The notes beneath the pieces were generated by a model that was not told the origin of the DNA, made no database searches, and worked only from the letters and a program-made list of their open reading frames with translations. A DNA stretch of 64,000 nucleotides, taken from assembly GCF_024298825.1 (NCBI RefSeq), contig NZ_CP101153.1, positions 2,170,001 through 2,234,000 on the forward strand, in the 5' to 3' direction. Below, in pieces: positions 1 to 64,000 of the stretch (position 1 is its first letter; the number at the start of each line of letters is the position of its first letter). A program made the translations under genes and the position numbers. The DNA is from Haloglomus salinum (GTDB lineage: Archaea; Halobacteriota; Halobacteria; Halobacteriales; Haloarculaceae).

Positions 1-1
1 G

Positions 2-424
2 ATCGACGACGCGGACTGGCAACGTATCATCGACGTGAACCTCCACGGCGTCTTCAACTGTACGAAGGCCGTCGTCCCCCACATGCTCGACCAGGGTCGG
101 GGGAACCTCGTGAACATCTCCTCGGGGCTGGGTCGATACGCGGCCCCCGGCTACGCGCCGTACAACACCTCCAAGCACGGGCTGGAGGGGCTGAACAAGA
201 CACTCGCGCTCGACTACGAGGACGCGGGTATCAACGCCAACTGTCTCGACCCCGGCGGCCGCGTCGCGACCGGGTTCTGGGACCACCTCCCCGCGGACGA
301 ACAGGGTGAGATCCTCGACGCGGACGTGATGAACGAGGCCGCGGTGCTGCTGGCCGAACAGGGTCCCGACGGCGTCACCGGCGAGTCGATGCCGGCCGAC
401 GAGTGGGAGGCGCGCCTCGGCTGA
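2..424 (+). CDS. Short-chain dehydrogenase/reductase (SDR), 5' truncated by window edge
   Basis: This is the C-terminal part of an NAD(P)-dependent short-chain dehydrogenase; the reading frame is open to the left edge, so the nucleotide-binding N-terminus lies outside the window. Visible family marks are the segment DVNLHGVF, the strand ending NISSG that carries the catalytic Ser, and the Tyr-x3-Lys pair in YNTSK. The 3' part is short after the YxxxK motif but ends in a normal stop. The substrate cannot be told from the sequence. The next gene is on the opposite strand and its end is 27 bases away. Confidence 0.85.
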   Translation: MDDADWQRIIDVNLHGVFNCTKAVVPHMLDQGRGNLVNISSGLGRYAAPGYAPYNTSKHGLEGLNKTLALDYEDAGINANCLDPGGRVATGFWDHLPADEQGEILDADVMNEAAVLLAEQGPDGVTGESMPADEWEARLG

Positions 425-451
425 GGCTGGTCTGCGGCTGGTCCATGGGTG

Positions 452-1099
452 CTACCGGAAATTCTGCGTCGCGTAGACGGCGCCGTCCGTGTCGACGAAG
501 ACGCCGAGTCCCTCGGCCTCGAAGCGCTCCCGGAGGAGGTTCTCGCGGTGGCCGGGCGAGTTCATCCACCCGTCGACGACCGCGGCCGCGATGTCGGTCG
601 CCGACGCCGTGGGGAGCGGGTGGCGCCGGGCGATGTTCTCGCCGACGCTGCGGTCGTCGTGGCCGAACCGGCGGTACCGCCCGGCCGCGTCCTCGCCGTC
701 GGGCGAGGTGTGGTCGAAGAAGTCGCGCTCGGCCATGTCCCGGCTGTGCTGGAGCGCGACGGCGGCGAGGTGGTCGCTGTACGAGAGCGTCCCGCAGTCG
801 TGTTGCTCGCGCCGCCGGTTCGTCGCCTCGTGGATGGCCCGTTCCATGTTCGCGGTGGTGTCCGCCGGGTGACGGTCGAGCGGGAGCTGGTACTTGCGCG
901 GCCTGATGTCGTGCCCGCAGTCGGGACACCGGCTTGTCGGCGCGATACGCGCCCCACAGCCGCCACAGCGCCACTCGTCGTCTATCGAGAGAATCGCTCC
1001 GCTGCAGGTGCCGTCGTCGTGGTAGCTCACCCCGGGCGTCGCGCCGCAGTGCTCGCACTCGTAGATGGCGGCAGCGACCCCCTTCCGTTCGCGCACCAT
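452..1099 (-). CDS. Zinc-ribbon protein with CAP (SCP/PR1-like) domain
   Basis: A 215-residue protein. The first 60 residues carry three CxxC pairs (CEHC, CGGC, CPDC), a double zinc-ribbon-like arrangement. The rest is a CAP/SCP domain: the order His (DHLAAVAL), DFFDHTSPDG, SVGENIA and the NSPGHRENLL block are all typical. CAP proteins are normally secreted, but no signal peptide is seen here, so this one appears cytosolic. The ATG at 1099 was chosen because the residues upstream of it are an Arg/Ser-rich shadow reading. It is transcribed in the same direction as nothing adjacent; the GTPase-like gene behind it starts a new unit. Role unknown. Confidence 0.85.
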   Translation of the reverse strand: MVRERKGVAAAIYECEHCGATPGVSYHDDGTCSGAILSIDDEWRCGGCGARIAPTSRCPDCGHDIRPRKYQLPLDRHPADTTANMERAIHEATNRRREQHDCGTLSYSDHLAAVALQHSRDMAERDFFDHTSPDGEDAAGRYRRFGHDDRSVGENIARRHPLPTASATDIAAAVVDGWMNSPGHRENLLRERFEAEGLGVFVDTDGAVYATQNFR

Positions 1100-1151
1100 A
1101 CTGGGACGAGGGCGACGACGGTATTGAATCACCGGGCGTGTCGGCCCGCTC

Positions 1152-2066
1152 TCACCGCTCCAGCCACTCGATGACGGTCCCGAACCCCTGCGTCTCGAAG
1201 CCGCCCTCCCCGTCCGGCGTGAGGTGCCCCGTCTGCTCCTGCGGGCTCCCCTCGTCGGGGACCGCGACGCCGAAGAACTCGACCGCCTGGTCGCTGTCGA
1301 CGTAGTTGAGGACGTCCATCGTTTCCCTCGCCGTGCCGACGGTGAGGACATCCCCGAGCCGTTCGAGCAGCGCTTCGTCTCGGATGCCGGACGGGCCCAA
1401 CCGCTCCTTGGCCCGTTCGAGCAGTCTGCGGTCGCTCCCCGCCTCGCCGGGGTCGTAGTCGACCAGGTCGACCGCGGTGGGAACCACCGCGGCCGACACG
1501 AACTCCTCGGTGGCGTGTTTCACATCTTGAGCGTCGTACGCCAGATCCTGGTCGACACGCTCGAAGACCGTGTGCAGGTTCAGCAGGAAGATGACCCGGT
1601 CGGCCGTGTAGTAGTGGTGGAGCAGGACCGTCTCCCAGTCGTCGGGTCTCGTCGGCGCGTGTCCGCGCTCGAAGTCCGGCCTGACATCGTTCTCGTATCG
1701 CTCCCGAACCGTCTCCGGGTCGGGCGCCGCGCCGGACCGAATCCGGGCGAGTAGCGGCGCGTCGGGTGACGGGTGGCGCATCCCCCAGCCCCGCGCCGGC
1801 GGGCGAACGGCCGAGATGGTCGCTCCAGGACGGGCGAAGGAGTCGCCGCGCAGGTCGAACGACACGGCGTAGCCGTCGCTCCCGGCTGGCGGATACTCCC
1901 GGCGGGTGAACAGCTCCTCGACCGCCCGCTTGTAGGACTCGGTATCCCCGGTGACGGTGCTGGCGAGGCTGAGCCCGTCCTGTTTGTCGACGTGGCGGAG
2001 CAGTCCACCGAGGAAGGTCGATGTTCCGCCCGACGGGCCGCCGATGACGAGTGTGTCTCCTACCAT
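1152..2066 (-). CDS. GTPase-like protein with degenerate P-loop (putative pseudo-GTPase)
   Basis: A 304-residue paralogue of the protein at 13540-14460: both share the N-terminal P-loop region, the segments DDWET, LLHHYY, FLLNL and PTAVD/PIAVD, and the C-terminal block GGFE-QGF. Here the P-loop reads GGPSGGTST, with Thr15 where the paralogue has Lys17, and the paralogue's DLPG (DxxG, Walker B) is VRPP (residues 87-90). Both changes remove residues needed for nucleotide binding or hydrolysis in P-loop GTPases, so I infer an inactive regulatory partner. The start at 2066 places the P-loop near residue 9 as in the paralogue. It is the left end of the chaperone-like cluster. Confidence 0.75.
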   Translation of the reverse strand: MVGDTLVIGGPSGGTSTFLGGLLRHVDKQDGLSLASTVTGDTESYKRAVEELFTRREYPPAGSDGYAVSFDLRGDSFARPGATISAVRPPARGWGMRHPSPDAPLLARIRSGAAPDPETVRERYENDVRPDFERGHAPTRPDDWETVLLHHYYTADRVIFLLNLHTVFERVDQDLAYDAQDVKHATEEFVSAAVVPTAVDLVDYDPGEAGSDRRLLERAKERLGPSGIRDEALLERLGDVLTVGTARETMDVLNYVDSDQAVEFFGVAVPDEGSPQEQTGHLTPDGEGGFETQGFGTVIEWLER

Positions 2067-2205
2067 GTGGTCCCCCCAGAACCGGCCCCGTTGCCGGTCG
2101 CTGTGTGCTGGTCTCCTGCCCGCCGCCACTTATGATTTGAGGGCGCACGCCCCCGGGCGATTCCACGACAGAACGTATATGCGGGTCCCGCCTGGATGGT
2201 GGGGT

Positions 2206-2742
2206 ATGGATGCGACACAGGCGCGCAATCACGCGCTCGTCGTCGCGCTCGGGGGGATGGCGACCGGGGTAACCTACCTGCTGTTCCAGCGGCTGCCGGC
2301 GCTGGTCATCTCCGGGACGTATCTGCGGGTCAATCTCGGCATCGTCTTCCTCCTCCTCGGGTCGACGCTGGCGACGTGGGCGCTGGCACAGGAGTACTGG
2401 TACGAGATCGCCGCGGAGTTCCTGCTGGTCTACGCGGCCACCAGCGTCGCCGCGTTCGCCGTGCTGGAGTTCTCGGTCGTGCCCGCGCTCCTGTTCGTGG
2501 GCGTCGGGGTGGCCGGGGGGGTCGGGTCCTGGTGGCTCGGGAGCCGTGTCGAGCCCGTCCTGAGCTACCTGCTCACGACGCTCCTGCTGACGATCTCGTT
2601 CGCGTTCGTCATCGTCTATCTCTCGGCGTCGCTTGTCGAGAGCGGGAACCTGAATCTGGTGCCGCCGTTCCTCATCTTCACCAGCATCTTCGCGGTGACC
2701 GCCTACGGGCTCCAGCAGGAAATCCGAGCGGTCGCCCCCTGA
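2206..2742 (+). CDS. Small polytopic membrane protein of unknown function
   Basis: A 178-residue protein that is almost entirely hydrophobic, with about five or six membrane segments and short charged loops (for example RVEP and QEI near the end). No family was recognised. The ATG at 2206 lies 26 bases after a TATA-like element (2174-2180), which suggests a leaderless transcript; an upstream ATG at 2179 overlaps that element. The vWA gene follows 43 bases downstream on the same strand, so this protein may be its membrane partner, but that is only inferred from position. Confidence 0.7.
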   Translation: MDATQARNHALVVALGGMATGVTYLLFQRLPALVISGTYLRVNLGIVFLLLGSTLATWALAQEYWYEIAAEFLLVYAATSVAAFAVLEFSVVPALLFVGVGVAGGVGSWWLGSRVEPVLSYLLTTLLLTISFAFVIVYLSASLVESGNLNLVPPFLIFTSIFAVTAYGLQQEIRAVAP

Positions 2743-2785
2743 CCGTCCCCGAACTTTCACGGCCCCCGGTTCCGAGAGGGGAGGT

Positions 2786-4009
2786 ATGGGGCTCGACATC
2801 AACGCGAGCACGAATCTGGACGAGATATTCGTGGGGCAGGGGACGACGGCGAACGGCTCGGTGAACTTCGAGATCACCGGCCGGACCCAGGAGTACCCGC
2901 TCCACATCGCCTTCTGTGTCGACACCAGCGGCTCGATGAGCCAGGAGGTCGACGCCACCGGGCTGACCGGTATCGTCAAGTCAGCGCTCTCCGACTCGGA
3001 CGGCCCGAGCAAGATGGACGTCGCGAAGGAGGGGCTGAAGAACGCCCTCGGCGAGCTCTCGCCCGACGACAGTTTCGGTATCGTCTCCTTCAGCAGCAGC
3101 GCCAGCACCGCGGTCAGTTCGACCAGCGGCAGCCGCGCTGGCGGGGTCGACTCCGACATCAACTCGATGAGCGCCGGCGGCGGCACCAGCATCGACGCCG
3201 GGCTGGACCGGTCCCGGGAGATGCTCAAGCGGATGCCCAGCGAGGAGGCCGTCGAGTGGATCGTGCTCATCTCCGACGGGAAGGGAAGCGTCCCGAGGGA
3301 CCGGGACCTGCAGCGCAACTACAGCGACGAGGGCATCGTCATCCAGGCGGCCGGCGTCGGTGACGCCTACGACCGCGACCAGATGCTGTCGCTCGCCCAG
3401 CAGACCCAGGGCGAACTCGAGGACATCGAGTCCCCGAAGAACCTGGGCCAGTTCTTCAAGCGGGAGGTACGCAACGCGAAGCAGGTCGTCGCACTCGACG
3501 CCGAACTGGAGCTCCACCCCTCCGACCTCACGACCATCAACGAGGTGTACTACTCGCTGGCCGAGCAGACCAGTACCGTCGACCCGGAGTGGCGTGGCGA
3601 CACCTGCGTCGTCGACCTCGGGGACGTGAACCACGAGAACCCGCCGGAGGTCGCCCTCGAGATGGATGTCGACGCCGAGGACGCGGACCCAGACCTGTCG
3701 GCGACGCTCGTCGAGGCCGTCCTCAGCACCCGCCGGGACAGCGCCCGCGACGAGATGACGACGACCGTCGACCTCTCGGGAATTGGTCCGGGTGGCGAAG
3801 ATGAAGAAAAAGAGGAAGAGGCAGCCAAGCCCACCCCACCGGACCCGGATTTCATCGTCAAGAAGGTCTCGACCCTCTCACAGGACGGGAAACTCGACGA
3901 GGCCCGTCGCTATCTCGAGGAGAACAAGCAGCACCTCCCGGAGCGGAAGTACCAGGAGGCGAAGGACCTGATCGACGACGGGGACGTTTCGGGACTGGGC
4001 AAGCTCTGA
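2786..4009 (+). CDS. von Willebrand factor type A domain protein with helical C-terminus
   Basis: A 407-residue vWA protein. The metal-binding MIDAS site is complete: DTSGS at residues 46-50, Thr134 in GGGTS and Asp164 in LISDG. It begins with a beta-rich leader (residues 1-40), continues through the vWA fold to about residue 230, then a beta domain to about 330, an acidic spacer of Glu/Lys and a C-terminal helical pair rich in KYQEAKDL-type residues. There is no signal peptide or membrane segment, so it acts in the cytosol. The start codon directly follows a GGGGAGG sequence. vWA proteins commonly pair with chaperone-like ATPases or GTPases; here the neighbours are Hsp70, J-like and GTPase-like genes. 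Confidence 0.88.
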   Translation: MGLDINASTNLDEIFVGQGTTANGSVNFEITGRTQEYPLHIAFCVDTSGSMSQEVDATGLTGIVKSALSDSDGPSKMDVAKEGLKNALGELSPDDSFGIVSFSSSASTAVSSTSGSRAGGVDSDINSMSAGGGTSIDAGLDRSREMLKRMPSEEAVEWIVLISDGKGSVPRDRDLQRNYSDEGIVIQAAGVGDAYDRDQMLSLAQQTQGELEDIESPKNLGQFFKREVRNAKQVVALDAELELHPSDLTTINEVYYSLAEQTSTVDPEWRGDTCVVDLGDVNHENPPEVALEMDVDAEDADPDLSATLVEAVLSTRRDSARDEMTTTVDLSGIGPGGEDEEKEEEAAKPTPPDPDFIVKKVSTLSQDGKLDEARRYLEENKQHLPERKYQEAKDLIDDGDVSGLGKL

Positions 4010-4015
4010 CCGGCC

Positions 4016-5578
4016 TCAGAGGACGCGGATGTTCGTTCCGGCCTCGGTGAAGTCGCCGTCGCTCTTCCGGGCGGTGATGCGCCGGTTCCCGACCTGATTC
4101 GAGAGCGTGATGTCTGCCTCGCCGCTGCCGTCGGTGGTCCACTCCGTGCCGGGCTGCATGCTCGAGACGATGGTTGCGTTCGACACGGCGCTTCCCGTGT
4201 TGTCGGTCACGCGGACGGTGACGGTGTCGCCAGGGTCGGGCAGCCCCTGCTGGAGCACGGAAATCTCCATCTCGCGGGTGAACTCCTCGATATCGACGTA
4301 CTCCGTGTCGCTCCCGTAGTCGACCTCGTCGGTCTGTTTCGACACCTCGATCTGGAGTCGCCCGTCGTCGTCGAGCGAGAGCGTCGCCTCGCCGTTGCTG
4401 TCGGTCTCCGTGTCGTGGCCCCAGTTCGTCGTGACCGACGCGCCCTCCAGGTCGTTCCCGGCGCCGTCGACGACGTGGACGGTGAGGTCTGCCCCCTCCA
4501 TCCGCTTGCCCTCGATGTCGGAGATGCGCAGGCTCCCATCCTTGCGGTCGACGTCGATGGTCACTTCGGCGTCCGGGTAGTGGCGATCCTCGTTCGGGGC
4601 CGATTTCGACGCCTCGACCGATAGCTCGCCGGCCGCGGTCAGTTCGAGGTCGACCTCGCCGGTCCCACCGGTCGTATCGCTCTCGCCGGCGATGGTGACC
4701 TCGGCGCCCTCGATGGGGCGACCGGACTGGGGCTCGTTCTTCTTGTTGACGTGGACGGTCACGGTCTCGCCAACCTCGTAGTCCGACCCCTCCACGAACA
4801 GCTCCATCTCGACGGTCTCCTCGCGGACCTTCAGGTCGGTCTCGCAGGGTTCGTAGGTCGCCGCGTCGTCGTCCGCCTTGGTGGCCTCGACGGTCCGGTC
4901 GCCGGTGCTACCGAACGCGTGGGTGACCGTCCCACCGTTCGTGGTTCCCAGTTCGGTCCCGCCGTCCGTCTCGACGGTCGCGTCGTCGGTCGGACTGCCC
5001 GCCGCCGTGACGGTGAACTGGACGTCCTCGTCGACCTCGACCTCGCTCGGGGCGCCGTCGAACGCCAGCGGCACCGTCTTCCGGTCGACCGTGACGACGG
5101 CTGTCGCGTCGTCGTAGGCGTCGGTGGTCGGCGCGGTGAACTGGACGGGTCCGTGGCTCCCGATGGTGAACGTCGCCTCGCCGCTACTCCCGTCCGTCTG
5201 GTCGGTGCCGAGTTCGGTCCCGTCGCGCCCGGCCTCGACCAGCGTCTCCACGGGGCCGCTGTCGCCCGTGACCGCGACGGTCAGCGGCTCGTCGACCGTC
5301 GGGTCGCTGGTCCGCACCTCGATGGAGATGGGTTCGTCGGCGGCCGGCGGCTCGTGGTTCTGCTCCAGCCACTTCCAGGCGGCCTCGATCTCCTCGATCG
5401 CGTTCGCACACCGCTTGAACTTCTCGTTGTCGTCGTCCTGGCGCGCCGTCCGCATCCGGCTCCGGTACTCCTTGATCAGGTCTTTCTTCTGCGACCTGAG
5501 GGCGGCCAGCGAGTCCATCCGGTCCCCCCCGATCTTCTCGTACGGGTCGTTACCGTTCAGTGGGTCGGCATCCCCCAT
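4016..5578 (-). CDS. J-like domain (no HPD) followed by about five Ig-like repeats
   Basis: A 520-residue acidic protein. Residues 10-76 match the N-terminal repeat of the neighbour at 5641-6384 and look like a J domain (NDPYEKIG, helix II ending KEYRSRM, helix III NAIEEIEAAWKWL). The HPD tripeptide that contacts Hsp70 in true J proteins is absent, replaced around RSR. From about residue 82 the protein is a string of beta-sandwich repeats with phrases such as PGDTVTVRV, NGEATLSL and GSGEADITL, typical of bacterial Ig-like (Big) domains. There is no signal peptide, which is odd for Ig-like repeats. A TATA-like box (5605-5612) lies about 26 bases before the start. It probably presents the Ig repeats to the Hsp70 set. 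Confidence 0.82.
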   Translation of the reverse strand: MGDADPLNGNDPYEKIGGDRMDSLAALRSQKKDLIKEYRSRMRTARQDDDNEKFKRCANAIEEIEAAWKWLEQNHEPPAADEPISIEVRTSDPTVDEPLTVAVTGDSGPVETLVEAGRDGTELGTDQTDGSSGEATFTIGSHGPVQFTAPTTDAYDDATAVVTVDRKTVPLAFDGAPSEVEVDEDVQFTVTAAGSPTDDATVETDGGTELGTTNGGTVTHAFGSTGDRTVEATKADDDAATYEPCETDLKVREETVEMELFVEGSDYEVGETVTVHVNKKNEPQSGRPIEGAEVTIAGESDTTGGTGEVDLELTAAGELSVEASKSAPNEDRHYPDAEVTIDVDRKDGSLRISDIEGKRMEGADLTVHVVDGAGNDLEGASVTTNWGHDTETDSNGEATLSLDDDGRLQIEVSKQTDEVDYGSDTEYVDIEEFTREMEISVLQQGLPDPGDTVTVRVTDNTGSAVSNATIVSSMQPGTEWTTDGSGEADITLSNQVGNRRITARKSDGDFTEAGTNIRVL

Positions 5579-5604
5579 CGTTGCGATTCAAGCAGGCGGT
5601 GGCT

Positions 5605-5612
5605 GATAAATG
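5605..5612 (-). promoter_or_regulatory. TATA-like box of the J-like/Ig protein
   Basis: Minus-strand CATTTATC about 26 bases before the start at 5578. Confidence 0.5.
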
Positions 5613-5640
5613 CCGCTCCTCTCGCTCCCCCGCCCTCCGG

Positions 5641-6384
5641 TCACTCGCCGTCGGTCGTCCCGTCGCCCTCGATAGCGCGCCAGGCGTCGTCGACCGCAGC
5701 CGTCGCGCGCAGGGCCTGCCGGAAGCGCCATGGCTCGTCCGCGTACGTCTCGGGCGTCAGGCGGGCGGTGTACTCGACGACCAGTTCGTCCCGCCGCGCC
5801 GCGAGTTCCGCCTCGGACGCGTCACGAGACAGCCCGAGCAGTTCGTACGGGTCCGCCGCCGAGAGGGCCGGTCCGTCGCTCCCCGGGTCGGCCGCTCGGT
5901 CGCTGGTGCTCTCCTGCCCGGCCTCAGGTTCGCTGCGCTCGGCCAGCAGTCGCTCGGCCGCCCGCTCGATCTCCTCGATCCGGTTCGCCGCCGTTTTGAA
6001 CCCCTCGTTGTCGTCCTCGTGTCTCGCTTTCCGCATCCGATCGCGGTGCTCGTCCAGCAACCGGTCCCGGCGTGCCTCGATGGTTCCGGGGGCCGCATCC
6101 GCCGGCAGGTCGAGGGCCGCCGCCGCCTCGTTCGACGGTCCGTCCGTGTCGACGGGTTCGTGGTTCCCTTCCAGCCACTCCCAGGCCTGCTCGATTTCCC
6201 CGACTGCCTCCGCACTCTCTTTGAACGCCTCGTTGTCCCTGTCCTGCCGTACCTCGCGCATCCGGCTGCGGTACTCGGTGAGCAGCTCCTCCTTCTTCTT
6301 CCGGATGGCTTCGAGCGAGTCGTCGCGGGACACGCCCAGCACCTCGTAGGGTTCGTCCCCGGTGAGCGGGTCGGCGTCTGACAT
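5641..6384 (-). CDS. Protein with three degenerate J-like domains
   Basis: A 247-residue protein built of three repeats of one J-like unit at about residues 10-76, 88-150 and 177-240. The first reads DEPYEVLGVSRD with helix II LLTEYRSRM, the second has DEHRDRM, the third starts ADPYELLGLSRD and has VEYTARL. In a canonical J domain the residues after EY/EH would be HPD; none of the three has it. The length and helix spacing are otherwise J-like. The gene is divergent from the Hsp70 at 6500 with 115 bases between, so the two may share control. I infer an adaptor that docks on the neighbouring Hsp70s without stimulating ATP hydrolysis in the usual way. Confidence 0.82.
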   Translation of the reverse strand: MSDADPLTGDEPYEVLGVSRDDSLEAIRKKKEELLTEYRSRMREVRQDRDNEAFKESAEAVGEIEQAWEWLEGNHEPVDTDGPSNEAAAALDLPADAAPGTIEARRDRLLDEHRDRMRKARHEDDNEGFKTAANRIEEIERAAERLLAERSEPEAGQESTSDRAADPGSDGPALSAADPYELLGLSRDASEAELAARRDELVVEYTARLTPETYADEPWRFRQALRATAAVDDAWRAIEGDGTTDGE

Positions 6385-6460
6385 GGTCGGTTCGGGCGGT
6401 GCCGTCGGCTTGAGTGTTGTCCCGGACTCGGCCGCCGGCGGCAGTCGATGCCGGCGACCC

Positions 6461-6476
6461 CTGGGGTAGTTTTATT
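6461..6476 (+). promoter_or_regulatory. Promoter of the altered-motif Hsp70
   Basis: GGGGTAGTTTTATT sits with its TTTATT 24 bases before the ATG at 6500, as in leaderless haloarchaeal promoters. The same GGGGTA-TTTTATT occurs before the sister Hsp70. Confidence 0.6.
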
Positions 6477-6499
6477 CGACTTTTGTGCGAGATGTCGCT

Positions 6500-8050
6500 A
6501 TGCGAATCGGTATCGACCTGGGGACAGCGAACAGCGCGATGGCGTACCTCGACAGCGAGGCGGAGACGACGGAACTGATCCGGAACAATCTGGGAGACGA
6601 GTTCACGCCGTCGGCCGTGTTCGTCGTCCCCGAGGACGTGCCGGGCGAGCGAATCGCAGTCGGGGAGGCGGCACTCGCCCAGGGCCCGCAGTATCCCGAG
6701 CGGGTGCTCACCTATCCCATGGGAGATTTCGACAAGGAGGAGGTGACGTACTGGCTCGGAAACGAGGAGTTCACACCGACGCAGGTCGCGACGTACATCC
6801 TCGACTACCTGAAGCGGCAGGCCGAGCAATCACTCGACGAGACCATCGAGGGGGCGGTCATCACCGTTCCAGTCGAGTTCGGCGACAGGGCACGCAAGCG
6901 GACGGAGCGGGCGGCAGAGGCGGCAGGCTTCGAGGTCGACGAGATCATCGACGAGCCGACGGCGGCCTGTTTGTTGTACGGCCATCAAGAGGATGTCGAC
7001 GGGACGCTACTCGTGTACGACTTGGGCGGGCGGCGGTTCGACGCGACGCTGGTCGAGGTTGGGGCGTTCATCGATGTAATCGCCACGGAGGGCGACGGAG
7101 TACTCGGTGGGGAGGACCTCGACGACGCGCTGTACGAGCACGTCAGCGCGAAGCTCGTCGACGAGGGCGGCCCCGACCCCGCCGACGCCCACGAGATGGA
7201 CCAGGTCCTCCTCCGTGAGGAGGTTCAGGAGGCGAAAGAGGATCTCACGTATCTCGAACAGACGGCGTTCGTCTGGGAGAATACGGGGGTTGAGGTTTCC
7301 CGGAAGGAGTTCGAGTCGGTCATCGACGAGTACATCCAGCGGACCATCGACAGGACGGCCGCCCTGTTCGAGCGCGACGCCGTGCGGGACGAGGGCATCA
7401 CGAGAGACGACGTCGACCACGTCCTGCTGGTCGGTGGGAGTACGCGCATCCCGCTGGTCCAGAAGCGCGTCGAGGAGTTCTTCGAGCAGGAGCCACGGTT
7501 CGACATCGACCCGGATACTGTCGTCGCCCGAGGCGCGGCGCTCCAGGCCGCTGAGTATCGTGACGACTTCCACTCCGATCGATCCGGGCATGGGGATGCA
7601 GACCTCCTGGCGTACAACATCGGCATCGAGTCGCACGCCGGAACCTTCATCGAGATTCTCGAGACGGGGGCGAGACTCCCCGCGGAGGTGACCGAGACCT
7701 ACACGAACCCCGCCGACAACGCGACGGAGTTACCGATTCCACTCTGGGCGGAGGGCGAGGACGGTGAACCGGTCGACGAGGCCGGACGAGTGGGGGACAT
7801 CGTCCTCGAGGGGCTTCCGAAGCGGCCGGCCGGCGAACTCCGTCTCGAGGTGACGCTCACGGTCCAGCACGACGGTAGCCTGCACGTCGAGGCCGTCGAG
7901 ACGGGGACCGGAGCGACCGTCGAAGCGACCCTGGATATCGACGGTGACGACCCGTGGCCGGACATCGAGAACGAGGTGCCGGACCCCGATATCGAGGCCT
8001 TCGACCACTCTCGCCCCGGCTCCCGGGATGTGGATGCTTCCGACGGCTGA
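6500..8050 (+). CDS. Hsp70-like protein with altered ATPase motifs, lid-less
   Basis: A 516-residue Hsp70-family protein, shorter than DnaK (about 630) because the C-terminal helical lid is missing; the beta substrate-binding part is still visible (LEGLPKRPAGEL, LHVEAVE). The phosphate-1 motif is IGIDLGTANS, with Ala10 for the second Thr. The phosphate-2 motif is DLGGRRFD (residues 174-181) instead of DLGGGTFD, placing two Arg where Gly and Thr contact the phosphates. The adenosine motif LLVGGSTRIP is intact. I infer weak or no ATP hydrolysis. It lies 113 bases upstream of its closer-to-canonical sister on the same strand, and both have the same GGGGTA-TTTTATTC promoter. Confidence 0.9.
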   Translation: MRIGIDLGTANSAMAYLDSEAETTELIRNNLGDEFTPSAVFVVPEDVPGERIAVGEAALAQGPQYPERVLTYPMGDFDKEEVTYWLGNEEFTPTQVATYILDYLKRQAEQSLDETIEGAVITVPVEFGDRARKRTERAAEAAGFEVDEIIDEPTAACLLYGHQEDVDGTLLVYDLGGRRFDATLVEVGAFIDVIATEGDGVLGGEDLDDALYEHVSAKLVDEGGPDPADAHEMDQVLLREEVQEAKEDLTYLEQTAFVWENTGVEVSRKEFESVIDEYIQRTIDRTAALFERDAVRDEGITRDDVDHVLLVGGSTRIPLVQKRVEEFFEQEPRFDIDPDTVVARGAALQAAEYRDDFHSDRSGHGDADLLAYNIGIESHAGTFIEILETGARLPAEVTETYTNPADNATELPIPLWAEGEDGEPVDEAGRVGDIVLEGLPKRPAGELRLEVTLTVQHDGSLHVEAVETGTGATVEATLDIDGDDPWPDIENEVPDPDIEAFDHSRPGSRDVDASDG

Positions 8051-8120
8051 CGGCGAGGTGGCGACCTGTCGCGGAGCTGTCGGAAACGTACCCGTCCCGC
8101 GGCTCCCTTTCTCCCTCGAC

Positions 8121-8138
8121 CTGTGGGGTAATTTTATT
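8121..8138 (+). promoter_or_regulatory. Promoter of the intact Hsp70
   Basis: GGGGTAATTTTATT precedes the ATG at 8164 by about 26 bases. It nearly matches the element before 6500, so both genes probably answer the same signal. Confidence 0.6.
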
Positions 8139-8163
8139 CTTCCCCCGAGAGCACGTCCTGTGT

Positions 8164-9744
8164 ATGCGGATAGGAATCGACCTGGGGACGACGAACAGCG
8201 CGATGGCGTACCTCGATGCCGAGGACGGGGGGACCGAAATGATTCAGAACGACCGGGCGGACGACACCACGCCGTCGGTCGTACTGATTGAGGAGGATGC
8301 CGACGAGGGGGACCAGATTACGGTCGGCGAGGCGGCACTCACCCGGCGCCGTATCAGCCCCGAGCGAGTCCTCGCTCGTACCAAGCAGGACATCGACAAG
8401 GAAGAGGAGGTGACGTACGAGATCGGTGGCGAGGAGTACACGCCCGTGCAGGCCGCGTCGTACATCCTGGGCTACCTGAAGGAACAGGCCGAGCAGTCGC
8501 TCGACGAGGAGGTCGAGGGGGCGGTCATCACCGTGCCGTACGACTTCGCGAACCGTGGTCGCCAGCGGACGGAGAAGGCCGCGGAGGCGGCGGGGTTCGA
8601 GGTCGACGAGATCATCAACGAGCCGACGGCCGCCTGTCTCTCCTACATCCACCAGGAGGATGTCGACGGGACGCTGCTCGTGTACGACCTGGGTGGTGGG
8701 ACGTTCGACGCGACACTGGTCGAGGCGGGAGCGCTCATCAACGTCGTCTCCACGGAGGGTGATGGTGAACTCGGTGGCGAGGACTTCGACGACGCGCTGT
8801 ACGAGCACGTGAGTCAGAAGATCGTCGACGAGGGTGGGCCCGACCCGGCGGACGCCCACGAACAGGAACAGGCTTCTCTCCAGAAGGAGGTCAAGGACGC
8901 GAAGCACGACCTCTCGGACCTCAACAACACGATGTTCGTCTGGGACGGGACCGAGGTGGAGGTGACTCGCGAGGAGTTCGAGTCGGTCATCGACGACAAG
9001 ATACAGCAGACCATCGAGAAGATGGATGCGCTGTTCCAGAAGGACGCCGTGCAGGACGAGGGAATCGACAAGGGCGACATCGACAACGTCCTGCTGGTCG
9101 GCGGGAGCACGCGCATCCCGCTGGTCAGCGAGCGTGTCGAGGCGTTCTTCGAGCAGGAACCGAAGTACAACGTCGACCCGGACACGGTGGTCGCCCGGGG
9201 CGCGGCGCTCCAGGCCGCGGAGTACCGTGAGGAGGTCCCCGACGACATGACGGTGGACGTCACCATCCACAACGTCCTCTCGCACAACGTCGGCGTCGAG
9301 CTGGACGACGACACCTTCGACGAGATCCTCCCCGAGGACGTGAACGTCCCGACGGACGAGACGCGGACGTACACGAACCCGCGGGACAACATCTCGAAGA
9401 TCCGGGTCCCGGTCTGGGAGAAGGCCGAGGACGGGGCGCCGGTCGAGCAGCCCGACGACGCCGAGGAACTCGGCGAACTCATGCTCGAGGGGATTCCCGA
9501 GCGGCCGGCCGGCGAACTCGACATCGAGGTGACGTTCGACGCGGGCCACGACGGCACCCTGCACGTCGAGGCCGTCGAACTGGAGACCGGAACGACCGTC
9601 GAGACGACGCTCGAGATCGGCATCGACGACCCGTTCCCACCGAGTACGGGCGACGGTGACCAGGACGACACCATCCCCCGTCCCGGTGACGAGTTCGACG
9701 CCTCCCGTCCCGGCGCGCAGGACGAGGAAGCCGCCGACGACTGA
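8164..9744 (+). CDS. Hsp70-like chaperone with intact nucleotide motifs, lid-less
   Basis: A 526-residue Hsp70 paralogue, clearly a duplication partner of 6500-8050. The ATPase motifs are canonical: IGIDLGTTNS, VYDLGGGTFD (Asp175, Gly177-179, Thr180) and LLVGGSTRIP. After the linker the beta domain is present (SHNVGVEL, LEGIPERPAGEL) but the alpha lid is replaced by a short acidic tail rich in Asp. This is therefore the likely working ATPase of the cluster. It is not the housekeeping DnaK, which normally sits with grpE and dnaJ. The ATG at 8164 lies about 26 bases after a TATA-like box, and a run of five T at 9762-9766 follows the stop. Confidence 0.92.
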   Translation: MRIGIDLGTTNSAMAYLDAEDGGTEMIQNDRADDTTPSVVLIEEDADEGDQITVGEAALTRRRISPERVLARTKQDIDKEEEVTYEIGGEEYTPVQAASYILGYLKEQAEQSLDEEVEGAVITVPYDFANRGRQRTEKAAEAAGFEVDEIINEPTAACLSYIHQEDVDGTLLVYDLGGGTFDATLVEAGALINVVSTEGDGELGGEDFDDALYEHVSQKIVDEGGPDPADAHEQEQASLQKEVKDAKHDLSDLNNTMFVWDGTEVEVTREEFESVIDDKIQQTIEKMDALFQKDAVQDEGIDKGDIDNVLLVGGSTRIPLVSERVEAFFEQEPKYNVDPDTVVARGAALQAAEYREEVPDDMTVDVTIHNVLSHNVGVELDDDTFDEILPEDVNVPTDETRTYTNPRDNISKIRVPVWEKAEDGAPVEQPDDAEELGELMLEGIPERPAGELDIEVTFDAGHDGTLHVEAVELETGTTVETTLEIGIDDPFPPSTGDGDQDDTIPRPGDEFDASRPGAQDEEAADD

Positions 9745-9761
9745 CGCCGCCGGGCCACTCG

Positions 9762-9766
9762 TTTTT
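9762..9766 (+). terminator. T-run terminator after the intact Hsp70
   Basis: Five T in a GC-rich gap 17 bases after the stop; archaeal transcription ends at such runs. Weak on its own. Confidence 0.35.
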
Positions 9767-9853
9767 CGCGGCCGGTTCCGCGGTTCGTTTCTGCCACCCA
9801 CCAGTCCCCCGACCGCCCGCCGTCGGTGCGATGTCGCCGAGGGGACCCGCTCA

Positions 9854-9860
9854 GAATTAA
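9854..9860 (+). promoter_or_regulatory. TATA-like box of the Hsp70-GrpE-like gene
   Basis: GAATTAA lies 25 bases before the ATG at 9886, so this third gene can be made separately from the two Hsp70s. Confidence 0.45.
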
Positions 9861-9885
9861 GTGCGTCCCCGCCCGTTCCACAGCC

Positions 9886-12333
9886 ATGACCGATTCATCC
9901 CGCGGGGGGCCGCGGCCACTGGGTGTGGACCTGGGGAGTGCGACGACGACCGGCGCCGTCGTCGAGGCGGGGACACCACGGCTGCTGGAGGTCGACGGGC
10001 AGTCGGCCCTGCCGACGAGATTCGCGGTCACGACGGAGGCGGGCATCGTCGTCGGCACGGATGCGACGACGGCCGAGAGGGACGGGATGACGCCGCTCCC
10101 GTACCTCGGCGACGGCCCGACCGACGCGACGCCGGACGACCTGCCGCTGCCGGTGTTCCTGGGAGAACTCCGACGCACCTGGGTAGACGCCCTGGCGGAC
10201 GGCCGCCCGGTGACCGACGGCGGCGAGGACCGGGACGGTGGCATCGACGATATCGAGGGCGTCGAACGGGTCGACACCGACGAGACGGCCGACGCCGAGG
10301 ACGAGTCGGACGCGGACGCTACCGATGCCGACGCTGCCGACGACACCGATACCGACGCTGCCGACGCGTCCGAGGCGGACCGCGACGCGGACGCCGACGA
10401 GGGAACGGCGGTGAAGGCCCGGACGGACGCCGAGGCGACGGACGAGGCCGGCGATGGGGCGGACGCCGAACCTGCGACCGAGACGGAGACCGACGCGGCC
10501 GATGCGGAGACCGGCGCGGGCACCGGGGGCGCCGACGAGTCGGGCACCGAGGAGTCCGCGGACGCTGCCACGGACCGCTCCGACGCGGACGCTGCTCCGA
10601 CCGCCGACACCGATGCCGGGGCCGGCACGGACGAGGGCAGGGCCGAACCCGCCACCGAGGACGACACCGGGACGCCGTCGCCCGGCGCCTTCGGCCCGAC
10701 CACGATAACGGTCCCGGGCCCCTACGCCGCGTCGGACCTCGCGGCCGTCGAGTCGGCCGCCGAGGCCGCCGGCTTCGGCGACCCGCTGGCGGTCCGGGCC
10801 CCGGTGGCCGTCGCGGCGACGGAACTCCCCGACTGCGAGGACGAGCGGACCGTCGCGGTCGCCGACATCGGCGCCTCCTGGGGGTCGTTCGCGGTCGTCA
10901 CGGTGCGGCCCGACGGCGACCTGTCGGTGGCCGCGCGGACCTCGCTGACCGACCACGGCCGCGAGACGCTCGACGAGACGCTGGCGACCTGGCTGGTCGA
11001 CCGTGTCGGCCGCGACCACGGCGTCACGTTCCGGCTCGACGACGACGCCCGGGCCCGGGTTCGGGCGGCCGCACACGACGCCCTCGACACGGTCGCGAGC
11101 GGCGACGACGGGGCCGCGACCATCGACCTGGAGCTCTCGGAGGGCGTCGAGGTGGTCGAGGGTGGCGTGTTCGATGCGGACGCGCTGTCGCCCACTATCG
11201 AGCTGACGATGGACGACTGCTTCGACGCGCTTGCCGACCACCTCCGGGCGATACAGGGGGCTATCGAGGACCTGCTGGGGGCCGCCGCCGTCGACGACAT
11301 CGACACGCTGCTCCTGACCGGCGACGGGACCCGGCCGGCACCGGTGCTGTTCGCCGTCGAGAACGCGTTCGACCGGCGGTCACAGCCCCCGACCGAGGGC
11401 GACCGGTACACGGCTGCGTCGGTCGGCGCCGCGCTGCTCGCGTCGGCCCGGGCGGAGGGCGGTGAATCCGTCGTCGACGAGACGTACGACCGGGACGTGG
11501 AACTCCACGCACTCGGCGAGTCCGGCCCCGAGGCGCGCCGCCTGGACGCGCCCGGGACCGGCCCGGGCAGGCCATGTCGGGCGGAGCTCGCTCCGGCCGC
11601 GGAGACGCAGCTCTCCGGCGCCTTCGAGCTCCAGTTCCGTCACCGCATCACCGGCGAGCGCGAGCACGCCGGGACGTACGTCTGCTCCGGCCTCCCGAGC
11701 GGGGCCGACGAGGGGCGGCTGACCGTCTCCTTCGACGCACCGGCCGCCCGACTCGACGCCGCGAACGCCGGCGATGCCGTGACTGTCGAGCCGGTCGCGG
11801 ACGAGGCCGCACCCGAAGCGGACGCGAGCGCGACCGACGGCGGCGCCGTGCCCGACCGGGCTGGCGAGTTCACGTTCGCCCGTGACGACGAGGCCGGCGC
11901 GCCCTGGCTGGCCCACGCGGATATCGACCGAGCGGCTCTTCCCGCCTCCGAGCGCGGCGGCGACGACGGGCAGTCCGGACTCGATGCCCGCTCGGACACC
12001 GAGCGTGCCCTCGCGACCGTCGACGAGGAGTCCGTGGCCCGCGCGGCCTGGAAACTCCGCAACAAGCTCTGGAAGCAGGGCGTCCGGAAGGGCGACGGGA
12101 TTCCAGGCGACGACCTCCAGCTCCTGTTCCGGGAACTCGACCAGAACCTCTCGATGGCGTCCGTCGAGATCATCGAACCGGAGCTCGGCTCGACACTGGA
12201 CGACCGGCGCCACTGGGTCGTCGAGGCCCGGGAGACGGACGAGCCCACGGAGACGATTCTGGAGGTCAACTCGCTGGGCGTCGCCGTCGACGGTAACGTG
12301 CTCGAACAGGCCGAGGTCACCGTCGCGAAGTGA
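9886..12333 (+). CDS. Degenerate Hsp70-like protein with acidic insert and GrpE-like C-terminus
   Basis: An 815-residue protein. The actin-like core shows worn Hsp70 motifs: LGVDLGSATTTG at the phosphate-1 position, VADIGASWGSF at phosphate-2 and LLLTGDGTRP at the adenosine site. Residues about 112-268 are a low-complexity acidic insert of Asp, Ala, Thr and Glu. The last 100 residues look like GrpE: a helical pair ending LLFRELDQNLS and then a beta domain (about 759-815) with IIEPELG, DDRRHW, ILEVNSLG and LEQAEVTVA at the places where GrpE has DP-E-G, DP-HEA, V-EV-GY and LRPA-V-VA. GrpE is the nucleotide exchange factor of DnaK. The gene follows the two Hsp70s on the same strand with its own TATA-like box. 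Confidence 0.8.
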   Translation: MTDSSRGGPRPLGVDLGSATTTGAVVEAGTPRLLEVDGQSALPTRFAVTTEAGIVVGTDATTAERDGMTPLPYLGDGPTDATPDDLPLPVFLGELRRTWVDALADGRPVTDGGEDRDGGIDDIEGVERVDTDETADAEDESDADATDADAADDTDTDAADASEADRDADADEGTAVKARTDAEATDEAGDGADAEPATETETDAADAETGAGTGGADESGTEESADAATDRSDADAAPTADTDAGAGTDEGRAEPATEDDTGTPSPGAFGPTTITVPGPYAASDLAAVESAAEAAGFGDPLAVRAPVAVAATELPDCEDERTVAVADIGASWGSFAVVTVRPDGDLSVAARTSLTDHGRETLDETLATWLVDRVGRDHGVTFRLDDDARARVRAAAHDALDTVASGDDGAATIDLELSEGVEVVEGGVFDADALSPTIELTMDDCFDALADHLRAIQGAIEDLLGAAAVDDIDTLLLTGDGTRPAPVLFAVENAFDRRSQPPTEGDRYTAASVGAALLASARAEGGESVVDETYDRDVELHALGESGPEARRLDAPGTGPGRPCRAELAPAAETQLSGAFELQFRHRITGEREHAGTYVCSGLPSGADEGRLTVSFDAPAARLDAANAGDAVTVEPVADEAAPEADASATDGGAVPDRAGEFTFARDDEAGAPWLAHADIDRAALPASERGGDDGQSGLDARSDTERALATVDEESVARAAWKLRNKLWKQGVRKGDGIPGDDLQLLFRELDQNLSMASVEIIEPELGSTLDDRRHWVVEARETDEPTETILEVNSLGVAVDGNVLEQAEVTVAK

Positions 12334-12349
12334 GCTGTCGGCGGGCCCG

Positions 12350-13555
12350 CTAACGGGGTCCGCTCTCCCCGGCTCCGGTTCCGCTCCCGGTGGCCTCCTC
12401 GTACGCGACCGTCGACCGGGTCCTGTCGATGCGGCGGACGGCCTCGCGGGCGACCTCCTCGCTCCGCGCGTCGAGTTCGGCGCGCAGGTTCTGCCGCAGC
12501 TCCGTCAGCAGTTCCTCGGTCACCTGCTCCCAGATGTGCTCGCGTCTGGTCGCCAGCTTCTCGTCGATGGCCGCGGCGACCTCCGGGTCGATATCGCTGA
12601 ACTCGTGCGGATTGAGGAGTTCGAACTCCTCCTTCTCGTCGCCACCGCCGACGAGGTTCTGTACGCGCCCGGCGATGCCCCCGCTGTCATCCTCCTGTTC
12701 GTCCCGCAGCCGCCCCTTCTCGATGTCCTCCATGAGCTTCGCCGCTTCGAGCGGGTACCGATCGAACGCCCGCTCGGTCTCTTTCCGGACTGCCGCGAAC
12801 TCCTCGGCCACGGCGTCCTCCAGCTGGTCGGTGTCCCGGACCAGCGCCCGGTCGAGCCGTCGCCGCGAGCGTAGTTCGTCGCGGTAGGTCGGGAGCGCGT
12901 CGATGGTGAGGGCGTTCCGCTCGGCGAGGTGCTGGACGGTCCGGACCAGTCGACGGTCCGGCTCGACCTGCTGTTGCTCTGCCTCCTCGCCGATGACATC
13001 GAAGTAGTCGGTCGGCTTTCGCTCGACCGAGATGAAGCTCAGTTCCGCGAGCGCGCCCCGCACGTTCCCAGCGAACTGGTCGAACTGCTGCAGCGGGGCC
13101 CGACACTGCACGGAGTCGCGCCGGTACTCCTCCCATAGCTGGGCGACGAACCTCGGGTCGATGTCGCCGGGGGCGCTGAAGCCGCTATCACGGCGTTCGA
13201 TCTTGAATGTCTTCTCCGCTTCCGGTTCGGCTTCGTACGCATCGACCCGGCACTCCTCCAGCAACCGGGCGAGCCTCGGCAGGGGAATCTGGGCCGCCTC
13301 CTCCAGCGGCATCACGAACAGGTCGAAGTAGCCCATGCTCCCTTTGGTTCCCTCGCTCCGGCTGTCCTCGAATCCGAAGACGAAGGCGTCGCTGAACCCC
13401 TTGAAGAATCCGCCGTTCTTGCGTGTGAGGGCTGAATCGGCCGCGAACAACAGTTCCCGGAGCTGGTCGTCGTCGATCGGTAGTTTCGCGCCGCGCTGGT
13501 GCGAGAACGTGTCATAAACGGCGTGGTTGAGTGTCAAGGTCACTGTTCCAGCCAT
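12350..13555 (-). CDS. Uncharacterised helical protein coupled to the GTPase
   Basis: A 401-residue protein of no recognised family. The first 150 residues are mixed alpha/beta (NHAVYDTF, GYFDLFVMP); from about residue 215 onward it is highly charged and helical, with stretches such as EEFAAVRKETERAF and WEQVTEELLTELRQNL that suggest coiled coil. The Walker or zinc motifs I looked for are absent. Its start codon overlaps the last 16 bases of the GTPase gene at 13540-14460, so the two are translated together and are probably made in fixed ratio. A GTPase effector or scaffold is the simplest reading, unproven. The C-terminus ends in a flexible Gly/Ser tail. Confidence 0.75.
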   Translation of the reverse strand: MAGTVTLTLNHAVYDTFSHQRGAKLPIDDDQLRELLFAADSALTRKNGGFFKGFSDAFVFGFEDSRSEGTKGSMGYFDLFVMPLEEAAQIPLPRLARLLEECRVDAYEAEPEAEKTFKIERRDSGFSAPGDIDPRFVAQLWEEYRRDSVQCRAPLQQFDQFAGNVRGALAELSFISVERKPTDYFDVIGEEAEQQQVEPDRRLVRTVQHLAERNALTIDALPTYRDELRSRRRLDRALVRDTDQLEDAVAEEFAAVRKETERAFDRYPLEAAKLMEDIEKGRLRDEQEDDSGGIAGRVQNLVGGGDEKEEFELLNPHEFSDIDPEVAAAIDEKLATRREHIWEQVTEELLTELRQNLRAELDARSEEVAREAVRRIDRTRSTVAYEEATGSGTGAGESGPR

Positions 13556-14460
13556 CGAATCACCTCCTCGAATCCCTGGACCTCGAAACCACCCTGTCCA
13601 TCGTCGGTGAGGTCGCCAGTGTAGTTCGCCGGTGCACCGTTGTCCGGGACGGAGACGGCGAAGAAGTCGATCTCTCCGTTCGCCTCGACGTAGTTGAGGA
13701 TCTCCTTTGCCTTCCTTGCAGAGCCGAGGCTGAGGTGCTTGTTCAGGTGCTCGAGCAGCTCCCGGTCCCGCACACTCGGTGTGATAAACTGGTTCAGAAT
13801 CCCCTCCACGATACCGGTCTTGTGGGAATCGGGGTCGTACCCGTACCAGTCGACCGCGATGGGAACGACCGCGACGTCGGTGAACTCCTCGTTGGCGTGC
13901 TCGATCGCATCCTTCCCGTACACCAGTTCCTTGTCGTCGAGTTCGGCCACCTTGTAGAGGTTCAGCAGGAAGATGGCCTTGTTCGAGTTGTAGTAGTGGT
14001 GGAGGAACGTGGTCTCCCAGTCGTCGGGCGTGTTCGGCGAGATGCCGCGCTCGAAGTCCGGCTTGAGGTTGTTCTCGTAGTCGGTTCTGATGTCCTCCGG
14101 GTCGGCCGTCTGTCCCCGGTTGATCCGCTGGATGAGTGACAGGCCGCCCTTCTGCTGCAGGATCTCTCGCTGACTCTCGCCCGGCAGGTCGATGATGTTC
14201 ACGGTGGTCCCGGGTCGGCTGAACGACTTCCCCTCCAGCTCGTACTCGGCGATGTAGCCGTCGGTCGTCTGGTTCGGGTACTCCCCGACGGTGAACATCT
14301 GGTCGATGACCTCGCTCTCGTAGTCGTCGGTGTTGCCGACCACGGTGCTGTTGATGACGAATCCGTTCGCCTTGTCGACGTGGTGGAGCAACCCGCCCGC
14401 GAACGTCGACTTCGCCCCGCTCTGCCCCGCGATAAGCATCACGCTGTTCCCTTCGTTCAT
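13540..14460 (-). CDS. GTPase-like P-loop protein (active-site residues kept)
   Basis: A 306-residue P-loop protein. The loop reads AGQSGAKST with Lys17, followed by a DxxG motif DLPGE at residues 91-95 and a strand VVPIAVD that could play the base-recognition role, although a clean NKxD is not seen. The segment FLLNLYK and the C-terminal block GGFEVQGF are shared with the pseudo-GTPase at 1152-2066. It is slightly less acidic than its neighbours and richer in Asn and Lys, which could mark a different origin. A TATA-like stretch at 14529-14536 and a 10-base palindrome at 14494-14503 lie upstream. It heads a two-gene unit with 12350-13555. Confidence 0.8.
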   Translation of the reverse strand: MNEGNSVMLIAGQSGAKSTFAGGLLHHVDKANGFVINSTVVGNTDDYESEVIDQMFTVGEYPNQTTDGYIAEYELEGKSFSRPGTTVNIIDLPGESQREILQQKGGLSLIQRINRGQTADPEDIRTDYENNLKPDFERGISPNTPDDWETTFLHHYYNSNKAIFLLNLYKVAELDDKELVYGKDAIEHANEEFTDVAVVPIAVDWYGYDPDSHKTGIVEGILNQFITPSVRDRELLEHLNKHLSLGSARKAKEILNYVEANGEIDFFAVSVPDNGAPANYTGDLTDDGQGGFEVQGFEEVIRWLEQ

Positions 14461-14493
14461 CTATACCCCCCACGCTCGACCCCTGTCCGGGTG

Positions 14494-14503
14494 TGATGCA
14501 TCA
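14494..14503. promoter_or_regulatory. Ten-base palindrome upstream of the GTPase
   Basis: TGATGCATCA, perfectly self-complementary, between a minus-strand TATA-like stretch (14529-14536) and the start at 14460. A possible operator. Confidence 0.3.
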
Positions 14504-14577
14504 GTATGGGATAGCGAAGCGAGGGCTAATATTTCCTTCCCGTCGGGTGGTCCGTCTCTGTCGAAATGCGCCCGGCC

Positions 14578-15219
14578 TCAGGGAAGCGACTTCAGGTACT
14601 GGATGAGCGCCCCGCCAGCCAGTCGCGTCGGTTCGAGGAACACGGCGAGCCCACGGGCCCCCAGGGAGTCGTCCTGTGTCTTCTCCAGCTCCGCCAGCAG
14701 GATGTTCCGGTAGCCGTAGAGGATCGCGGTCAGCAGGAGTATCGCGATCAGGAAGTACGGCTGGCCGAGCGCGAGGAAGCCGGCCAGGCAGTAGGCGACC
14801 CCGAACAGGTACACCTCGTGGCCGAAGCCGGTCAGGATACCGATGAACAGGGTGTTCGACGGGTTGTTGAACCGGTAGTAGAGGAACCCACCGCCGACCA
14901 CCATCCCCAGGTAGAGGCCGTTCATCAGGAGGTCCGTCGTGGTGATGAACGGCGGTGGGAGCAGTAGTGCGACGCCGACGGCCAGGCTCAACACCGCGTA
15001 GGCGTAGTTCCCGACCTGACTGTTGGCCTGCCACAGCGAGACGAGCAGCACGCCGAGGAACAGGAAGCCGATGCTGTACTGGAACCCGAAGACGAAATCC
15101 GGGAAGCCGAACGTCTGACGGTCGACGAGGAACCGGAACCCGATCGACGAGATGGCCAGCAGTACCCCCCCGCCGATGAGGAATCCCAGGTTCTCCTTCT
15201 CGTACCTTGAGAGCCCCAT
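14578..15219 (-). CDS. Polytopic membrane protein of unknown function
   Basis: A 213-residue protein with about six membrane segments; loops hold FGFPDFVFGFQY and YYRFNNPSNTLFIG. It starts MGLSRYEKENLGF, chosen over an in-frame start seven codons upstream because a TATA-like element (15245-15252) lies 26 bases before this ATG. No family was recognised. The C-terminal 45 residues are more polar (LAELEKTQDD, FLEPTRLAGG) and probably cytosolic. It is the nearest gene downstream in the divergent sense of the GTPase operon (117 bases from its start) and belongs by position to the cluster. Confidence 0.75.
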   Translation of the reverse strand: MGLSRYEKENLGFLIGGGVLLAISSIGFRFLVDRQTFGFPDFVFGFQYSIGFLFLGVLLVSLWQANSQVGNYAYAVLSLAVGVALLLPPPFITTTDLLMNGLYLGMVVGGGFLYYRFNNPSNTLFIGILTGFGHEVYLFGVAYCLAGFLALGQPYFLIAILLLTAILYGYRNILLAELEKTQDDSLGARGLAVFLEPTRLAGGALIQYLKSLP

Positions 15220-15317
15220 TCGATAACACGTCGCGGGCACGCGGTAATCAATCCACCGTCGACCGGCCGCCCGCCCGCGGTCCCGGGGCGGCCGCAGTGA
15301 CCGTTATCGGTTCGCGG

Positions 15318-15770
15318 TCAGGGAATCGACTTCACGAGGCTCGCGATGCGAGCGATGGCGGCGTTGGAGAAGCTGATCGCCGTGAACACCGCCAGGTACG
15401 CGACCAGGCCGATGGTCCGGACCGTCGCGAGCGCCTGGTCGAGCGGCCCGGCAGAGGGAGGCCGCTCCCCGACCAGGGCCAGTCCGGTCGCGAACTCGCG
15501 GAGCTGCGTGTCGACGGTCGCACCGACCGTCGCGACCCACGTCCCGGACGGCCCCCAGGTCGCGACCAGCAGGGCGTAGAACAGGAAGCCCGCCAGGATG
15601 GCCGTCGACCGCTCGCGCCAGGTTCGCTTCACGCTCGTCACCTGCGCTCGCTTGCGCTGTACGTGGGCGAAGCCGTACGCCAGGAGCATACCGGCGCCGA
15701 CGACGTTCAACACGTCCGTCAGCGGCGATGTGGCCTGGGCCTGAAGTACGAAGATCGGGAGTCCACTCAT
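15318..15770 (-). CDS. Small membrane protein, second gene of a two-gene unit
   Basis: A 150-residue protein with three to four membrane segments (LTDVLNVVGAGMLLAYGF, STAILAGFLFYALLVA and IGLVAYLAVFTAISF) and a basic cytosolic loop VQRKRAQ. No family recognised. Its ATG overlaps the stop of the zinc-ribbon gene 15767-16333 by four bases (ATGA), so the two are translationally coupled. With 14578-15219 and 2206-2742 it makes four small membrane proteins around the Hsp70/GTPase set, which suggests the machinery acts at the membrane. Confidence 0.75.
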   Translation of the reverse strand: MSGLPIFVLQAQATSPLTDVLNVVGAGMLLAYGFAHVQRKRAQVTSVKRTWRERSTAILAGFLFYALLVATWGPSGTWVATVGATVDTQLREFATGLALVGERPPSAGPLDQALATVRTIGLVAYLAVFTAISFSNAAIARIASLVKSIP

Positions 15771-16333
15771 GTATCGAGTTTGTAGCCGCAGCTGCTGTTC
15801 GCACAGAACGTCGCGTCCGGGTCGTTCTGTTCGCCGCAGTTCGGACACTGGATACCGGGGGTGCTTCCGCCGCCGGTGGTGCCGCTCCCCGAGCCCCCGC
15901 CCCCGGAGTTGCCGCTGGTGGTGCCGCCTCCTCCGGAGCCGCCCCCGGAGTTGCCGGAGCCGCTGCCCGTGGTCGAGCCGCCGGTGTTCCCGGTGCTGGT
16001 CCCGGTTCCGGAGCCGCCGGTCCCGGTCCCCGAGCCGCCGGAGCCTGTTCCGGAGCCGCCGGAGCCGCTCCCCGTTCCGCGCCCGCTCGGCAACATCGAT
16101 GCCGGGCTCAGGCCGTAGTGGCTCGCGACGGCTGCGACCGGTGCGACGAGCGCGAGCGTTCCCATGAGGAGCATGAGTGGCTCGAACAGGATGAGGAAGG
16201 CCGCCGTCACCCCGACAGCGAGCAGGCCGGCGAGTTCCGGGCCGCGGTTGAAGAAGTAGTCCGCGAGCCGGTAGCTCCCGACGAGCGTCAGTAGCGCCGC
16301 GATCGTCCCCAGCATCCCCACGAGCTCGGGCAT
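15767..16333 (-). CDS. Membrane protein with Gly/Ser linker and C-terminal zinc ribbon
   Basis: A 188-residue protein: two or three membrane segments in the first 80 residues, then about 70 residues of Gly, Ser and Thr only, then a zinc ribbon with CPNC at 163-166, C177 and C182 (CxxC-x10-C-x4-C). The long flexible linker would let the ribbon swing free of the membrane, probably on the cytosolic side. A TATA-like box (16361-16368) lies 28 bases before the ATG at 16333, back to back with the promoter of the lipoprotein gene at 16446. The partner or ligand of the ribbon is unknown. Confidence 0.78.
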   Translation of the reverse strand: MPELVGMLGTIAALLTLVGSYRLADYFFNRGPELAGLLAVGVTAAFLILFEPLMLLMGTLALVAPVAAVASHYGLSPASMLPSGRGTGSGSGGSGTGSGGSGTGTGGSGTGTSTGNTGGSTTGSGSGNSGGGSGGGGTTSGNSGGGGSGSGTTGGGSTPGIQCPNCGEQNDPDATFCANSSCGYKLDT

Positions 16334-16360
16334 GTCCCGTCCGTGGTTACTTCGACGCCG

Positions 16361-16368
16361 AGTATAAC
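16361..16368 (-). promoter_or_regulatory. TATA-like box of the zinc-ribbon/membrane unit
   Basis: Minus-strand GTTATACT, 28 bases before the start at 16333; back to back with the plus-strand box at 16413. Confidence 0.5.
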
Positions 16369-16412
16369 AGTTTGGTCCCCGGCCCGCCGCCGACGCCGGT
16401 CGTGTCTCCGGG

Positions 16413-16420
16413 ATTTTTGT
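16413..16420 (+). promoter_or_regulatory. TATA-like box of the PKD lipoprotein
   Basis: ATTTTTGT ending 26 bases before the ATG at 16446, consistent with a leaderless message. Confidence 0.5.
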
Positions 16421-16445
16421 TCGGTCGCCGCCCACTCCGGGACGA

Positions 16446-17345
16446 ATGCGGGACTACCGGCTCCTGCTCGTGGCCGCCCTCGTGCTGACTGCGGGGTGCA
16501 CCGGTGGCTCCATCACTGGGGGGGACGCGACAATCTCCGACCGGGTCGACGGGGACTGTGACGACCGTCACAGCGAACTCGACCTCCGCCTGTCCCTCTC
16601 GTACACCGACCACGCCGACCTGTTCTCCGAGACGGACGCGGTCGTCCTGGTCGAGTACACGGACGGGGGGCAGTGGTCACGGGCGACGCGCATCGGTGAT
16701 GCACCCAGCGGGGGTATCGAACGGACGATCTCGCTCACGGGGTCGGACTTCGGCGGCGTGGAGGGCCCGGTCCGACTGCGGGTCAGCGTACTCGACGACG
16801 ACCTCATCAACAACCAGGACCTGGGGTCGGTTCCGGTCGGCGAGGTGGCCGTCGAGCCACAGCGGAAGGACCGCGGCACGCTCTCGGCGGGCTTCGACTG
16901 GCGTGGGGACCTCCGGCGGAACACCTCCGTCACCTTCGTGGCCGGGGACCGGTCGGACTCGGACTGCCCCGTCGTCTCCTACGACTGGGACTTCGACGCC
17001 GACGGGACCGCCGAGCGGGAGGGGCGGACGGTCACGTACCGGTTCCAGTCCGACGGATATCACACGGTCACGCTGACGGTCGCCGACAGTCGCGGCCGGG
17101 AGGCCAGTGTCGAGCGCGAGGTGCTCGTCGTGTTCGACCCAGACGGTGACGGCGTGACCAGCGCCATCGAGCGCGCCCGCGGCTCCGACCCCCGCGACCC
17201 TGACACGGACGACGACCTCTTCCACGACGGTATCGACCCGGCCCCCACGTCGCTTCTCGTTCCGACCGGGCTCATTCAGGGCGTGCTGTTCGCGCTGTTG
17301 TTCGGCGCGTTCCTGTACAGCACCCGTGACTCCTTGCCACCATAG
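16446..17345 (+). CDS. Lipoprotein with PKD domain, calcium-type repeat and C-terminal anchor
   Basis: A 299-residue exported protein. The N-terminus is a short signal peptide with lipobox LTAGC (Cys18). A PKD domain covers about residues 165-235 (VVSYDWDFDADG, GYHTVTLTV). It is followed by a single thrombospondin-3-like acidic repeat (DPDGDG...DTDDD), then PTGLIQG and a membrane segment before the end SLPP. The same repeat and C-terminal anchor occur in the convergent neighbour 17360-19474. An ATTTTTGT element at 16413-16420 lies 26 bases before the ATG. Likely an extracellular, calcium-stabilised surface protein of the cluster; partner unknown. Confidence 0.82.
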   Translation: MRDYRLLLVAALVLTAGCTGGSITGGDATISDRVDGDCDDRHSELDLRLSLSYTDHADLFSETDAVVLVEYTDGGQWSRATRIGDAPSGGIERTISLTGSDFGGVEGPVRLRVSVLDDDLINNQDLGSVPVGEVAVEPQRKDRGTLSAGFDWRGDLRRNTSVTFVAGDRSDSDCPVVSYDWDFDADGTAEREGRTVTYRFQSDGYHTVTLTVADSRGREASVEREVLVVFDPDGDGVTSAIERARGSDPRDPDTDDDLFHDGIDPAPTSLLVPTGLIQGVLFALLFGAFLYSTRDSLPP

Positions 17346-17359
17346 GATGTCAAACCGTC

Positions 17360-19474
17360 CTAGGGTGTCAGCGGGTCCCTGAGCACCAGTACCGCCAGCA
17401 GCCCCGTCAGCAGCACCTGGATTCCGCCGAGCGGGAACCAGGCGATGTTCGGTAGCGGGTCCATCCCGTCGGCGAACAGGTCGCCGTCCGTGTCCGAGGC
17501 CCTCGGGTCGAGGCCCCGTTCCATCTCGGGGCCGTCCTCGACCCCGTCGCCGTCCGTGTCGGCGACCAGCGGGTCCGTCTCGGCATCGACCTCCTGGCCG
17601 TCCTGGAGGCCGTCGCCGTCCGTGTCGGCGACGGTCGGGTCGGTGCCGAGTTCGAGTTCGCGTGGGTCGTCGAGGCCGTCGCCGTCGGTGTCCACGGCGG
17701 TCGGGTCGGTGCCGAGTTCGAGTTCGCGTGGGTCGTCGAGGCCGTCGCCGTCGGTGTCCACGGCGGTCGGGTCGGTGCCCAACTCGACCTCGCGGCCATC
17801 GTCGAGGCCGTCGCCGTCGGTGTCCGGAACGCGCGGCCCTGTGTCCGTCTCCAGTTCCTGGCCGTCCTGGAGGCCGTCGTCGTCGGTGTCGGGGTCGGTG
17901 GGGTCCGCGTCGAACTCGAGTTCGCGGGGGTCCGCCAGGCCGTCGTCGTCGGTGTCGGTGTCGGCCGGGTCGGTGCCGAGTTCGAGTTCGCGGGGGTCGC
18001 CGAGGCCGTCGCCATCCGTATCCACCGTGGTCGGGTCACTCCCGTGGTCCTCGACCTCGGGACCGTCCAGCAGTCCGTCGCCGTCCGTGTCCGGGTCGAG
18101 GGGGTTCGTCCCGAGGGCCACTTCCCGACCGTCGGTGAGGCCGTCGTCGTCCGTATCGCGTACCAGCGGGTCGGTGTCGAACTCGGTCACCTCGCGTCCG
18201 TCGTCGAGGCCGTCCTCGTCGGTGTCCTCGTCGGTCGGGTCGGTGTCGAGTTCGAAGTACTCGCGGCCGTCGTCCAGTCCGTCGCCGTCGGTGTCGGGGT
18301 CGGTCGGGTCGGTGCCGACGTCCTCGACCTCTCGACGGTCCTCCAGCCCGTCACCGTCGGTGTCGGGGTCGGTCGGGTCGGTTCCGAGACGCTCGATCTC
18401 TCGGCCGTCCCGAAATCCGTCCCCATCGGTGTCCGGGGCGAGGGGGTCGGTGTCGAATTCGGTCACCTCGCGTCCGTCGGGTAGTCCGTCGTCGTCGGTG
18501 TCTGCGACCGTCGGATCGGTACCGATATCTCTCTCTCTCAGGTCATCGAGTCCATCGTCATCCGTGTCCTCGTCGAGTGGGTCCGTCCCCAGGGCCACCT
18601 CTTTCCCGTCGATGAGGCCGTCACCATCCGTATCCGTGGTCGTCGGGTCCGTCCCGTACTCGTCCACCTCCGGTCCGTCCAGCAGTCCATCGTCGTCCGT
18701 ATCGGGGTCGTCGAGGTCGGTCCCTGTCGCGTTCTCCTCCTGATTCAACAGGCCATCGCTATCCGAGTCGACCCGGATGGGGATGTTCCTGGTCGTGCTG
18801 TTCGACCCGCCGTGCGAGTCGACTACGGTCAGCGATACCTTCGTCTCCCCCTGCTCCTCGAAGACGTGGGTGATTCGCTGTCCGCGCTTCTCGGGGGTGC
18901 CGTCGTCGTCCAGGTCCCACTTGTACTTCTGGATACTATCGCGGAGGTCACCGGGGTCCGACGCGGACCCGTCCAGCGTCACGTTCGAACCTGCGCTCGG
19001 CTCGGAGGGAGAAACACTGAACCCCGCCACCGGTGCTGTATTGGCGAAGACCGTCTGGTACGTGGTATCCGTGTGCCCGTCCTCGGTGGTGACGGTCAGC
19101 ACGATCTCGTGAGCGCCACTAGTCTCGAAGGTTTTCGATACGGTCACCCCGAGAGCATCCGTGGTGCCGTCCTTGTCGAAATCCCACTCGTACGATTCGA
19201 TCTCGTCGTTACACTCCTGCTCCGAATTCACACGGTTCGAACATGCCGCGGAGCTACTCGCGTCGAACGTGACTTCCTCGCCCACCATCGGGTCGGTAGG
19301 CTCGGTGACCACGCTGGCATCCGGTTCGTTATCAGCCGTAGCGCCCGCCGCGAGGCCCTGCGCAGGTGGCACCGTGATGCTGAGGAGTAGGACGAGAACT
19401 GAGACCAGGACGACGGCCCGCCTTGAATATCGAACACGGTCTGATATCTGCCGAGAGTTGCTGGTGATTCCCAT
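17360..19474 (-). CDS. Surface protein with two PKD domains and about 20 thrombospondin-3-like repeats
   Basis: A 704-residue exported protein. Residues 19-41 form a signal anchor. Two PKD domains follow (YEWDFDKDG at about 87 and YKWDLDDDG at about 185). From about residue 240 to 680 there are about 20 copies of a 22-residue acidic repeat of the type DTDGDGLDDGRE-x-GTDP, which in other proteins binds calcium. The C-terminus (GGIQVLLTGL, ending RDPLTP) resembles the end of the convergent lipoprotein 16446-17345. Two copies at 17641-17706 and 17707-17772 are essentially identical in DNA. A TATA-like box (19501-19510) lies 27 bases before the start. In salty, Ca/Mg-rich medium such a rod would project from the cell. 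Confidence 0.88.
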   Translation of the reverse strand: MGITSNSRQISDRVRYSRRAVVLVSVLVLLLSITVPPAQGLAAGATADNEPDASVVTEPTDPMVGEEVTFDASSSAACSNRVNSEQECNDEIESYEWDFDKDGTTDALGVTVSKTFETSGAHEIVLTVTTEDGHTDTTYQTVFANTAPVAGFSVSPSEPSAGSNVTLDGSASDPGDLRDSIQKYKWDLDDDGTPEKRGQRITHVFEEQGETKVSLTVVDSHGGSNSTTRNIPIRVDSDSDGLLNQEENATGTDLDDPDTDDDGLLDGPEVDEYGTDPTTTDTDGDGLIDGKEVALGTDPLDEDTDDDGLDDLRERDIGTDPTVADTDDDGLPDGREVTEFDTDPLAPDTDGDGFRDGREIERLGTDPTDPDTDGDGLEDRREVEDVGTDPTDPDTDGDGLDDGREYFELDTDPTDEDTDEDGLDDGREVTEFDTDPLVRDTDDDGLTDGREVALGTNPLDPDTDGDGLLDGPEVEDHGSDPTTVDTDGDGLGDPRELELGTDPADTDTDDDGLADPRELEFDADPTDPDTDDDGLQDGQELETDTGPRVPDTDGDGLDDGREVELGTDPTAVDTDGDGLDDPRELELGTDPTAVDTDGDGLDDPRELELGTDPTVADTDGDGLQDGQEVDAETDPLVADTDGDGVEDGPEMERGLDPRASDTDGDLFADGMDPLPNIAWFPLGGIQVLLTGLLAVLVLRDPLTP
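17641..17772. repeat. Two nearly identical 66-base tandem repeats inside the calcium-repeat gene
   Basis: Each copy codes for one 22-residue repeat with GLDDPRELELGTDP. DNA identity far above that of the other repeats points to recent duplication. Confidence 0.85.
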
Positions 19475-19758
19475 ACCCCCGAGCCCTCGTTGGCTCGTAG
19501 ATAACTAAAACCTCATGTCTCACAGAGGAAGACGCCAGGGTCGAGTGATCGTATGGTGGATCGGGGCGAAGGTTTCGGTCCAACGGTCTACCGAGTTCCA
19601 GGAGCTGCGGTTGGGGGCCGACTGTAAGACGTATCGTTCGGTAGCGACGGACTGCTCGGCCGAGCGGCGGCGAAATCTCCCGTGGTCGCGACTCCGCTCC
19701 GCGGTCCGATACCCTTCGAACGAACACCTATTGTCGAGGGCAACGGTACGTCGACGTG

Positions 19759-20529
19759 ATGGCCCGCTTGGAACGGCTCCGGGTGTTCCCACTGAAGGGG
19801 TTGGACGGTATCGACGTCGAGGCGGCCGAGATTCTCGAGGGTGGGACCCTGGAACACGACCGCGAGTTCGCCCTCTTCGACGACGAGGGGGACGTGGTCA
19901 ACGGGAAACGGACCGCGCGGGTCCACGACCTCACGACCGACTTCGACCCCGACGAGGGTACGTTCCGGGTCGAGCCCCCCGACGGTGAGACGTACCGGTT
20001 CGACCCGGAGACGGAGCGCGAGCGTGCGGCTCGGTGGTTCGGGTCGTTCTTCGATGCGGACCTGACGCTCCGGCGGGACGCGTCGCTCGGGTTCGTCGAC
20101 CGGCGCGAGATGGGGCCGTCGGTGATCAGCACGGCGACGCTCGAAACCGTCGCCGCCTGGTTCGACGGGATGACCGTCGACGGCGTTCGGCGGCGCCTCC
20201 GGGCGAACATCGAAGTCTCGGGGGTGGCGCCGTTCTGGGAGGACCGGTTCGTGGGGGGGACTGCCCCCGACTTCGAGGTCGGTGGCGTCCGGTTCGAGGG
20301 CGTGACGCCCTGTGGCCGGTGTGTCGTCCCCGAGCGTGCCCCCGACACCGGTGAGCCGACGCCCGAGTTCCGCCAGCGGTTCGTGGAGCGACGGAGGGAG
20401 ACGTTCCCCGAGTGGGCCGACGAGGACGCGTTCGACCACCACTACTCGCTGATGATACTCACCCGTATCCCGGAGTCGGACCGCGGGGCGGCCCTCCGGG
20501 TCGGCGACGAGGTCACGACGCTGGAGTGA
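19759..20529 (+). CDS. MOSC domain-containing protein
   Basis: A 256-residue MOSC protein. The N-terminal beta-barrel module is recognisable from LERLRVFPLKGLDG and EHDREFALFD; the MOSC core has RRRLRANIEVSG and the TPCGRC motif with Cys185 and Cys188. MOSC proteins handle molybdenum-cofactor-bound sulfur or reduce N-hydroxylated compounds; the substrate here is unknown. The ATG at 19759 was preferred to a GTG one codon earlier. The end is convergent with the gene at 20550, with 20 bases between. Confidence 0.88.
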   Translation: MARLERLRVFPLKGLDGIDVEAAEILEGGTLEHDREFALFDDEGDVVNGKRTARVHDLTTDFDPDEGTFRVEPPDGETYRFDPETERERAARWFGSFFDADLTLRRDASLGFVDRREMGPSVISTATLETVAAWFDGMTVDGVRRRLRANIEVSGVAPFWEDRFVGGTAPDFEVGGVRFEGVTPCGRCVVPERAPDTGEPTPEFRQRFVERRRETFPEWADEDAFDHHYSLMILTRIPESDRGAALRVGDEVTTLE

Positions 20530-20549
20530 GTTCGGCGGAGGCGGGTCTC

Positions 20550-21188
20550 TCAGAACGGCGCGTCGGGAATGGTCCGGCTGTCCCCCTCGTCCTCCACGGG
20601 TCGCTCCGTCGGAGTGGATTCCACCGGAGTGCTGTCCTCGGGGTCGGCCGTCGCGTCGCCGGTCTCGAGGTACGTCCGCTCCAGCTCGCGGAGCTGGTCG
20701 TTGATGCCGCCGCTCTGGTGGTGCATCGGGGCCACACGGACCCGGACGAGGTCGTACTCGTGCCGGTCCGAGAGGGCGTTCCACGCCCGGAACGACCCGA
20801 TGGTCAGCGTGTGGCTCTGCGGACAGAACGGGGTCGTCGGCGTGAACTCCGCACGGAGGACACGACCCGCGCCGTCGTCCTCGATGGCGTCGTCTTCCTC
20901 CTCGCGTTCGGCGTCCCCGCGCTCGACGGCGTAGCGGTAGCCGGCGTTCTCGTGGCGCGTGTCCAGGTTCAGCCGGGCGAGGTTGTAGTTGAATGTCATG
21001 TCGTACACCGTCCGTTCTTCGAACAGTGCCCGCGTCAGGCGGTGGAACGCCGCGTGCTCGCGCCCCGTCAGCACGTCGTGCCCTTCGAGGAACGGCCCCG
21101 GTTCCGGGAGGTTCCCGGGGACGAACTCGCCGTAGCGCTCGAACAGTGTGCCGCCGTCGCCGCCGAACGGGGATGGGAAGCCGGGCAT
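20550..21188 (-). CDS. Uncharacterised protein with possible MIP18 (DUF59)-like domain
   Basis: A 212-residue acidic protein. The middle part has FTPTTPFCPQSHTLTIG followed by a strand VRVRVAPMHH, which resembles the Cys-containing turn of MIP18/PaaD-type iron-sulfur assembly proteins (T-x-P-x-CP...L...V-V-P). The N-terminal 100 residues (YGEFVPGNLPEPGPFLEG, LTGREHAAFHRLT) match nothing I recognise, and the C-terminal 40 residues are a Thr/Glu/Pro tail. The resemblance is short and could be chance. The ATG at 21188 gives a hydrophobic start MPGFPSPFGG; upstream residues are an Arg/Ser-rich repeat tract. Confidence 0.6.
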   Translation of the reverse strand: MPGFPSPFGGDGGTLFERYGEFVPGNLPEPGPFLEGHDVLTGREHAAFHRLTRALFEERTVYDMTFNYNLARLNLDTRHENAGYRYAVERGDAEREEEDDAIEDDGAGRVLRAEFTPTTPFCPQSHTLTIGSFRAWNALSDRHEYDLVRVRVAPMHHQSGGINDQLRELERTYLETGDATADPEDSTPVESTPTERPVEDEGDSRTIPDAPF

Positions 21189-21249
21189 GGACGCTCGTTC
21201 ACTGCCGGCCGGCGTCCACCTGTCGCCGAAGATGTTCGTGTGGGAGCGG

Positions 21250-21300
21250 GGGCCCGACCCGGCCCGGCCCGACTCGGCTCGACCCGACTCGAACGGATTC
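21250..21300. repeat. Short tandem CCCGACTCG-like tract
   Basis: Imperfect copies of CCCGACTCG and CCCGGC upstream of the small membrane protein gene. Simple sequence, no known role. Confidence 0.5.
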
Positions 21301-21339
21301 GGCTGAAACCCCAACCCGGAGCGTCGCCACCGCGAGCAT

Positions 21340-21519
21340 ATGCAACTGCACTCGTCCGTGGCGAGCCGCCCCGGACTCGTCGCTGCCGGCCTGTGTTCGA
21401 TGGTCGGGCTCCTGTTGCAGGGACCGGACGCGGCGGTCCTGTGGGCCCTCGTCGGCTACTTCGCGGCGAAGTCGCTCCAGAGCGTGGTCTGGACCTGGAC
21501 GGGCGGTCCGAGCGCCTGA
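21340..21519 (+). CDS. Small membrane protein (59 residues)
   Basis: A short reading frame starting MQLHSSVASRPG with two hydrophobic segments (LVAAGLCSMVGLLLQG and AVLWALVGYFAAKSL) and a tail WTWTGGPSA. No homologue recognised. Support comes from the clean start after a gap of 150 bases, the two plausible membrane helices and the stop 143 bases before the next gene on the same strand. It could be a partner of the polytopic protein at 21663. It is too short for certainty. Confidence 0.5.
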   Translation: MQLHSSVASRPGLVAAGLCSMVGLLLQGPDAAVLWALVGYFAAKSLQSVVWTWTGGPSA

Positions 21520-21662
21520 TAGCGACCGGGCGTCGCACCACGTCGGCAGCCTGCCGGGGACGGAGGAGGAGCACGACCGCCAGCGGTCGTGTCCCACCGG
21601 CCGGCCGGTCGGGAACATGTTCGGGGATGCACGCAGGAGGTGTCGGTACCGTACCGTGACGT

Positions 21663-23036
21663 ATGGGTGCGATTCCGGGAAACGTCGAGACGGACCAGCA
21701 GCCGCCGATGACGGTCCCGCTTCGGCACTTCGTCGTGGGACTCGGGTTCCTGCTCGGGGGCGTACTGGTCGGCCTCGGGCTCGCCGTCGACGCCGTCCCC
21801 GGGCTGGGGACGCTCGCGCACGTCCACCTGCTGCTGGCGGGCTGGATCTGCGTCACGATCATGGGTGCGATGACGCAGTTCGTCCCCGTCTGGTCGGGGC
21901 TCACCCTCCACTCGCGTCGCCTCGCGAACCTCCAGCTGGTGCTCGTCGGCGTCGGGCTGGTCGGGTTCGTCGCCGGGCTCGTCCTGGGCTCGCCGACGTG
22001 GCTGCTTCCGTTCGGCGGGCTCATGCTCGCGGGGTTCTGGACGTTCGTCTACAACATCGCCCGGACGCTGGCCGCGGTCGAGTCCTCCGACGTGACCGAG
22101 CGGCACTTCCTGCTCGCGCTGGGCTTCTTCGCCGTCCTCACGGTGCTGGGGTTCCTGCTTGCCGTGGGGTTCACACGGCCGCTGTTCGCGGATACGGTCG
22201 TCGACCGCACCGGCGTCGTGGGGGCCCACGCGACGGTCGCCGTCTTCGGCGCCGTCCTGACGACCGTCTACGGCGCCCTCTACCAGCTCGCGACGATGTT
22301 CACCCAGACGGAACTCCACGGGGTCGACGAGTACCTCCAGCCGGTCGAGGCGGTCGGCCATCCGGTCGGGGTCGTCCTCCTGGCGCTCGGTCGGCTCGTC
22401 GACGCGGTGGTCGTCGCACGGGTCGGCGCCGTTCTCGTCCTGGTGGCAGCGCTCGCCTTCGGGACGATTCTCGTGCGGAAGCTCTTCGAGATGCAGGTCG
22501 ACTGGACGCCGATGCACACGCGGTACGCGGTTGCCGCCCCGGCGTTGCTCGGCTGGGCGCTCGTCACGGCGCCGGTGTGGTTGCGAGCCCCGACCGCGCC
22601 GGCACACCGGCTCGGCGCGCCCGGCGCGACCCATCTCCTCGTCCTCGGCGCCGTCGGTTTCGTCGTCCTCGGGACGCTGTACCACATCGTCCCGTTCATC
22701 ATCTGGGTCCACCGGTACAGCGACCTGCTGGGCCTCGAGGATGTCCCGATGATCGACGACCTCTACGACGACCAACTGGCGGCGGCCGACGCGGCGCTGC
22801 TGGTGTCCGGGCTGGGTGCGCTCGTCGCGGCAGAGCGGCTCCGGCTCCCGGTGCTCGTCCAGGCCATCGGCGGCGTGCTGGTGAGCCTCGGGGTCCTCGT
22901 GTTCGGCACGAACATGCTACTGGTCGTCCACGAACACAGCCCACACTCGGTCGGCCATATCCTGTTCGGGGCACTCGACCCCCGCCGGGAACCGACGCCG
23001 GCGGAGGAGGCCGCGGCCGGCGAGTCGTCGCGGTGA
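21663..23036 (+). CDS. Polytopic membrane protein, haem-copper oxidase subunit I-like
   Basis: A 457-residue protein with about 12 membrane segments. Some histidine-bearing segments recall the haem-copper oxidase/nitric-oxide reductase fold: AHVHLLLAGW near the second helix, GAHATVAVF, LYHIVPFIIWVHRY and HEHSPHSVGH near the end. The full set of copper and haem ligands is not apparent (no HH pair on helix 7), so I would not call it an oxidase. It may be a haem-binding relative such as a gas-handling or assembly protein. AGGAGG lies 23 bases before the ATG. It is followed by two cupins on the opposite strand. Confidence 0.65.
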   Translation: MGAIPGNVETDQQPPMTVPLRHFVVGLGFLLGGVLVGLGLAVDAVPGLGTLAHVHLLLAGWICVTIMGAMTQFVPVWSGLTLHSRRLANLQLVLVGVGLVGFVAGLVLGSPTWLLPFGGLMLAGFWTFVYNIARTLAAVESSDVTERHFLLALGFFAVLTVLGFLLAVGFTRPLFADTVVDRTGVVGAHATVAVFGAVLTTVYGALYQLATMFTQTELHGVDEYLQPVEAVGHPVGVVLLALGRLVDAVVVARVGAVLVLVAALAFGTILVRKLFEMQVDWTPMHTRYAVAAPALLGWALVTAPVWLRAPTAPAHRLGAPGATHLLVLGAVGFVVLGTLYHIVPFIIWVHRYSDLLGLEDVPMIDDLYDDQLAAADAALLVSGLGALVAAERLRLPVLVQAIGGVLVSLGVLVFGTNMLLVVHEHSPHSVGHILFGALDPRREPTPAEEAAAGESSR

Positions 23037-23098
23037 GGTCGGGGCCGGCCATCCGTCAGCGGCCGCCTCGCCAGCTCCCCATGGCTGCCAGGGCCGGG

Positions 23099-23404
23099 TC
23101 AGTCGTCCGACCGGGGCGCGAGGACGAGCAGCGCGGTGCTCGTCTCGATGGCCTGCGGTGCGATATCCTGGTCGCCGTCGAAGCGGGCGACGGCGCCCGC
23201 CGTCAGTTCGTGCGTCTCCTCCCCGACCTGCAACTCGATGCGTCCCTCGACCAGGTAGAGGACGATCTCCCTGCCCGGGTGGCTGTGGGGAGCGACCTCC
23301 CCGCCGGCATCGAGCGTGAGTTTGATTGTCTTGGGTTCCGCGTCGGGGAAGACGTTCGCGTGGGGCTGTCCCTCCAGTTCGTCGAGGTTGTGGGTCGTTG
23401 TCAT
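23099..23404 (-). CDS. Small cupin-domain protein
   Basis: A 101-residue single cupin barrel: the first motif reads VAPHSHPGREIVLYLVEG and the second GAVARFDGDQ. The HSH pair and downstream Glu can hold a metal, but the second-motif histidine is missing. The start overlaps the stop of the upstream cupin by four bases, so both are made from one message. Small cupins can be metal-dependent enzymes or ligand-binding proteins; the substrate cannot be inferred. Confidence 0.85.
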   Translation of the reverse strand: MTTTHNLDELEGQPHANVFPDAEPKTIKLTLDAGGEVAPHSHPGREIVLYLVEGRIELQVGEETHELTAGAVARFDGDQDIAPQAIETSTALLVLAPRSDD

Positions 23405-23781
23405 GGGTCGTGTGGGCCGAATTCGTTCCGCCGGAGTCCCTCGCGGACTGGCTCGTGCTCGGCGTCGGTGGGCGGCGGTGCGGTGACGAGCAGGGCCTCC
23501 AGTCGCGTGTCGGCGTCGGCCCTGACACCCCTGTCGGTGTCGGCCCCGACGACGACCACGTCGCCCGGTTCGACGCGGTGCTCCTCGCCGCCGTCGCGGA
23601 CGCGTCCGGTCCCCGAGCGGAGGTGGACCGCCACATCGCTGGATGGGTCGTGGACTGGGATGAACTGCTCCGACTCGAAGTCCCCGAAGACGACCTTCAT
23701 CCGGTCGCTGCGGAACCCCTCGACTGCCGAGAACTGCCCGTCGTCGTACGAGCGCTCCGCGTCGAAGTCGGTCGCCGTCAT
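23401..23781 (-). CDS. Small cupin-domain protein, first gene of a pair
   Basis: A 126-residue cupin-like protein (QFIPVHDPSSDVAVHLRSG, GEEHRVEPGDVVVVGA). The ATG at 23781 was chosen because GGAGGAG lies directly upstream (23785-23791), one of the clearer ribosome binding sites in the window; a GTG four codons earlier overlaps it. The gene precedes and overlaps the second cupin. About 65 bases upstream is a TAGG-x4-CCTA palindrome (23846-23857) like the sites of DtxR-family metal regulators, so the pair may be iron- or manganese-controlled. Confidence 0.82.
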   Translation of the reverse strand: MTATDFDAERSYDDGQFSAVEGFRSDRMKVVFGDFESEQFIPVHDPSSDVAVHLRSGTGRVRDGGEEHRVEPGDVVVVGADTDRGVRADADTRLEALLVTAPPPTDAEHEPVREGLRRNEFGPHDP

Positions 23782-23784
23782 CTC

Positions 23785-23791
23785 TCCTCCC
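23785..23791 (-). promoter_or_regulatory. Strong ribosome binding site of the first cupin
   Basis: Minus-strand GGAGGAG directly upstream of the ATG at 23781; it decides that start over the upstream GTG. Confidence 0.6.
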
Positions 23792-23843
23792 ACTACCTCC
23801 CGGGTGAACCGGGGTGCTCGATGATGCGGTCCCGCCCTACTGC

Positions 23844-23859
23844 TTTAGGCATACCTAGA
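23844..23859. promoter_or_regulatory. DtxR-like palindrome upstream of the cupin pair
   Basis: TTTAGGCATACCTAGA contains TAGG-x4-CCTA, like operators of DtxR/SirR-type metal-dependent repressors. It lies about 65 bases before the cupin start, in promoter range. Confidence 0.45.
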
Positions 23860-23923
23860 TTCATGCAGGTTTGACTGGGGCGAGCGGCCCGAAAAGCGTT
23901 TGTCCGAATATGTTGCGCTCCGC

Positions 23924-24049
23924 GTGCCCGAACACCGTCGCCTGTCGAGCCAGATCCGGTTAGGCTCCAACCTGTCGGGCCAGCCCTTCGGGAACGAATC
24001 GTACGAGGCGAACCAGCTCCGGGACCACCCGGCGGCTCCCGAGGGGTGA
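23924..24049 (+). CDS. Possible small protein (41 residues, GTG start)
   Basis: A short frame beginning with GTG and reading PEHRRLSSQIRLGSNLSG and onward to a TGA at 24047-24049. It fills part of an otherwise empty 430-base stretch between the cupin pair and the DUF2267 gene. The residue mix is neutral and polar without a membrane segment. No homologue, no clear promoter and no ribosome binding site is seen, so this may be chance. Confidence 0.25.
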   Translation: MPEHRRLSSQIRLGSNLSGQPFGNESYEANQLRDHPAAPEG

Positions 24050-24217
24050 ACGTCTGGGGTGGGCCGGACTTCGTCACGCTGGACTCGGAGGAGTCCTGTC
24101 CCGTGGCCTCACGCGCCGGAACGGGTCGGGCACGGGTCGCTGCTCCCCGCCGGGCCACTTCTCACCCCGTGGGAACTGCTGTCCGGATTCATTCGTCCGG
24201 GAGACGGCCTCTCGTGT

Positions 24218-24646
24218 ATGAACTTCGACGAGTTCACCGGCGAGGTACAGCACCGACTCGAACTCCCGGAGACCGGTGAGACCGTGCGCGCCACCCGGGC
24301 GACCCTGATGACGCTCGGGTCACGTATCCCCGCAGACAACGCAGAGGACCTGGCGGCCTCGCTCCCGATGGAGATCCGCTGGTACATGACCGGCGCCGTC
24401 ACCGAGCACGGCCAGCACTTCGACTGGGCGGAGTTCGTCGAGCGCGTCGCCGACATCGAGCGTGCCGACCCGTCGGACGCGGCCTACCACGCCCGGGTCA
24501 TCGTGGACCTCGTCAGAACGCAGGTTCCCGAGTCGGATTTCCAGCAGCTCCGTGACCAGCTCCCCGAGAGCGAGGACGACGAGAACTGGGGCAAGCTGTT
24601 CGAGGTGGTCGATTCCGGCGGCTGGAGCGAGCCCGCACAGGTGTAG
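24218..24646 (+). CDS. DUF2267 family protein
   Basis: A 142-residue protein starting MNFDEFTGEVQHRL, with the helical repeats ATRATLMTLGSRI and NAEDLAASLPMEIRWYM that mark DUF2267. These proteins are small, helical and cytosolic; their function is unknown, though they are often next to stress genes, which fits the UspA and DUF1508 neighbours here. The ATG at 24218 places the family start at residue 1. The next gene is 66 bases downstream on the same strand. Confidence 0.88.
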   Translation: MNFDEFTGEVQHRLELPETGETVRATRATLMTLGSRIPADNAEDLAASLPMEIRWYMTGAVTEHGQHFDWAEFVERVADIERADPSDAAYHARVIVDLVRTQVPESDFQQLRDQLPESEDDENWGKLFEVVDSGGWSEPAQV

Positions 24647-24712
24647 GACGACCGTTCTCCCTCGATGGGACCCACCGGCAGACCTTTCGGTCCGCTGGCG
24701 GAGTCGTTCACC

Positions 24713-24913
24713 ATGTCCAGAGCCACCTTCGAGGTGTACGAGGACCGGGAGGGCAAGTGGCGCTGGCGGCTCGTCCACGACAACGGCAACATCATCGCCG
24801 ACAGCGGCGAGGGGTACGCGAGCCGGCAGAAGTGCGAGCAGGGCCTCGAGAGCGTCAAGCAGAACGCACCGGGGGCCGACGTGGTGGAACTCGACGACCC
24901 GCCCGAAGAATGA
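24713..24913 (+). CDS. DUF1508 (YegP/HVO_2922-like) protein
   Basis: A 66-residue protein of the YegP-like DUF1508 family: FEVYEDREGKWRWRLVHDNG, IIADSGEGYASR and the end VKQNAPGADVVEL are all typical. Haloarchaea carry many copies of this small protein, and one from Haloferax (HVO_2922) has been studied structurally as a homodimer. The role is unknown but is often linked with stress. The gene starts 66 bases after the DUF2267 gene and precedes a Na/Pi cotransporter-like gene. Confidence 0.9.
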   Translation: MSRATFEVYEDREGKWRWRLVHDNGNIIADSGEGYASRQKCEQGLESVKQNAPGADVVELDDPPEE

Positions 24914-24994
24914 CAATGACTGGCTGCACGCCGCGACAGCGGGCTCCGGATGCCCCCCGCGCCCCCACCGTCCACTGGGGGTCGTAGCGCAGCG

Positions 24995-26089
24995 ATGTCC
25001 TCGCCGGTCGACACCGTCGCGGAGCGGCTCCCCGGGTCGATCGGACCGCTGCTCGGGACGCTCGTGACGGTCCTGCTGTTCCTGTTCGCCGTCCAGTTGC
25101 TCGGGACGGCCACCGACGCCGCGGCGCCGGTACTGGAGCGGCTGCTCCGCCGTGTTGTCGTCGGCGATGCGTCCGCGCTCGGACTCGGCTGGCTCGGGGC
25201 CTACGCGCTGGCCAACGGCTCGGTCGTCGCGGCACTCGGGCTCACGCTGTTCAGCGCTGGCCTCGTCTCCGTCCCGCAGCTGTTCCTGCTGGTCGTCGGC
25301 ACGCGTCTCGGCGGGGCTGCCATCGTCGTCTTCATCGGCGCGCTGGACTACTTCCAGAAGGAGCGCTACTCCGTCCGCGAGTCGGTCAGCATGGGCTTGC
25401 TGACCTTCCTGGTGACCCACTCCATCTACCTCCCGGTCACCGTCCTGGGCTATCTCGCACTGCCCTCCCTCCAGACCCCGGTGGACGCGGTCAGTCGGAA
25501 CTGGGCCGTCGGCATCCGGTCGCTGGCGTTCATCGACCCAGTCACGGAGGCCATCGTCTCCGTCCTCGGTCCGGCAGGTTCGTTCGTCCTGGCCATCGCG
25601 GTGCTGTTCGGGAGTCTGAAACTGTTCGACCGCATCCTCGCCGGCGTCGACACTGCCGTCCTCCGGGACCAGTTGTTCAGTCAGTTCGAGCGGACCTGGC
25701 TCGCCTTCGTCGCCGGGCTCTTCGTCACGGCCACCACCACCAGTGTCGCGTTCTCGCTGGGCGTCATCGTGCCGCTGTACAACCGCGGCTACGTGAAACG
25801 CGAGGAGCTCGTTCCGTACGTCCTCGGGGCGAACATCGGGACGCTGTTCGATACGCTCGTCGTGGCGATAGTCCTCGAATCCGCCGCCGGCCTCGCGGTC
25901 GTCCTTCAGGTCGTCGGGCTGGCGACGCTCGTGACACTGGTGGCACTGGTCGGCACCGACGCCTACACCCGGGCTGTCGTCGCCACCGACGACCGGCTCC
26001 TCGAGGAGCGCCGGCTCTTCGTGGCGTTCGTGGCCGCGCTGGTGCTGGTGCCGCTGGTGCTGGTGCTGGTGCCGCTGGTGCTGGGGTGA
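24995..26089 (+). CDS. Na/Pi cotransporter family membrane protein
   Basis: A 364-residue polytopic protein with about eight to ten membrane segments. Family marks of the Na/Pi cotransporter (PF02690) type are the paired segments [18 protein letters not shown] and [23 protein letters not shown], followed by [11 protein letters not shown]. In bacteria the repeated QS- or T-rich turns carry sodium and phosphate. No PhoU-like cytosolic domain is fused, so it is the short form. The start MSSPVDTV was chosen because the upstream residues are a Pro-rich shadow. The C-terminus is a run of Val and Leu. Confidence 0.85.
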
Positions 26090-26153
26090 GCCACGGTCCA
26101 GACCCCCGGGAGTCGTGCGGGGGATTTACCGCTGCTGCCGGTCGAGTCCGTGC

Positions 26154-26576
26154 ATGGTCGACCACGTCCTCGTGCCGATGGACGACTCACCGCTGGCGCG
26201 ACAGGCGCTCGACTTCGCGCTGGACGTCCACCCGGCAGCCGACATCACCGTGTTGCACGTCGTCGACTACGTGGAGGAGAGCTACGGCGCGGAGATGCTC
26301 GTGGGCCCCGACGAGTTGCGTGAACGGGCGCTCGACCGTGCCGACCAGCTCGTCGACGAGGCGCGCGAGCGCGCCGCCGACCACGAGGGGGACCTCCGGA
26401 CGGCCACGGAGTTCGGGGACCCCGCCCGGAAAATCGTCCAATACGCCGCTGACGAAGCCGTCGACCTCGTCGTGATGGGGGGGCACGGCCGACCGCTGGT
26501 CTCGCGAATCCTGCTCGGCGACGTCGCCCAGCGCGTCGTCCAGCGGGCGGAGTGCCCCGTGACGGTCGTCCGGTGA
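26154..26576 (+). CDS. Universal stress protein (UspA), single domain
   Basis: A 140-residue UspA protein: [18 protein letters not shown] at the start and the ATP-binding G-x2-G-x9-G(S/T)-like end [21 protein letters not shown], followed by CPVTVVR. The glycine pattern is mostly kept, suggesting an ATP-binding subtype. The ATG lies 24 bases after GATTTAC (26123-26129), a likely leaderless promoter. The neighbour upstream is a Na/Pi-type transporter. Confidence 0.92.
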
Positions 26577-26869
26577 GACTGGGTGGGAGTCTGGCGGGGC
26601 TACTCGGTGGTCGACGACACACCGCGAACGTGTCGGCTTCCGTCCAGAATTCCGTCCCGCTCTTCGCCGATGTCGATGGCGCTCTTTGCGGCCCTGTGCC
26701 ATTTCGATAGTGCTATCTGCGGCACTCTGCCCGTGCTCGCTTCCCATGGTTGCGAGCAGAATCGGGGGTCTCACCCGTGGAGCAGCGCCGCGGAGAACGA
26801 TACGGGTAGTCGTTACATCCGGCCGGTGAACCGGAGGGATAGCGGGACCGTAGCGCCGCGCTCCGGCTG

Positions 26870-27598
26870 TCAGTGCGCCGTCCAGCCGCCGTCGACGGGG
26901 ACGTCGGCGCCGGTGATGTAGGAGGCCCCGTCGGAGGCGAGGAACACCACGATGGGGGCGATCTCCTCGGGCTGGGCCGCCCGGTCCATCGGCGTGTTCA
27001 GCCGGACGAACTCGTAGAACTGCTCGGTCTCGAGCAGGTCCGCGGTCATGGGCGTCTCGACGAAGCCCGGGCAGACGCTGTTGACCCGGACACCCCTGTC
27101 GGCGTAGTCGATGGCGACCTGCTGGGTGAGGTTGACGACCCCGCCCTTCGCTGCGGAGTAGGCTGCCGCACCCTTGCCGCCGACCAGCCCGTAGATGGAG
27201 GCCATGTTGATGATGCTCCCGTCGCTCTCTTCCAGGTGCGGCAGTGCCGCCTTCATCCCGTGCATCACGCCGCCGAGGTCGATACTCACCACCCGGTCCC
27301 ACTCGTCCAGCGACATCTCCACGAGCGAGGACTCGCTGCCGACACCCGCGTTGTTCACCAGCACGTCCAGCCGGCCGAACTCCTCGACGGTGCCCTCGAC
27401 CAGCGCCTCGACCTGCTCGTAGTCGCTCACGTCGGTCTGGACGAACGAACAGCCCAGTTCCTCGGCGACCGCGGCGCCCTCGTCCTCGCTCCGGTTGGCG
27501 ATGACGACCTCGGCGCCCTCCGCGACGAACAGTTCGCTGATTGCCTTCCCGATACCCGACGAACCGCCCGTGACGATGGCTATCTTCCCGTCTAGCAT
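26870..27598 (-). CDS. Short-chain dehydrogenase/reductase
   Basis: A 242-residue SDR of classical type. The dinucleotide motif is TGGSSGIG near residue 10, then NNAGVG, the Ser strand NMASIYG and the catalytic YSAAKGG. The Asn-Arg after strand two (VVIANRSE) suggests NADP preference. The C-terminal ending ITGADVPVDGGWTA is typical of 3-oxoacyl-ACP-reductase-like and glucose dehydrogenase-like SDRs. The substrate is not inferable. The ATG at 27598 is preferred to an upstream start that adds nine unlikely residues. Confidence 0.93.
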   Translation of the reverse strand: MLDGKIAIVTGGSSGIGKAISELFVAEGAEVVIANRSEDEGAAVAEELGCSFVQTDVSDYEQVEALVEGTVEEFGRLDVLVNNAGVGSESSLVEMSLDEWDRVVSIDLGGVMHGMKAALPHLEESDGSIINMASIYGLVGGKGAAAYSAAKGGVVNLTQQVAIDYADRGVRVNSVCPGFVETPMTADLLETEQFYEFVRLNTPMDRAAQPEEIAPIVVFLASDGASYITGADVPVDGGWTAH

Positions 27599-27826
27599 AC
27601 TGAACAGAGGGTGGCGACCCCCCATCAGTCGCTCACTGATTGCCAGGGGCTGAGAGTCAGCCGCTCCCTGAAGGGGCTCTCAGCCCTCCCACGGGTACAG
27701 GTCCGGCACGCGTTCCGGTTCTGATGGCCGAGGGGGGAGCGAGGTGGACCGGTCGGGTTCCGGGTCGGTTCCCACGCCGCTGGAAGCGTGTCACTACTTA
27801 ACACGATTCGGTGGGTAGCGTCGAGT

Positions 27827-28276
27827 ATGTCCATCCACGAGATCCGTGAATCCGGGACCAGTCGGATGACCGAGGAGGAGCTGGGACAGTTGCTCACCGA
27901 CCAGGGAGTGGGAGTGCTCGGGCTCGCCGAGGGGGGACTGCCGTACCTCCTCCCGCTGTCGTTCGGCTACGACGGCGAGGAGGCACTCTACTTCGTCTAC
28001 CTGCTGTTCGGCCCGGAGAGCCGCAAGGAGGACCTGACCGACCGGGCCGACCTGGGCCGGTTCGTCGTCTACGACGCGGCCGCCGTCCACGACTGGCGGA
28101 GCGCCAGTCTCGTCGGGCGTTTCGAGACGGTGGCCGACGACGAGTGGGACGACCTCCGGGCGGCGATGGAGAACGCCTGGCACCCGGACCTGTTCAGCTC
28201 CGCCGAACCGATGCGCGGCATCGAGGGGTACCGGTTCGACATCGAGTCGTGGACGGCCATCCAGCAGTCGAAGTAG
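27827..28276 (+). CDS. Pyridoxamine 5'-phosphate oxidase-family flavin-binding protein
   Basis: A 149-residue member of the FMN-binding split-barrel family: EEELGQLLTDQGVGVLGLAEGGLPYLLPLSFGYDG, then the strand FVYLLFGPESRK and FVVYDA. These proteins bind FMN or F420 and reduce small substrates; the specific reaction is unknown. The ATG is 24 bases after ACTTAACA (27796-27803), so the message is probably leaderless. It starts 228 bases from the divergent SDR gene. Confidence 0.9.
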   Translation: MSIHEIRESGTSRMTEEELGQLLTDQGVGVLGLAEGGLPYLLPLSFGYDGEEALYFVYLLFGPESRKEDLTDRADLGRFVVYDAAAVHDWRSASLVGRFETVADDEWDDLRAAMENAWHPDLFSSAEPMRGIEGYRFDIESWTAIQQSK

Positions 28277-28328
28277 CTCCGACGGCGTGAACGGGCTGTA
28301 GCACCGTGCCGGCTGGCTGCGAGGTCCG

Positions 28329-29093
28329 CTACTGGTACATGGCCCGGCTCTGGAGCGTCTCACCCTCCTCCTGTTGCTGCTGGCGGAGCTGCTGGAGCTG
28401 CTTGGCGATCTGCTGTTTCTGCTGCTGGATCTGCTGGGCCTGCTCCTCGAGCTCGCTCGTGTCGATGTCGAAGTCGACGAGCGGCTCGAGTGCGTTCTCG
28501 ATGACAGACTGCGCCGCGTTCGGGTCGGGCAGCCGGGGGTCACAGCGGACGATGAGCACCGACGCCGGGACGTCGTGCGCGTAGCAGTCGGCCACCAGTG
28601 CGCCGGTGATGCCACCGATGGAGCCGGACTCCTCGGCCAGCTCGATGCCGGCGTCGCGGAGTTCCGCCTCGGTCTCGTCGCTCGTCGCCACGCCGACCAC
28701 CTCGCCGAGCTGTGCCTCGGACTCGGCCGGCGCGCCCGCCAGGAAGACCGCCCGCTCGAACTCCTCGGCCAGGTCCTGGTAGACGGTCCGGCTCAACGCC
28801 GCCGCCGCGTTCGGCGGGATGGGGATGTCGCTCTGGAGCGTCATCACCGGGGGGTCCGCGCCGGCGTAGACGCGGACCATGTCACGGACGCGCCCGTCGG
28901 CGAACGCGGCCACGGAGGGCAGGGCCGCCGACTGGATGCTCCCGTGGTGGTCCAGGTCGAGCTGCGTGGTTATCTGGTCGACCGCGATGGAGGCCACCAT
29001 CCCGAGGCCGGGGAGCCCCTCGATGAGCGTCGGTGACGCCGCGTCGAACGCCGTCTTCCGCTCGAAGCTGGCCGTGGGTGTATCAGTGGACAT
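28329..29093 (-). CDS. PAC2 family protein (proteasome assembly chaperone-like)
   Basis: A 254-residue PAC2-family protein: EGLPGLGMVASIAVDQI near the start, SDIPIPPNAAAAL, then GITGALVADCYAHDVPASVLIV. The last 50 residues are a Gln/Glu-rich coiled coil (QQIQQQKQQIAKQLQQLRQ), common in the archaeal form. Eukaryotic PAC2 helps assemble the 20S proteasome; archaeal function is less certain. A TATA-like ATAATAGT (29121-29128) lies 28 bases before the start at 29093. Confidence 0.9.
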   Translation of the reverse strand: MSTDTPTASFERKTAFDAASPTLIEGLPGLGMVASIAVDQITTQLDLDHHGSIQSAALPSVAAFADGRVRDMVRVYAGADPPVMTLQSDIPIPPNAAAALSRTVYQDLAEEFERAVFLAGAPAESEAQLGEVVGVATSDETEAELRDAGIELAEESGSIGGITGALVADCYAHDVPASVLIVRCDPRLPDPNAAQSVIENALEPLVDFDIDTSELEEQAQQIQQQKQQIAKQLQQLRQQQQEEGETLQSRAMYQ

Positions 29094-29120
29094 CGTTTCA
29101 CCGGCTGTTCGTGTATGGAG

Positions 29121-29128
29121 ATAATAGT
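29121..29128 (-). promoter_or_regulatory. TATA-like box of the PAC2 gene
   Basis: Minus-strand ACTATTAT, 28 bases before the start at 29093. Confidence 0.45.
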
Positions 29129-29384
29129 CCCTCCTCCGGTTCCCACCATATGACTCCCGGCCTGTCAGCACACTCGCCGTGATTCTGGAACGGGCCGGTC
29201 GCGAGTCCCGGGCCGAGGTCGGGGTCGCGTTCGAACTGGAGCACGGGGCGGCTGGACAGACCGGAGGCCCCCTGCCGCTCGGTTCCCCTCGCGAACACCT
29301 CCGACTGTTCCGGTTGGTTCCCCTCGGCGATGCGTTCCGCCTGGAAAGCGACCATCGCGGACCAGTTCTCGAACCGTAAGGGCG

Positions 29385-30659
29385 ATGCACTGGGTGGGTG
29401 AGTATGTATCTGTGACTGCCCCCTCGGAGGCCCTGTTTCCGCTGGTCTGGCGCCTGCTCGTGGCCGTCGGCATCGGCGCGCTCGTCGGGCTGGAGCGCGA
29501 GGCCAGCGAGTCGGGCGGGTCGTTCGCCGGCAGTCGGACGTTCCCGCTGCTGGCGCTGGCCGGTGCGCTCACGCAGGCGTTCTTTCCCTCGCTGTTGCCG
29601 GTTGTCGTCGGTGGACTGGCGCTCGCGCTGCTCGTCGGCTACGTCGGGAAGGTCTGGCTCGAGGGCGATATCGGTCTCACGACGCTGGCGGCGGGCCTGC
29701 TGGTGGTGCTGCTGGGGGCGTTGACCACCCACTCCCAGCGCGGGCTGGTGGTCGCACTCGTGGCCGGGGGGGTCCTGACGGCGCTGCTGTCGGCGAAGGG
29801 TCGCATCCACGGGTTCGCCGAGCGCATCGAGGACGAGGAGCGTCGCGCCACCGTCAAGTTCGTGCTGGTGGTGCTGGTGGTGCTCCCGCTGCTCCCGGAC
29901 CGCGAACTCGAGGCGCTGTACGGGCTCAACCCCCGCTTCGTCTGGCTGATGGTCGTCTTCGTCAGCGGCCTGAGCTTCGCGGCGTACGTGCTGAGCCGGG
30001 TCGTGGGGACCACGCGGGGCATCGCCCTGACCGGCTTCCTCGGTGGCTTCGTCTCCTCGACCGCGACGACCGTCTCGATGGCCGAGCAGACGACCGACTC
30101 CCCCGGTATCTACCAGGTCTCGGCGTTCGCCATCGTCGTCGCGTCGGTGGTGATGTTCCCGCGAGCGCTGGTCGAGGTCGCCGTCGTCAACCCCGCGCTG
30201 CTCCCCCACGTCGCTGTCCCGCTGGGCCTGATGACCGCCGCGGGCGTGCTCGCCGCCGTCGTGGTCTACTGGCGGTCGACACGCGAGGACGCGGTGACCG
30301 CGGAGATCGAGAACCCCTTCAGGTTGCAGCCGGCCCTGGTCTTCGGCGCCCTGTTCGCGGCGGTGCTGCTGGTCTCGGAGTCGGCCAACTCCGTCCTCGG
30401 GGTCTCCGGCGTGTACGCCACCGCGTTCGTCTCCGGGCTCGCGGACGTGGATGCCATCACACTCTCGCTGAGCAAGCTCGCCGCCGACGGAACCGTCGCC
30501 CCGGATGTCGCGACGACCAGCATCGTCATCGCGGCGACCGCGAACACGCTCGTGAAGGCGGCGCTCGCGTGGATACTCGGGACTCGCCAGCTCGGGACGC
30601 TCGTGACTGCCGTGCTGGGGCTGGTGGTCGTCGTCGGGCTGGCGGTCGTCTTCATCTGA
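29385..30659 (+). CDS. MgtC/SapB plus DUF4010 membrane protein
   Basis: A 424-residue polytopic protein. The first 150 residues are MgtC/SapB-like (LVAVGIGALVGLEREASE, TFPLLALAGAL) and the rest is DUF4010 (GLSFAAYVLSRVVG, GFLGGFVSSTATTVSMA). This combination is a common archaeal and bacterial membrane protein with about 12 helices; MgtC-type proteins are linked to magnesium or membrane homeostasis. The start could also be a GTG about ten codons in; ATG 29385 gives the longer form. Confidence 0.9.
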   Translation: MHWVGEYVSVTAPSEALFPLVWRLLVAVGIGALVGLEREASESGGSFAGSRTFPLLALAGALTQAFFPSLLPVVVGGLALALLVGYVGKVWLEGDIGLTTLAAGLLVVLLGALTTHSQRGLVVALVAGGVLTALLSAKGRIHGFAERIEDEERRATVKFVLVVLVVLPLLPDRELEALYGLNPRFVWLMVVFVSGLSFAAYVLSRVVGTTRGIALTGFLGGFVSSTATTVSMAEQTTDSPGIYQVSAFAIVVASVVMFPRALVEVAVVNPALLPHVAVPLGLMTAAGVLAAVVVYWRSTREDAVTAEIENPFRLQPALVFGALFAAVLLVSESANSVLGVSGVYATAFVSGLADVDAITLSLSKLAADGTVAPDVATTSIVIAATANTLVKAALAWILGTRQLGTLVTAVLGLVVVVGLAVVFI

Positions 30660-30994
30660 GGCCGCTCCCGGCCCGCCACGCCCGCAGCCACGCCGGGACC
30701 TCGCCAGCGACCCCCGGACCGGGTTGCGCTATCGCCGTCGTGGGGGTCTGCCCGGTGCTACCAGGGTGATTCTCGAATAATGGTGTAAAATGGCCCGAAT
30801 CTATCAGATAGTTCCCTTTGATGTTGCATTTCGGTTCTATTTCGAAAATAGCCGTGGTAACGATATTCTCCTCCCGGGTGCCGAGGTGGGTCGGTCGGCC
30901 CGCTGGACCCGAACCGGTGTCCCGGTACGGACCGTCTCCCGGGAATCGCCGAAACCGTCTTCCCTCCGACCGGAGGAGGCTTCGTGACAGGACA
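30660..30994. other. Intergenic stretch before the MFS gene
   Basis: 335 bases without a gene. It holds an AT-rich island at about 30765-30870 with the two palindromes and a GATATT element at about 30861; the rest is plain GC-rich leader. Confidence 0.6.
30801..30851. promoter_or_regulatory. Two CTAT/ATAG palindromes upstream of the MFS gene
   Basis: CTATCAGATAG (30801-30811) and CTATTTCGAAAATAG (30837-30851) lie 36 bases apart in a locally AT-rich stretch; likely operator pair. Confidence 0.4.
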
Positions 30995-32413
30995 ATGAGC
31001 CGAGGAACCGTCACCGTCTCGCAGGTCATCGACCGGATTCCGGTCGGCCGGTTCCACCACCGGCTACTGGCCATCTGCGGCAGCGCCTGGGCCTTCGACG
31101 GGATGGAGGTCATCATCATCAGCTTCACCCTGCCGGTGCTCATCGGGGCGTGGGGGCTGTCGGGGCTGTCCGCCGGCTTGCTCGGCAGCGCCAGCCTCAT
31201 GGGGATGATTATCGGCAACTGGGGGTGGGGCTGGTACGCCGACCGGCACGGGCGCAAGCCCGCCTTCCAGTGGACCGTGCTGACGTACTCGGTGTTCGCC
31301 GGACTCACCGCCCTCGCCGTCGGCTTCTACTCGGGGTTCGCCCTGCGGTTCCTGACCGGTGTCGGCCTCGGTGGCGCGCTCGCGGTGGACACCTCGTACC
31401 TCTCGGAGCACCTCCCGACCGAGCGCCGGGGGCGGTATCTCGTCTACCTCGACGCGTTCTGGCCCATCGGCAACATCATCGCGGTGGTGCTGGCCTGGGT
31501 CTGGCTCTCGGCGCTCGCCGGGCCGGGCGGCACCATCGCCCTCCCGGTCGTCGGGGCGGTCGCCGGCTGGCGGCTGCTGTTCCTCTCGGCGGCCTTCCCC
31601 GCGCTGCTGGTGTTCGTCATCCGCTCGCAGTTGAGCGAGACGCCGTACTACCTCGCCAGGGAGGGACGCATCGACGAGGCCAACGCCCTCATTCGGGCCA
31701 TCGCGGCGGAGAACGACGAGGACGCGGAGCTGCTCGACATCGACGATGTCGAGACGACACCGACGCCGCCCGTCTCGCGGCTGTTCGACGACGACATCCG
31801 CTCGCAGACGCTGATGATCGGCGCCGCGTGGTTCGCCATCAACTTCGGCTACTACGGCGTGTTCATCTGGCTCCCACAGACCGTCGGGGCAGCCGGCGTG
31901 GTCGGGAACATCTACCTGTACTTCCTCCTCATCGGTGTCGTCCAGATTCCGGGCTACCTGAGTGCGGCCTATCTGGTCGAGCGGGTCGGTCGGCGGCCGA
32001 CGCTCGGCTCGTACCTGCTTCTCTCGGGCGTCTTCACGTTCGTCTTCGCCGCGACGATGCCGGGCGTCGCGCTGTTCGGCGCCGGGCTGTCGGGCTTCTG
32101 GCCGTTCCTGCTGGGCCTGCTGGCGGCGAGTTTCTTCGCGCTCGGCGCGTGGGGAGCCATCTACGCGTACACGCCCGAGCTCTTCCCCACCGAGGCACGG
32201 GGGACCGGGATGGGATACGCCGGCGGCGTCGGCAAGGTCGCCGCCGTCATCGGGCCCATCCTCGCCGGGACGCTTCTGGAGACCGACCTGGCGGGCGGAC
32301 TCGTGGCGTCGGGGTACCTCCTCGCACTGACGCCGCTCGCGGTCGCCTTCGCGCTCGGTGGGCTGGTCGTCCTCGCCTTCGGTCGCGAGACGCGAGGTGA
32401 ACCGCTCTTCTGA
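30995..32413 (+). CDS. MFS transporter (sugar/aromatic acid-porter type)
   Basis: A 472-residue major facilitator protein with 12 predicted helices. Marks are WAFDGMEVIIISF in helix 1 (the GxxxD pattern), the loop RHGRKPAF after helix 2, SEHLPTERRGRYL after helix 4, and VERVGRRPT with ELFPTEARGTGMG in the second half. This set fits the sugar-porter/AAHS/NiaP type that moves organic acids. The long 5' region (30660-30994) holds two palindromes. A GGAGGAGG sequence lies about 17 bases before the ATG. Confidence 0.92.
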   Translation: MSRGTVTVSQVIDRIPVGRFHHRLLAICGSAWAFDGMEVIIISFTLPVLIGAWGLSGLSAGLLGSASLMGMIIGNWGWGWYADRHGRKPAFQWTVLTYSVFAGLTALAVGFYSGFALRFLTGVGLGGALAVDTSYLSEHLPTERRGRYLVYLDAFWPIGNIIAVVLAWVWLSALAGPGGTIALPVVGAVAGWRLLFLSAAFPALLVFVIRSQLSETPYYLAREGRIDEANALIRAIAAENDEDAELLDIDDVETTPTPPVSRLFDDDIRSQTLMIGAAWFAINFGYYGVFIWLPQTVGAAGVVGNIYLYFLLIGVVQIPGYLSAAYLVERVGRRPTLGSYLLLSGVFTFVFAATMPGVALFGAGLSGFWPFLLGLLAASFFALGAWGAIYAYTPELFPTEARGTGMGYAGGVGKVAAVIGPILAGTLLETDLAGGLVASGYLLALTPLAVAFALGGLVVLAFGRETRGEPLF

Positions 32414-32786
32414 CCGTTCTCGGCGACGAGGCGTTTGTCGGAAGTGTCCGGTGCGCCGCAGGCAGACACGCCGTCCCTGGTCGGGTCCCGGTTGTCCGGC
32501 TCGAATACGCCTACCGGGTTCTCGATGGCCGCCGCCACGTCGTCGCGCAGTTCCTCTCCTGCGCTGTGAGAACACGGGGGGCCTACCCGGGGTCCGCCAT
32601 CCGAAGTGTGTCGGCTGCCCGACTACACCCGTTCCCTGTCGGATTCGGGCGATGTGCAGCATCTTACCCACAGAGGGCGATTGTCGTCCGTGTGACGCGC
32701 CCGTGCTGGCCGCTCCGCCCTGAGTCAGCGGTTTCGTCCCGCTCGCTAGCCCCGGCTTTATAGTCACCAGCGCGCGCCCGGCCTGC
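32414..32786. other. Intergenic stretch before the permease
   Basis: 373 bases. The left half has a coding-like acidic minus-strand frame that runs on into the antisense of the MFS gene, so it is at most a fragment. CTTTATAG near 32756 lies about 25 bases before the permease start and is its probable promoter. Confidence 0.55.
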
Positions 32787-34223
32787 ATGGGCACGACCCC
32801 GGAGCCGGGGACAGGGGCGACGAACAGGGCCGGCGAGGCGCCAGAGCAGGTCGGGCTCTCGACCGAGGCAGAGGGCGAGACGACCGTCACCGAGGAGGGG
32901 ACGGAGCTCGAACGCTCCATCGGGCTGGTCGGCGGTATCGCCATCGGCGTCGGGACGATGATCGGCGCGGGCATCTTCGTGTTCCCGGGGCTGGCAGCGG
33001 GGCGTGCCGGGCCGGCCGCGGCCGGGTCGTTCGCCATCGGGGCCGTCATCGCGCTGCTGGTGGCACTGCCGGCCTCGGAACTCGCCACCGCGATGCCGAA
33101 ATCCGGCGGCGGCTACTACTTCATCTCTCGCGCGCTCGGGGCGCTCCCGGGCGCGGTCGTCGGTATCAGCATCTGGCTGGGGCTGGTGTTCGCGACGGCG
33201 TTCTACCTCGTCGGCTTCGGGAACTACGCTGCCGCGCTGCTCGCGGAGGCGGGGGTGAATCTCGGTGGGGTCCCCATCGTCATCCCGATGGCGCTGGTGT
33301 TCGGCGTCCTCCTCACCGCGCTCAACCTGTTCGGGACGGAGAACGCCGCGAAGCTCCAGAACTACGTGGTCGGGCTGCTCCTGACCATCCTCGTGCTGTT
33401 TCTGAGCTACGGGGGGCTCGACGCGCTGGGCGTCTTCGGCACCCAGTCGACGCCGGAGACGTTCTTCCGGTTCGGCCCGTTCCCGATGTTCACGACGGCG
33501 GCGCTGGTGTTCACGTCGTATCTGGGATTCGCACAGGTCGCGACGGTCGCGGGCGACATCAAGGACCCCGGCCGGAACCTCCCGCTGGCGATGGTCGGGT
33601 CGGTCCTCATCGTCGCCGTCCTCTACGTCGCGACCATCTTCGTCGCGACGAGTGCCTTCGGCAGTGCACGACTCGAGACGTTCGGGGAGACGGCCATCGT
33701 CGAGGTGGCGCGCAACTTCGTCGGCGGCACCGGCGCGCTGGCGATACTCCTCGCCGGGCTGTTGGCCACCGTCTCGAGTGCGAACGCCTCCATCCTCTCG
33801 ACCTCGCGGGCGGTGTTCGCGGTGAGCAAGGACGCCATCATCCCGAAGGCCGCCGCGCGGATGAACCTCAAGTACGGCACGCCCCACGTCGCGCTGGCGA
33901 TGGCGGGCGGGCCGGTCCTGGTGCTGGTCGCACTGGGCGAGGTCGAGGTGCTGGCCGAGGTCGCCTCCTTCCTCCACCTCGTCATGTACGGGCTGATGTG
34001 CGTCGCGCTCATCTCGATGCGCCGGGACGAACCGGAGTGGTACGACCCGGATTTCCGGGTGCCGGCACACCGGCTCGTCGCCGGTATCGGCGCCATCGCG
34101 AGTTTCGGCCTCATCCTGTTCATGCAGACCACCTCGCAGGTCATCGGGCTCGCCATCATGCTCGCAGCCGCCGGGTGGTACAAGTACTACGCTGCCGACG
34201 TGGAACTGAAGGGGGTGCTGTAG
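32787..34223 (+). CDS. APC-family amino acid/polyamine permease
   Basis: A 478-residue permease with 12 predicted helices after a 35-residue acidic polar leader. The family signature is [16 protein letters not shown] in helix 1, with [14 protein letters not shown] after helix 2 and [10 protein letters not shown] in the central loop. The stop codon is directly followed by the ATG of a two-domain UspA gene, so the two are co-transcribed; pairing of an APC permease with UspA proteins is common in haloarchaea. The substrate is unknown. Confidence 0.93.
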
Positions 34224-34994
34224 ATGTCCGACGACGACCCCGCGCCGACTGCCGAATCCATCATGTCCGACAACGACCTCGATATCCGTGAACCGCCGCG
34301 CATCCTCGTCCCGGTCGAGGTACTGGAGGGCGAGTCCATCTCCGAGTCGCTCGTCGAGTTCCTCGCACCCGCACGAATCATCCTGCTGGGCTACCACGTC
34401 CTCCCCGAGCAGACACCGACCGAGCAGGCCAGCATGCAGTTCGAGGACCGCGCCAGGACCGCCGTCGAGGACATCGCGGACACGTTCCGCGGGGTGGGCC
34501 GGGGCGTTGAGACCCGTGTCGCCTTCACCCACGACCGGGACCAGACCGTCGAGCGCGTCGCCGAGGAGGTCGGCGCGACTGCCATCCTCCTCCCGAACCC
34601 ATCGAGCGACATCGAGGACGTGCTCGTCCCCATCCGTGGCGCGGTCGACGTCGGCCGCCTCGCGGACCTCGTCTCGACGCTGCTGGGTGGCCACGCCGGC
34701 ACGGTGACGCTCTGGGGACTGGACACCGGTGGCGAGTACGACACGGACGCGGCCGTCGAGCGGGCCCGGGAGACGCTGCTCGACCGGGGCCTCCCGGCGG
34801 AGCAGATAACTGCGGAGCACGCCGAGTCGGAGTCGCCGGTCTGGGATATCGTCGACCGCTCCGGCGAGTTCGACATCATCGTGATGGGCGCGGGCGGCCC
34901 CTCGCTGCTGTCGTCCCTGTTCGGCGACCCGACCGAACGCGTCGCGGAGGGGGCGGTGGCGCCGGTCATCGTCGTCCGGACCCGCGAGGACTGA
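34224..34994 (+). CDS. Two-domain universal stress protein paired with the permease
   Basis: A 256-residue protein with two Usp-like domains at about residues 25-130 and 145-256. The N-terminal domain begins PPRILVPVEVLEG and is degenerate, and the C-terminal one ends VMGAGGPSLLSSLFGDPTERV and VIVVRTRED, with the phosphate-binding glycines partly kept. Its ATG touches the permease stop, with GGGGGTG just before it as a ribosome binding site. It probably binds the permease loop or a nucleotide and adjusts transport. Confidence 0.88.
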   Translation: MSDDDPAPTAESIMSDNDLDIREPPRILVPVEVLEGESISESLVEFLAPARIILLGYHVLPEQTPTEQASMQFEDRARTAVEDIADTFRGVGRGVETRVAFTHDRDQTVERVAEEVGATAILLPNPSSDIEDVLVPIRGAVDVGRLADLVSTLLGGHAGTVTLWGLDTGGEYDTDAAVERARETLLDRGLPAEQITAEHAESESPVWDIVDRSGEFDIIVMGAGGPSLLSSLFGDPTERVAEGAVAPVIVVRTRED

Positions 34995-35117
34995 CGCGCC
35001 CCTCGAAATCGGCACACTCCCCGTGCGCCGGACTCTCGCCCGGTCCATCGACCACTGTGACACTCGCTCCCAAACACCTTTGTACGATAACCGGGACCCT
35101 GAAACAGGTGAACAGCG

Positions 35118-37691
35118 ATGCGAATCAGCATCCCCTTCCTCCTCCTCGGAGCGCTGGTCGCCCTCGGTGGGGTCGCAGGGGGCACGACGACGCCACCGAC
35201 GCCGGTGAGCGAGTGCACGACCATCGACACGCCCGGGAGCTACGAACTGGCGGGCGATATCAGTAACAGCGCCACGAGCCCATGCATCGAGGTAACGGCC
35301 AGCGACGTGGTCTTCGACGGGGCGGGCCACGAGATCGACGGCGTGGGCAACGGGACCGGCGTTCAGGTCGCCGGCACGGGGACACTCTCGAACGTGACCG
35401 TCCGGAACCTGCGGGTGACGGACTGGGAGACCGGCGTCAGATACGCCACCGTGAGCGACGGCGTGGTCGATTCGGTGAACGCCTCGGGGAACGGCGCGAC
35501 GGGAATCGTCTTCAGCAAGACCACCGCTTCGACCGTTCGCGACGCCACCGTGACCGGTAACGAGGACGGAATCAGACTCGTCGGGAGCGCGGACAACGTC
35601 GTCCGTGCCCTCGACAGCGCGGCTAACGCGAACCGTGGGGTCGTCGTCCGGTCGCGGAGTCCCAACAACACCCTGGCCGGAAGCGCCGTCTCGGACAACC
35701 GGGTCGGCATCGCTATCGAGACGGCGAGTCCGGACACGACCGTCGTGGACTCGACGGTGACCGGCTCGACGACCGACGGCGTCGCTATCGAGGACGCCGA
35801 CGGGACGCATCTGGAGAACGTGACCGTGCTCGGCAGCGGCGACTGGGCACTGACACAGGCCGGCGTCGGCACGACCACGACCATCGACCTCGAACTCTCC
35901 TCGGCGGTCGTCGAGACGCGCTCGCGGCGGGCATCGCTGCGTGCTGTCCCCACGCCGACACCCCCACCGAGCGGTATGACTGCCGTCGGCGGGGCGGTCG
36001 AGGCGACCGACACCGGGAGCGGCGCGTACCTCTCCCTCAACGTGAGCTACGCGAGCGCGTCGGGCGCCGCGGAATCGACGCTTCGCATGTGGCGCCACGA
36101 CGGCAGCTGGTCGACGGTCCCCGGCACGAACGGGGTCGACACTGCCGCGAACTACGTCTACGCCAACGCCACGGCGTTCCCGGGGTCGGTCACCGAGTTC
36201 GCGCCGCTGGGGAACGGCTCCAGCACGCCCACAGCCACGGCAACGCCGACGCCTTCCCCGACGCCGAACGGGACCGCGACCCCGACACCGAACGGGACGG
36301 CCACGCCCTCGCCGACGCCGGTCCCGACACCGACGGCGACCGCCGCGCCGACGATGACGCCGATAACGGCGACCCCGACCTCGACGCCGACACCCCCGCC
36401 GACGATGACGCCGATAACGGCGACCCCGACGCCAGCACCGACCGCGGTCCCGGTTTCGGACTGTCGCATCATCGACGAGCCCGGGCTGTACGTCCTGACC
36501 CAGGACCTCACCGACCGACCCGAGGACGTCTGCATCGACATCCGGGCGAGCAGCGTGACGTTCGACGGGAACAAGCACGCCATCGACAGCGCCGGGCTGC
36601 CCTCGACCGCGGGCGTGCTGGCACGGGACCCCAGTGGCGGGCAGTTGGCCGATGTGACCGTCCGGGACCTGGAGGCTACGAACTGGGATGCCGGCGTCCG
36701 GTTCCGGAACCTCACGGCCAGCGCGGTGACCGATGTCGAGGTACGGAACAACAGCGTCGGCGTTTCGATCCTGTCCGCGACCGATATCGCGGTCACGGGC
36801 ATGGACGGCGCCCTGAACGGCGGCCCCGGCTGGGAGGGCGGGACCATCGTCGTCAGGGACACGACCGACAGTACGGTGATGAACGCCACCAGTGCGCCGA
36901 TCGATGGCGCCCTCATCGGCTACCTGGTCGAGGATAGCACCAACGTCACGGTCGCGGAGGTCAGCTTCGACAGCGAAGCCGGGGCCGGAATCCACGTCCT
37001 CGGCGGCTCGGACAACACCGTCAGGGACGCCCGCATCCGGGCGGGAACCTTCACCTGGTACGGGCTGGGGGCGACCGGCTCCCATCGAGTCGAGGTCCGT
37101 GATGTTGCCATCAACGGAAGCGCGAACGATGGGGTCCTCGTGACCGACACCGACGACGGGCGCGTCGTGAACGTCACGGCGTGGGACAACGGGGGGGACT
37201 CGCTGAGTGCCCAGGGGACGACGACCAACCTGACGGTACGGGAGCTCCAGCTCGGCGCGAGCGACCCGACCGTCGTCGGGGCTACCGGTCGCAACTTCGC
37301 TCTCAACCCGACGGGGGCGCCGGCTGGTGACCCGTCCGGCATGCGGAACCTCTCGCAGTACGTCCGGGTGTCTGGGAGCAACCCGGATGTCGTGGTCAAC
37401 GTGAGCTACGCACCGACCGACCTCGTGGCGGCCAACGTCAGCGAGTCGACGGTCGAGCCGTGGCGCTACGACGGCAGCTGGAGCCAGGCGAGCGGCGCTG
37501 CCGGGACCGTCCCGGGGAGCAACTACGTCTACGCCACCGTCGACGTCTCGGGCAGTCCCTCCATCGTGGTCGCGCCGCTCGGTGAGGCCGACAGCGGGCC
37601 GCCGACCGTCAGCGGCGGCCCCGGGTTCGGACTGCTCGTCGCGCTGGCTGCCCTGCTGGCGTGGGCGTTCGGCCTCCGCCGAGTGGCGTGA
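35118..37691 (+). CDS. NosD-like parallel beta-helix surface protein with PGF-CTERM
   Basis: An 857-residue exported protein with signal peptide (LLLGALVALGGVAGG). It is two copies of one module: a right-handed beta-helix (starting VSECTTIDTPGSYELA and VSDCRIIDEPGLYVLT) followed by a domain with a WRHDGSW or WRYDGSW motif. The two halves are joined by a 75-residue Thr/Pro linker (about 371-445). The end GGPGFGLLVALAALLAWAFGLRR is a PGF-CTERM signal, which archaeosortase A processes for lipid anchoring. NosD/CASH helices bind or cleave polysaccharides; no catalytic residues are evident. A TTGTACGATAA element lies upstream. Confidence 0.9.
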   Translation: MRISIPFLLLGALVALGGVAGGTTTPPTPVSECTTIDTPGSYELAGDISNSATSPCIEVTASDVVFDGAGHEIDGVGNGTGVQVAGTGTLSNVTVRNLRVTDWETGVRYATVSDGVVDSVNASGNGATGIVFSKTTASTVRDATVTGNEDGIRLVGSADNVVRALDSAANANRGVVVRSRSPNNTLAGSAVSDNRVGIAIETASPDTTVVDSTVTGSTTDGVAIEDADGTHLENVTVLGSGDWALTQAGVGTTTTIDLELSSAVVETRSRRASLRAVPTPTPPPSGMTAVGGAVEATDTGSGAYLSLNVSYASASGAAESTLRMWRHDGSWSTVPGTNGVDTAANYVYANATAFPGSVTEFAPLGNGSSTPTATATPTPSPTPNGTATPTPNGTATPSPTPVPTPTATAAPTMTPITATPTSTPTPPPTMTPITATPTPAPTAVPVSDCRIIDEPGLYVLTQDLTDRPEDVCIDIRASSVTFDGNKHAIDSAGLPSTAGVLARDPSGGQLADVTVRDLEATNWDAGVRFRNLTASAVTDVEVRNNSVGVSILSATDIAVTGMDGALNGGPGWEGGTIVVRDTTDSTVMNATSAPIDGALIGYLVEDSTNVTVAEVSFDSEAGAGIHVLGGSDNTVRDARIRAGTFTWYGLGATGSHRVEVRDVAINGSANDGVLVTDTDDGRVVNVTAWDNGGDSLSAQGTTTNLTVRELQLGASDPTVVGATGRNFALNPTGAPAGDPSGMRNLSQYVRVSGSNPDVVVNVSYAPTDLVAANVSESTVEPWRYDGSWSQASGAAGTVPGSNYVYATVDVSGSPSIVVAPLGEADSGPPTVSGGPGFGLLVALAALLAWAFGLRRVA

Positions 37692-37917
37692 CCGGTCGCC
37701 CGGAGACGGTCCGCCATCGTCCCGTCCGTCCGTGCCGACCGTTTCCACGGTTCCATCGTGTCTCCCCATCGGCAGCTCCATCGCGACTCGCGCGTGTCTG
37801 TCGACCGAGGAGGTCGGTCATCTGGGTCCGACAGCCACTGGCCGCTGTTTCGACGCCGGAGACACGCCGTGTTCACTTTTCACCGTCCCGGACCATCCGA
37901 CAGGATGTCTTCCAACA

Positions 37918-38412
37918 ATGGATTACCGTGCAGCCTCCAGGAGCGCCGCTCTCACCAGACGCCGAATCCTCGCAGCCGGTGGCGCGGCGATACTGACATC
38001 GGTCGCCGGCTGTTCGGCCATCGTGGACGCCATCGGGGACCAGGTGCTCGAGGAGGTCAATATCCTGAACCAACTGAACCGGGCGGTCAGCGGGTCGATC
38101 GAGGTCACCAGCCCGGCCGGCGACACTGCTCTCGACGAGACGTTCGCGGTCCCCTCGGAGGACGCCGACGGCGAGAGCAACATCGTGGCGTACGACGACG
38201 TCTGGACGGAGACGGGGCAGTATCGGATTCGCATCGAACTCCCGGACACGGAGATCGACGGTGTCTCCCGGGCGAACGAGACAGTACGCATCGACAACAC
38301 TGACGAGGAGATGGTCGCCGTCGCGCTCGGCTCCACCAGCGACGACGAACCCATCGCGGTCCGCGTCGGCGAGTCGCTCTCCGACTTCGGCCAGACGACC
38401 GAGAGCGGGTAG
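37918..38412 (+). CDS. Tat-exported lipoprotein of unknown function
   Basis: A 164-residue protein with twin-arginine signal (TRRRILAAGG) and lipobox SVAGC (Cys32). The mature part is a small beta-rich domain (SGSIEVTSPAGDTALDETF, YRIRIELPDTEIDG) that looks like an adhesive or Ig-like fold. Such haloarchaeal Tat lipoproteins are common and mostly unstudied. The TAG stop is followed in the same frame by 32 more sense codons (see the next entry). Confidence 0.85.
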   Translation: MDYRAASRSAALTRRRILAAGGAAILTSVAGCSAIVDAIGDQVLEEVNILNQLNRAVSGSIEVTSPAGDTALDETFAVPSEDADGESNIVAYDDVWTETGQYRIRIELPDTEIDGVSRANETVRIDNTDEEMVAVALGSTSDDEPIAVRVGESLSDFGQTTESG

Positions 38413-38511
38413 GCACCGTTCCGGGGACGCCGATACTTCTCGACGAGCGACTGCGAGGTGGTCGCGGGCGACGGCATCCAGGACGAGATGCTGGGGCTGG
38501 ACGTGTTCTGA
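38413..38511 (+). pseudogene. In-frame coding-like remnant after the lipoprotein stop
   Basis: Directly after the TAG of the lipoprotein the same reading frame continues for 32 codons to a TGA, with phrases RRYFSTSDCEVVAGDG and QDEMLGLDVF. The residue choice is ordinary haloarchaeal coding sequence and it has no start codon of its own until a Met near the end. It may be the end of a longer ancestral lipoprotein cut by a point mutation, a fragment of another gene, or chance. Confidence 0.35.
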
Positions 38512-38689
38512 GCGACGGACTCTCTCTCGAAGTACTCAGCAACTGACCGGAGGCGTATCCACCGAAGCCCGGAGCCAGTCCGTACCGCGGTGGTTCGAGT
38601 CGGGCGTCCGTCTCGCGTGCTCGTGATCGAGATATCCTGTCGAGGGTGCTATCGACGAGGCCGTCGAACGTCGGTCAGGCAGGCGAGGC

Positions 38690-39559
38690 TCACTCCGGCT
38701 CCGCGACGGTCATGACGGGGACCGGGGCGGAGCGGACGGTCTTCTCCGCCACACTGCCGAGCAGGATACGGTCTGTTCCACGTCTTCCCGTGGTCCCCAT
38801 CCCGACGGCGTGTATGTCGTTCGCCTCGATACAGCCGAGGATTCCTTCCGCGGGTCGCCCGTGTTCGATGTGCCGGACGACATCCGTGACCCCGTACCTC
38901 TCGGCGGCCGAGACGACGGTCTCGACGGCCTTCTCCGCGGCCTGCTCGCTCTCCTCCCCGGCGATCGTCGACCGGATATCCGGCCCCAGTGCGGAGTCGT
39001 CCACGACCGAGAGCACGTGGACGGTCGCGTCGAGTGCCGCCGCGAACGCGAGAAGGTGGTCGGCGGCGTGTGCTGCGGCGTCACTGCCGTCGGTCGGGAC
39101 GAGGACGGTCTCGTACGGGAACGTGAGCAGTTCGTCGGCCTGCATCCGGACGGAGAGGACGGGCACCGAGGAGAGCCGGACGACCTTCTCGGCGACGCTC
39201 CCGACGACGTACCGGGAGAGTCCCTCGCGCCCGTGGGTCGGCATCACGACCAGGTCCTGGTCGTACTCCTCGGCGTACTCGGCGATTGTGGGGGCAGGGT
39301 TCCCCTGCACGACATCGGTTCGGCACGAGACACCGAGCGTCTCCAGCGTCTTCTCGGCTTCTTCGACGATATCCCGTCCCTCGCGTTCGAGGACGTCGAC
39401 GGTGTGTCCCTCGACGACGGTGACGCTGTCACGGTTCGTGTCCGCCACGTACAGGACGCGGATGGTCGCGTCGGCCCAGTTCGCGATCTCGGCGGCGTGA
39501 TGGAGCACCTCGGTGGCGCCATCACTGCCGTCGAACGGGAGGAGGATGGTCTCGTACAT
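38690..39559 (-). CDS. Tandem universal stress protein (two UspA domains)
   Basis: A 289-residue protein with two full UspA domains, about 1-140 and 148-289. Both begin with TILLPFDGSD or TVLVPTDGSD, and both end in ATP-type loops, PTHGREGLSRYVVGSVAEKV and GTTGRRGTDRILLGSVAEKT, so both probably bind ATP. It stands alone between the lipoprotein remnant and a CNNM-type transporter on the same strand, whose stop lies 90 bases upstream of its start. Confidence 0.93.
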   Translation of the reverse strand: MYETILLPFDGSDGATEVLHHAAEIANWADATIRVLYVADTNRDSVTVVEGHTVDVLEREGRDIVEEAEKTLETLGVSCRTDVVQGNPAPTIAEYAEEYDQDLVVMPTHGREGLSRYVVGSVAEKVVRLSSVPVLSVRMQADELLTFPYETVLVPTDGSDAAAHAADHLLAFAAALDATVHVLSVVDDSALGPDIRSTIAGEESEQAAEKAVETVVSAAERYGVTDVVRHIEHGRPAEGILGCIEANDIHAVGMGTTGRRGTDRILLGSVAEKTVRSAPVPVMTVAEPE

Positions 39560-39648
39560 GAGCTAATGCGCCGGGATACGTCTCCCGGCCGTCTAACGTT
39601 TTCCCCAGGCGGTCGCTCGGTCACCGACGGCTGCCCGGTCACCGGCGG

Positions 39649-41037
39649 TCACTCGGGGTCGCCCTCCTCGACCGACGTGCGCTCGTCGACGGCTCGGTCG
39701 ACCGGCCGGTCGACGGTCACCCGCACCTTCTGGATGCGGGTGTCCTCCACCTGTTCGGCCCGTAGCGTCACGTTCTGGTACTCGAACGTCTCGCCCTGCT
39801 CGACGAGCCGACCGGCACGGTTGAAGATGAAGCCGGCGATGGTCTCGAACTCCTCGCCCTCGGGCAGGTCGATGCCCAGCGCCTCGTTGACCTCGTCGAT
39901 GTTGACTCCTCCACGGACCAGCACCTCCGTCTCGTCGATGAACTCGATCGGGTGTTCCTCGTCGCCGACCAGTATCTCGCCGACGATCTCCTCGAGGACG
40001 TCCTCCATCGTGATGAGGCCCCCGGTCGCGCCGAACTCGTCGATGACGATGACCATGTGGAGTCGCTTCTCGCGCATCTCCGTGAGCAGTTCGTCGACGT
40101 TCTTCGACTCGGGAACCTGGAGTGTCGGCGTGACGACATCGCTCACCTCGAGGTCGGTCGCGTCGTCGTAGTCGATGTCCTCCAGATTGCGGATATCGAA
40201 GATACCGACGATGTTGTCCAGCGATCCCTCGTAGGCCGGCAGGCGGGCGTGGCCCGACTGGATACACTGCTCGACCGCCTCCCGGACGGTCGCGTCCCCG
40301 GAGATGCCTTCCATGTCGAGCCGCGGGGTCATCACTTCCTTGGCAGACGCATCCGTGAACCGGAGGGCGCGCTGGAGGAGCTGGCGTTCCTCCTCGTCGA
40401 GCACGCCCTCGCGCTCACCCGTCTTGATGATGTTCCGGATCTCGTCACGGGTGACGTACGTCGACTCGATCGACGGGTTGCCGCCGGTGATCCTGTTGAC
40501 GAGGCCGGTCAGGTAGTAGAACAGGGTGATGAGGGGCCACAGTACCTTCTCGACGACCTTCAGCCCCCGGGCGACGCGCCGGGCGTGGACCTCGGTGTTC
40601 TCGACGGCGTAGGACTTCGGCGCACTCTCGCCGAATATCAGCACCATCGAGGTGATACCGAGCGACGAGACGACGACTGCCGTGCCGGCGTCGAAGTAGA
40701 AGCCGACGATGGTCGTCGAGACCGAGGACATCGTGATGTTGACCATGTTGTTCCCGACGAGGATGGTCACGAGCAGGCGATGGGGGTCCTCCTTGAGTGC
40801 CTTGACCGCCCGTGCGCCGGGCAGGCCCTGGTCGACCATCGCGTCGATCTGGTGGGCCGGCAGGGAGAACATCGCGATCTCCGACGAGGAGAAGAACCCC
40901 GACCCCAGGAGGAGTAGCAATATCAGACCGACGCCGATCGCGGTGACTGTCGTCTGCCCCAGTTCGACCCCGGCGACCGGCACAGTGTACTGGAGGAGAC
41001 CGGCCGCAGATGCTGCTGTGGGCAGGAATGACCACAT
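39649..41037 (-). CDS. CNNM/CorC-type protein (DUF21, CBS pair, CorC_HlyC)
   Basis: A 462-residue hemolysin C/CorC-family protein. Order: a DUF21 membrane domain of four helices (FFSSSEIAMFSL, MVLIFGESAPKSYAV) to about residue 190; two CBS domains (VMTPRLDMEGIS and VVTPTLQVPESK) to about 330; a CorC_HlyC domain at the end (VLVRGGVNIDEVNEALG). These proteins move or sense magnesium. The start MWSFLPTA was chosen because a TATA-like AAAAGTAAC (41061-41069) lies 23 bases before it. Confidence 0.93.
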   Translation of the reverse strand: MWSFLPTAASAAGLLQYTVPVAGVELGQTTVTAIGVGLILLLLLGSGFFSSSEIAMFSLPAHQIDAMVDQGLPGARAVKALKEDPHRLLVTILVGNNMVNITMSSVSTTIVGFYFDAGTAVVVSSLGITSMVLIFGESAPKSYAVENTEVHARRVARGLKVVEKVLWPLITLFYYLTGLVNRITGGNPSIESTYVTRDEIRNIIKTGEREGVLDEEERQLLQRALRFTDASAKEVMTPRLDMEGISGDATVREAVEQCIQSGHARLPAYEGSLDNIVGIFDIRNLEDIDYDDATDLEVSDVVTPTLQVPESKNVDELLTEMREKRLHMVIVIDEFGATGGLITMEDVLEEIVGEILVGDEEHPIEFIDETEVLVRGGVNIDEVNEALGIDLPEGEEFETIAGFIFNRAGRLVEQGETFEYQNVTLRAEQVEDTRIQKVRVTVDRPVDRAVDERTSVEEGDPE

Positions 41038-41176
41038 ACCACCACCGAACACCCGAACGGAAAAGTAACTCCTGATACGCCCCCTGTATCCAGCAGCGTC
41101 GTCGAACCCGCTCTCCGGCTGGGGATTCGACGAGGACGGGAGCGCCGGGGCCAGAATCCGAATCTCCTGCACCCCG

Positions 41177-41185
41177 GATATTAAA
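41177..41185 (+). promoter_or_regulatory. TATA-like box of the enoyl-CoA hydratase
   Basis: GATATTAAA predicts a transcript start near 41207, where an in-frame ATG also lies; this makes the longer start possible. Confidence 0.5.
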
Positions 41186-41242
41186 CCCCCGCTCATCTGC
41201 CGAACAATGCCCTTGTCGGGTGGGCGTCACGGGTGGTACCGC

Positions 41243-42049
41243 ATGACGGACGACCAGGAGTTCGACACCATCCGCCTCGAATCGCCCGCCGACTACCTCG
41301 CCGAGATACGGCTCGACCGGCCGGACAGCCTCAACACGGTCAACGAGCAGATGCTCGAGGACCTCGACGAGGCCATCGACCTGCTGGAGGCCAACGAGGG
41401 CGTCGACACGGACGTACGGGCCATCCTCATCCGGGGTGAGGGCGAGAAGGCGTTCTCCGCGGGCGCGGACGTGCAGTCCTCGGGCGCGATGAGCAACCGC
41501 GAGGGGGTCGAGCACTCCCGGAAGGGCCAGCGGGTCTTCGGCAAACTCCGCGAGAGCGACCTCCCGGTCGTGGCGGCCATCCAGGGGTACGCACTCGGAG
41601 GCGGCCTCGAACTGTCGATGTGTGCGGACCTCCGGGTCGCCAGCGCGGACTCGGAGTACGGCCTCCCGGAGCACAATCTCGGCCTCCTCCCCGGGTGGGG
41701 CGGCACCCAGCGGCTCCAGCGGCTCATCGGCGAGAGCGCCGCGAAGCAGGTCGTCTTCACCGCCGACCGGTTCGACCCCGAACGGATGCACGAACTCGGC
41801 TTCCTCTGTGAGGTGTACGACGACGAGGAGTTCGACGAGCGGGCCGTCGAGTTCGCCGCCAGCATCGCTGGCGGGCCGCCCATCGCCCAGCGCTACACGA
41901 AGCGCGCGATGCGCGAGGGCTGGGACAGCATGGACGCCGGCCTCGAGATCGAGGCGACGGCGTTCGGCCACCTGCTCGATACCGACGACCTCGCCGCCGG
42001 CGTGACGGCGTTCGTGACCGATCAGGAGCCGGAGTTCGAGGGCGAGTAA
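41243..42049 (+). CDS. Enoyl-CoA hydratase/isomerase family (crotonase)
   Basis: A 268-residue crotonase-fold enzyme. The oxyanion hole segment is FSAGADV and the two catalytic glutamates of hydratases are present, in GGGLEL and in LPEHNLGLLPGWGG. It probably acts in fatty-acid or branched-chain acyl-CoA breakdown. The TATA-like GATATTAAA at 41177-41185 would place transcription start near 41207, where another in-frame ATG lies, so a 280-residue leaderless form is possible. I prefer 41243 because the acidic sequence begins there. Confidence 0.92.
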   Translation: MTDDQEFDTIRLESPADYLAEIRLDRPDSLNTVNEQMLEDLDEAIDLLEANEGVDTDVRAILIRGEGEKAFSAGADVQSSGAMSNREGVEHSRKGQRVFGKLRESDLPVVAAIQGYALGGGLELSMCADLRVASADSEYGLPEHNLGLLPGWGGTQRLQRLIGESAAKQVVFTADRFDPERMHELGFLCEVYDDEEFDERAVEFAASIAGGPPIAQRYTKRAMREGWDSMDAGLEIEATAFGHLLDTDDLAAGVTAFVTDQEPEFEGE

Positions 42050-42100
42050 CCGGCCGCCAGCGACGGTCGGTCGCCGCCTCCGTGCCGCCCGGTGACCGGC

Positions 42101-42958
42101 TTACCGTCGGTCGGCCAGCGCCACGGCCGTCGTCAGGACGAGCGCCCAGAGCCACTCGAACGTGCCGAGGAGCGACGTCCAGCCGGCCGCTGCGAAGCTG
42201 TTCGAACCGCCGCTCGTCGAGGTGGCTGTCGTGGTCGCCGTCGAGGTCGGTGTCGTCGTCGAAGTGGGCGTCGCCGTCGGGGTTGGCGTCGGGGTGGTGG
42301 TCCCCGTCGCTGTCGCCGTCCGGGTGGGCGTCGGCGTGCCGGTGGTCTGTGTGGCCGTCGCCGTGGGGGTGGGTGAAGGTGTCGGAGTCGGTGTCGAGTC
42401 GTCCCCGCCGAAGTCGAAGATACCATCGTCGTCATCGCCACCATCGGTCGTCTGGGTGGGTGTCGGCGTGGGCGTCGTGGTCGAGGTGTTCCCGCCGCCG
42501 GTGTTGTTCCCGGCTGTCGAGGTCCGGTTCGGCGTCGCGGTGGCGTTGTTCCCGCCGCTCCAGCTGAAGTTGCCACCGCCGCCGGATGTCGTCGTGGCCG
42601 TCCCGGTCGGCGCGGGGGTCGACCCGCCGTTACCGCCACCACCGGCGGTGGGCGTTCCGGCGCCCTGCTGTGCGGATTCGGTGGTGCTCGTCGCGCCACC
42701 TCCCGTCCCTGCCGAGGTGGGTGTCTCGTCCCCGCCCACCGACGGCGCGTCCGGCGCGACCGAGCCGCCACCCCCCATCCCGATGACGACGGCGACCCCG
42801 GCGACGAACAGGAGCGTCCCAGCGAGGAACAGCAGGAGCTGTCCCGGCGCACTGGCCGAGGCACTGCCGCTCGGGTCGGTGTCGGCTGTCGAACCCTGCT
42901 CCCTCCCGCTGGGGGTGCCGCTCTGGTGCCCCCCCCTGTGTCCTGCAGTCGCGTCCAT
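42101..42958 (-). CDS. Membrane protein with Thr/Pro-rich external stalk
   Basis: A 285-residue protein: about 25 polar residues, a membrane segment (QLLLFLAGTLLFVAGVAVVIGM), about 190 residues of Gly, Thr, Pro and Ser with several N-x-T/S sites, and a C-terminal hydrophobic segment (LLGTFEWLWALVLTTAVAL) followed by DRR. The final hydrophobic stretch plus basic end recalls a sorting signal, but no PGF motif is seen. The stalk is probably glycosylated. The CapA-like gene is divergent and begins 152 bases away. Confidence 0.75.
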   Translation of the reverse strand: MDATAGHRGGHQSGTPSGREQGSTADTDPSGSASASAPGQLLLFLAGTLLFVAGVAVVIGMGGGGSVAPDAPSVGGDETPTSAGTGGGATSTTESAQQGAGTPTAGGGGNGGSTPAPTGTATTTSGGGGNFSWSGGNNATATPNRTSTAGNNTGGGNTSTTTPTPTPTQTTDGGDDDDGIFDFGGDDSTPTPTPSPTPTATATQTTGTPTPTRTATATGTTTPTPTPTATPTSTTTPTSTATTTATSTSGGSNSFAAAGWTSLLGTFEWLWALVLTTAVALADRR

Positions 42959-43109
42959 CCTTCCCGGCTGTAGGATGTCCCCTCCAATTGTTACCGGGCC
43001 AGTAATCTTGCTTCTCGCGTCCTCGACCCGGTCCTCGGCTGCCGTTCCGCGGGTTGGGTGGTGCGTAACTAAGCCTGTCGCTGCCCACCCGCGAGCTAGA
43101 CACCTGCCT

Positions 43110-44480
43110 ATGACCGTCTCCTCTCCAGCAGCGTCGCCAGATGACGAGTCAGACGCGCCCCGGCTGTTCGTCGGGGGCGATTTCGTGCTTCCGGAACCGG
43201 GCGGCCGGGAGGTACTTGCCCCGGGACTCCACGAGCGCGTCGAGGGGGCCGACCTCGCCATGGTGAACCTCGAGGCACCCATCGACCCGGACTGTGACCC
43301 CATCGAGAAGTCCGGGCCGGCCAAGGCGTCCGCGGCGGGGACGGCGGACGTCCTCGCCGACTTCGGCGTGGATGCCGTCACGCTCGCGAACAACCACGCC
43401 ATGGACTACGGAGCGGCGGGGCTTCGGCGGACGCAGCGTCGGTGTCGTCGCCGGGGCGTCGCGACCTGTGGCGCCGGCGAGGACCGCGATGCGGCCATGG
43501 AGCCACACCGGGCCGACCTCGACGGCACCTCCGTCGCCGTCTTCAGTTTCTGCGAGCAGGAGTTCGGCATCGCCGACGCGGGCTCGGCCGGGACGGCGTG
43601 GGTTTCACACCCCGACGCCCGACGACGGGTCGCCGCCGAGGCCGAGCGCTCGGATATGACCATCGTCGTGGCCCACGGGGGCGTGGAGTACGTCCCCTTC
43701 CCACCGCTGTCACGGCAGACCCAGCTCCGCGGGTTCGTCGAGGCCGGCGCCGACATCGTGGTCGGCCACCATCCGCACGTCCCGCAGGGATGGGAGGTCC
43801 ACCAGGGGACACCCATCTTCTACAGCCTCGGGAACTTCCGCTTCGAGCAGCCCAGCCGGGAGAAGACGGACTGGGGGCTCGCGCTCGACCTCACTATCGA
43901 GGACGGCGAGCCGACCAGCGTCGACCTCGTCCCGACCGAGCAGCGTGACGGCACCGTCCACGAGATCGACCGTGACCGTGCGCTCGACGAGCAGCTCCAG
44001 TACCTCTACCGGGTGACCGAGCGGACCGCGCAGCGCGAGCAGCTCCGGGCCCACTGGCAGGAGACCGCCGCCCGGCTGTTCGAGCAGCGCTACACCGGCT
44101 GGCTCCGCCAGGGGACTGGTGCCCGCCTCCGGGACCAGATTCGCGACCCCGGCCAGCACGTCAGCCGGGACGCCGCGTGGGACGGCGACCGGCAGGACGA
44201 GATGCTCGTCCTCCTGAACGTCCTCCGCAACGAGTCCCACCGGGCGGTCATCGAGACGGCGCTCGGCCTCAAGACCGGTGAGTGCGAGGACGTGCGCACC
44301 GAGGAGGTCCGTGGGACCGTCCGCGAACTCGTCCAGTGGACCGAGGACCGACAGCTCTACGACCGCCCCTCGCCCGCCCGGGCGAACCTCGGGATGCTCG
44401 CGACACGCGTCTCGGAGTGGCTCCCCACGCTCTCCGACGACACCGGCTCCCGGGCCAGCGGCGACAGCGAGAGCGTCTGA
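43110..44480 (+). CDS. CapA-like metallophosphoesterase-fold protein
   Basis: A 456-residue CapA/poly-gamma-glutamate capsule-type protein. The core shows LFVGGDFVL, ADLAMVNLEAPI, VTLANNHAMDYG, VVAHGGVEY and IVVGHHPHVPQGWE, with the metal-binding Asp, Asn and His residues of the family. There is no signal peptide, so it is cytosolic, unlike many CapA proteins. The C-terminal 170 residues are helical and not recognised. The substrate is unknown. A TATA-like GTAACTAAG lies about 30 bases before the ATG. Confidence 0.85.
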   Translation: MTVSSPAASPDDESDAPRLFVGGDFVLPEPGGREVLAPGLHERVEGADLAMVNLEAPIDPDCDPIEKSGPAKASAAGTADVLADFGVDAVTLANNHAMDYGAAGLRRTQRRCRRRGVATCGAGEDRDAAMEPHRADLDGTSVAVFSFCEQEFGIADAGSAGTAWVSHPDARRRVAAEAERSDMTIVVAHGGVEYVPFPPLSRQTQLRGFVEAGADIVVGHHPHVPQGWEVHQGTPIFYSLGNFRFEQPSREKTDWGLALDLTIEDGEPTSVDLVPTEQRDGTVHEIDRDRALDEQLQYLYRVTERTAQREQLRAHWQETAARLFEQRYTGWLRQGTGARLRDQIRDPGQHVSRDAAWDGDRQDEMLVLLNVLRNESHRAVIETALGLKTGECEDVRTEEVRGTVRELVQWTEDRQLYDRPSPARANLGMLATRVSEWLPTLSDDTGSRASGDSESV

Positions 44481-44488
44481 GTGTCCGC

Positions 44489-44608
44489 ATGCCCCTCTCG
44501 ACCCCGGTCGTGTTCGGTCTCGCGCTCGTCGGATACTGGGTCGTTCTGTACTGTATCGCCAAACTATCCATTCTGTTCTATTCGTATGTTCAAAATGGCC
44601 CCGGTTGA
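44489..44608 (+). CDS. Small membrane protein or truncated site-2-protease-like start
   Basis: A 39-residue frame nine bases after the CapA-like stop, reading MPLSTPVVFGLALVGYWVVL and then a second hydrophobic stretch YCIAKLSILFYSY. The beginning resembles the first helix of haloarchaeal site-2-protease-type membrane proteins, so this may be a truncated remnant. GC content drops sharply after about 44555, unlike the flanks, which supports a junction here. It may also be a genuine short protein. Confidence 0.35.
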   Translation: MPLSTPVVFGLALVGYWVVLYCIAKLSILFYSYVQNGPG

Positions 44609-44731
44609 CCAGCGACGCTCGGAAAATCACGGGTTTCGATACCTGCTGACGTTGGTTCCGGGGATGCCTCCCGTGTCGAACGGGCGCGGCGTCGGTCGGT
44701 GTCCGAATCGCGTGCGCGGGAGACCGACTGT

Positions 44732-47128
44732 CTAGCGCCGCCACACGAGCAGTGCGCCCGCCACGGTCGTCAGCACGCCCGTCAGCTCCCGCAGGAGGCC
44801 GACGAGCCACCAGAGTCCCGGAGTCGGTGTCGGCGACGAGGCCGAGGTCGGCGTCGCAGTGGCGGTCGGCGTCGCGGTCGCCGTAGCCGTGGTGGTCGGG
44901 GTGGGTGTCGCGGTGGCTGTCGGCGACGAGGCCGAGGTCGGGGTGGCGGTCGACGTAGCCGTAGTGGTCGGGGTGGCGGTCGGCGTCGCGGTCGACGTAG
45001 CCGTGGTGGTCGGGGTGGCGGTCGGGGTGGCTGTGGGCGTCTGCGTGGCCGTCGGCGTTGAGCCACCCCCATCGCCGCTGGTTGGTGTGGTCGTCGGCGT
45101 CGACCCGCCGCCGTTCGTGGGCGTTTGTGTTGCTGTGGGCGTCTGCGTGGCCGTGGGTGTCGAGCTGCCGCCGCCGCTGGTCGGCGTCGATGGGGGTGTC
45201 GGACCGCTGCCACTGGTCGGCGTGGGCGTCGGTGTCGCACCGCTGTCGCTTGTGTGGGTCGGGTCGTCCCCGTCCGTCGGCGAGCCGGTGGCTGTCGGTG
45301 AGTCCGTCGGGCCGCCGGTCGGCTCACCACCGTCGGTCGGTGACGGCGACGACTGGCCGCCGCGGGCGGTGTCCGTGGGAGTCGGAGTCGCGGTCGGGTC
45401 GCCACCGCTGCCGCTACCGCCGCCCCCCGGTGCCGGCTCCGGGGGCTCGGTCGGCGTCGAGCGGACGGTCGGCTCCGAGCCGAGGTTCGGGTCGTGGATG
45501 CCGGCGGCGACCGCGATGCCGGCGACGAACGCCACGAGCCCCACGAGGAGGAGGAACCGGGTGAACAGCCATCGGCCGCGGCTCCGCGTGAACGGTGACA
45601 CCGAGCCCGACGGACGCTCCAGCCGGGTGCGGAGCGACCGGGCTCTCGGCCCGATGGGGGCCGGCAGCGCCACCAGGACCGAGAGGACCTCCTCCGTGTC
45701 GATGGCGCCGGTCAGGAGCGCGACGGTCGCGTACAGCAGGAAGCCGACGGGCGGGACGACCAGCAGGGCGAGCCACCCGCGCTCGAAGGTGAGTGCGAGC
45801 GCGACCGTCGGGACGCCCGCGACGAGGCCCGTGAGCGCGATACGCGAGAGCCGCGCGTCGGCGAACGGCTCGTAGCCGATCTGCCGGGCGCCCCAGTAGT
45901 GGAAGACCGGGAGCGACCCGTAGCCGACACTGGTCGCGATGGCGGCGCCGATCATCCCGTACTGCGGGATGAGCAGCGCGTTCAGCGCGAGGTTGATGAC
46001 CGCCGCCGCACCCGTCGCGGCGATGACGACCTTCAGTTCACCCTTCGCGTGGCTGATGGCGAAGATGGGCCGTGCGACGGCGAAGCCGAGCGTCCCCGGG
46101 AGCAACAGCAGCACCGGGAGGGCGGCGGACGCGTAGTCCTCGCCCAGGTAGATGGGGACGAAGTCAGCGGCGAGCGCGCCCAGTCCGATAGCCAGCAGGA
46201 GCGTGAACAGCAGGGTGTAGCGGGTCGCCTTCGAGGCCATCTCGTTGACCCGCTCGATGTCGTTGTCGGCCCACAGCCCGGACGTCGACTGGATAAGCAC
46301 CGACTGGACGGAGCGGGGCACCAGCCAGAGGAACTGGACGATGACGAGCGCGCCCTTGTAGACGCCGGCGGTCTGGCTGTTCACGAATTCGTTGACCATC
46401 AGCACGTCGACGTGGTACATCGACGTCAGCAGGAAGATGTAGACGACCGTGAGGTAGTTGAAGTTGAACAGCTCGCGCCGCGGGAAGGCGGGTGTGGTCC
46501 CGGTGAGTGCCTCCCTGATGGAGATCTTCTGGACGATGAAGTAGAACGCGACCACGAACGCGAGCGAACTCGCGATTATCTCGCCGGCGAGGACGCCCTT
46601 GACGCCGAAGCCGAGCGCCGCCAGCGCCACCGCCGCGACCCCGAACGCCACCTTGTGGAGGACCTTGATGGGCTCGGAGATGTGCTCGAGTTCGAGCCCC
46701 ATCAGCGCCCGGCGGACGTACTCGCGAAACTGCGCGGCGAGTGTGAGCACCGCCAGCAGGTAGAAGTACGGCTCGAACTTCGGGCCCATGAACCGGCCGA
46801 TGATGCCGGTGTAGGCAGCGAGGGCCAGCAGCACTGCCGGGATGACCGCCAGCGCCAGCGCCACGCGGAAGTAGAAGCCGAACACCTCGCTGGCCCAGTC
46901 CTCGTGCCCGTCGCGCTCCTCCGCGAGGAACTTCCGGACACCGCTGTTGATGCCGGAGCTGACGAGGATCATCAGCATCCCGAACACCGCCATCACGACC
47001 CCGTAGGCCCCGTACTCCGCCTGACTCAGGAAGTAGACGAGGGCGGGCGTGATGAGGAAGGAGACCATGATGACCGCGATACGGCCCCCCGCGATGGAGA
47101 AGAACGCGGTGACGGTGTTGCGTTTCAT
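44732..47128 (-). CDS. Oligosaccharide flippase (Wzx/MOP type) with Thr/Pro tail and C-terminal helix
   Basis: A 798-residue protein. Residues 1 to about 480 form the polytopic flippase: [20 protein letters not shown] near the start, 12-14 helices, typical of proteins that move lipid-linked glycans across the membrane. After a basic segment (about 485-520) comes an extra helix ([19 protein letters not shown]), then about 220 residues of Thr, Pro, Gly and Ser, and a final hydrophobic segment ending VWRR. Flippases are normally about 480 residues, so the C-terminal half is an unusual fusion. The nucleotide-sugar gene lies 34 bases upstream on the same strand, so they form one unit. Confidence 0.88.
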
Positions 47129-47162
47129 GGAGGATGCGTGCAGTCGGGAGCCGGGCGCACTG

Positions 47163-48344
47163 TCACCGGTCGCGTGCGACCGTCTCGCCGGCCCCGGTCG
47201 TCGCCCCGACCGAGAGGGTGACGCCCGGTTCGAGGCTGGCGTTGATGCCGGTCTTGCTCTCGTGGCCGCAGACGACGCCGAACTTCCGGCGGCCGGTCGA
47301 GACGCGCTCGCCCTTCACCGTCAGCTCGACGTCGGCCCCGTCGTGGCGCAGGTTCGCCACCTGGGTCCCGGCCCCGAAGTTCACGTCACGGCCGAGGATG
47401 CTGTCGCCGACGTACGAGAGGTGTGCGACCGTCGCCCCGCGCATGAGGAGGCTGTTCTTCACCTCGACCGAGTGGCCGACCGTCGCGTCGGGGCCGACGA
47501 CGGTCGACCCGCGGATGTACGCGTTCGGACCGACCGAGGCCCCCGACTGGACGAGCGCTGGCCCCTCGACGACGACGCCCGCATCGACCGTGGCGCCGTC
47601 CTCGACGACGACCGGGCCGCGAAGCTCGGCGTCCTCGTGGACCTCGCCCGCGACGGCGCCCTCGGCGTCCGCCAGGTAGCGCTCGTTGGCCTCCAGTAGC
47701 TCCCACGGCCGCCCGACGTCCATCCACCGCTCCATCTCGACCGGCCTGACGGTGTGGGTGTCCGTGACATCGGCCAGTACGTCCGTGAGTTCGCGCTCGC
47801 CGCGCTCGCTCGTGGACACCTCGAGCCGCTCCTTCGCCTCGGCCGGGAACCGGTAGGCGCCCGTGTTGACGAGGTCCGACGGCGGGTCGTCGGGCTTCTC
47901 CTCGATGCCCGTCACGACGCCGTCGTCGAGCGTGAGCACCCCGTAGTTCGTGGGGTCGTCGACGTGCTGTGCGCCGACGGCCGGGCCGCCCTCGAAGAAC
48001 GCCGAGAGCGGTTCGGGGTCGTAGCAGTTGTCGCCGTTCAGGACGACGAACGGGCCGTCGATGTGTTCGCGCGCGGCGTGGACGGCGTCGGCAGTGCCGC
48101 GCTGTTCGTCCTGTTCGGCGTAGTGGACCGGGACGCCCCCGTGACTGTCGCCGAAGTGCTCGCGGACGGCCTCGCCGCGGTAGCCCACGACGAAGACCAG
48201 TTCGTCCGCGCCCGCCGCGACCGCGGCGTCGGCGACGTGGGCCGCCAGCGGCTGGCCGGCGACCGGAAGCATCGGTTTCGGGACCCCCCGCGAGAGCGGC
48301 CGGATCCGTGTGCCCTCGCCGGCCGCAAGGATGACTGCCAACAT
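47163..48344 (-). CDS. Sugar-1-phosphate nucleotidylyltransferase with left-handed beta-helix domain
   Basis: A 393-residue bifunctional-looking enzyme. The N-terminal domain has the nucleotidyltransferase signature [21 protein letters not shown], split by residue 20, and VLNGDNCYD; the C-terminal part from about residue 235 is a hexapeptide-repeat left-handed beta-helix ([23 protein letters not shown]). This order is that of archaeal GlmU-like uridylyl/acetyltransferases or AglF-type glucose-1-phosphate transferases. With the flippase it fits N-glycan or other surface sugar synthesis. GTTTATTATCG at 48374-48384 is its TATA box. Confidence 0.88.
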
Positions 48345-48373
48345 GGAGTTATCACCCCTTGCAGGGTCAGGGG

Positions 48374-48384
48374 GTTTATTATCG
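48374..48384 (-). promoter_or_regulatory. TATA-like box of the sugar-nucleotide/flippase unit
   Basis: Minus-strand CGATAATAAAC about 30 bases before 48344; the core GATAATAA recurs before 48578 and 53906. Confidence 0.5.
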
Positions 48385-48577
48385 CGCGGCTAAGCGACAC
48401 GACGGATTCCCCCGTGGCTATTGCGTGGTCCCGGCCGCCCCAGCTGCCGGTAGCGAGCGTCCTTCTCCGGCCCGTTCCCCGGAACTTCGGGTTACGGTGC
48501 CGATAATAATGCCCGATTCCCCGCGTGTGAGAGACGAGTGACTGTAGTCTCGCGACGCTCGACGGAGGTGCACCGCG

Positions 48578-49435
48578 ATGAACCGGGATAGCTACCTCGC
48601 CCTGCTGCTCGCCGTCTGCTGTATCGGCGCGGCGGGGGTCTCGGCGACGACACTGAGCTCCACGCTCGAGCAGGAGCCCGACGACGTCGTCGACATCGAC
48701 TTCTCGAAGCTCCCCATCGGCGAGGAAGGGGGCGAGGCCGCCAAGGGCGCGCTCGACGAGGAGAGCACGGAGAAGGCGAAGGTGGCGAAAGAGGGCTCGG
48801 AGGACGACTCGGACCTGCAGACACGCGGGTCCTCGAACGAGGAGGGCCAGAACGCCCCGAGTTCCGAGTCCGACGACGAGGGGAAGGAAGGTCCCGCCAA
48901 GAACTCCGGGCAGGAGGGCGAGTCCCAGGCCGCCCAGTCGGGAGACAGCGGTCGGCAGTTCGGGGCGGGCGACGGCAAGGGGATGGGCACCGGCGGGGAG
49001 CCGAGCCTCCTCCAGCGGCTGCTGAACCTGCTGATGGATCTCCTGCCGCTGCTCCTCCTCGTCCTCGCGCTCGCGCTGGCGTACCGGTACCGCTACCACC
49101 TGCTCGCACTGGCGCTCGCGATGAAGGGCGTCCTCGTCGGTGACGAGGTGGCATCGTCCTCGAGCGCGACGGCGTGGCCGAAGGGGACCCCATCCAACGA
49201 GGTCCATCGGGCGTGGCTGTCGATGGTCTCCGAGACGGGTATCGACGAACCCCAGCGGCGGACACCCTCGGAGTGCGCGACGGCCGCCATCGAGGAGGGC
49301 CACGACCCGGGTGCCGTCCGGACGCTGACCGAGACGTTCGAGGAGGTCCGCTACGGCGGGAAACCCGTGACCGACGAGCGGCGTGAACGGGCCCGGCAGG
49401 GGCTCGACCGCATCGGCGGAGGTGGGACCGTATGA
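48578..49435 (+). CDS. DUF4129-type membrane protein of the MoxR/DUF58 module
   Basis: A 285-residue protein: N-terminal signal anchor (LALLLAVCCIGAAGVSA), an acidic disordered region of about 100 residues, a membrane segment (LLNLLMDLLPLLLLVLAL) and a C-terminal DUF4129-like helical domain (HRAWLSMVSETGI, RTPSECATAAIEEG). In other species DUF4129 is the tail of transglutaminase-like proteins located beside DUF58 and MoxR. It overlaps the next gene by four bases. GATAATAA at 48502-48509 is the likely promoter element. Confidence 0.8.
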   Translation: MNRDSYLALLLAVCCIGAAGVSATTLSSTLEQEPDDVVDIDFSKLPIGEEGGEAAKGALDEESTEKAKVAKEGSEDDSDLQTRGSSNEEGQNAPSSESDDEGKEGPAKNSGQEGESQAAQSGDSGRQFGAGDGKGMGTGGEPSLLQRLLNLLMDLLPLLLLVLALALAYRYRYHLLALALAMKGVLVGDEVASSSSATAWPKGTPSNEVHRAWLSMVSETGIDEPQRRTPSECATAAIEEGHDPGAVRTLTETFEEVRYGGKPVTDERRERARQGLDRIGGGGTV

Positions 49436-50025
49436 GCCGGGCCCGGACGCTGCTCGGCACGCTGGGCCTCGTGGCCTTCGTGGTGGGTGTGTTCACCGTG
49501 TTCACCCCGGCGTTCGCGGCCGCTATCCCCGTCCAGGGTGTCGCCGAGTCCATCGGCGGGCCGTGGGTGTTCGTGGCCGCGTTCGGCGTCCTCGCGGTCG
49601 CCGTCGTGGTCGCGGTACTGCTCGCACGCGGTGTCGAGGGCATCGACGAGTCCCGGCCTCCGGACCCGGAGGACGTCTACCGCGTTCCACACCCGGGCCA
49701 GGAGTTCGACGACTTCGTCGAGGACGGCGTGGGCGTCCGCGAGCGACTGTTCGGCGACCGCCACCAGCAGACTCGCGAGCGGGTCGCAGCGGCGGCGCTC
49801 ACGACGCTCGAGCGCACGCGGGGGCTGAGCCGTGACGAGGCGCGCGACGCCATCGCCCGGGGGACCTGGACCGAGGATGCCGCCGCGGCGTCGTTCCTCT
49901 CCAGCCGCCGGACGCCCGGCCTGAGCGAGCGCCTCGTCGCCGTCTTCCGTGGCGAGTCGACCTTCCAGCACGGCGCCCGACGCGCCGCCCGGGAGGTCTC
50001 GCGACTCCAGGGGGGAGACCGATGA
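49432..50025 (+). CDS. Membrane protein of the DUF58/MoxR module (DUF7269-like)
   Basis: A 197-residue protein with two membrane segments (TLLGTLGLVAFVVGVFTVF and WVFVAAFGVLAVAVVVAVLLA) and a cytosolic helical domain (DVYRVPHPGQEFDDFV, SRDEARDAIARGTWTEDAAAASFL). It is coupled to both neighbours by four-base overlaps, and GGCGGAGGTG lies before its start. The domain is found next to DUF58 genes in haloarchaea; the job is unknown. Confidence 0.8.
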   Translation: MSRARTLLGTLGLVAFVVGVFTVFTPAFAAAIPVQGVAESIGGPWVFVAAFGVLAVAVVVAVLLARGVEGIDESRPPDPEDVYRVPHPGQEFDDFVEDGVGVRERLFGDRHQQTRERVAAAALTTLERTRGLSRDEARDAIARGTWTEDAAAASFLSSRRTPGLSERLVAVFRGESTFQHGARRAAREVSRLQGGDR

Positions 50026-51293
50026 CGACCACTCGCAAGACGCGCCGCTGGCGTGGTGTCATCGCGGTCGCGCTGTTCGCCGGCGCCGCCGGCCTGCTGT
50101 TCAAGCGCCCCTCGGTCCTGCTGCTGTCGGTGGTCGGCGTCGCCTACGCCGCCTACCCGCAGCTCCCGACCGAACCGACCGTCTCGCTCGACCTCGAGCG
50201 GCGGCTCTCCGACGAGGACCCGAGCGACGGCGACGAGGTGACCGTCCGGGTCACGGTCCGCAACACCGGGACCGGCATCCTCCCCGACCTGCGCCTCGTC
50301 GACGGCGTGCCGCCGATGCTGTCGGTGACCGGCGGCACGCCGCGCCACGCCGCGACGCTCCGCCCGGGCGAGTCGACCAGCTTCTCGTACACGGTGACGG
50401 CGACGCAGGGGACCCACCGGTTCGAGCCCGCGACGGTCATCGCCCGCGATATCGCCGGCGCCGCCGAGGTGGAGACGGAGGTCGCCGCCGAGACCACCAT
50501 CGAGTGCGTCGCGGAGGTGCCGGAGGTGCCGCTGCGCGACCAGACGAGCCAGCTCGTCGGTCGCATCGTCACCGACCAGGGTGGCAGCGGTGTCGAGTTC
50601 CACCGCACGCGCGAGTACGAGCGCGGCGACGACATGAGCCGTATCGACTGGCGCCGGTTCGCCCGGACCGGCGACCTCACGACGACGGAGTACCGAGAGG
50701 AGCGGGCGGCCTCGGTCGTCCTCTGTCTGGACGTCCGGGCGTCGGCCTACCGCTCACCCGGCGAGGAGGAGCCACACGCCGTCGCGCACTCGCTCGCGGC
50801 GGCCGAACAGCTCCTCTCGTCGCTGGCCGAGACGACCGACTCCGTCGGGCTGGCGTCGCTGGGCGGTTCCGAGGCGTGCTGGCTCCCGCCGGGGACCGGT
50901 CGCGACCAGGTGACGCGGGCCCGGAAGCTACTCGCGACGCATCCGTCGCTCTCGCCGTACCCGCCGGACGAACCCGCGGCGGCCGACCATAGCAGCGCGC
51001 TGACGGACCTCCGGCGGCGCCTCAGCAACGAGACGCAGGTCGTCCTGTTCTCGCCGCTCCTCGACGCGTTCGCCGTCGAGGCGGCGATGCAACTGGAGGC
51101 GACCGACCACGCCACGACGGTCGTCAGTCCGGACGTGACCAGCCCGGAGACGCCGGGTGGCCGGCTGGCCACGACCGAGCGGGCCAATCGCATCACCACG
51201 CTGCGCGAGTCGGGCATCCGGACCGTGGACTGGGACCCGTCGGAGCCGCTGGGAACCGCACTCATCCACGCACAGGAGCGGTGGTCGCGATGA
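50022..51293 (+). CDS. DUF58 domain protein
   Basis: A 423-residue protein. Two membrane helices at the start, then a beta domain (PTVSLDLERRLSDEDPSDGDEVTVRV) and the DUF58 core with the signature EFHRTREYERGDDMSRIDWRRFARTGDL, followed by a degenerate vWA-like fold (VVLCLDVRAS). DUF58 proteins pair with MoxR AAA+ ATPases in envelope maintenance. GGGGGGAG lies just before the ATG, which overlaps the previous stop. Confidence 0.92.
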   Translation: MTTTRKTRRWRGVIAVALFAGAAGLLFKRPSVLLLSVVGVAYAAYPQLPTEPTVSLDLERRLSDEDPSDGDEVTVRVTVRNTGTGILPDLRLVDGVPPMLSVTGGTPRHAATLRPGESTSFSYTVTATQGTHRFEPATVIARDIAGAAEVETEVAAETTIECVAEVPEVPLRDQTSQLVGRIVTDQGGSGVEFHRTREYERGDDMSRIDWRRFARTGDLTTTEYREERAASVVLCLDVRASAYRSPGEEEPHAVAHSLAAAEQLLSSLAETTDSVGLASLGGSEACWLPPGTGRDQVTRARKLLATHPSLSPYPPDEPAAADHSSALTDLRRRLSNETQVVLFSPLLDAFAVEAAMQLEATDHATTVVSPDVTSPETPGGRLATTERANRITTLRESGIRTVDWDPSEPLGTALIHAQERWSR

Positions 51294-51964
51294 CCGACCG
51301 CAACCCCCTCGCGCTCAGTGGCGTGGCCTCGGTGCTGGCGGGGCTGCTGGCCATCTGGTTCGTCGCCACGTCGAGCCTCCAGCGGAACGCGCTGCTGGTC
51401 GCCGCGCTGGGGCTCGCCGGCGTCGGCATCGGCATCCGGCTCGCCCGCTACGACCACCGCCTTGTCGGTGCCATCCTCGGCGCCGGGGGGCTGGGTGGGC
51501 TCGCGGTCGCGTTCTCGCGACTCGGGCGTGGCTCGCTGGCCCAGCAACTGGAGTTCTATCCCGGGGTCATCGGGCTGCTCGTGCTGACGGCCGGGCTCGC
51601 GCCCGTCTACCGCAAGTACGAGCGCCCGTACGTCACCGTCGGCACCGCGCTGGTCTTCGTGAGCGTCGTCACCGCCGGGGTCGTCCAGAGCGCGACCATC
51701 TGGAACCTCCTCGCCGGGGGCGTCGCCACGGTCGTCGCGTGGGACCTCGGCGAGCAGGCCATCAACCTGCGCAACCACGTCGGCGGCGACGCCCGGACGT
51801 GGCCCGTCGAACTCACGCACGCCAGCGCGGCGGCCGCGGTCGGCGGCGGGGCGATGTTCCTCGCCATCTTCGTCGAGAACGCGAACGTGACGGGCGTGCC
51901 GCTGGCCGGCCTCGGCGTCATGCTCGGCGCCGCGGTCGTACTGACGACGGCGCTGTACAACTGA
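51290..51964 (+). CDS. Polytopic membrane protein of the DUF58/MoxR module (DUF7519-like)
   Basis: A 224-residue protein with six or seven membrane segments (SVLAGLLAIWFVATSS, GVIGLLVLTAGLAPVYRKYE, AAVGGGAMFLAIFVENANV). It overlaps the DUF58 stop by four bases (ATGA), with AGGAGCGG upstream. Four genes from 48578 to 51964 are thus one tightly coupled unit. The MoxR gene lies beyond the lipoprotein on the other strand. Confidence 0.85.
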   Translation: MTDRNPLALSGVASVLAGLLAIWFVATSSLQRNALLVAALGLAGVGIGIRLARYDHRLVGAILGAGGLGGLAVAFSRLGRGSLAQQLEFYPGVIGLLVLTAGLAPVYRKYERPYVTVGTALVFVSVVTAGVVQSATIWNLLAGGVATVVAWDLGEQAINLRNHVGGDARTWPVELTHASAAAAVGGGAMFLAIFVENANVTGVPLAGLGVMLGAAVVLTTALYN

Positions 51965-52245
51965 CTGGCCTCCCCCCGTCGGTCGGGGCCGCCCGACACG
52001 GCTCGGGCCGCCCTGCTCGCCTGCCCGGGCGTCGGCCGGGCGTGTCGGCCGGAGACGACCGGCGTACGGGGCCCCTCGGAATCGCGCCGGCAGCTATCCG
52101 CTCCCGACGCTCGGAACGGTGTTTCTGTGCTATCGAATGCTTCTGGTCATTGTAGCTCGGTATCGGAAAATATGGGGGTGGTTATCGTTCTGTGTGGGTG
52201 TTTCTCCCATTCCGGGGCCACTGTGACGGCCGGCCCCCCGTCCAC

Positions 52246-52869
52246 TCAGAACTCGTAGTTCTCGAACTGCGTCGGCTCCTCGCCCTGGTCCTCGGTCGTG
52301 AGGTTACCGTCCTCCAGATCGGCGAGGATGACCTGCCCGCCGTAGCCGAACTCCGTGTCGTGGCCACGGACGACGACCTTCGAGCTGTCCGGGTCCACGG
52401 TCCGGGCGGTCATGAAGCGGTCGGTGGTCCGGGGCTCGTCGAACGATTCGCGGACGATGCGTTCGCCGTCGAGCGTCTCCAGTTGCCACCAGTCCGCGCC
52501 GCCGGCATCGGCCGGTGGGCTCAGGGTGACCGACAACTCGTAGCCGCCCCCGGTCTCGTCGAGGGACAGTCCGACCACGTCCGTCTCGGGCGTCGGCGTC
52601 CTGGTGGCAGTCCCGGACGGGGTCGCCTCCTCGCCCGTCCCCCCCTCCGAACCCCCGGAGCCCCCGAAGCTGCCGTCCCCGAACTCACTGCCGCCGAGGC
52701 TCTTGACCTGCTCCGGGACGAGGCCGGAACAGCCCGCGAGGAGGGTCGCGGCGACGCCGCCACTCGCGGTCAGGAGGCGTCTGCGGGTGGCCGACCGCGG
52801 CGCTGTGCGGTCGGATTCGGCGTCGGCGTTCACGTGCGAGTCGGCGCCGGTACCGGTGGAATCAGGCAT
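52246..52869 (-). CDS. Tat-exported lipoprotein of unknown function
   Basis: A 207-residue protein with twin-arginine signal (TRRRLLTASGG) and lipobox LLAGC (Cys47), a Gly/Ser-rich spacer and a beta-rich mature domain (YELSVTLSPPADAGG, SSKVVVRGHDTEFGYGGQ). No family recognised. The TATA-like TTTGTTAT at 52895-52902 lies 25 bases before the start, a leaderless arrangement. It stands between the DUF58 unit and MoxR. Confidence 0.85.
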   Translation of the reverse strand: MPDSTGTGADSHVNADAESDRTAPRSATRRRLLTASGGVAATLLAGCSGLVPEQVKSLGGSEFGDGSFGGSGGSEGGTGEEATPSGTATRTPTPETDVVGLSLDETGGGYELSVTLSPPADAGGADWWQLETLDGERIVRESFDEPRTTDRFMTARTVDPDSSKVVVRGHDTEFGYGGQVILADLEDGNLTTEDQGEEPTQFENYEF

Positions 52870-52894
52870 CGTCGAGGATGAGATGGACAGCCGG

Positions 52895-52902
52895 TTTGTT
52901 AT
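52895..52902 (-). promoter_or_regulatory. TATA-like box of the Tat lipoprotein gene
   Basis: Minus-strand ATAACAAA, 25 bases before the start at 52869. Confidence 0.45.
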
Positions 52903-52937
52903 GCGGAAGATAACGGCGCTCCGGTCGCGAGGCCGCC

Positions 52938-53906
52938 TCAGGCGGATGCGCGGGCGGTCTCGTAGTCGACCGTCGGAACCGGGAGGTCGTTCAGCAGGTC
53001 GCGGACGACCTCGTCCTTCCCGACGTTGTTGACGCGGGCGTCGGCCGTGAGGACCAGCCGGTGCGAGAGGACGGACGGGGCGATGGTCGTCACGTCGTCG
53101 GGCGTCGCGTAGCCGCGACCACGGATGGCCGCCAGGGACCGGGCCGCCTCGAACAGCCGCTGGGTGCCACGCGGGGAGACGCCGGCCTTCACGCGCTCGT
53201 CCTCGCGGGTCGCTCGCGAGAGGTCCGCGACGTACCGCCGGAGGTCACGCTCCATGTGGACCTGTTCGGGGCTCTGCTGGAGCTTCTCGGGCGCGCCCTC
53301 CGAGCAGACCCGCGACACCGTCGGGGACTGGTTCGTCCGGTCGGCCCGGCGGTCCAGCAGCTCGAGCTCGCCATCGTCGTCGGGGTAGCCCAGGCTCGTC
53401 TTGATGACGAAGCGGTCCTTCTGTGCTTCGGGCAGCGGGAAGGTCCCCTCCTGCTCGACGGGGTTCTGGGTGGCGATGACGAAGAACGGGTCCGGGAGGT
53501 CGTGAGTCTCCCCGTCGATGGTGACCTGTCCCTCCTCCATCGCTTCGAGCAGGGCCGCCTGTGTCTTCGGCGAGGCGCGGTTGATCTCGTCGGCCAGCAC
53601 GATGTTCGCGAAGATGGGGCCGGGATTGAACTCGAACTCGCGGGTCTGCTCGTTGAACACGTGCGTCCCGGTGACGTCGTTCGGGAGCAGGTCGGGTGTG
53701 AACTGGATGCGCGAGAACGAGAGACCGAGTGCTTTCGCGAAGCTCCGCGCCGTCAGGGTCTTGCCCGTCCCCGGGACATCCTCGAGCAGCACGTGCCCCC
53801 GCGAGACGAACCCCGTGAGGACGGTCTCGAGGACCTGCTCGTCCACGATGACCGCGTTGGATATCTCGTCGAGAATCCGGTCGCACTCCTGCTGGACCTT
53901 GTCCAT
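52938..53906 (-). CDS. MoxR-family AAA+ ATPase
   Basis: A 322-residue AAA+ protein: Walker A VPGTGKTLTARSFAKALG, Walker B LADEINRASPKTQAALLEAMEE, sensor 1 ATQNPVEQEGTFPLPEAQ and sensor-2-side SPRGTQRLFEAARSLA. MoxR proteins act as chaperones for vWA and DUF58 partners. GTTATTATCG (53931-53940), read on the minus strand, lies 24 bases before the start. It is close to, but divergent in orientation from, its presumed partner at 50022. Confidence 0.95.
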   Translation of the reverse strand: MDKVQQECDRILDEISNAVIVDEQVLETVLTGFVSRGHVLLEDVPGTGKTLTARSFAKALGLSFSRIQFTPDLLPNDVTGTHVFNEQTREFEFNPGPIFANIVLADEINRASPKTQAALLEAMEEGQVTIDGETHDLPDPFFVIATQNPVEQEGTFPLPEAQKDRFVIKTSLGYPDDDGELELLDRRADRTNQSPTVSRVCSEGAPEKLQQSPEQVHMERDLRRYVADLSRATREDERVKAGVSPRGTQRLFEAARSLAAIRGRGYATPDDVTTIAPSVLSHRLVLTADARVNNVGKDEVVRDLLNDLPVPTVDYETARASA

Positions 53907-53930
53907 GGCTGGACGAGGCCGTCAGTCTAG

Positions 53931-53940
53931 GTTATTATCG
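53931..53940 (-). promoter_or_regulatory. TATA-like box of moxR
   Basis: Minus-strand CGATAATAAC, 24 bases before the start at 53906. Confidence 0.5.
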
Positions 53941-54066
53941 GTCACGTAACCGGAACTCCTCCGTTCCACCTCGAACCTGCCCCCGACGACCGATACTCCG
54001 GGTGACTGTATCGGGACGGCGAATATCCCTCTGCGCCGGCGCTGTGGATACCGGGGTGAAAGGGAC

Positions 54067-54119
54067 GGGGATACTGACGGCGGCGGGGATACTGACGGCG
54101 GCGGCGGGGATACTGACGA
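54067..54119. repeat. Three direct copies of GGGGATACTGACGGCGGC
   Basis: Units start at 54067, 54085 and 54106 (periods 18 and 21), with the last unit diverging at its end. Located between moxR and the repeat-rich surface protein. Confidence 0.8.
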
Positions 54120-54264
54120 CGGGTCCCGAGTCCGACCGAACGGTGACGACGAGCTAACCAACTGCGGGTCGGGCGGCCCTCGGCGGCGGTACGCCAGCGG
54201 GCTATAACCGGTCTCCCGGTCACCCCCGGGGATTTATGCCAACTACTCCGGCTGCCCGGAATGC

Positions 54265-54290
54265 TTTATACAGGGCGTTAGACGCCCGTT
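54265..54290 (+). promoter_or_regulatory. TATA box followed by a perfect hairpin
   Basis: TTTATA at 54265-54270, then GGGCGT (54273-54278), loop TAG, ACGCCC (54282-54287), then GTTTT. The hairpin lies where transcription of the gene at 54357 should begin, so it may be an operator or attenuator. Confidence 0.45.
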
Positions 54291-54356
54291 TTCGGCATTA
54301 CCTTGCCCATAACTACCCCTGTGTCTCTTCCACGTACGGGACGCGATTACACACAA

Positions 54357-55550
54357 ATGACACGAACGATAAACAGCATCGCGATGGCGACCGCCCTGGT
54401 CCTCTCGGCAGCCCTCGTGGGTGTCTTCGCGACGGCACCCCCGGCAGTCGGGACCGCCGACGCGACGACCAGTAGCACGTCGCCGCACGGTGCGGATGCG
54501 AACTTCACGACCCGTCTGGACAACAACGCCCCCGGAGTCACGACGGCGAACGAGTACTACGCCTCGGGGCTCCGCAAGGACATGCAGGCGATGCACACCA
54601 TCGTGCTCACGTCCGAAGCGTTCCAGTTCGACAGCTGTAGTTCCTCCCAGGTTCGGGCCTTCGGTATCGACCGGGGCAACGACGACCCCGGCACACAGAC
54701 CGACGAGAGTCTGCTCTCGGCGTACAAGAGCATCTCCTTCGAGAAACACCAGATAACGGTGAAGTTCTACAAGGAGGACCAGCTCGCCGGCGGGCCGGTC
54801 GGCGTGAAGTCCGCCGACCAGATCGTCGCCCGCGGGGACAACTGTATCCAGAACCCCAGCGAGCCCGGCTGGTACCAGATCAACGGCAAGATCAACGGCA
54901 GCACGAACGGCGACACCACGACGGACTTCTCGCAGGACACCACCAGTCACTACATCCCTGTCTGCGACTGTGAGAACCGACAGGAGGCCGAGGAGAAACT
55001 CGGCCCGCCGCCGAGCAGTGACGGCGGCGGTGAGTCGACGGCGACTCCGACCGAGAGCGGTGACGGCGGTGAATCGACGGCGACTCCGACCGAGAGCGGC
55101 GGCGGCGAGTCGACGGCGACTCCGACCGAGAGCGGTGACGGCGGCGAGTCGACGGCGACTCCGACCGAGAGCGGTGACGGCGGCGAGTCGACGGCGACTC
55201 CGACCGAGAGCGGTGACGGCGGTGAATCGACGGCGACTCCGACCGACAGCAACAGGCAAGGTCAGGGAACGACCACCGGCACGAGTACGTCCACGGGCAA
55301 CACCACCGGGACGGCGAACGCGACCTCGACCGGGAACACCACCGGGACGGCGAACGCGACCTCGACCGGGAACACCACCGGGACGGCGAACGCGACCTCG
55401 ACCGGAAACGGCGGTGGCTTCACAGATGGCGGCTCGCAGAACGACACGCCATCACCCACCAACTCCGGCGGTCAGCCCGGCTTCGGCCTCGCGGCGGCGT
55501 TCGGTGCGCTCGCCCTCGCCGGTCTGCTCGCTCGCCGGCAGCGTAACTGA
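54357..55550 (+). CDS. PGF-CTERM surface protein with two families of short repeats
   Basis: A 397-residue exported protein. Signal peptide (ALVLSAALVGVFA), an unrecognised 190-residue domain with paired Cys (DSCSSSQ, DNCIQN, PVCDCEN), then six copies of a 13-residue unit around GGESTATPTES, three copies of the 12-residue unit NTTGTANATSTG and a PGF-CTERM end (GQPGFGLAAAFGALALAGLLARRQ). Each 12-residue unit has two N-x-T sites, so the stalk is likely heavily N-glycosylated. TTTATA (54265-54270) and a hairpin lie upstream. Confidence 0.88.
   Translation: MTRTINSIAMATALVLSAALVGVFATAPPAVGTADATTSSTSPHGADANFTTRLDNNAPGVTTANEYYASGLRKDMQAMHTIVLTSEAFQFDSCSSSQVRAFGIDRGNDDPGTQTDESLLSAYKSISFEKHQITVKFYKEDQLAGGPVGVKSADQIVARGDNCIQNPSEPGWYQINGKINGSTNGDTTTDFSQDTTSHYIPVCDCENRQEAEEKLGPPPSSDGGGESTATPTESGDGGESTATPTESGGGESTATPTESGDGGESTATPTESGDGGESTATPTESGDGGESTATPTDSNRQGQGTTTGTSTSTGNTTGTANATSTGNTTGTANATSTGNTTGTANATSTGNGGGFTDGGSQNDTPSPTNSGGQPGFGLAAAFGALALAGLLARRQRN
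55021..55250 (+). repeat. Six copies of a 39-base repeat (ESTATPTESGDGG)
   Basis: In-frame tandem units inside the PGF-CTERM gene; one unit is shortened by a codon. Confidence 0.85.
55299..55406 (+). repeat. Three copies of a 36-base repeat (NTTGTANATSTG)
   Basis: Units at 55299, 55335 and 55371, nearly identical in DNA; each codes two N-x-T glycosylation sites. Confidence 0.9.
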
Positions 55551-56038
55551 CTCCTGACCCACACGCTGAGCGACGCTCCCTTCTTTTCGCGTCACGTCGC
55601 TGAGCCACGCGGTCGGTGGTCGGATCCTCACACGGGCCGGTCTCGTCCTGCCCGGCGACGTCATGTCGACACCCACCGCGATATCGTCCCGCTGGGGTGG
55701 TTTACCCTCCGAATAACTACACACGTGGCCGGTGTACCGACGGATGGCGCTCGGCAGCGAGCGTCACTGGCTGTCTGCGCCCGACGCGACCGCGTCTCCG
55801 CGTTCGCCCGGGTGCACCGACCCCCCCCACCCCACACCACCACACCGCCACCACCACCACCACAGCACGGTGTGGTTCCCCCGGCAGTGCCCCCCCGCTG
55901 CCGGGTTCTACTTCGACGCCCGACGGGCCTACCCACCGACCGGGTGTCGCGTGTCCTGCGACGCCACAGAACGCTCGTTCTGCCGGTTACGACGGCCATA
56001 ACTACCAGTCCCGACCGGATAGTCCGGTCCAGATACAG
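55551..56038. other. Intergenic stretch before the second Hsp70
   Basis: 488 bases. It contains the poly-C/CCA tract and the motif ATAACTAC at about 55711 and 55999; the second lies about 35 bases before the Hsp70 start. Reading frames here are His/Pro-rich and not credible. Confidence 0.55.
55821..55865 (+). repeat. Poly-C and CCA simple sequence
   Basis: Eight C at 55821-55828 followed by CCA-rich repeats, in the gap before the second Hsp70 gene. Slippage-prone, no coding signal. Confidence 0.75.
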
Positions 56039-57556
56039 ATGACCCGAGGCCACGCCGTCGGCATCGACTTCGGGACGACCAACAGCGTCGTCGCACACGG
56101 GACCGTCGCCACGGCCGGAGTGCTCTCCGGTCCGTCCGGGGACCCGCTCCTGCCGTCGGTCGTCTCGCTCACCGACGACGGGGCGCTGGTCGGCCGCGAG
56201 GCGACAGAACGGGCGGCAGAGCGCCCGGCCGAGACGGTGGCGGGCATCAAGCGCCACCTCGGCGAGGAACACACCGGCGTGACCGCCCCGGACGGGACCG
56301 AGTACACGCCCGAACAGATCGCCGCACTCGTCTTCTCGCGGCTCCGGGGGCGCGCGGAGGCCGCCCTCGAGGGACCGGTCACCGACGCCGTCGTGACGGT
56401 GCCGGCGTACTTCGGCCACCGCCAGCGCACGGCCGTCCGCCGGGCCGCCGAGATTGCCGGGCTGGACGTCCGTCGTCTCCTCAGCGAGCCGACCGCCGCC
56501 TGTCTCGCCTACGGGGTCGGCGCCGCCGACGGGAGCGAGGCCGAACTGGTCCTCGTCTACGACCTCGGCGGCGGGACGTTCGACGTCTCGCTGGTCGACG
56601 TCAGCGGCGGCGTCTACGACGTGCTCGCCTCGAAGGGCGACACGCGGCTCGGGGGCAACGACTGGGACGACCGCATCATCGAGTGGTATCGCTCGCAGCT
56701 CGATTCGTCGGCGACCGAGACGCCCCGGACCAGCGCGCGCCTGCGCAAACTCGCGAAGCGGGCCCGCCACGACCTGACTCACCACGAGTCGACGACGGTC
56801 GAACTCCCGGCGCTCGGGATGAACGACCCGGCCGAGGCGACGCTCACGCGCGAGACCCTCGACGACCTGACCGGCGACCTCGTCGAGCGGACGCTCGACA
56901 TCTGCGACGACGTGCTGGCCTCGGCCGGCCGGAACCCGTGGTCCATCGACCGACTCCTCCTGGTCGGCGGCGCGACCCGGATGCCACAGATTCGCGAGGC
57001 CGTCTACGACTTCTTCGGCGACGTCCCCTCCGAGGACGTCGACCCCGACCAGGTGGTCGCGACCGGCGCCGCCATCCAGGCCAGCATCATCCACGACGGG
57101 CCCGAGACGAACGACGAGCAGGACGCCGTGATGGTCGACGTGGCGCCGCGGCCGCTCGGGGTCGAGACGATGGTCGACGACGAGGCGGGCTACTTCTCGC
57201 CAGTCATCGAGGCCCAGACCTCCATCCCGGCCTCGCGGACACGCCACTACCGGACCGTGCGTGACGACCAGCGCTCGGTCTCCGTCCGCGTCTACAGCGG
57301 CGAGGCCGAGCGCGTCGCGGACAACGAGTACCTCGGCTCGTTCGTGCTCCGGGGGCTGCCGAAGGCCCCGGCGGGCGAGGTCGGTGTCGACGTGACGTTC
57401 ACGGTCACCGAGAACGGCCTGCTGGAGGTGGAAGCCGCCGAGAACGAGACGGGCCGGGCCGTCGACGTGACCATCGAGTCGCCGTTCGACGGGCCCGACG
57501 GCGAGGTCCGAAAGGCCCGCGAACAGCTGCCGGCCCTCGAGCACGCCGATGCGTGA
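56039..57556 (+). CDS. Hsp70 family chaperone, lid-less, paired with membrane J protein
   Basis: A 505-residue Hsp70 with all nucleotide motifs intact: GIDFGTTNSVV, VYDLGGGTFDVSL and LLVGGATRMPQ. The beta substrate domain is present (RPLGVETMV, GLPKAPAGE) but the helical lid is reduced to a short tail. It is more distant from the three Hsp70s at 6500-12333 than those are from each other. It overlaps the J-protein gene by eight bases, so the two form a dedicated pair. Confidence 0.92.
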   Translation: MTRGHAVGIDFGTTNSVVAHGTVATAGVLSGPSGDPLLPSVVSLTDDGALVGREATERAAERPAETVAGIKRHLGEEHTGVTAPDGTEYTPEQIAALVFSRLRGRAEAALEGPVTDAVVTVPAYFGHRQRTAVRRAAEIAGLDVRRLLSEPTAACLAYGVGAADGSEAELVLVYDLGGGTFDVSLVDVSGGVYDVLASKGDTRLGGNDWDDRIIEWYRSQLDSSATETPRTSARLRKLAKRARHDLTHHESTTVELPALGMNDPAEATLTRETLDDLTGDLVERTLDICDDVLASAGRNPWSIDRLLLVGGATRMPQIREAVYDFFGDVPSEDVDPDQVVATGAAIQASIIHDGPETNDEQDAVMVDVAPRPLGVETMVDDEAGYFSPVIEAQTSIPASRTRHYRTVRDDQRSVSVRVYSGEAERVADNEYLGSFVLRGLPKAPAGEVGVDVTFTVTENGLLEVEAAENETGRAVDVTIESPFDGPDGEVRKAREQLPALEHADA

Positions 57557-58604
57557 GGATGCGACGTTCTACGAGGTTCTGGGCGTCGACGCCGACGCCA
57601 GTACCGGGACCATCGAGGACGCCTACCGCGAGAAGGCCAGGGAGTACCATCCGGACGTGAGCGACCGGCCGAACGCCCGCGAGGAGTTCCAGCGTATCAA
57701 CCGGGCTCGCGAGGTCCTCACCGACTCGACCGAGCGCGCGCGTTACGACCGCCTCGGGCACGAGACGTACCTCGACCGCCAGCGCCGCGGACAGCCCACG
57801 GCCGACGACACGGACGCCGGTGACCCCCCGCCCCAGCGGCGCGAGTCGGCCGCGAGCGGGGCAACCGAGGCCAGCCACCGGACCCGCCGGACCAGAACGG
57901 GGGGTGGGGCGGCCGACGGCCGCTCGGAACGACCGGGCGCAGCCGGGTCTGCCCGGTCGGGGGCGGACACGGTGGACGAGCGCCGCGCGCGCGGCGCCTC
58001 GGGCGGGACGACACCGGGGTGGTTCGCGCTCCACGAGGTGCTCTCGGCGGCGGCACTGCTGGCGGCCGCTGGCGGTGTCGTGGTGGGTGCGGCCCTCCTC
58101 GGCGGGACGCTGTCCGGACCGACGAACGTGCGACTGTTCCTCGTCGGGTGCTGGACGGTGGTCGCGGTCCTCGCGGGAACGCTCGCCGCGCGGAGCGGCC
58201 CGGCGCTCCCGGACGACGTCGTTCGGGTCCACGCGCTCCCGCTCGCGCTGTTCGTGAGTGCCTGGTACCTCCGCCGGGTCGACGGGGGGGACCTGCTCGT
58301 CGGTGGGCTCCTCGCGTACGGGGCGTTCGCCGCGCTGTTCCGGACCTCGGCGCTGGTTGGGCGGGACAGGGGGTCGACGCTCCGCCCGGCGCTCGTCTGG
58401 TTCCTCGGGACGGCGCCGGCCGTGCTGGTACTCTCCGCGTCGCGGGTCCCGGTTCCTGGACGGGTCGCCCCCGTCCCCACCAGGGAACTCGGCAGCGGAG
58501 TGGGTGGCCTCGCCCCCACGGTGGCAGTGGCGCTCGCGCTCGGGGCGCCCGTCGCCGTCGCGCTCGGCTACGCGTTCGTGCGACTGGGTCGGGCGCTGGT
58601 CTGA
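57549..58604 (+). CDS. Membrane-anchored J-domain protein
   Basis: A 351-residue protein with a true J domain at residues 7-70: YEVLGVDADA, helix II to EYHPDVSD with HPD at 34-36, FQRINRAREVL. A 90-residue Arg/Thr/Gly-rich linker follows, then about six membrane helices (ALHEVLSAAALLAAAGG, LFLVGCWTVVAVLAG). It would bring the Hsp70 at 56039 to the membrane. The eight-base overlap with that gene shows co-translation. Confidence 0.9.
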   Translation: MREDATFYEVLGVDADASTGTIEDAYREKAREYHPDVSDRPNAREEFQRINRAREVLTDSTERARYDRLGHETYLDRQRRGQPTADDTDAGDPPPQRRESAASGATEASHRTRRTRTGGGAADGRSERPGAAGSARSGADTVDERRARGASGGTTPGWFALHEVLSAAALLAAAGGVVVGAALLGGTLSGPTNVRLFLVGCWTVVAVLAGTLAARSGPALPDDVVRVHALPLALFVSAWYLRRVDGGDLLVGGLLAYGAFAALFRTSALVGRDRGSTLRPALVWFLGTAPAVLVLSASRVPVPGRVAPVPTRELGSGVGGLAPTVAVALALGAPVAVALGYAFVRLGRALV

Positions 58605-58875
58605 GTCTCGGGCGGACCGCGACCCGCCCAGAACGGTACGCTGCAGTCTCGTTCGGGTGCGCAACCATCCACGGCGAGCGGTGAGGTTCCGCCGTGGGAC
58701 TGTTCGCACGGGTGTGCCCACGGCGGGCGGAGACCGTGTGGACCTGAGGGGCGCCCGGTGGACGGAGTGCGGCGTGCGGGACACCGTCGGTCAGGTCGCA
58801 GGCGGGTGGCCGGGAGAATGTGAGTCAGCGTCGGGCCGCGTCTTCAGGCGCGGGAGGAGGTCGATCGACCGCCTC

Positions 58876-59760
58876 CTAGAGCCCGATGGGGTTCAGGATG
58901 GGGTCGAGCGGTGACGTCGGCGCCGGTGTCGGTGTCGAGGTACTCGGTGGTGTCGGCGTCCCGCCGTCGTCCGGCAGGAGCGGCAGCCCACCGTCATCCG
59001 GCGGGGTCGGCGTTCCCTCCGGCAGGGTCGGTTCCGGCGTCGGTGTGGGCGTCGGTGTGGGCGTCGGTGTGGGTGTCGGGTTGGGCGTCGGTGTGGGGCT
59101 CGAGGTGGGCGTCGGGGTAGATGCCGGGGTCGGGGTTGGAGTCGGCGTCGGTGAGTCGGTCGCCGTCGCAGTCGGCGAGGCCGTCCCCGTCGGGGATGGT
59201 GTTCCCGTCGGTGTGGCTGTCGCCGTCCCCGTCGCCGTGGGTGTGTTCGTCGCGGTCGGCGAGGCCGTGCCGGTCGCCGTGCCGTTGGCCGTCGCGTTGG
59301 CCGTGCCGTTCGGGGTGGGTGTCGGGGTCGCGGTGGCGTTCGGTGCGGCCGCGCCACCGCCGCTGCCGCCGGTGCCACTACCTGTGCCCGCGCCGTCCGA
59401 GAGGGTGAACAGGTTGAACGGGCCGACCCACGGGCCGGCGAGCGCGAGCAGGGCGAAGAACACGACGGCCGCGAGGACGGCGAGGACGGGGAGCAGCGGC
59501 CCGTCCCCGTCGAAGAGCCGCTCCTCGACCGCCGCGAGCCCCGCGATGCCGGTCGCTGTGCCGGCTGCACTGCCGGCCGCCCCACCGCCCCCCGAACTGG
59601 CTGGTTCGGCCGGCGCCTCCTCCATCAGGTCCGGCTCGGTGGTGTCGCCGCTGGCGAGCCAGCCCTCGAAGTCGAAGCCGTCGACCTCGAACGGCTCCTC
59701 GTTGGCGGCGGGCTCCTCGTCCCCGCCGGGAAGCCAGTCCGCCACGGTTACCCCCTCCAT
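58876..59760 (-). CDS. Membrane protein with long Thr/Pro-rich tail
   Basis: A 294-residue protein: an acidic cytosolic N-terminus (DWLPGGDEEPA, FDFEGWLASGD), a membrane segment (LLPVLAVLAAVVFFALLALAG) and about 165 residues of Thr, Pro, Ala and Ser with N-x-T sites. It lacks the C-terminal hydrophobic end of the similar proteins at 42101 and 44732. It lies convergent with the Hsp70/J pair and may be a client or partner. No family recognised. Confidence 0.7.
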   Translation of the reverse strand: MEGVTVADWLPGGDEEPAANEEPFEVDGFDFEGWLASGDTTEPDLMEEAPAEPASSGGGGAAGSAAGTATGIAGLAAVEERLFDGDGPLLPVLAVLAAVVFFALLALAGPWVGPFNLFTLSDGAGTGSGTGGSGGGAAAPNATATPTPTPNGTANATANGTATGTASPTATNTPTATGTATATPTGTPSPTGTASPTATATDSPTPTPTPTPASTPTPTSSPTPTPNPTPTPTPTPTPTPTPEPTLPEGTPTPPDDGGLPLLPDDGGTPTPPSTSTPTPAPTSPLDPILNPIGL

Positions 59761-60074
59761 CTCCGGCGGGCCGGCTGCCCCGCTGACGGTCGACGAGTGG
59801 TTCCCCCGGTGAGGTGTATCAGGTCTCCAATATTTTGCACGCGTACAACCAGTCGCCGGAACCGTTTGCTTATGCTCCGGGTATGGCCTCGAAACGGTTC
59901 GGGTAATCGTTCATACCCTTTTTGTACCGGGGGTGTGCCACCGGTCGCCGGTCCCGCCGGCCGACCAGCCTGTCATCCGACTCCGACAGGCCACTTTCTA
60001 CGGGGTAACTCGACCCGCTTACCTATATGTAAGATAGAGTATATGTCTGGCGACGGTGTTGGTTCGGATACGAG
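59761..60074. other. Divergent intergenic stretch before the Tat hydrolase
   Basis: 314 bases with several AT-rich elements (AATATTTTG near 59830, CTATATG and GTATATG at 60020-60045) and an AACCGTTT/AAACGGTT inverted pair at 59860-59867 and 59892-59899. It holds the promoters of both flanking genes. Confidence 0.5.
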
Positions 60075-61700
60075 ATGCGCGACACACCCACCACCACGGA
60101 CCCAACCGGCACCGCGGACGCGAGCAGCGAGAACTCCGGCCTCTCCCGCCGGAGCTTCGTGAAGGCGGCCGGCATCGTCGGCCTCGGCACCGCCGCCCTC
60201 TCCAGCAGCGCTTCGCCGGCCCGTGCCGCCCCGAGCTCCGACTACACCATCTTCGAGAACACCGTCCACGAGCAGCCCGTTCACGTCTACGAGGCCGCGC
60301 GCGACGGCCCGACCACGCTGGTCGTCGGTGGCATCCACGGCGACGAACAGGCCGGCTATCGTGCGGCCGACCAGATCGCCGACTGGACCGTCGACCGCGG
60401 GAAGCTCGTGGTCGTCCCCCGGGCGAACCCGCAGGCCATCGCCGCCGACCACCGCCCGTGGAGCAACGACCTCAACCGGCAGTTCCCGCCGACGGACGAG
60501 GAGTGTTACTCCCGCCTGGCGCGAGGGCTCTGGGCTACCATCGAGTGGCACGACCCCGACTGGGTGTTCGACCTCCACTCCTCGCGTGGCATCTACAAGT
60601 CCGGCGACGGCGGCGTCGGGCAGGCGCTGTTCCCGACGTGGACGGACCCGTCGCGCTCCAGCGGGGAGCAGACGGTCGCGTCGCTCAACGCGGAGTTCGA
60701 CCTCTCGGGCGACATGGCCTACCGGATGGGCAACACGCTCGACGCCGACCGCGACCTGTTGATGCACCGGGTCGCGGGCGTCCTCGACCGACCGGGGTTC
60801 CTCTGTGAGTCGACCGAGAAGGCGTCGCTCGACGAGCAGGTCGCATGGCACCTGTTCACCGTCGAGCACGTGATGGCCCAGTACGGCCAGCACCGCGGTG
60901 TCGCCGGGCGCAGCGCCGACGGCCCGGTCGCGGAGCGGCGGACCATCTCCCTCGACGACCCGTGGGACTCGTACTCGCTCTCCGGGAACTACGAGCACCC
61001 GGTCGTGCTGGCACCGGCGCTCTCCTACGCCGGCCCGCAGCCGGCCCACAGCCGCGTCCGCAACGTCTCCCCCGACGGCTTCGAGGCGAGGGTCGAGGAG
61101 TGGCTCTACCAGAACGACGTTCATTACCCCGAGAGTGCCGGGATGCTGGCCCTCGAGGCGGGCTCGTACACCCTCTCCGACGGCCGCTGTGTCGAGGTCG
61201 GCACCACGACGGTCGGCCATCAGTTCGAGAGCGTCTCGTTCGGGTCCGACTTCGGGACGACGCCCGTGGTGCTGACCCAGAGCCAGACCGTCGACAGCGA
61301 CGGCGACCCCATCGTGACCCGGACCCACGACGTCTCGACGGCCGGGTTCGATGTCTGTGTCCAGGAGGAGGACGGCGAGGAGCACGGCGGCTACCACTCC
61401 CCCGAGACGGTCGCCTACGTCGCCATCGAACCGGGGCTCGGCGCCGTCAGTAACTGCGCCTCCGAGGCCGGGCGGACGACGGCCGACGAGAACTGGACCC
61501 GCATCGAGTTCGACCAGTCCTACGCGGACCCGGTGTTCCTCGCGTCGGTCGAGTCGTACGCGGGCTGGAACTCGGTCAGCGTCCGCTACCGCAACCTGAC
61601 CGGCTCCAGCGTGGAGGTCATGCTCGGTGAGGAGCAGAGCGCCGACGAGGAGCAGGGCCACGTCGACGAGTCCGTCGCCTACCTCGTCCTCGAGGGCTGA
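60075..61700 (+). CDS. Tat-exported zinc hydrolase, M14/aspartoacylase type, with C-terminal beta repeats
   Basis: A 541-residue protein with Tat signal (SRRSFVKAAG). The hydrolase core has the zinc ligands His88 and Glu91 in GGIHGDEQAG and His168 in FDLHSS, NDLNRQFP, and a likely catalytic Glu in CESTEKA, as in M14 carboxypeptidases and succinylglutamate desuccinylase/aspartoacylase. Residues about 300-541 are two similar beta domains (VVLAPALSYAG and VVLTQSQTV-type starts) that resemble carbohydrate-binding H-type lectin modules. Two ATAT-rich elements lie upstream at 60020-60045. Confidence 0.82.
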   Translation: MRDTPTTTDPTGTADASSENSGLSRRSFVKAAGIVGLGTAALSSSASPARAAPSSDYTIFENTVHEQPVHVYEAARDGPTTLVVGGIHGDEQAGYRAADQIADWTVDRGKLVVVPRANPQAIAADHRPWSNDLNRQFPPTDEECYSRLARGLWATIEWHDPDWVFDLHSSRGIYKSGDGGVGQALFPTWTDPSRSSGEQTVASLNAEFDLSGDMAYRMGNTLDADRDLLMHRVAGVLDRPGFLCESTEKASLDEQVAWHLFTVEHVMAQYGQHRGVAGRSADGPVAERRTISLDDPWDSYSLSGNYEHPVVLAPALSYAGPQPAHSRVRNVSPDGFEARVEEWLYQNDVHYPESAGMLALEAGSYTLSDGRCVEVGTTTVGHQFESVSFGSDFGTTPVVLTQSQTVDSDGDPIVTRTHDVSTAGFDVCVQEEDGEEHGGYHSPETVAYVAIEPGLGAVSNCASEAGRTTADENWTRIEFDQSYADPVFLASVESYAGWNSVSVRYRNLTGSSVEVMLGEEQSADEEQGHVDESVAYLVLEG

Positions 61701-61827
61701 GCCGCAGCGTCACGACCGTGGTGGGTCGAGGCCGCCTGGGGGCGGCCGCCAGTGCGTTTCGCTGTCGAACTGTTCTCGCTGCCCGTTTCCGTCGCTCTCG
61801 CGCCGTGCGAGTACCCGCTACTTCCCT

Positions 61828-62094
61828 TCAGCCGCCGGCTCGGGACGAGGCGGCGACGCGACGGTACGTGGTGGCCACGCTGACCGCCCCGGCGACCAGC
61901 AGGAGTGCAACGGCCAGCAGCGCGGCGGTGTCGGCCATCGACTCGACCCACGCCCGGAAGCCCCGCCAGTAGCCCGTCTCGAACGCGAGCCAGCCGCCGA
62001 GGACGACGCCCGCGGCGAGGCCGCTGACCGTGACGACGAGGTGACTCGCGAGCAGGACGGCGCCGTTCGTTACTGTTGAATTGTTCTCTTTCAT
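61828..62094 (-). CDS. Small two-helix membrane protein
   Basis: An 88-residue protein with two membrane segments (VVTVSGLAAGVVLGGWLAF and ALLAVALLLVAGAVSVA) and an Asn/Thr-rich start MKENNSTVTNG. No family recognised. Its start codon is 53 bases from the end of the synthase-like gene on the same strand, and a GTTAAAT element (62116-62122) lies 21 bases before the start, so it may have its own promoter. Confidence 0.7.
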   Translation of the reverse strand: MKENNSTVTNGAVLLASHLVVTVSGLAAGVVLGGWLAFETGYWRGFRAWVESMADTAALLAVALLLVAGAVSVATTYRRVAASSRAGG

Positions 62095-62147
62095 GGGTTG
62101 TCGGTTGGATTGTGTGTTAAATGGCCGTGTTGTTCGGTTATCGGGCG

Positions 62148-63800
62148 CTACGGCAGCCACCAGCGGAGGTCGTTCGCCCGGAGCTTCTGCCGGGCCGGGA
62201 GGGCCCGGACCGCCCGGTCGTCCGGGAAGAACTGCTCGTCGAGGTCGTGTTCCTCGTACAGCGTCTCCCGGTCCGGCCACGCCGGTTCGATAGGCCCCAC
62301 GAGCGGGAGCTTGCGCCGGGCGAACCGCTCGATCTGGTTGAGCAGCTCGATGCGGTGGGGTCGCCCGGGCGGGCGATGTTCGAGGAGCCGGTCGTCCATC
62401 ATCGCCAGTGCGTCGGCGACCGTCCCGTAGTGGCGGTGTTCGGGTGGGGTCTCGAGGTGCCACTGGAGCAGTTCGCGGTCGATGGCCACGAACGACTCCA
62501 GGTAGTTGTCCGCCAGCTGGGTCCGGAAGTGCATCACCGGCTGGTTCCGCAGCACCAGCAGGTCCATCGCGTTGTGGACGGAGTCGACCCGCGACTGGCC
62601 GGCCGCGAGCTCCGCCCGCAGCCGGTCGGCAATGAACGCCCGGGGGTCCTCGAGGTCGAGGTCGAGGTCGGGGAACAGGCCCGCGACGCGGTCGGCCAGC
62701 CGGTCGCTCCCCTCGGGCATGAACCCGAGCGTGTCGATGAGCTCGGCCACGGGCTGTGGGTCGTCGACGAGCTGGCGCTGGGGCACCTCCACCCCCAGCA
62801 CGGACTTCGAGTCCCACTCGAGGAAGTACCCCTTCAGCAGCGTGTCGTACAGGAGGCCGTGGTACATCGTGTCCGCCTCCAGTTCGTCGTCGTAGCCGCC
62901 GTGGTGGACGTGGAGCGACTCCCGTAGCCCCTGCGTGTACGGGACCTTGCAGTCGACGTCGCCGAGGTAGCGGGCCGCGGGCGCCAGCACGGTGTGTTCG
63001 GCATCGAACTGGTCGGCGATGCGCCGGGCGACCTCGACCTCCTGTGAGTCCGGCGCGCCGACGGTGTAGCACTCGGTGATATCCGGCTCGCCGGCGAGGA
63101 TGGTCCGGGAGTCCTGCCCGGCCGACAGCAACAGCCCCTTGCGGCCGGGGTAGCCGGCCCGCCGGTCGATGGCGCGGCCGAGGCGGTCGGCGAGTACCGC
63201 CGCGTGGTCGCCCGGCTGCGGGTCGTAGACGAAGCGGTCGAACTCGCCGACCGACGCGGCGCGGAGGTAGCCGTCGAACGGGACGCGCTCGAGCGACTCG
63301 AACAGCGTCCGCTCGCCCAGCACCGTCCCGAGGTGGAGGAACTCGAGCACCGCGGTGCGGTCCGGGGCGGGGTCGCCCAGCAGCCCCCGGAAGATGGATG
63401 CGTCCGTCCCGAAGGCGCGGATACCGGGTGCGTCCGTGTAGAAGCACTCCCACGAGCGCAGGGGGTCGGTCGCGACCAGCGCGTCGCCGTCGACCTCGAC
63501 CACCGCGAGGTAGGACCCGTTGAGCCGGTCGAGTGCCTCGTCGTTGCCGACGACGTGGTTCTCGAGCAGCCACGCCGCGGGGTCCGCCTCGGCCGTGGTC
63601 GGCGTGAACGCCTCGCCCCAGACGACACAGACCCCGCGGTCGGACTCGGCGACGGCCGTCCGGTCGGCCACGCCCAGCGCGGGGTCACGGACGCCGACAG
63701 TCACGGACTCGCCCTCGACGACGCTGTGGAACTCCGCCTCGTCACGGAAGTCGGTGAAGGCGTCGCGGTCGCCGAAGACGCCGAACAGTTCCTTGTTCAT
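62148..63800 (-). CDS. Asparagine-synthase-like ligase without glutaminase cysteine
   Basis: A 550-residue protein of the asparagine synthase fold. The N-terminal region keeps the amidotransferase shape (RLNGSYLAVVEVDGD, FGTDASIFRGLL) but begins MNKELFGVFG, without the Cys2 nucleophile. The PP-loop is LLLSAGQDSR with SAGQDS at residues 226-231. Such proteins often amidate or ligate in surface glycan and natural product pathways. Another in-frame ATG at 63854 overlaps the preceding stop, but its extra residues are basic and unlike the rest. Confidence 0.82.
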   Translation of the reverse strand: MNKELFGVFGDRDAFTDFRDEAEFHSVVEGESVTVGVRDPALGVADRTAVAESDRGVCVVWGEAFTPTTAEADPAAWLLENHVVGNDEALDRLNGSYLAVVEVDGDALVATDPLRSWECFYTDAPGIRAFGTDASIFRGLLGDPAPDRTAVLEFLHLGTVLGERTLFESLERVPFDGYLRAASVGEFDRFVYDPQPGDHAAVLADRLGRAIDRRAGYPGRKGLLLSAGQDSRTILAGEPDITECYTVGAPDSQEVEVARRIADQFDAEHTVLAPAARYLGDVDCKVPYTQGLRESLHVHHGGYDDELEADTMYHGLLYDTLLKGYFLEWDSKSVLGVEVPQRQLVDDPQPVAELIDTLGFMPEGSDRLADRVAGLFPDLDLDLEDPRAFIADRLRAELAAGQSRVDSVHNAMDLLVLRNQPVMHFRTQLADNYLESFVAIDRELLQWHLETPPEHRHYGTVADALAMMDDRLLEHRPPGRPHRIELLNQIERFARRKLPLVGPIEPAWPDRETLYEEHDLDEQFFPDDRAVRALPARQKLRANDLRWWLP

Positions 63801-63853
63801 CCGTCCCCGCTCGGTCTCGGGCGCCGCGCGCCGCGTGGCCTGGCCCCGCATCA

Positions 63854-64000
63854 TCACTGTTTGACCACCGTTCGTCGCTCGCTCGCCTCGTCGTCCGATT
63901 CCGTCATCCGGTCGAGGAGCGGGGTCTCGAGGAACGTGAGCAGCGAGTACAGGACCGGCGACTCGTCGTCGCCGGCCATGTGCGCCCGGTAGCTGTCGAG
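63854..64000 (-). CDS. C-terminus of an uncharacterised protein, cut by window edge
   Basis: The frame is open to the right edge and ends in TGA at 63854-63856. The last 48 residues include SYRAHMAGDDE, VLYSLLTFLETPLLDRM and a tail ERRTVVKQ. The family cannot be told. The gene runs directly into the ligase gene on the same strand, so the two are probably one unit. Confidence 0.7.
   Translation of the reverse strand, partial: LDSYRAHMAGDDESPVLYSLLTFLETPLLDRMTESDDEASERRTVVKQ

Follow-up and report, generated by a model that had tools for sequence, protein, structure and literature searches.

The gene at positions 9886 to 12333 of the 64,000-nucleotide stretch of the Haloglomus salinum genome examined here (the window) raises the question of what might be done by a protein that carries a degenerate Hsp70 and a GrpE domain in one chain and is encoded beside an Hsp70 with intact ATPase motifs. 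Bacteria have been described with a single type of exchange factor, the separate GrpE protein, and eukaryotes made Hsp110 from Hsp70 (PMC4753570); the family discussed below unites the GrpE and the Hsp70-derived solutions in one chain. An earlier note on this DNA had read the gene as such a fusion, with an Hsp70-like core of dead motifs beside a live Hsp70, and the Pfam, BLAST and profile comparisons agree in bearing that reading out. Taken as a whole, the interpretation in the note is supported in part, since its suggestion that the protein could recharge the active Hsp70 at 8164 is still a proposal.

Domain make-up of the fusion protein

The fusion gene and the two Hsp70 genes upstream of it are laid out as follows (L numbers are our handles for loci in other genomes).

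6500..8050, + strand: second lid-less Hsp70, 516 aa; recent sister of the gene at 8164, degenerate (DLGGRRFD, K70 lost) and probably a second pseudo-ATPase
8164..9744, + strand: lid-less partner Hsp70 (526 aa) with intact ATPase motifs and a shortened subdomain-IIB hairpin
9886..12333, + strand: pseudo-Hsp70/GrpE fusion gene, 815 aa (Pfam and BLAST; orthologues L003, L076, L077, L078, L117)
9886..10215, + strand: N lobe of the Hsp70-like NBD, residues 1-110; phosphate-1 motif GVDLGSATT, no K70 equivalent
10216..10683, + strand: acidic low-complexity insert, residues 111-266 (156 residues, 37% D+E), inside the NBD and before the EKAVITVP-type strand
10684..11475, + strand: remainder of the Hsp70-like NBD, residues 267-530; catalytic motifs lost (Pfam and alignment)
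11476..11805, + strand: degenerate SBD-beta, residues 531-640 (alignment and profile match to the DnaK SBD), with no SBD-alpha lid after it
11998..12159, + strand: helical pair of the GrpE four-helix bundle, residues 705-758; D743 lies at the E. coli G122 position
12160..12330, + strand: GrpE beta-wing, residues 759-815, with the invariant H776 and P765

Pfam assigns residues 273-521 to HSP70 (E 3.2e-11; 42.6 bits against a cut-off of 20.6) and residues 744-815 to GrpE (28.4 bits over profile positions 94-165 of 165; the curated cut-off is 25.8). When the whole protein is compared by BLAST with 96 genomes of the family, two sets of matches appear, residues 272-620 resembling canonical DnaK and residues ~697-814 canonical GrpE, the latter with 35% identity over 118 residues to the canonical haloarchaeal protein (best E 2.6e-11). 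The host genome (4.19 Mb, a single contig) also encodes a separate canonical GrpE (131.8 bits). The public NCBI name of the Hsp70-GrpE fusion proteins, "nucleotide exchange factor GrpE", hides this architecture. The sequence AATTAAG at 9855-9861, about 25-30 nt 5' of the fusion ATG, lies where the TATA box of a haloarchaeal leaderless transcript is expected, and the fusion gene may have its own promoter.

Both the NBD and the SBD-beta of Hsp70/DnaK (PF00012) are recognizable along the chain, and a family profile matches DnaK structures at 1e-30 over 505 positions. The differences from Hsp70/DnaK are an acidic insert in the NBD, a GrpE domain in place of the SBD-alpha lid (SBD-beta is followed by a linker and then by the GrpE head), and the loss of the ATPase motifs; the first two of these, the insert and the missing lid, are absent from the earlier note, and the third had been noticed there as a wearing of the Hsp70 motifs. 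When the protein is aligned with the partner Hsp70s and canonical DnaK, K70 falls in a gap, and GIDLGTTNS is replaced by GVDLGSATT, NEPTA by RAPVA, DLGGGTFDV by DIGASWGSF, DLGGDDWD by DHGRETLD and LVGGSTRMP by LTGDGTRPA, with neither LGG nor K270 present; the departures from the Hsp70 ATPase concern its phosphate, K70, E171, LGG and adenosine motifs. The loss of these sites extends to the orthologues, in some of which it goes further (SIRLDTDRA in L117), and the partner Hsp70s retain intact motifs. From these substitutions we infer that the Hsp70-like body has given up both the binding and the hydrolysis of ATP. The gene is under constraint: relative to the orthologue in H. halophilum, dN/dS is 0.28-0.31 in the C part of the NBD, the SBD and the GrpE parts, and 0.58 in the acidic insert, the fastest-evolving part of the protein.

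The features by which the C-terminus had originally been likened to GrpE (an acidic-Pro pair, DDRRH, ILEV and LEQAEVTVA, with a helical pair before them) are all present, and the profile search against GrpE that had been proposed as a check now gives, besides the Pfam match, GrpE structures in the PDB and a profile alignment; the refuting outcome named in the note, a profile search without a GrpE match, did not arise. A profile of the six heads of the family aligns with five canonical haloarchaeal GrpEs with an hhalign probability of 99.2% (E 3.3e-19, 101 columns), and its top two matches in the PDB are both GrpE, 4ani (3.1e-4) and 1dkg (4.9e-4); with the independent fusions described below included, GrpE structures are reached at 3.9e-10 and 1.8e-8. 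A phmmer search of the PDB with the single GrpE head gave no match, the GrpE structures being reached by profiles only. The curated Pfam cut-off is also passed by L076, L077 and L078, and L117 lies below it at 16.7 bits.

Like GrpE (PF01025), the head has the helical pair and the beta-wing with its invariant DPxxH histidine, which is retained in 29/29 haloarchaeal rows of the GrpE alignment. It differs from GrpE in being attached C-terminally to an Hsp70-like body, in lacking the N-terminal stalk helix (the Pfam match begins at profile position 94/165, and the alignment with canonical proteins at the bundle helices) and in carrying D743 at the position of E. coli G122, which is D or N in 6/6 heads of the family and G in 12/12 canonical haloarchaeal GrpEs. 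The beta-wing acts as a wedge that opens the cleft of the DnaK NBD (PMC4753570); it is the main DnaK contact, its histidine touches DnaK in the M. tuberculosis complex, and the stalk helix takes part in binding DnaK and in releasing substrate (PMC10803776). The functional E. coli complex has a further contact, between the DnaK hairpin 276-302 and residues 94-106 and 117-129 of the GrpE bundle; G122D, at this site, abolishes exchange activity, and deletion of DnaK 285-295 weakens GrpE binding (PMC10825016). The corresponding NBD hairpin segment has 29-34 residues in the partner lid-less Hsp70s as against 39 in canonical DnaK. With D or N in the heads and a shortened hairpin in the partners, both proteins of the pair are changed at the bundle-hairpin contact, and these two changes, together with the missing stalk helix, cast doubt on a classical GrpE contact. 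On these alignments, either the pair has been rewired or the head would be inactive. The loss of the glycine and the shortening of the hairpin are not perfectly linked, since the kinase-type fusions described below also lack the glycine, yet have a hairpin of full length.

Pairing with a lid-less Hsp70 and the surrounding module

Orthologues of the fusion were found in H. halophilum (88% identity to the window protein) and in four further haloarchaeal genomes sampled (L076, 625 aa; L077, 733 aa; L078, 726 aa; L117, 634 aa), identity outside Haloglomus being 23-30%. When a family profile was searched against 391 class members, the members included in the profile scored 784-1062 bits, L117 (outside the profile) 187, and all others at most 131, these last being DnaK proteins plus the stand-alone head L075; as three candidates were scored per genome, the family count is a lower bound. 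An additional locus, L118, is a decayed copy of the module: its Hsp70 and vWA genes are broken into pieces, and its fusion gene has lost the GrpE end.

Wherever the locus is intact, the fusion gene comes immediately after a lid-less Hsp70 gene on the same strand, with a gap of 141 nt in the window, 21 in L076, 54 in L077, 54 in L078 and 77 in L117. The pseudo-Hsp70s form one clade of the Hsp70 tree (100/99) and the partner Hsp70s another (99/96), the latter with the branching ((L117,(window)),(L076,(L077,L078))). The tree of the GrpE heads likewise places the window with L117 (95/90) and L077 with L078; the joining of window and L117 in both trees agrees with a co-inherited pair.

A larger module is common to the window, H. 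halophilum, L077, L078 and L117. The exception is L076 (genome ~47% GC), in which the Hsp70 and fusion genes stand by themselves, with unrelated flanks. The shared content comprises a vWA protein, one or more J-like proteins fused to Ig-like/carboxypeptidase-regulatory-like repeats, the Hsp70, the fusion, a P-loop GTPase and a novel partner protein, and L117 additionally shares with the window three membrane proteins, one of them with a zinc ribbon. In the window the other members are:

1152..2066, - strand: second GTPase, paralogue of 13540-14460
2786..4009, + strand: von Willebrand factor A protein, module member
4016..5578, - strand: J-like domain with Ig-like/CarboxypepD_reg repeats, no HPD
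5641..6384, - strand: J-like protein with three J-like repeats, no HPD
12350..13555, - strand: novel partner protein without a match in Pfam or the PDB; start codon inferred by comparison with the orthologue in L003
13540..14460, - strand: P-loop GTPase-like protein, below the Pfam DO-GTPase1 cut-off
14578..15240, - strand: module membrane protein, homologue in L117
15318..15848, - strand: module membrane protein, homologue in L117
15767..16330, - strand: membrane protein with C-terminal zinc ribbon, homologue in L117

The family of the novel partner protein occurs in 5/391 genomes, all of them with the fusion module, one as the decayed copy. The J-like proteins lack HPD, so that ATP hydrolysis by the partner Hsp70 may lack its usual stimulation; some relatives, in L081 and L082, retain PD only. 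The genes next to a lid-less Hsp70 and J-like/Ig proteins in these two loci include an ordinary GrpE as a gene of its own, and this suggests that the fusion takes the place of such a GrpE. The module is flanked by PKD and acidic-repeat proteins of surface type (16446-17345 and 17360-19474), and similar ones lie near it in L077 and L078; they may belong to it, and their repeats could inflate the likeness. A J-domain protein of 351 aa is encoded elsewhere in the window (57549-58604; Pfam DnaJ 2.3e-20). PADLOC recognized no known defense system, its one weak match, at chance level, being to the Hsp70, and no relatives were found in the viral contigs searched.

Among known systems close to the module are the bacterial GTPase-centric systems of Kaur et al. 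2020 (PMC7159879), which include an HSP70, GrpE, an FNIII protein fused to DnaJ and another HSP70 that lacks its peptide-binding domain. The module and these DO-GTPase/GAP1-N2 systems have in common GTPases, vWA, membrane and zinc-ribbon parts, GrpE, a J-like domain on beta-sandwich repeats and an Hsp70 that is missing a domain; the combination of HSP70, GrpE and DnaJ fused to beta-sandwich repeats is thus present in the module, with J-like domains that lack HPD. The bacterial systems are described mainly in actinobacteria and firmicutes and have a separate GrpE, whereas the module is haloarchaeal and carries its GrpE on a pseudo-Hsp70. The module GTPase scores 12.7 bits against Pfam DO-GTPase (cut-off 27; E 0.08), 0/4 module genomes exceed the cut-off, and the partner protein at 12350-13555 has no Pfam match, GAP1 included. 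We have not assigned the module to the DO-GTPase systems, since its GTPases fall below the Pfam cut-off; by its gene content it looks like a haloarchaeal counterpart of them.

Possible roles of the fusion protein

The reading that we favor, with a probability of roughly 0.5, is that the fusion protein is a subunit devoted to nucleotide exchange and scaffolding for the lid-less Hsp70 encoded directly upstream. The Hsp70-like body, without ATP binding or splitting, would provide a rigid, Hsp70-shaped scaffold for the bundle helices and beta-wing of the GrpE head, which would dock on the NBD of the partner, open it and release ADP. A small private Hsp70 cycle might in this way run apart from the housekeeping DnaK and GrpE, and its clients may be components of the vWA/GTPase/membrane module. 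We favor such a subunit because the homology to GrpE is found by Pfam, BLAST, PDB profile and hhalign alike, because the ATPase motifs are lost in all members of the family and kept in all partners, and because the pairing is strict and the partner and head trees agree in placing the window with L117. The filling of the GrpE slot (as judged from L081 and L082), the independent haloarchaeal fusions and the invariance of the wing histidine argue in the same direction. The exchange role is weakened by the D or N at the G122 position (6/6), the short partner hairpin and the missing stalk helix, and the J-like proteins without HPD also count against the reading.

The logic would be that of Hsp110/Sse1, a relative of Hsp70 turned exchange factor, but with a GrpE wing. 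Hsp110/Grp170 (Sse1) likewise presents a divergent Hsp70 relative beside a live Hsp70, with a long acidic insertion and an exchange role of the kind proposed here. Hsp110, however, retains ATP binding and uses its NBD and alpha-helix bundle, whereas the fusion has a GrpE wing and has lost the ATP motifs, and the comparison is one of analogy and not of membership. Sse1 requires ATP binding (PMC4753570), the motifs for which are lost from the fusion NBD, and the apparent loss counts against the reading favored here.

A more specific form of the dedicated-subunit reading, which we hold tentatively and lean somewhat against, is that the protein represents a new type of exchange factor, a dead Hsp70 whose lid has been replaced by a GrpE head and which forms a private pair with the lid-less Hsp70, both sides having dropped the bundle-hairpin contact and become insulated from the housekeeping DnaK and GrpE. 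Changed on both sides at the G122/hairpin contact, the two proteins are a candidate for a natural orthogonal pair of Hsp70 and exchange factor, with which it can be tested which GrpE contact drives exchange.

The same substitutions can be read as signs that neither the Hsp70 body nor the GrpE head is active and that the chain is a scaffold or holdase tying together the lid-less Hsp70, the J-like proteins and the GTPase proteins, with no exchange. The lost ATPase motifs, the D or N that recalls the inactive E. coli mutant, the absence of a stalk helix and the abundance of worn chaperone parts in the module (J-like domains without HPD, a degenerate second Hsp70) would all fit such a protein. We regard it as unlikely, though as the most serious of the alternatives, since the beta-wing is still recognizable and constrained after long divergence (dN/dS about 0.3), and since partner Hsp70s with intact ATPase motifs would find an exchange factor useful.

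The conservation of the wing also makes it improbable that the GrpE part is a mere device for dimerizing the pseudo-Hsp70 through the helix bundle: GrpE does dimerize partly by way of its four-helix bundle (PMC4753570), and the helices are retained, but the best-conserved part of the head is the wing, which dimerization does not need. Slightly more doubtful still is an action of the head on the housekeeping DnaK, by which DnaK would be recruited to the module. Canonical DnaK keeps the full 39-residue hairpin, and the wing is the principal contact with DnaK (PMC10803776), but the change at the G122 position is one that inactivates E. coli GrpE on DnaK, the invariant neighbor of the fusion is the lid-less Hsp70 and not DnaK, and a canonical GrpE is already encoded in the genome. 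Although long spurious frames arise in GC-rich haloarchaeal DNA and the module copy L118 is broken, a decaying gene or an annotation artefact is refuted by full-length orthologues in several genera with their domain matches in one frame each and by dN/dS below 0.5 (0.58 in the acidic insert).

Independent Hsp70-GrpE fusions in haloarchaea

The fusion protein is a variant of known families, of a kind that has recurred in evolution. Halocatena plasmids encode Hsp70-GrpE proteins of about 635-655 aa (HSP70 5e-97 to 6e-92, GrpE 1e-22 to 1e-21), in which the GrpE part consists of a helix bundle and wing, the Hsp70 motifs are largely recognizable and E171 and the phosphate-2 motif are altered (L034:7704-9671, 655 aa; L035:7775-9682, 635 aa). 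Chains of about 1040-1220 aa in which a Ser/Thr protein kinase is added to Hsp70 and GrpE occur in Halomicrobium (e.g. WP_012807418.1) and in two other haloarchaeal genomes:

L036:2994-6476, L037:3010-6138, L074:5598-9251 and L080:4294-7773: Hsp70-GrpE-kinase triple fusions

In the GrpE tree all heads of the window type fall into one clade (100/98), which also takes in one stand-alone relative. The AU test rejects both a clade that unites all Hsp70-GrpE fusions (p 5.7e-6) and one of the window-type and kinase-type fusions (p 2.2e-4), in each case with the caveat of long branches, and the first of these rejections argues for separate origins. Two further candidates, L038 and L042, proved to be ordinary GrpE genes with over-long frames. 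Among 5.39 million open-access papers we found no description of a GrpE fused to an Hsp70. The repeated and independent joining of the two in haloarchaea, sometimes with a protein kinase, means that an exchange factor can be held on its chaperone.

At L075:7042-8112, in a genome of ~46% GC, a window-type GrpE domain (43 bits) shares a chain with the FlaD/E domain of the archaellum (Arch_fla_DE, 75.7 bits), and the gene adjoins FlaI/FlaJ/FlaH-like genes.
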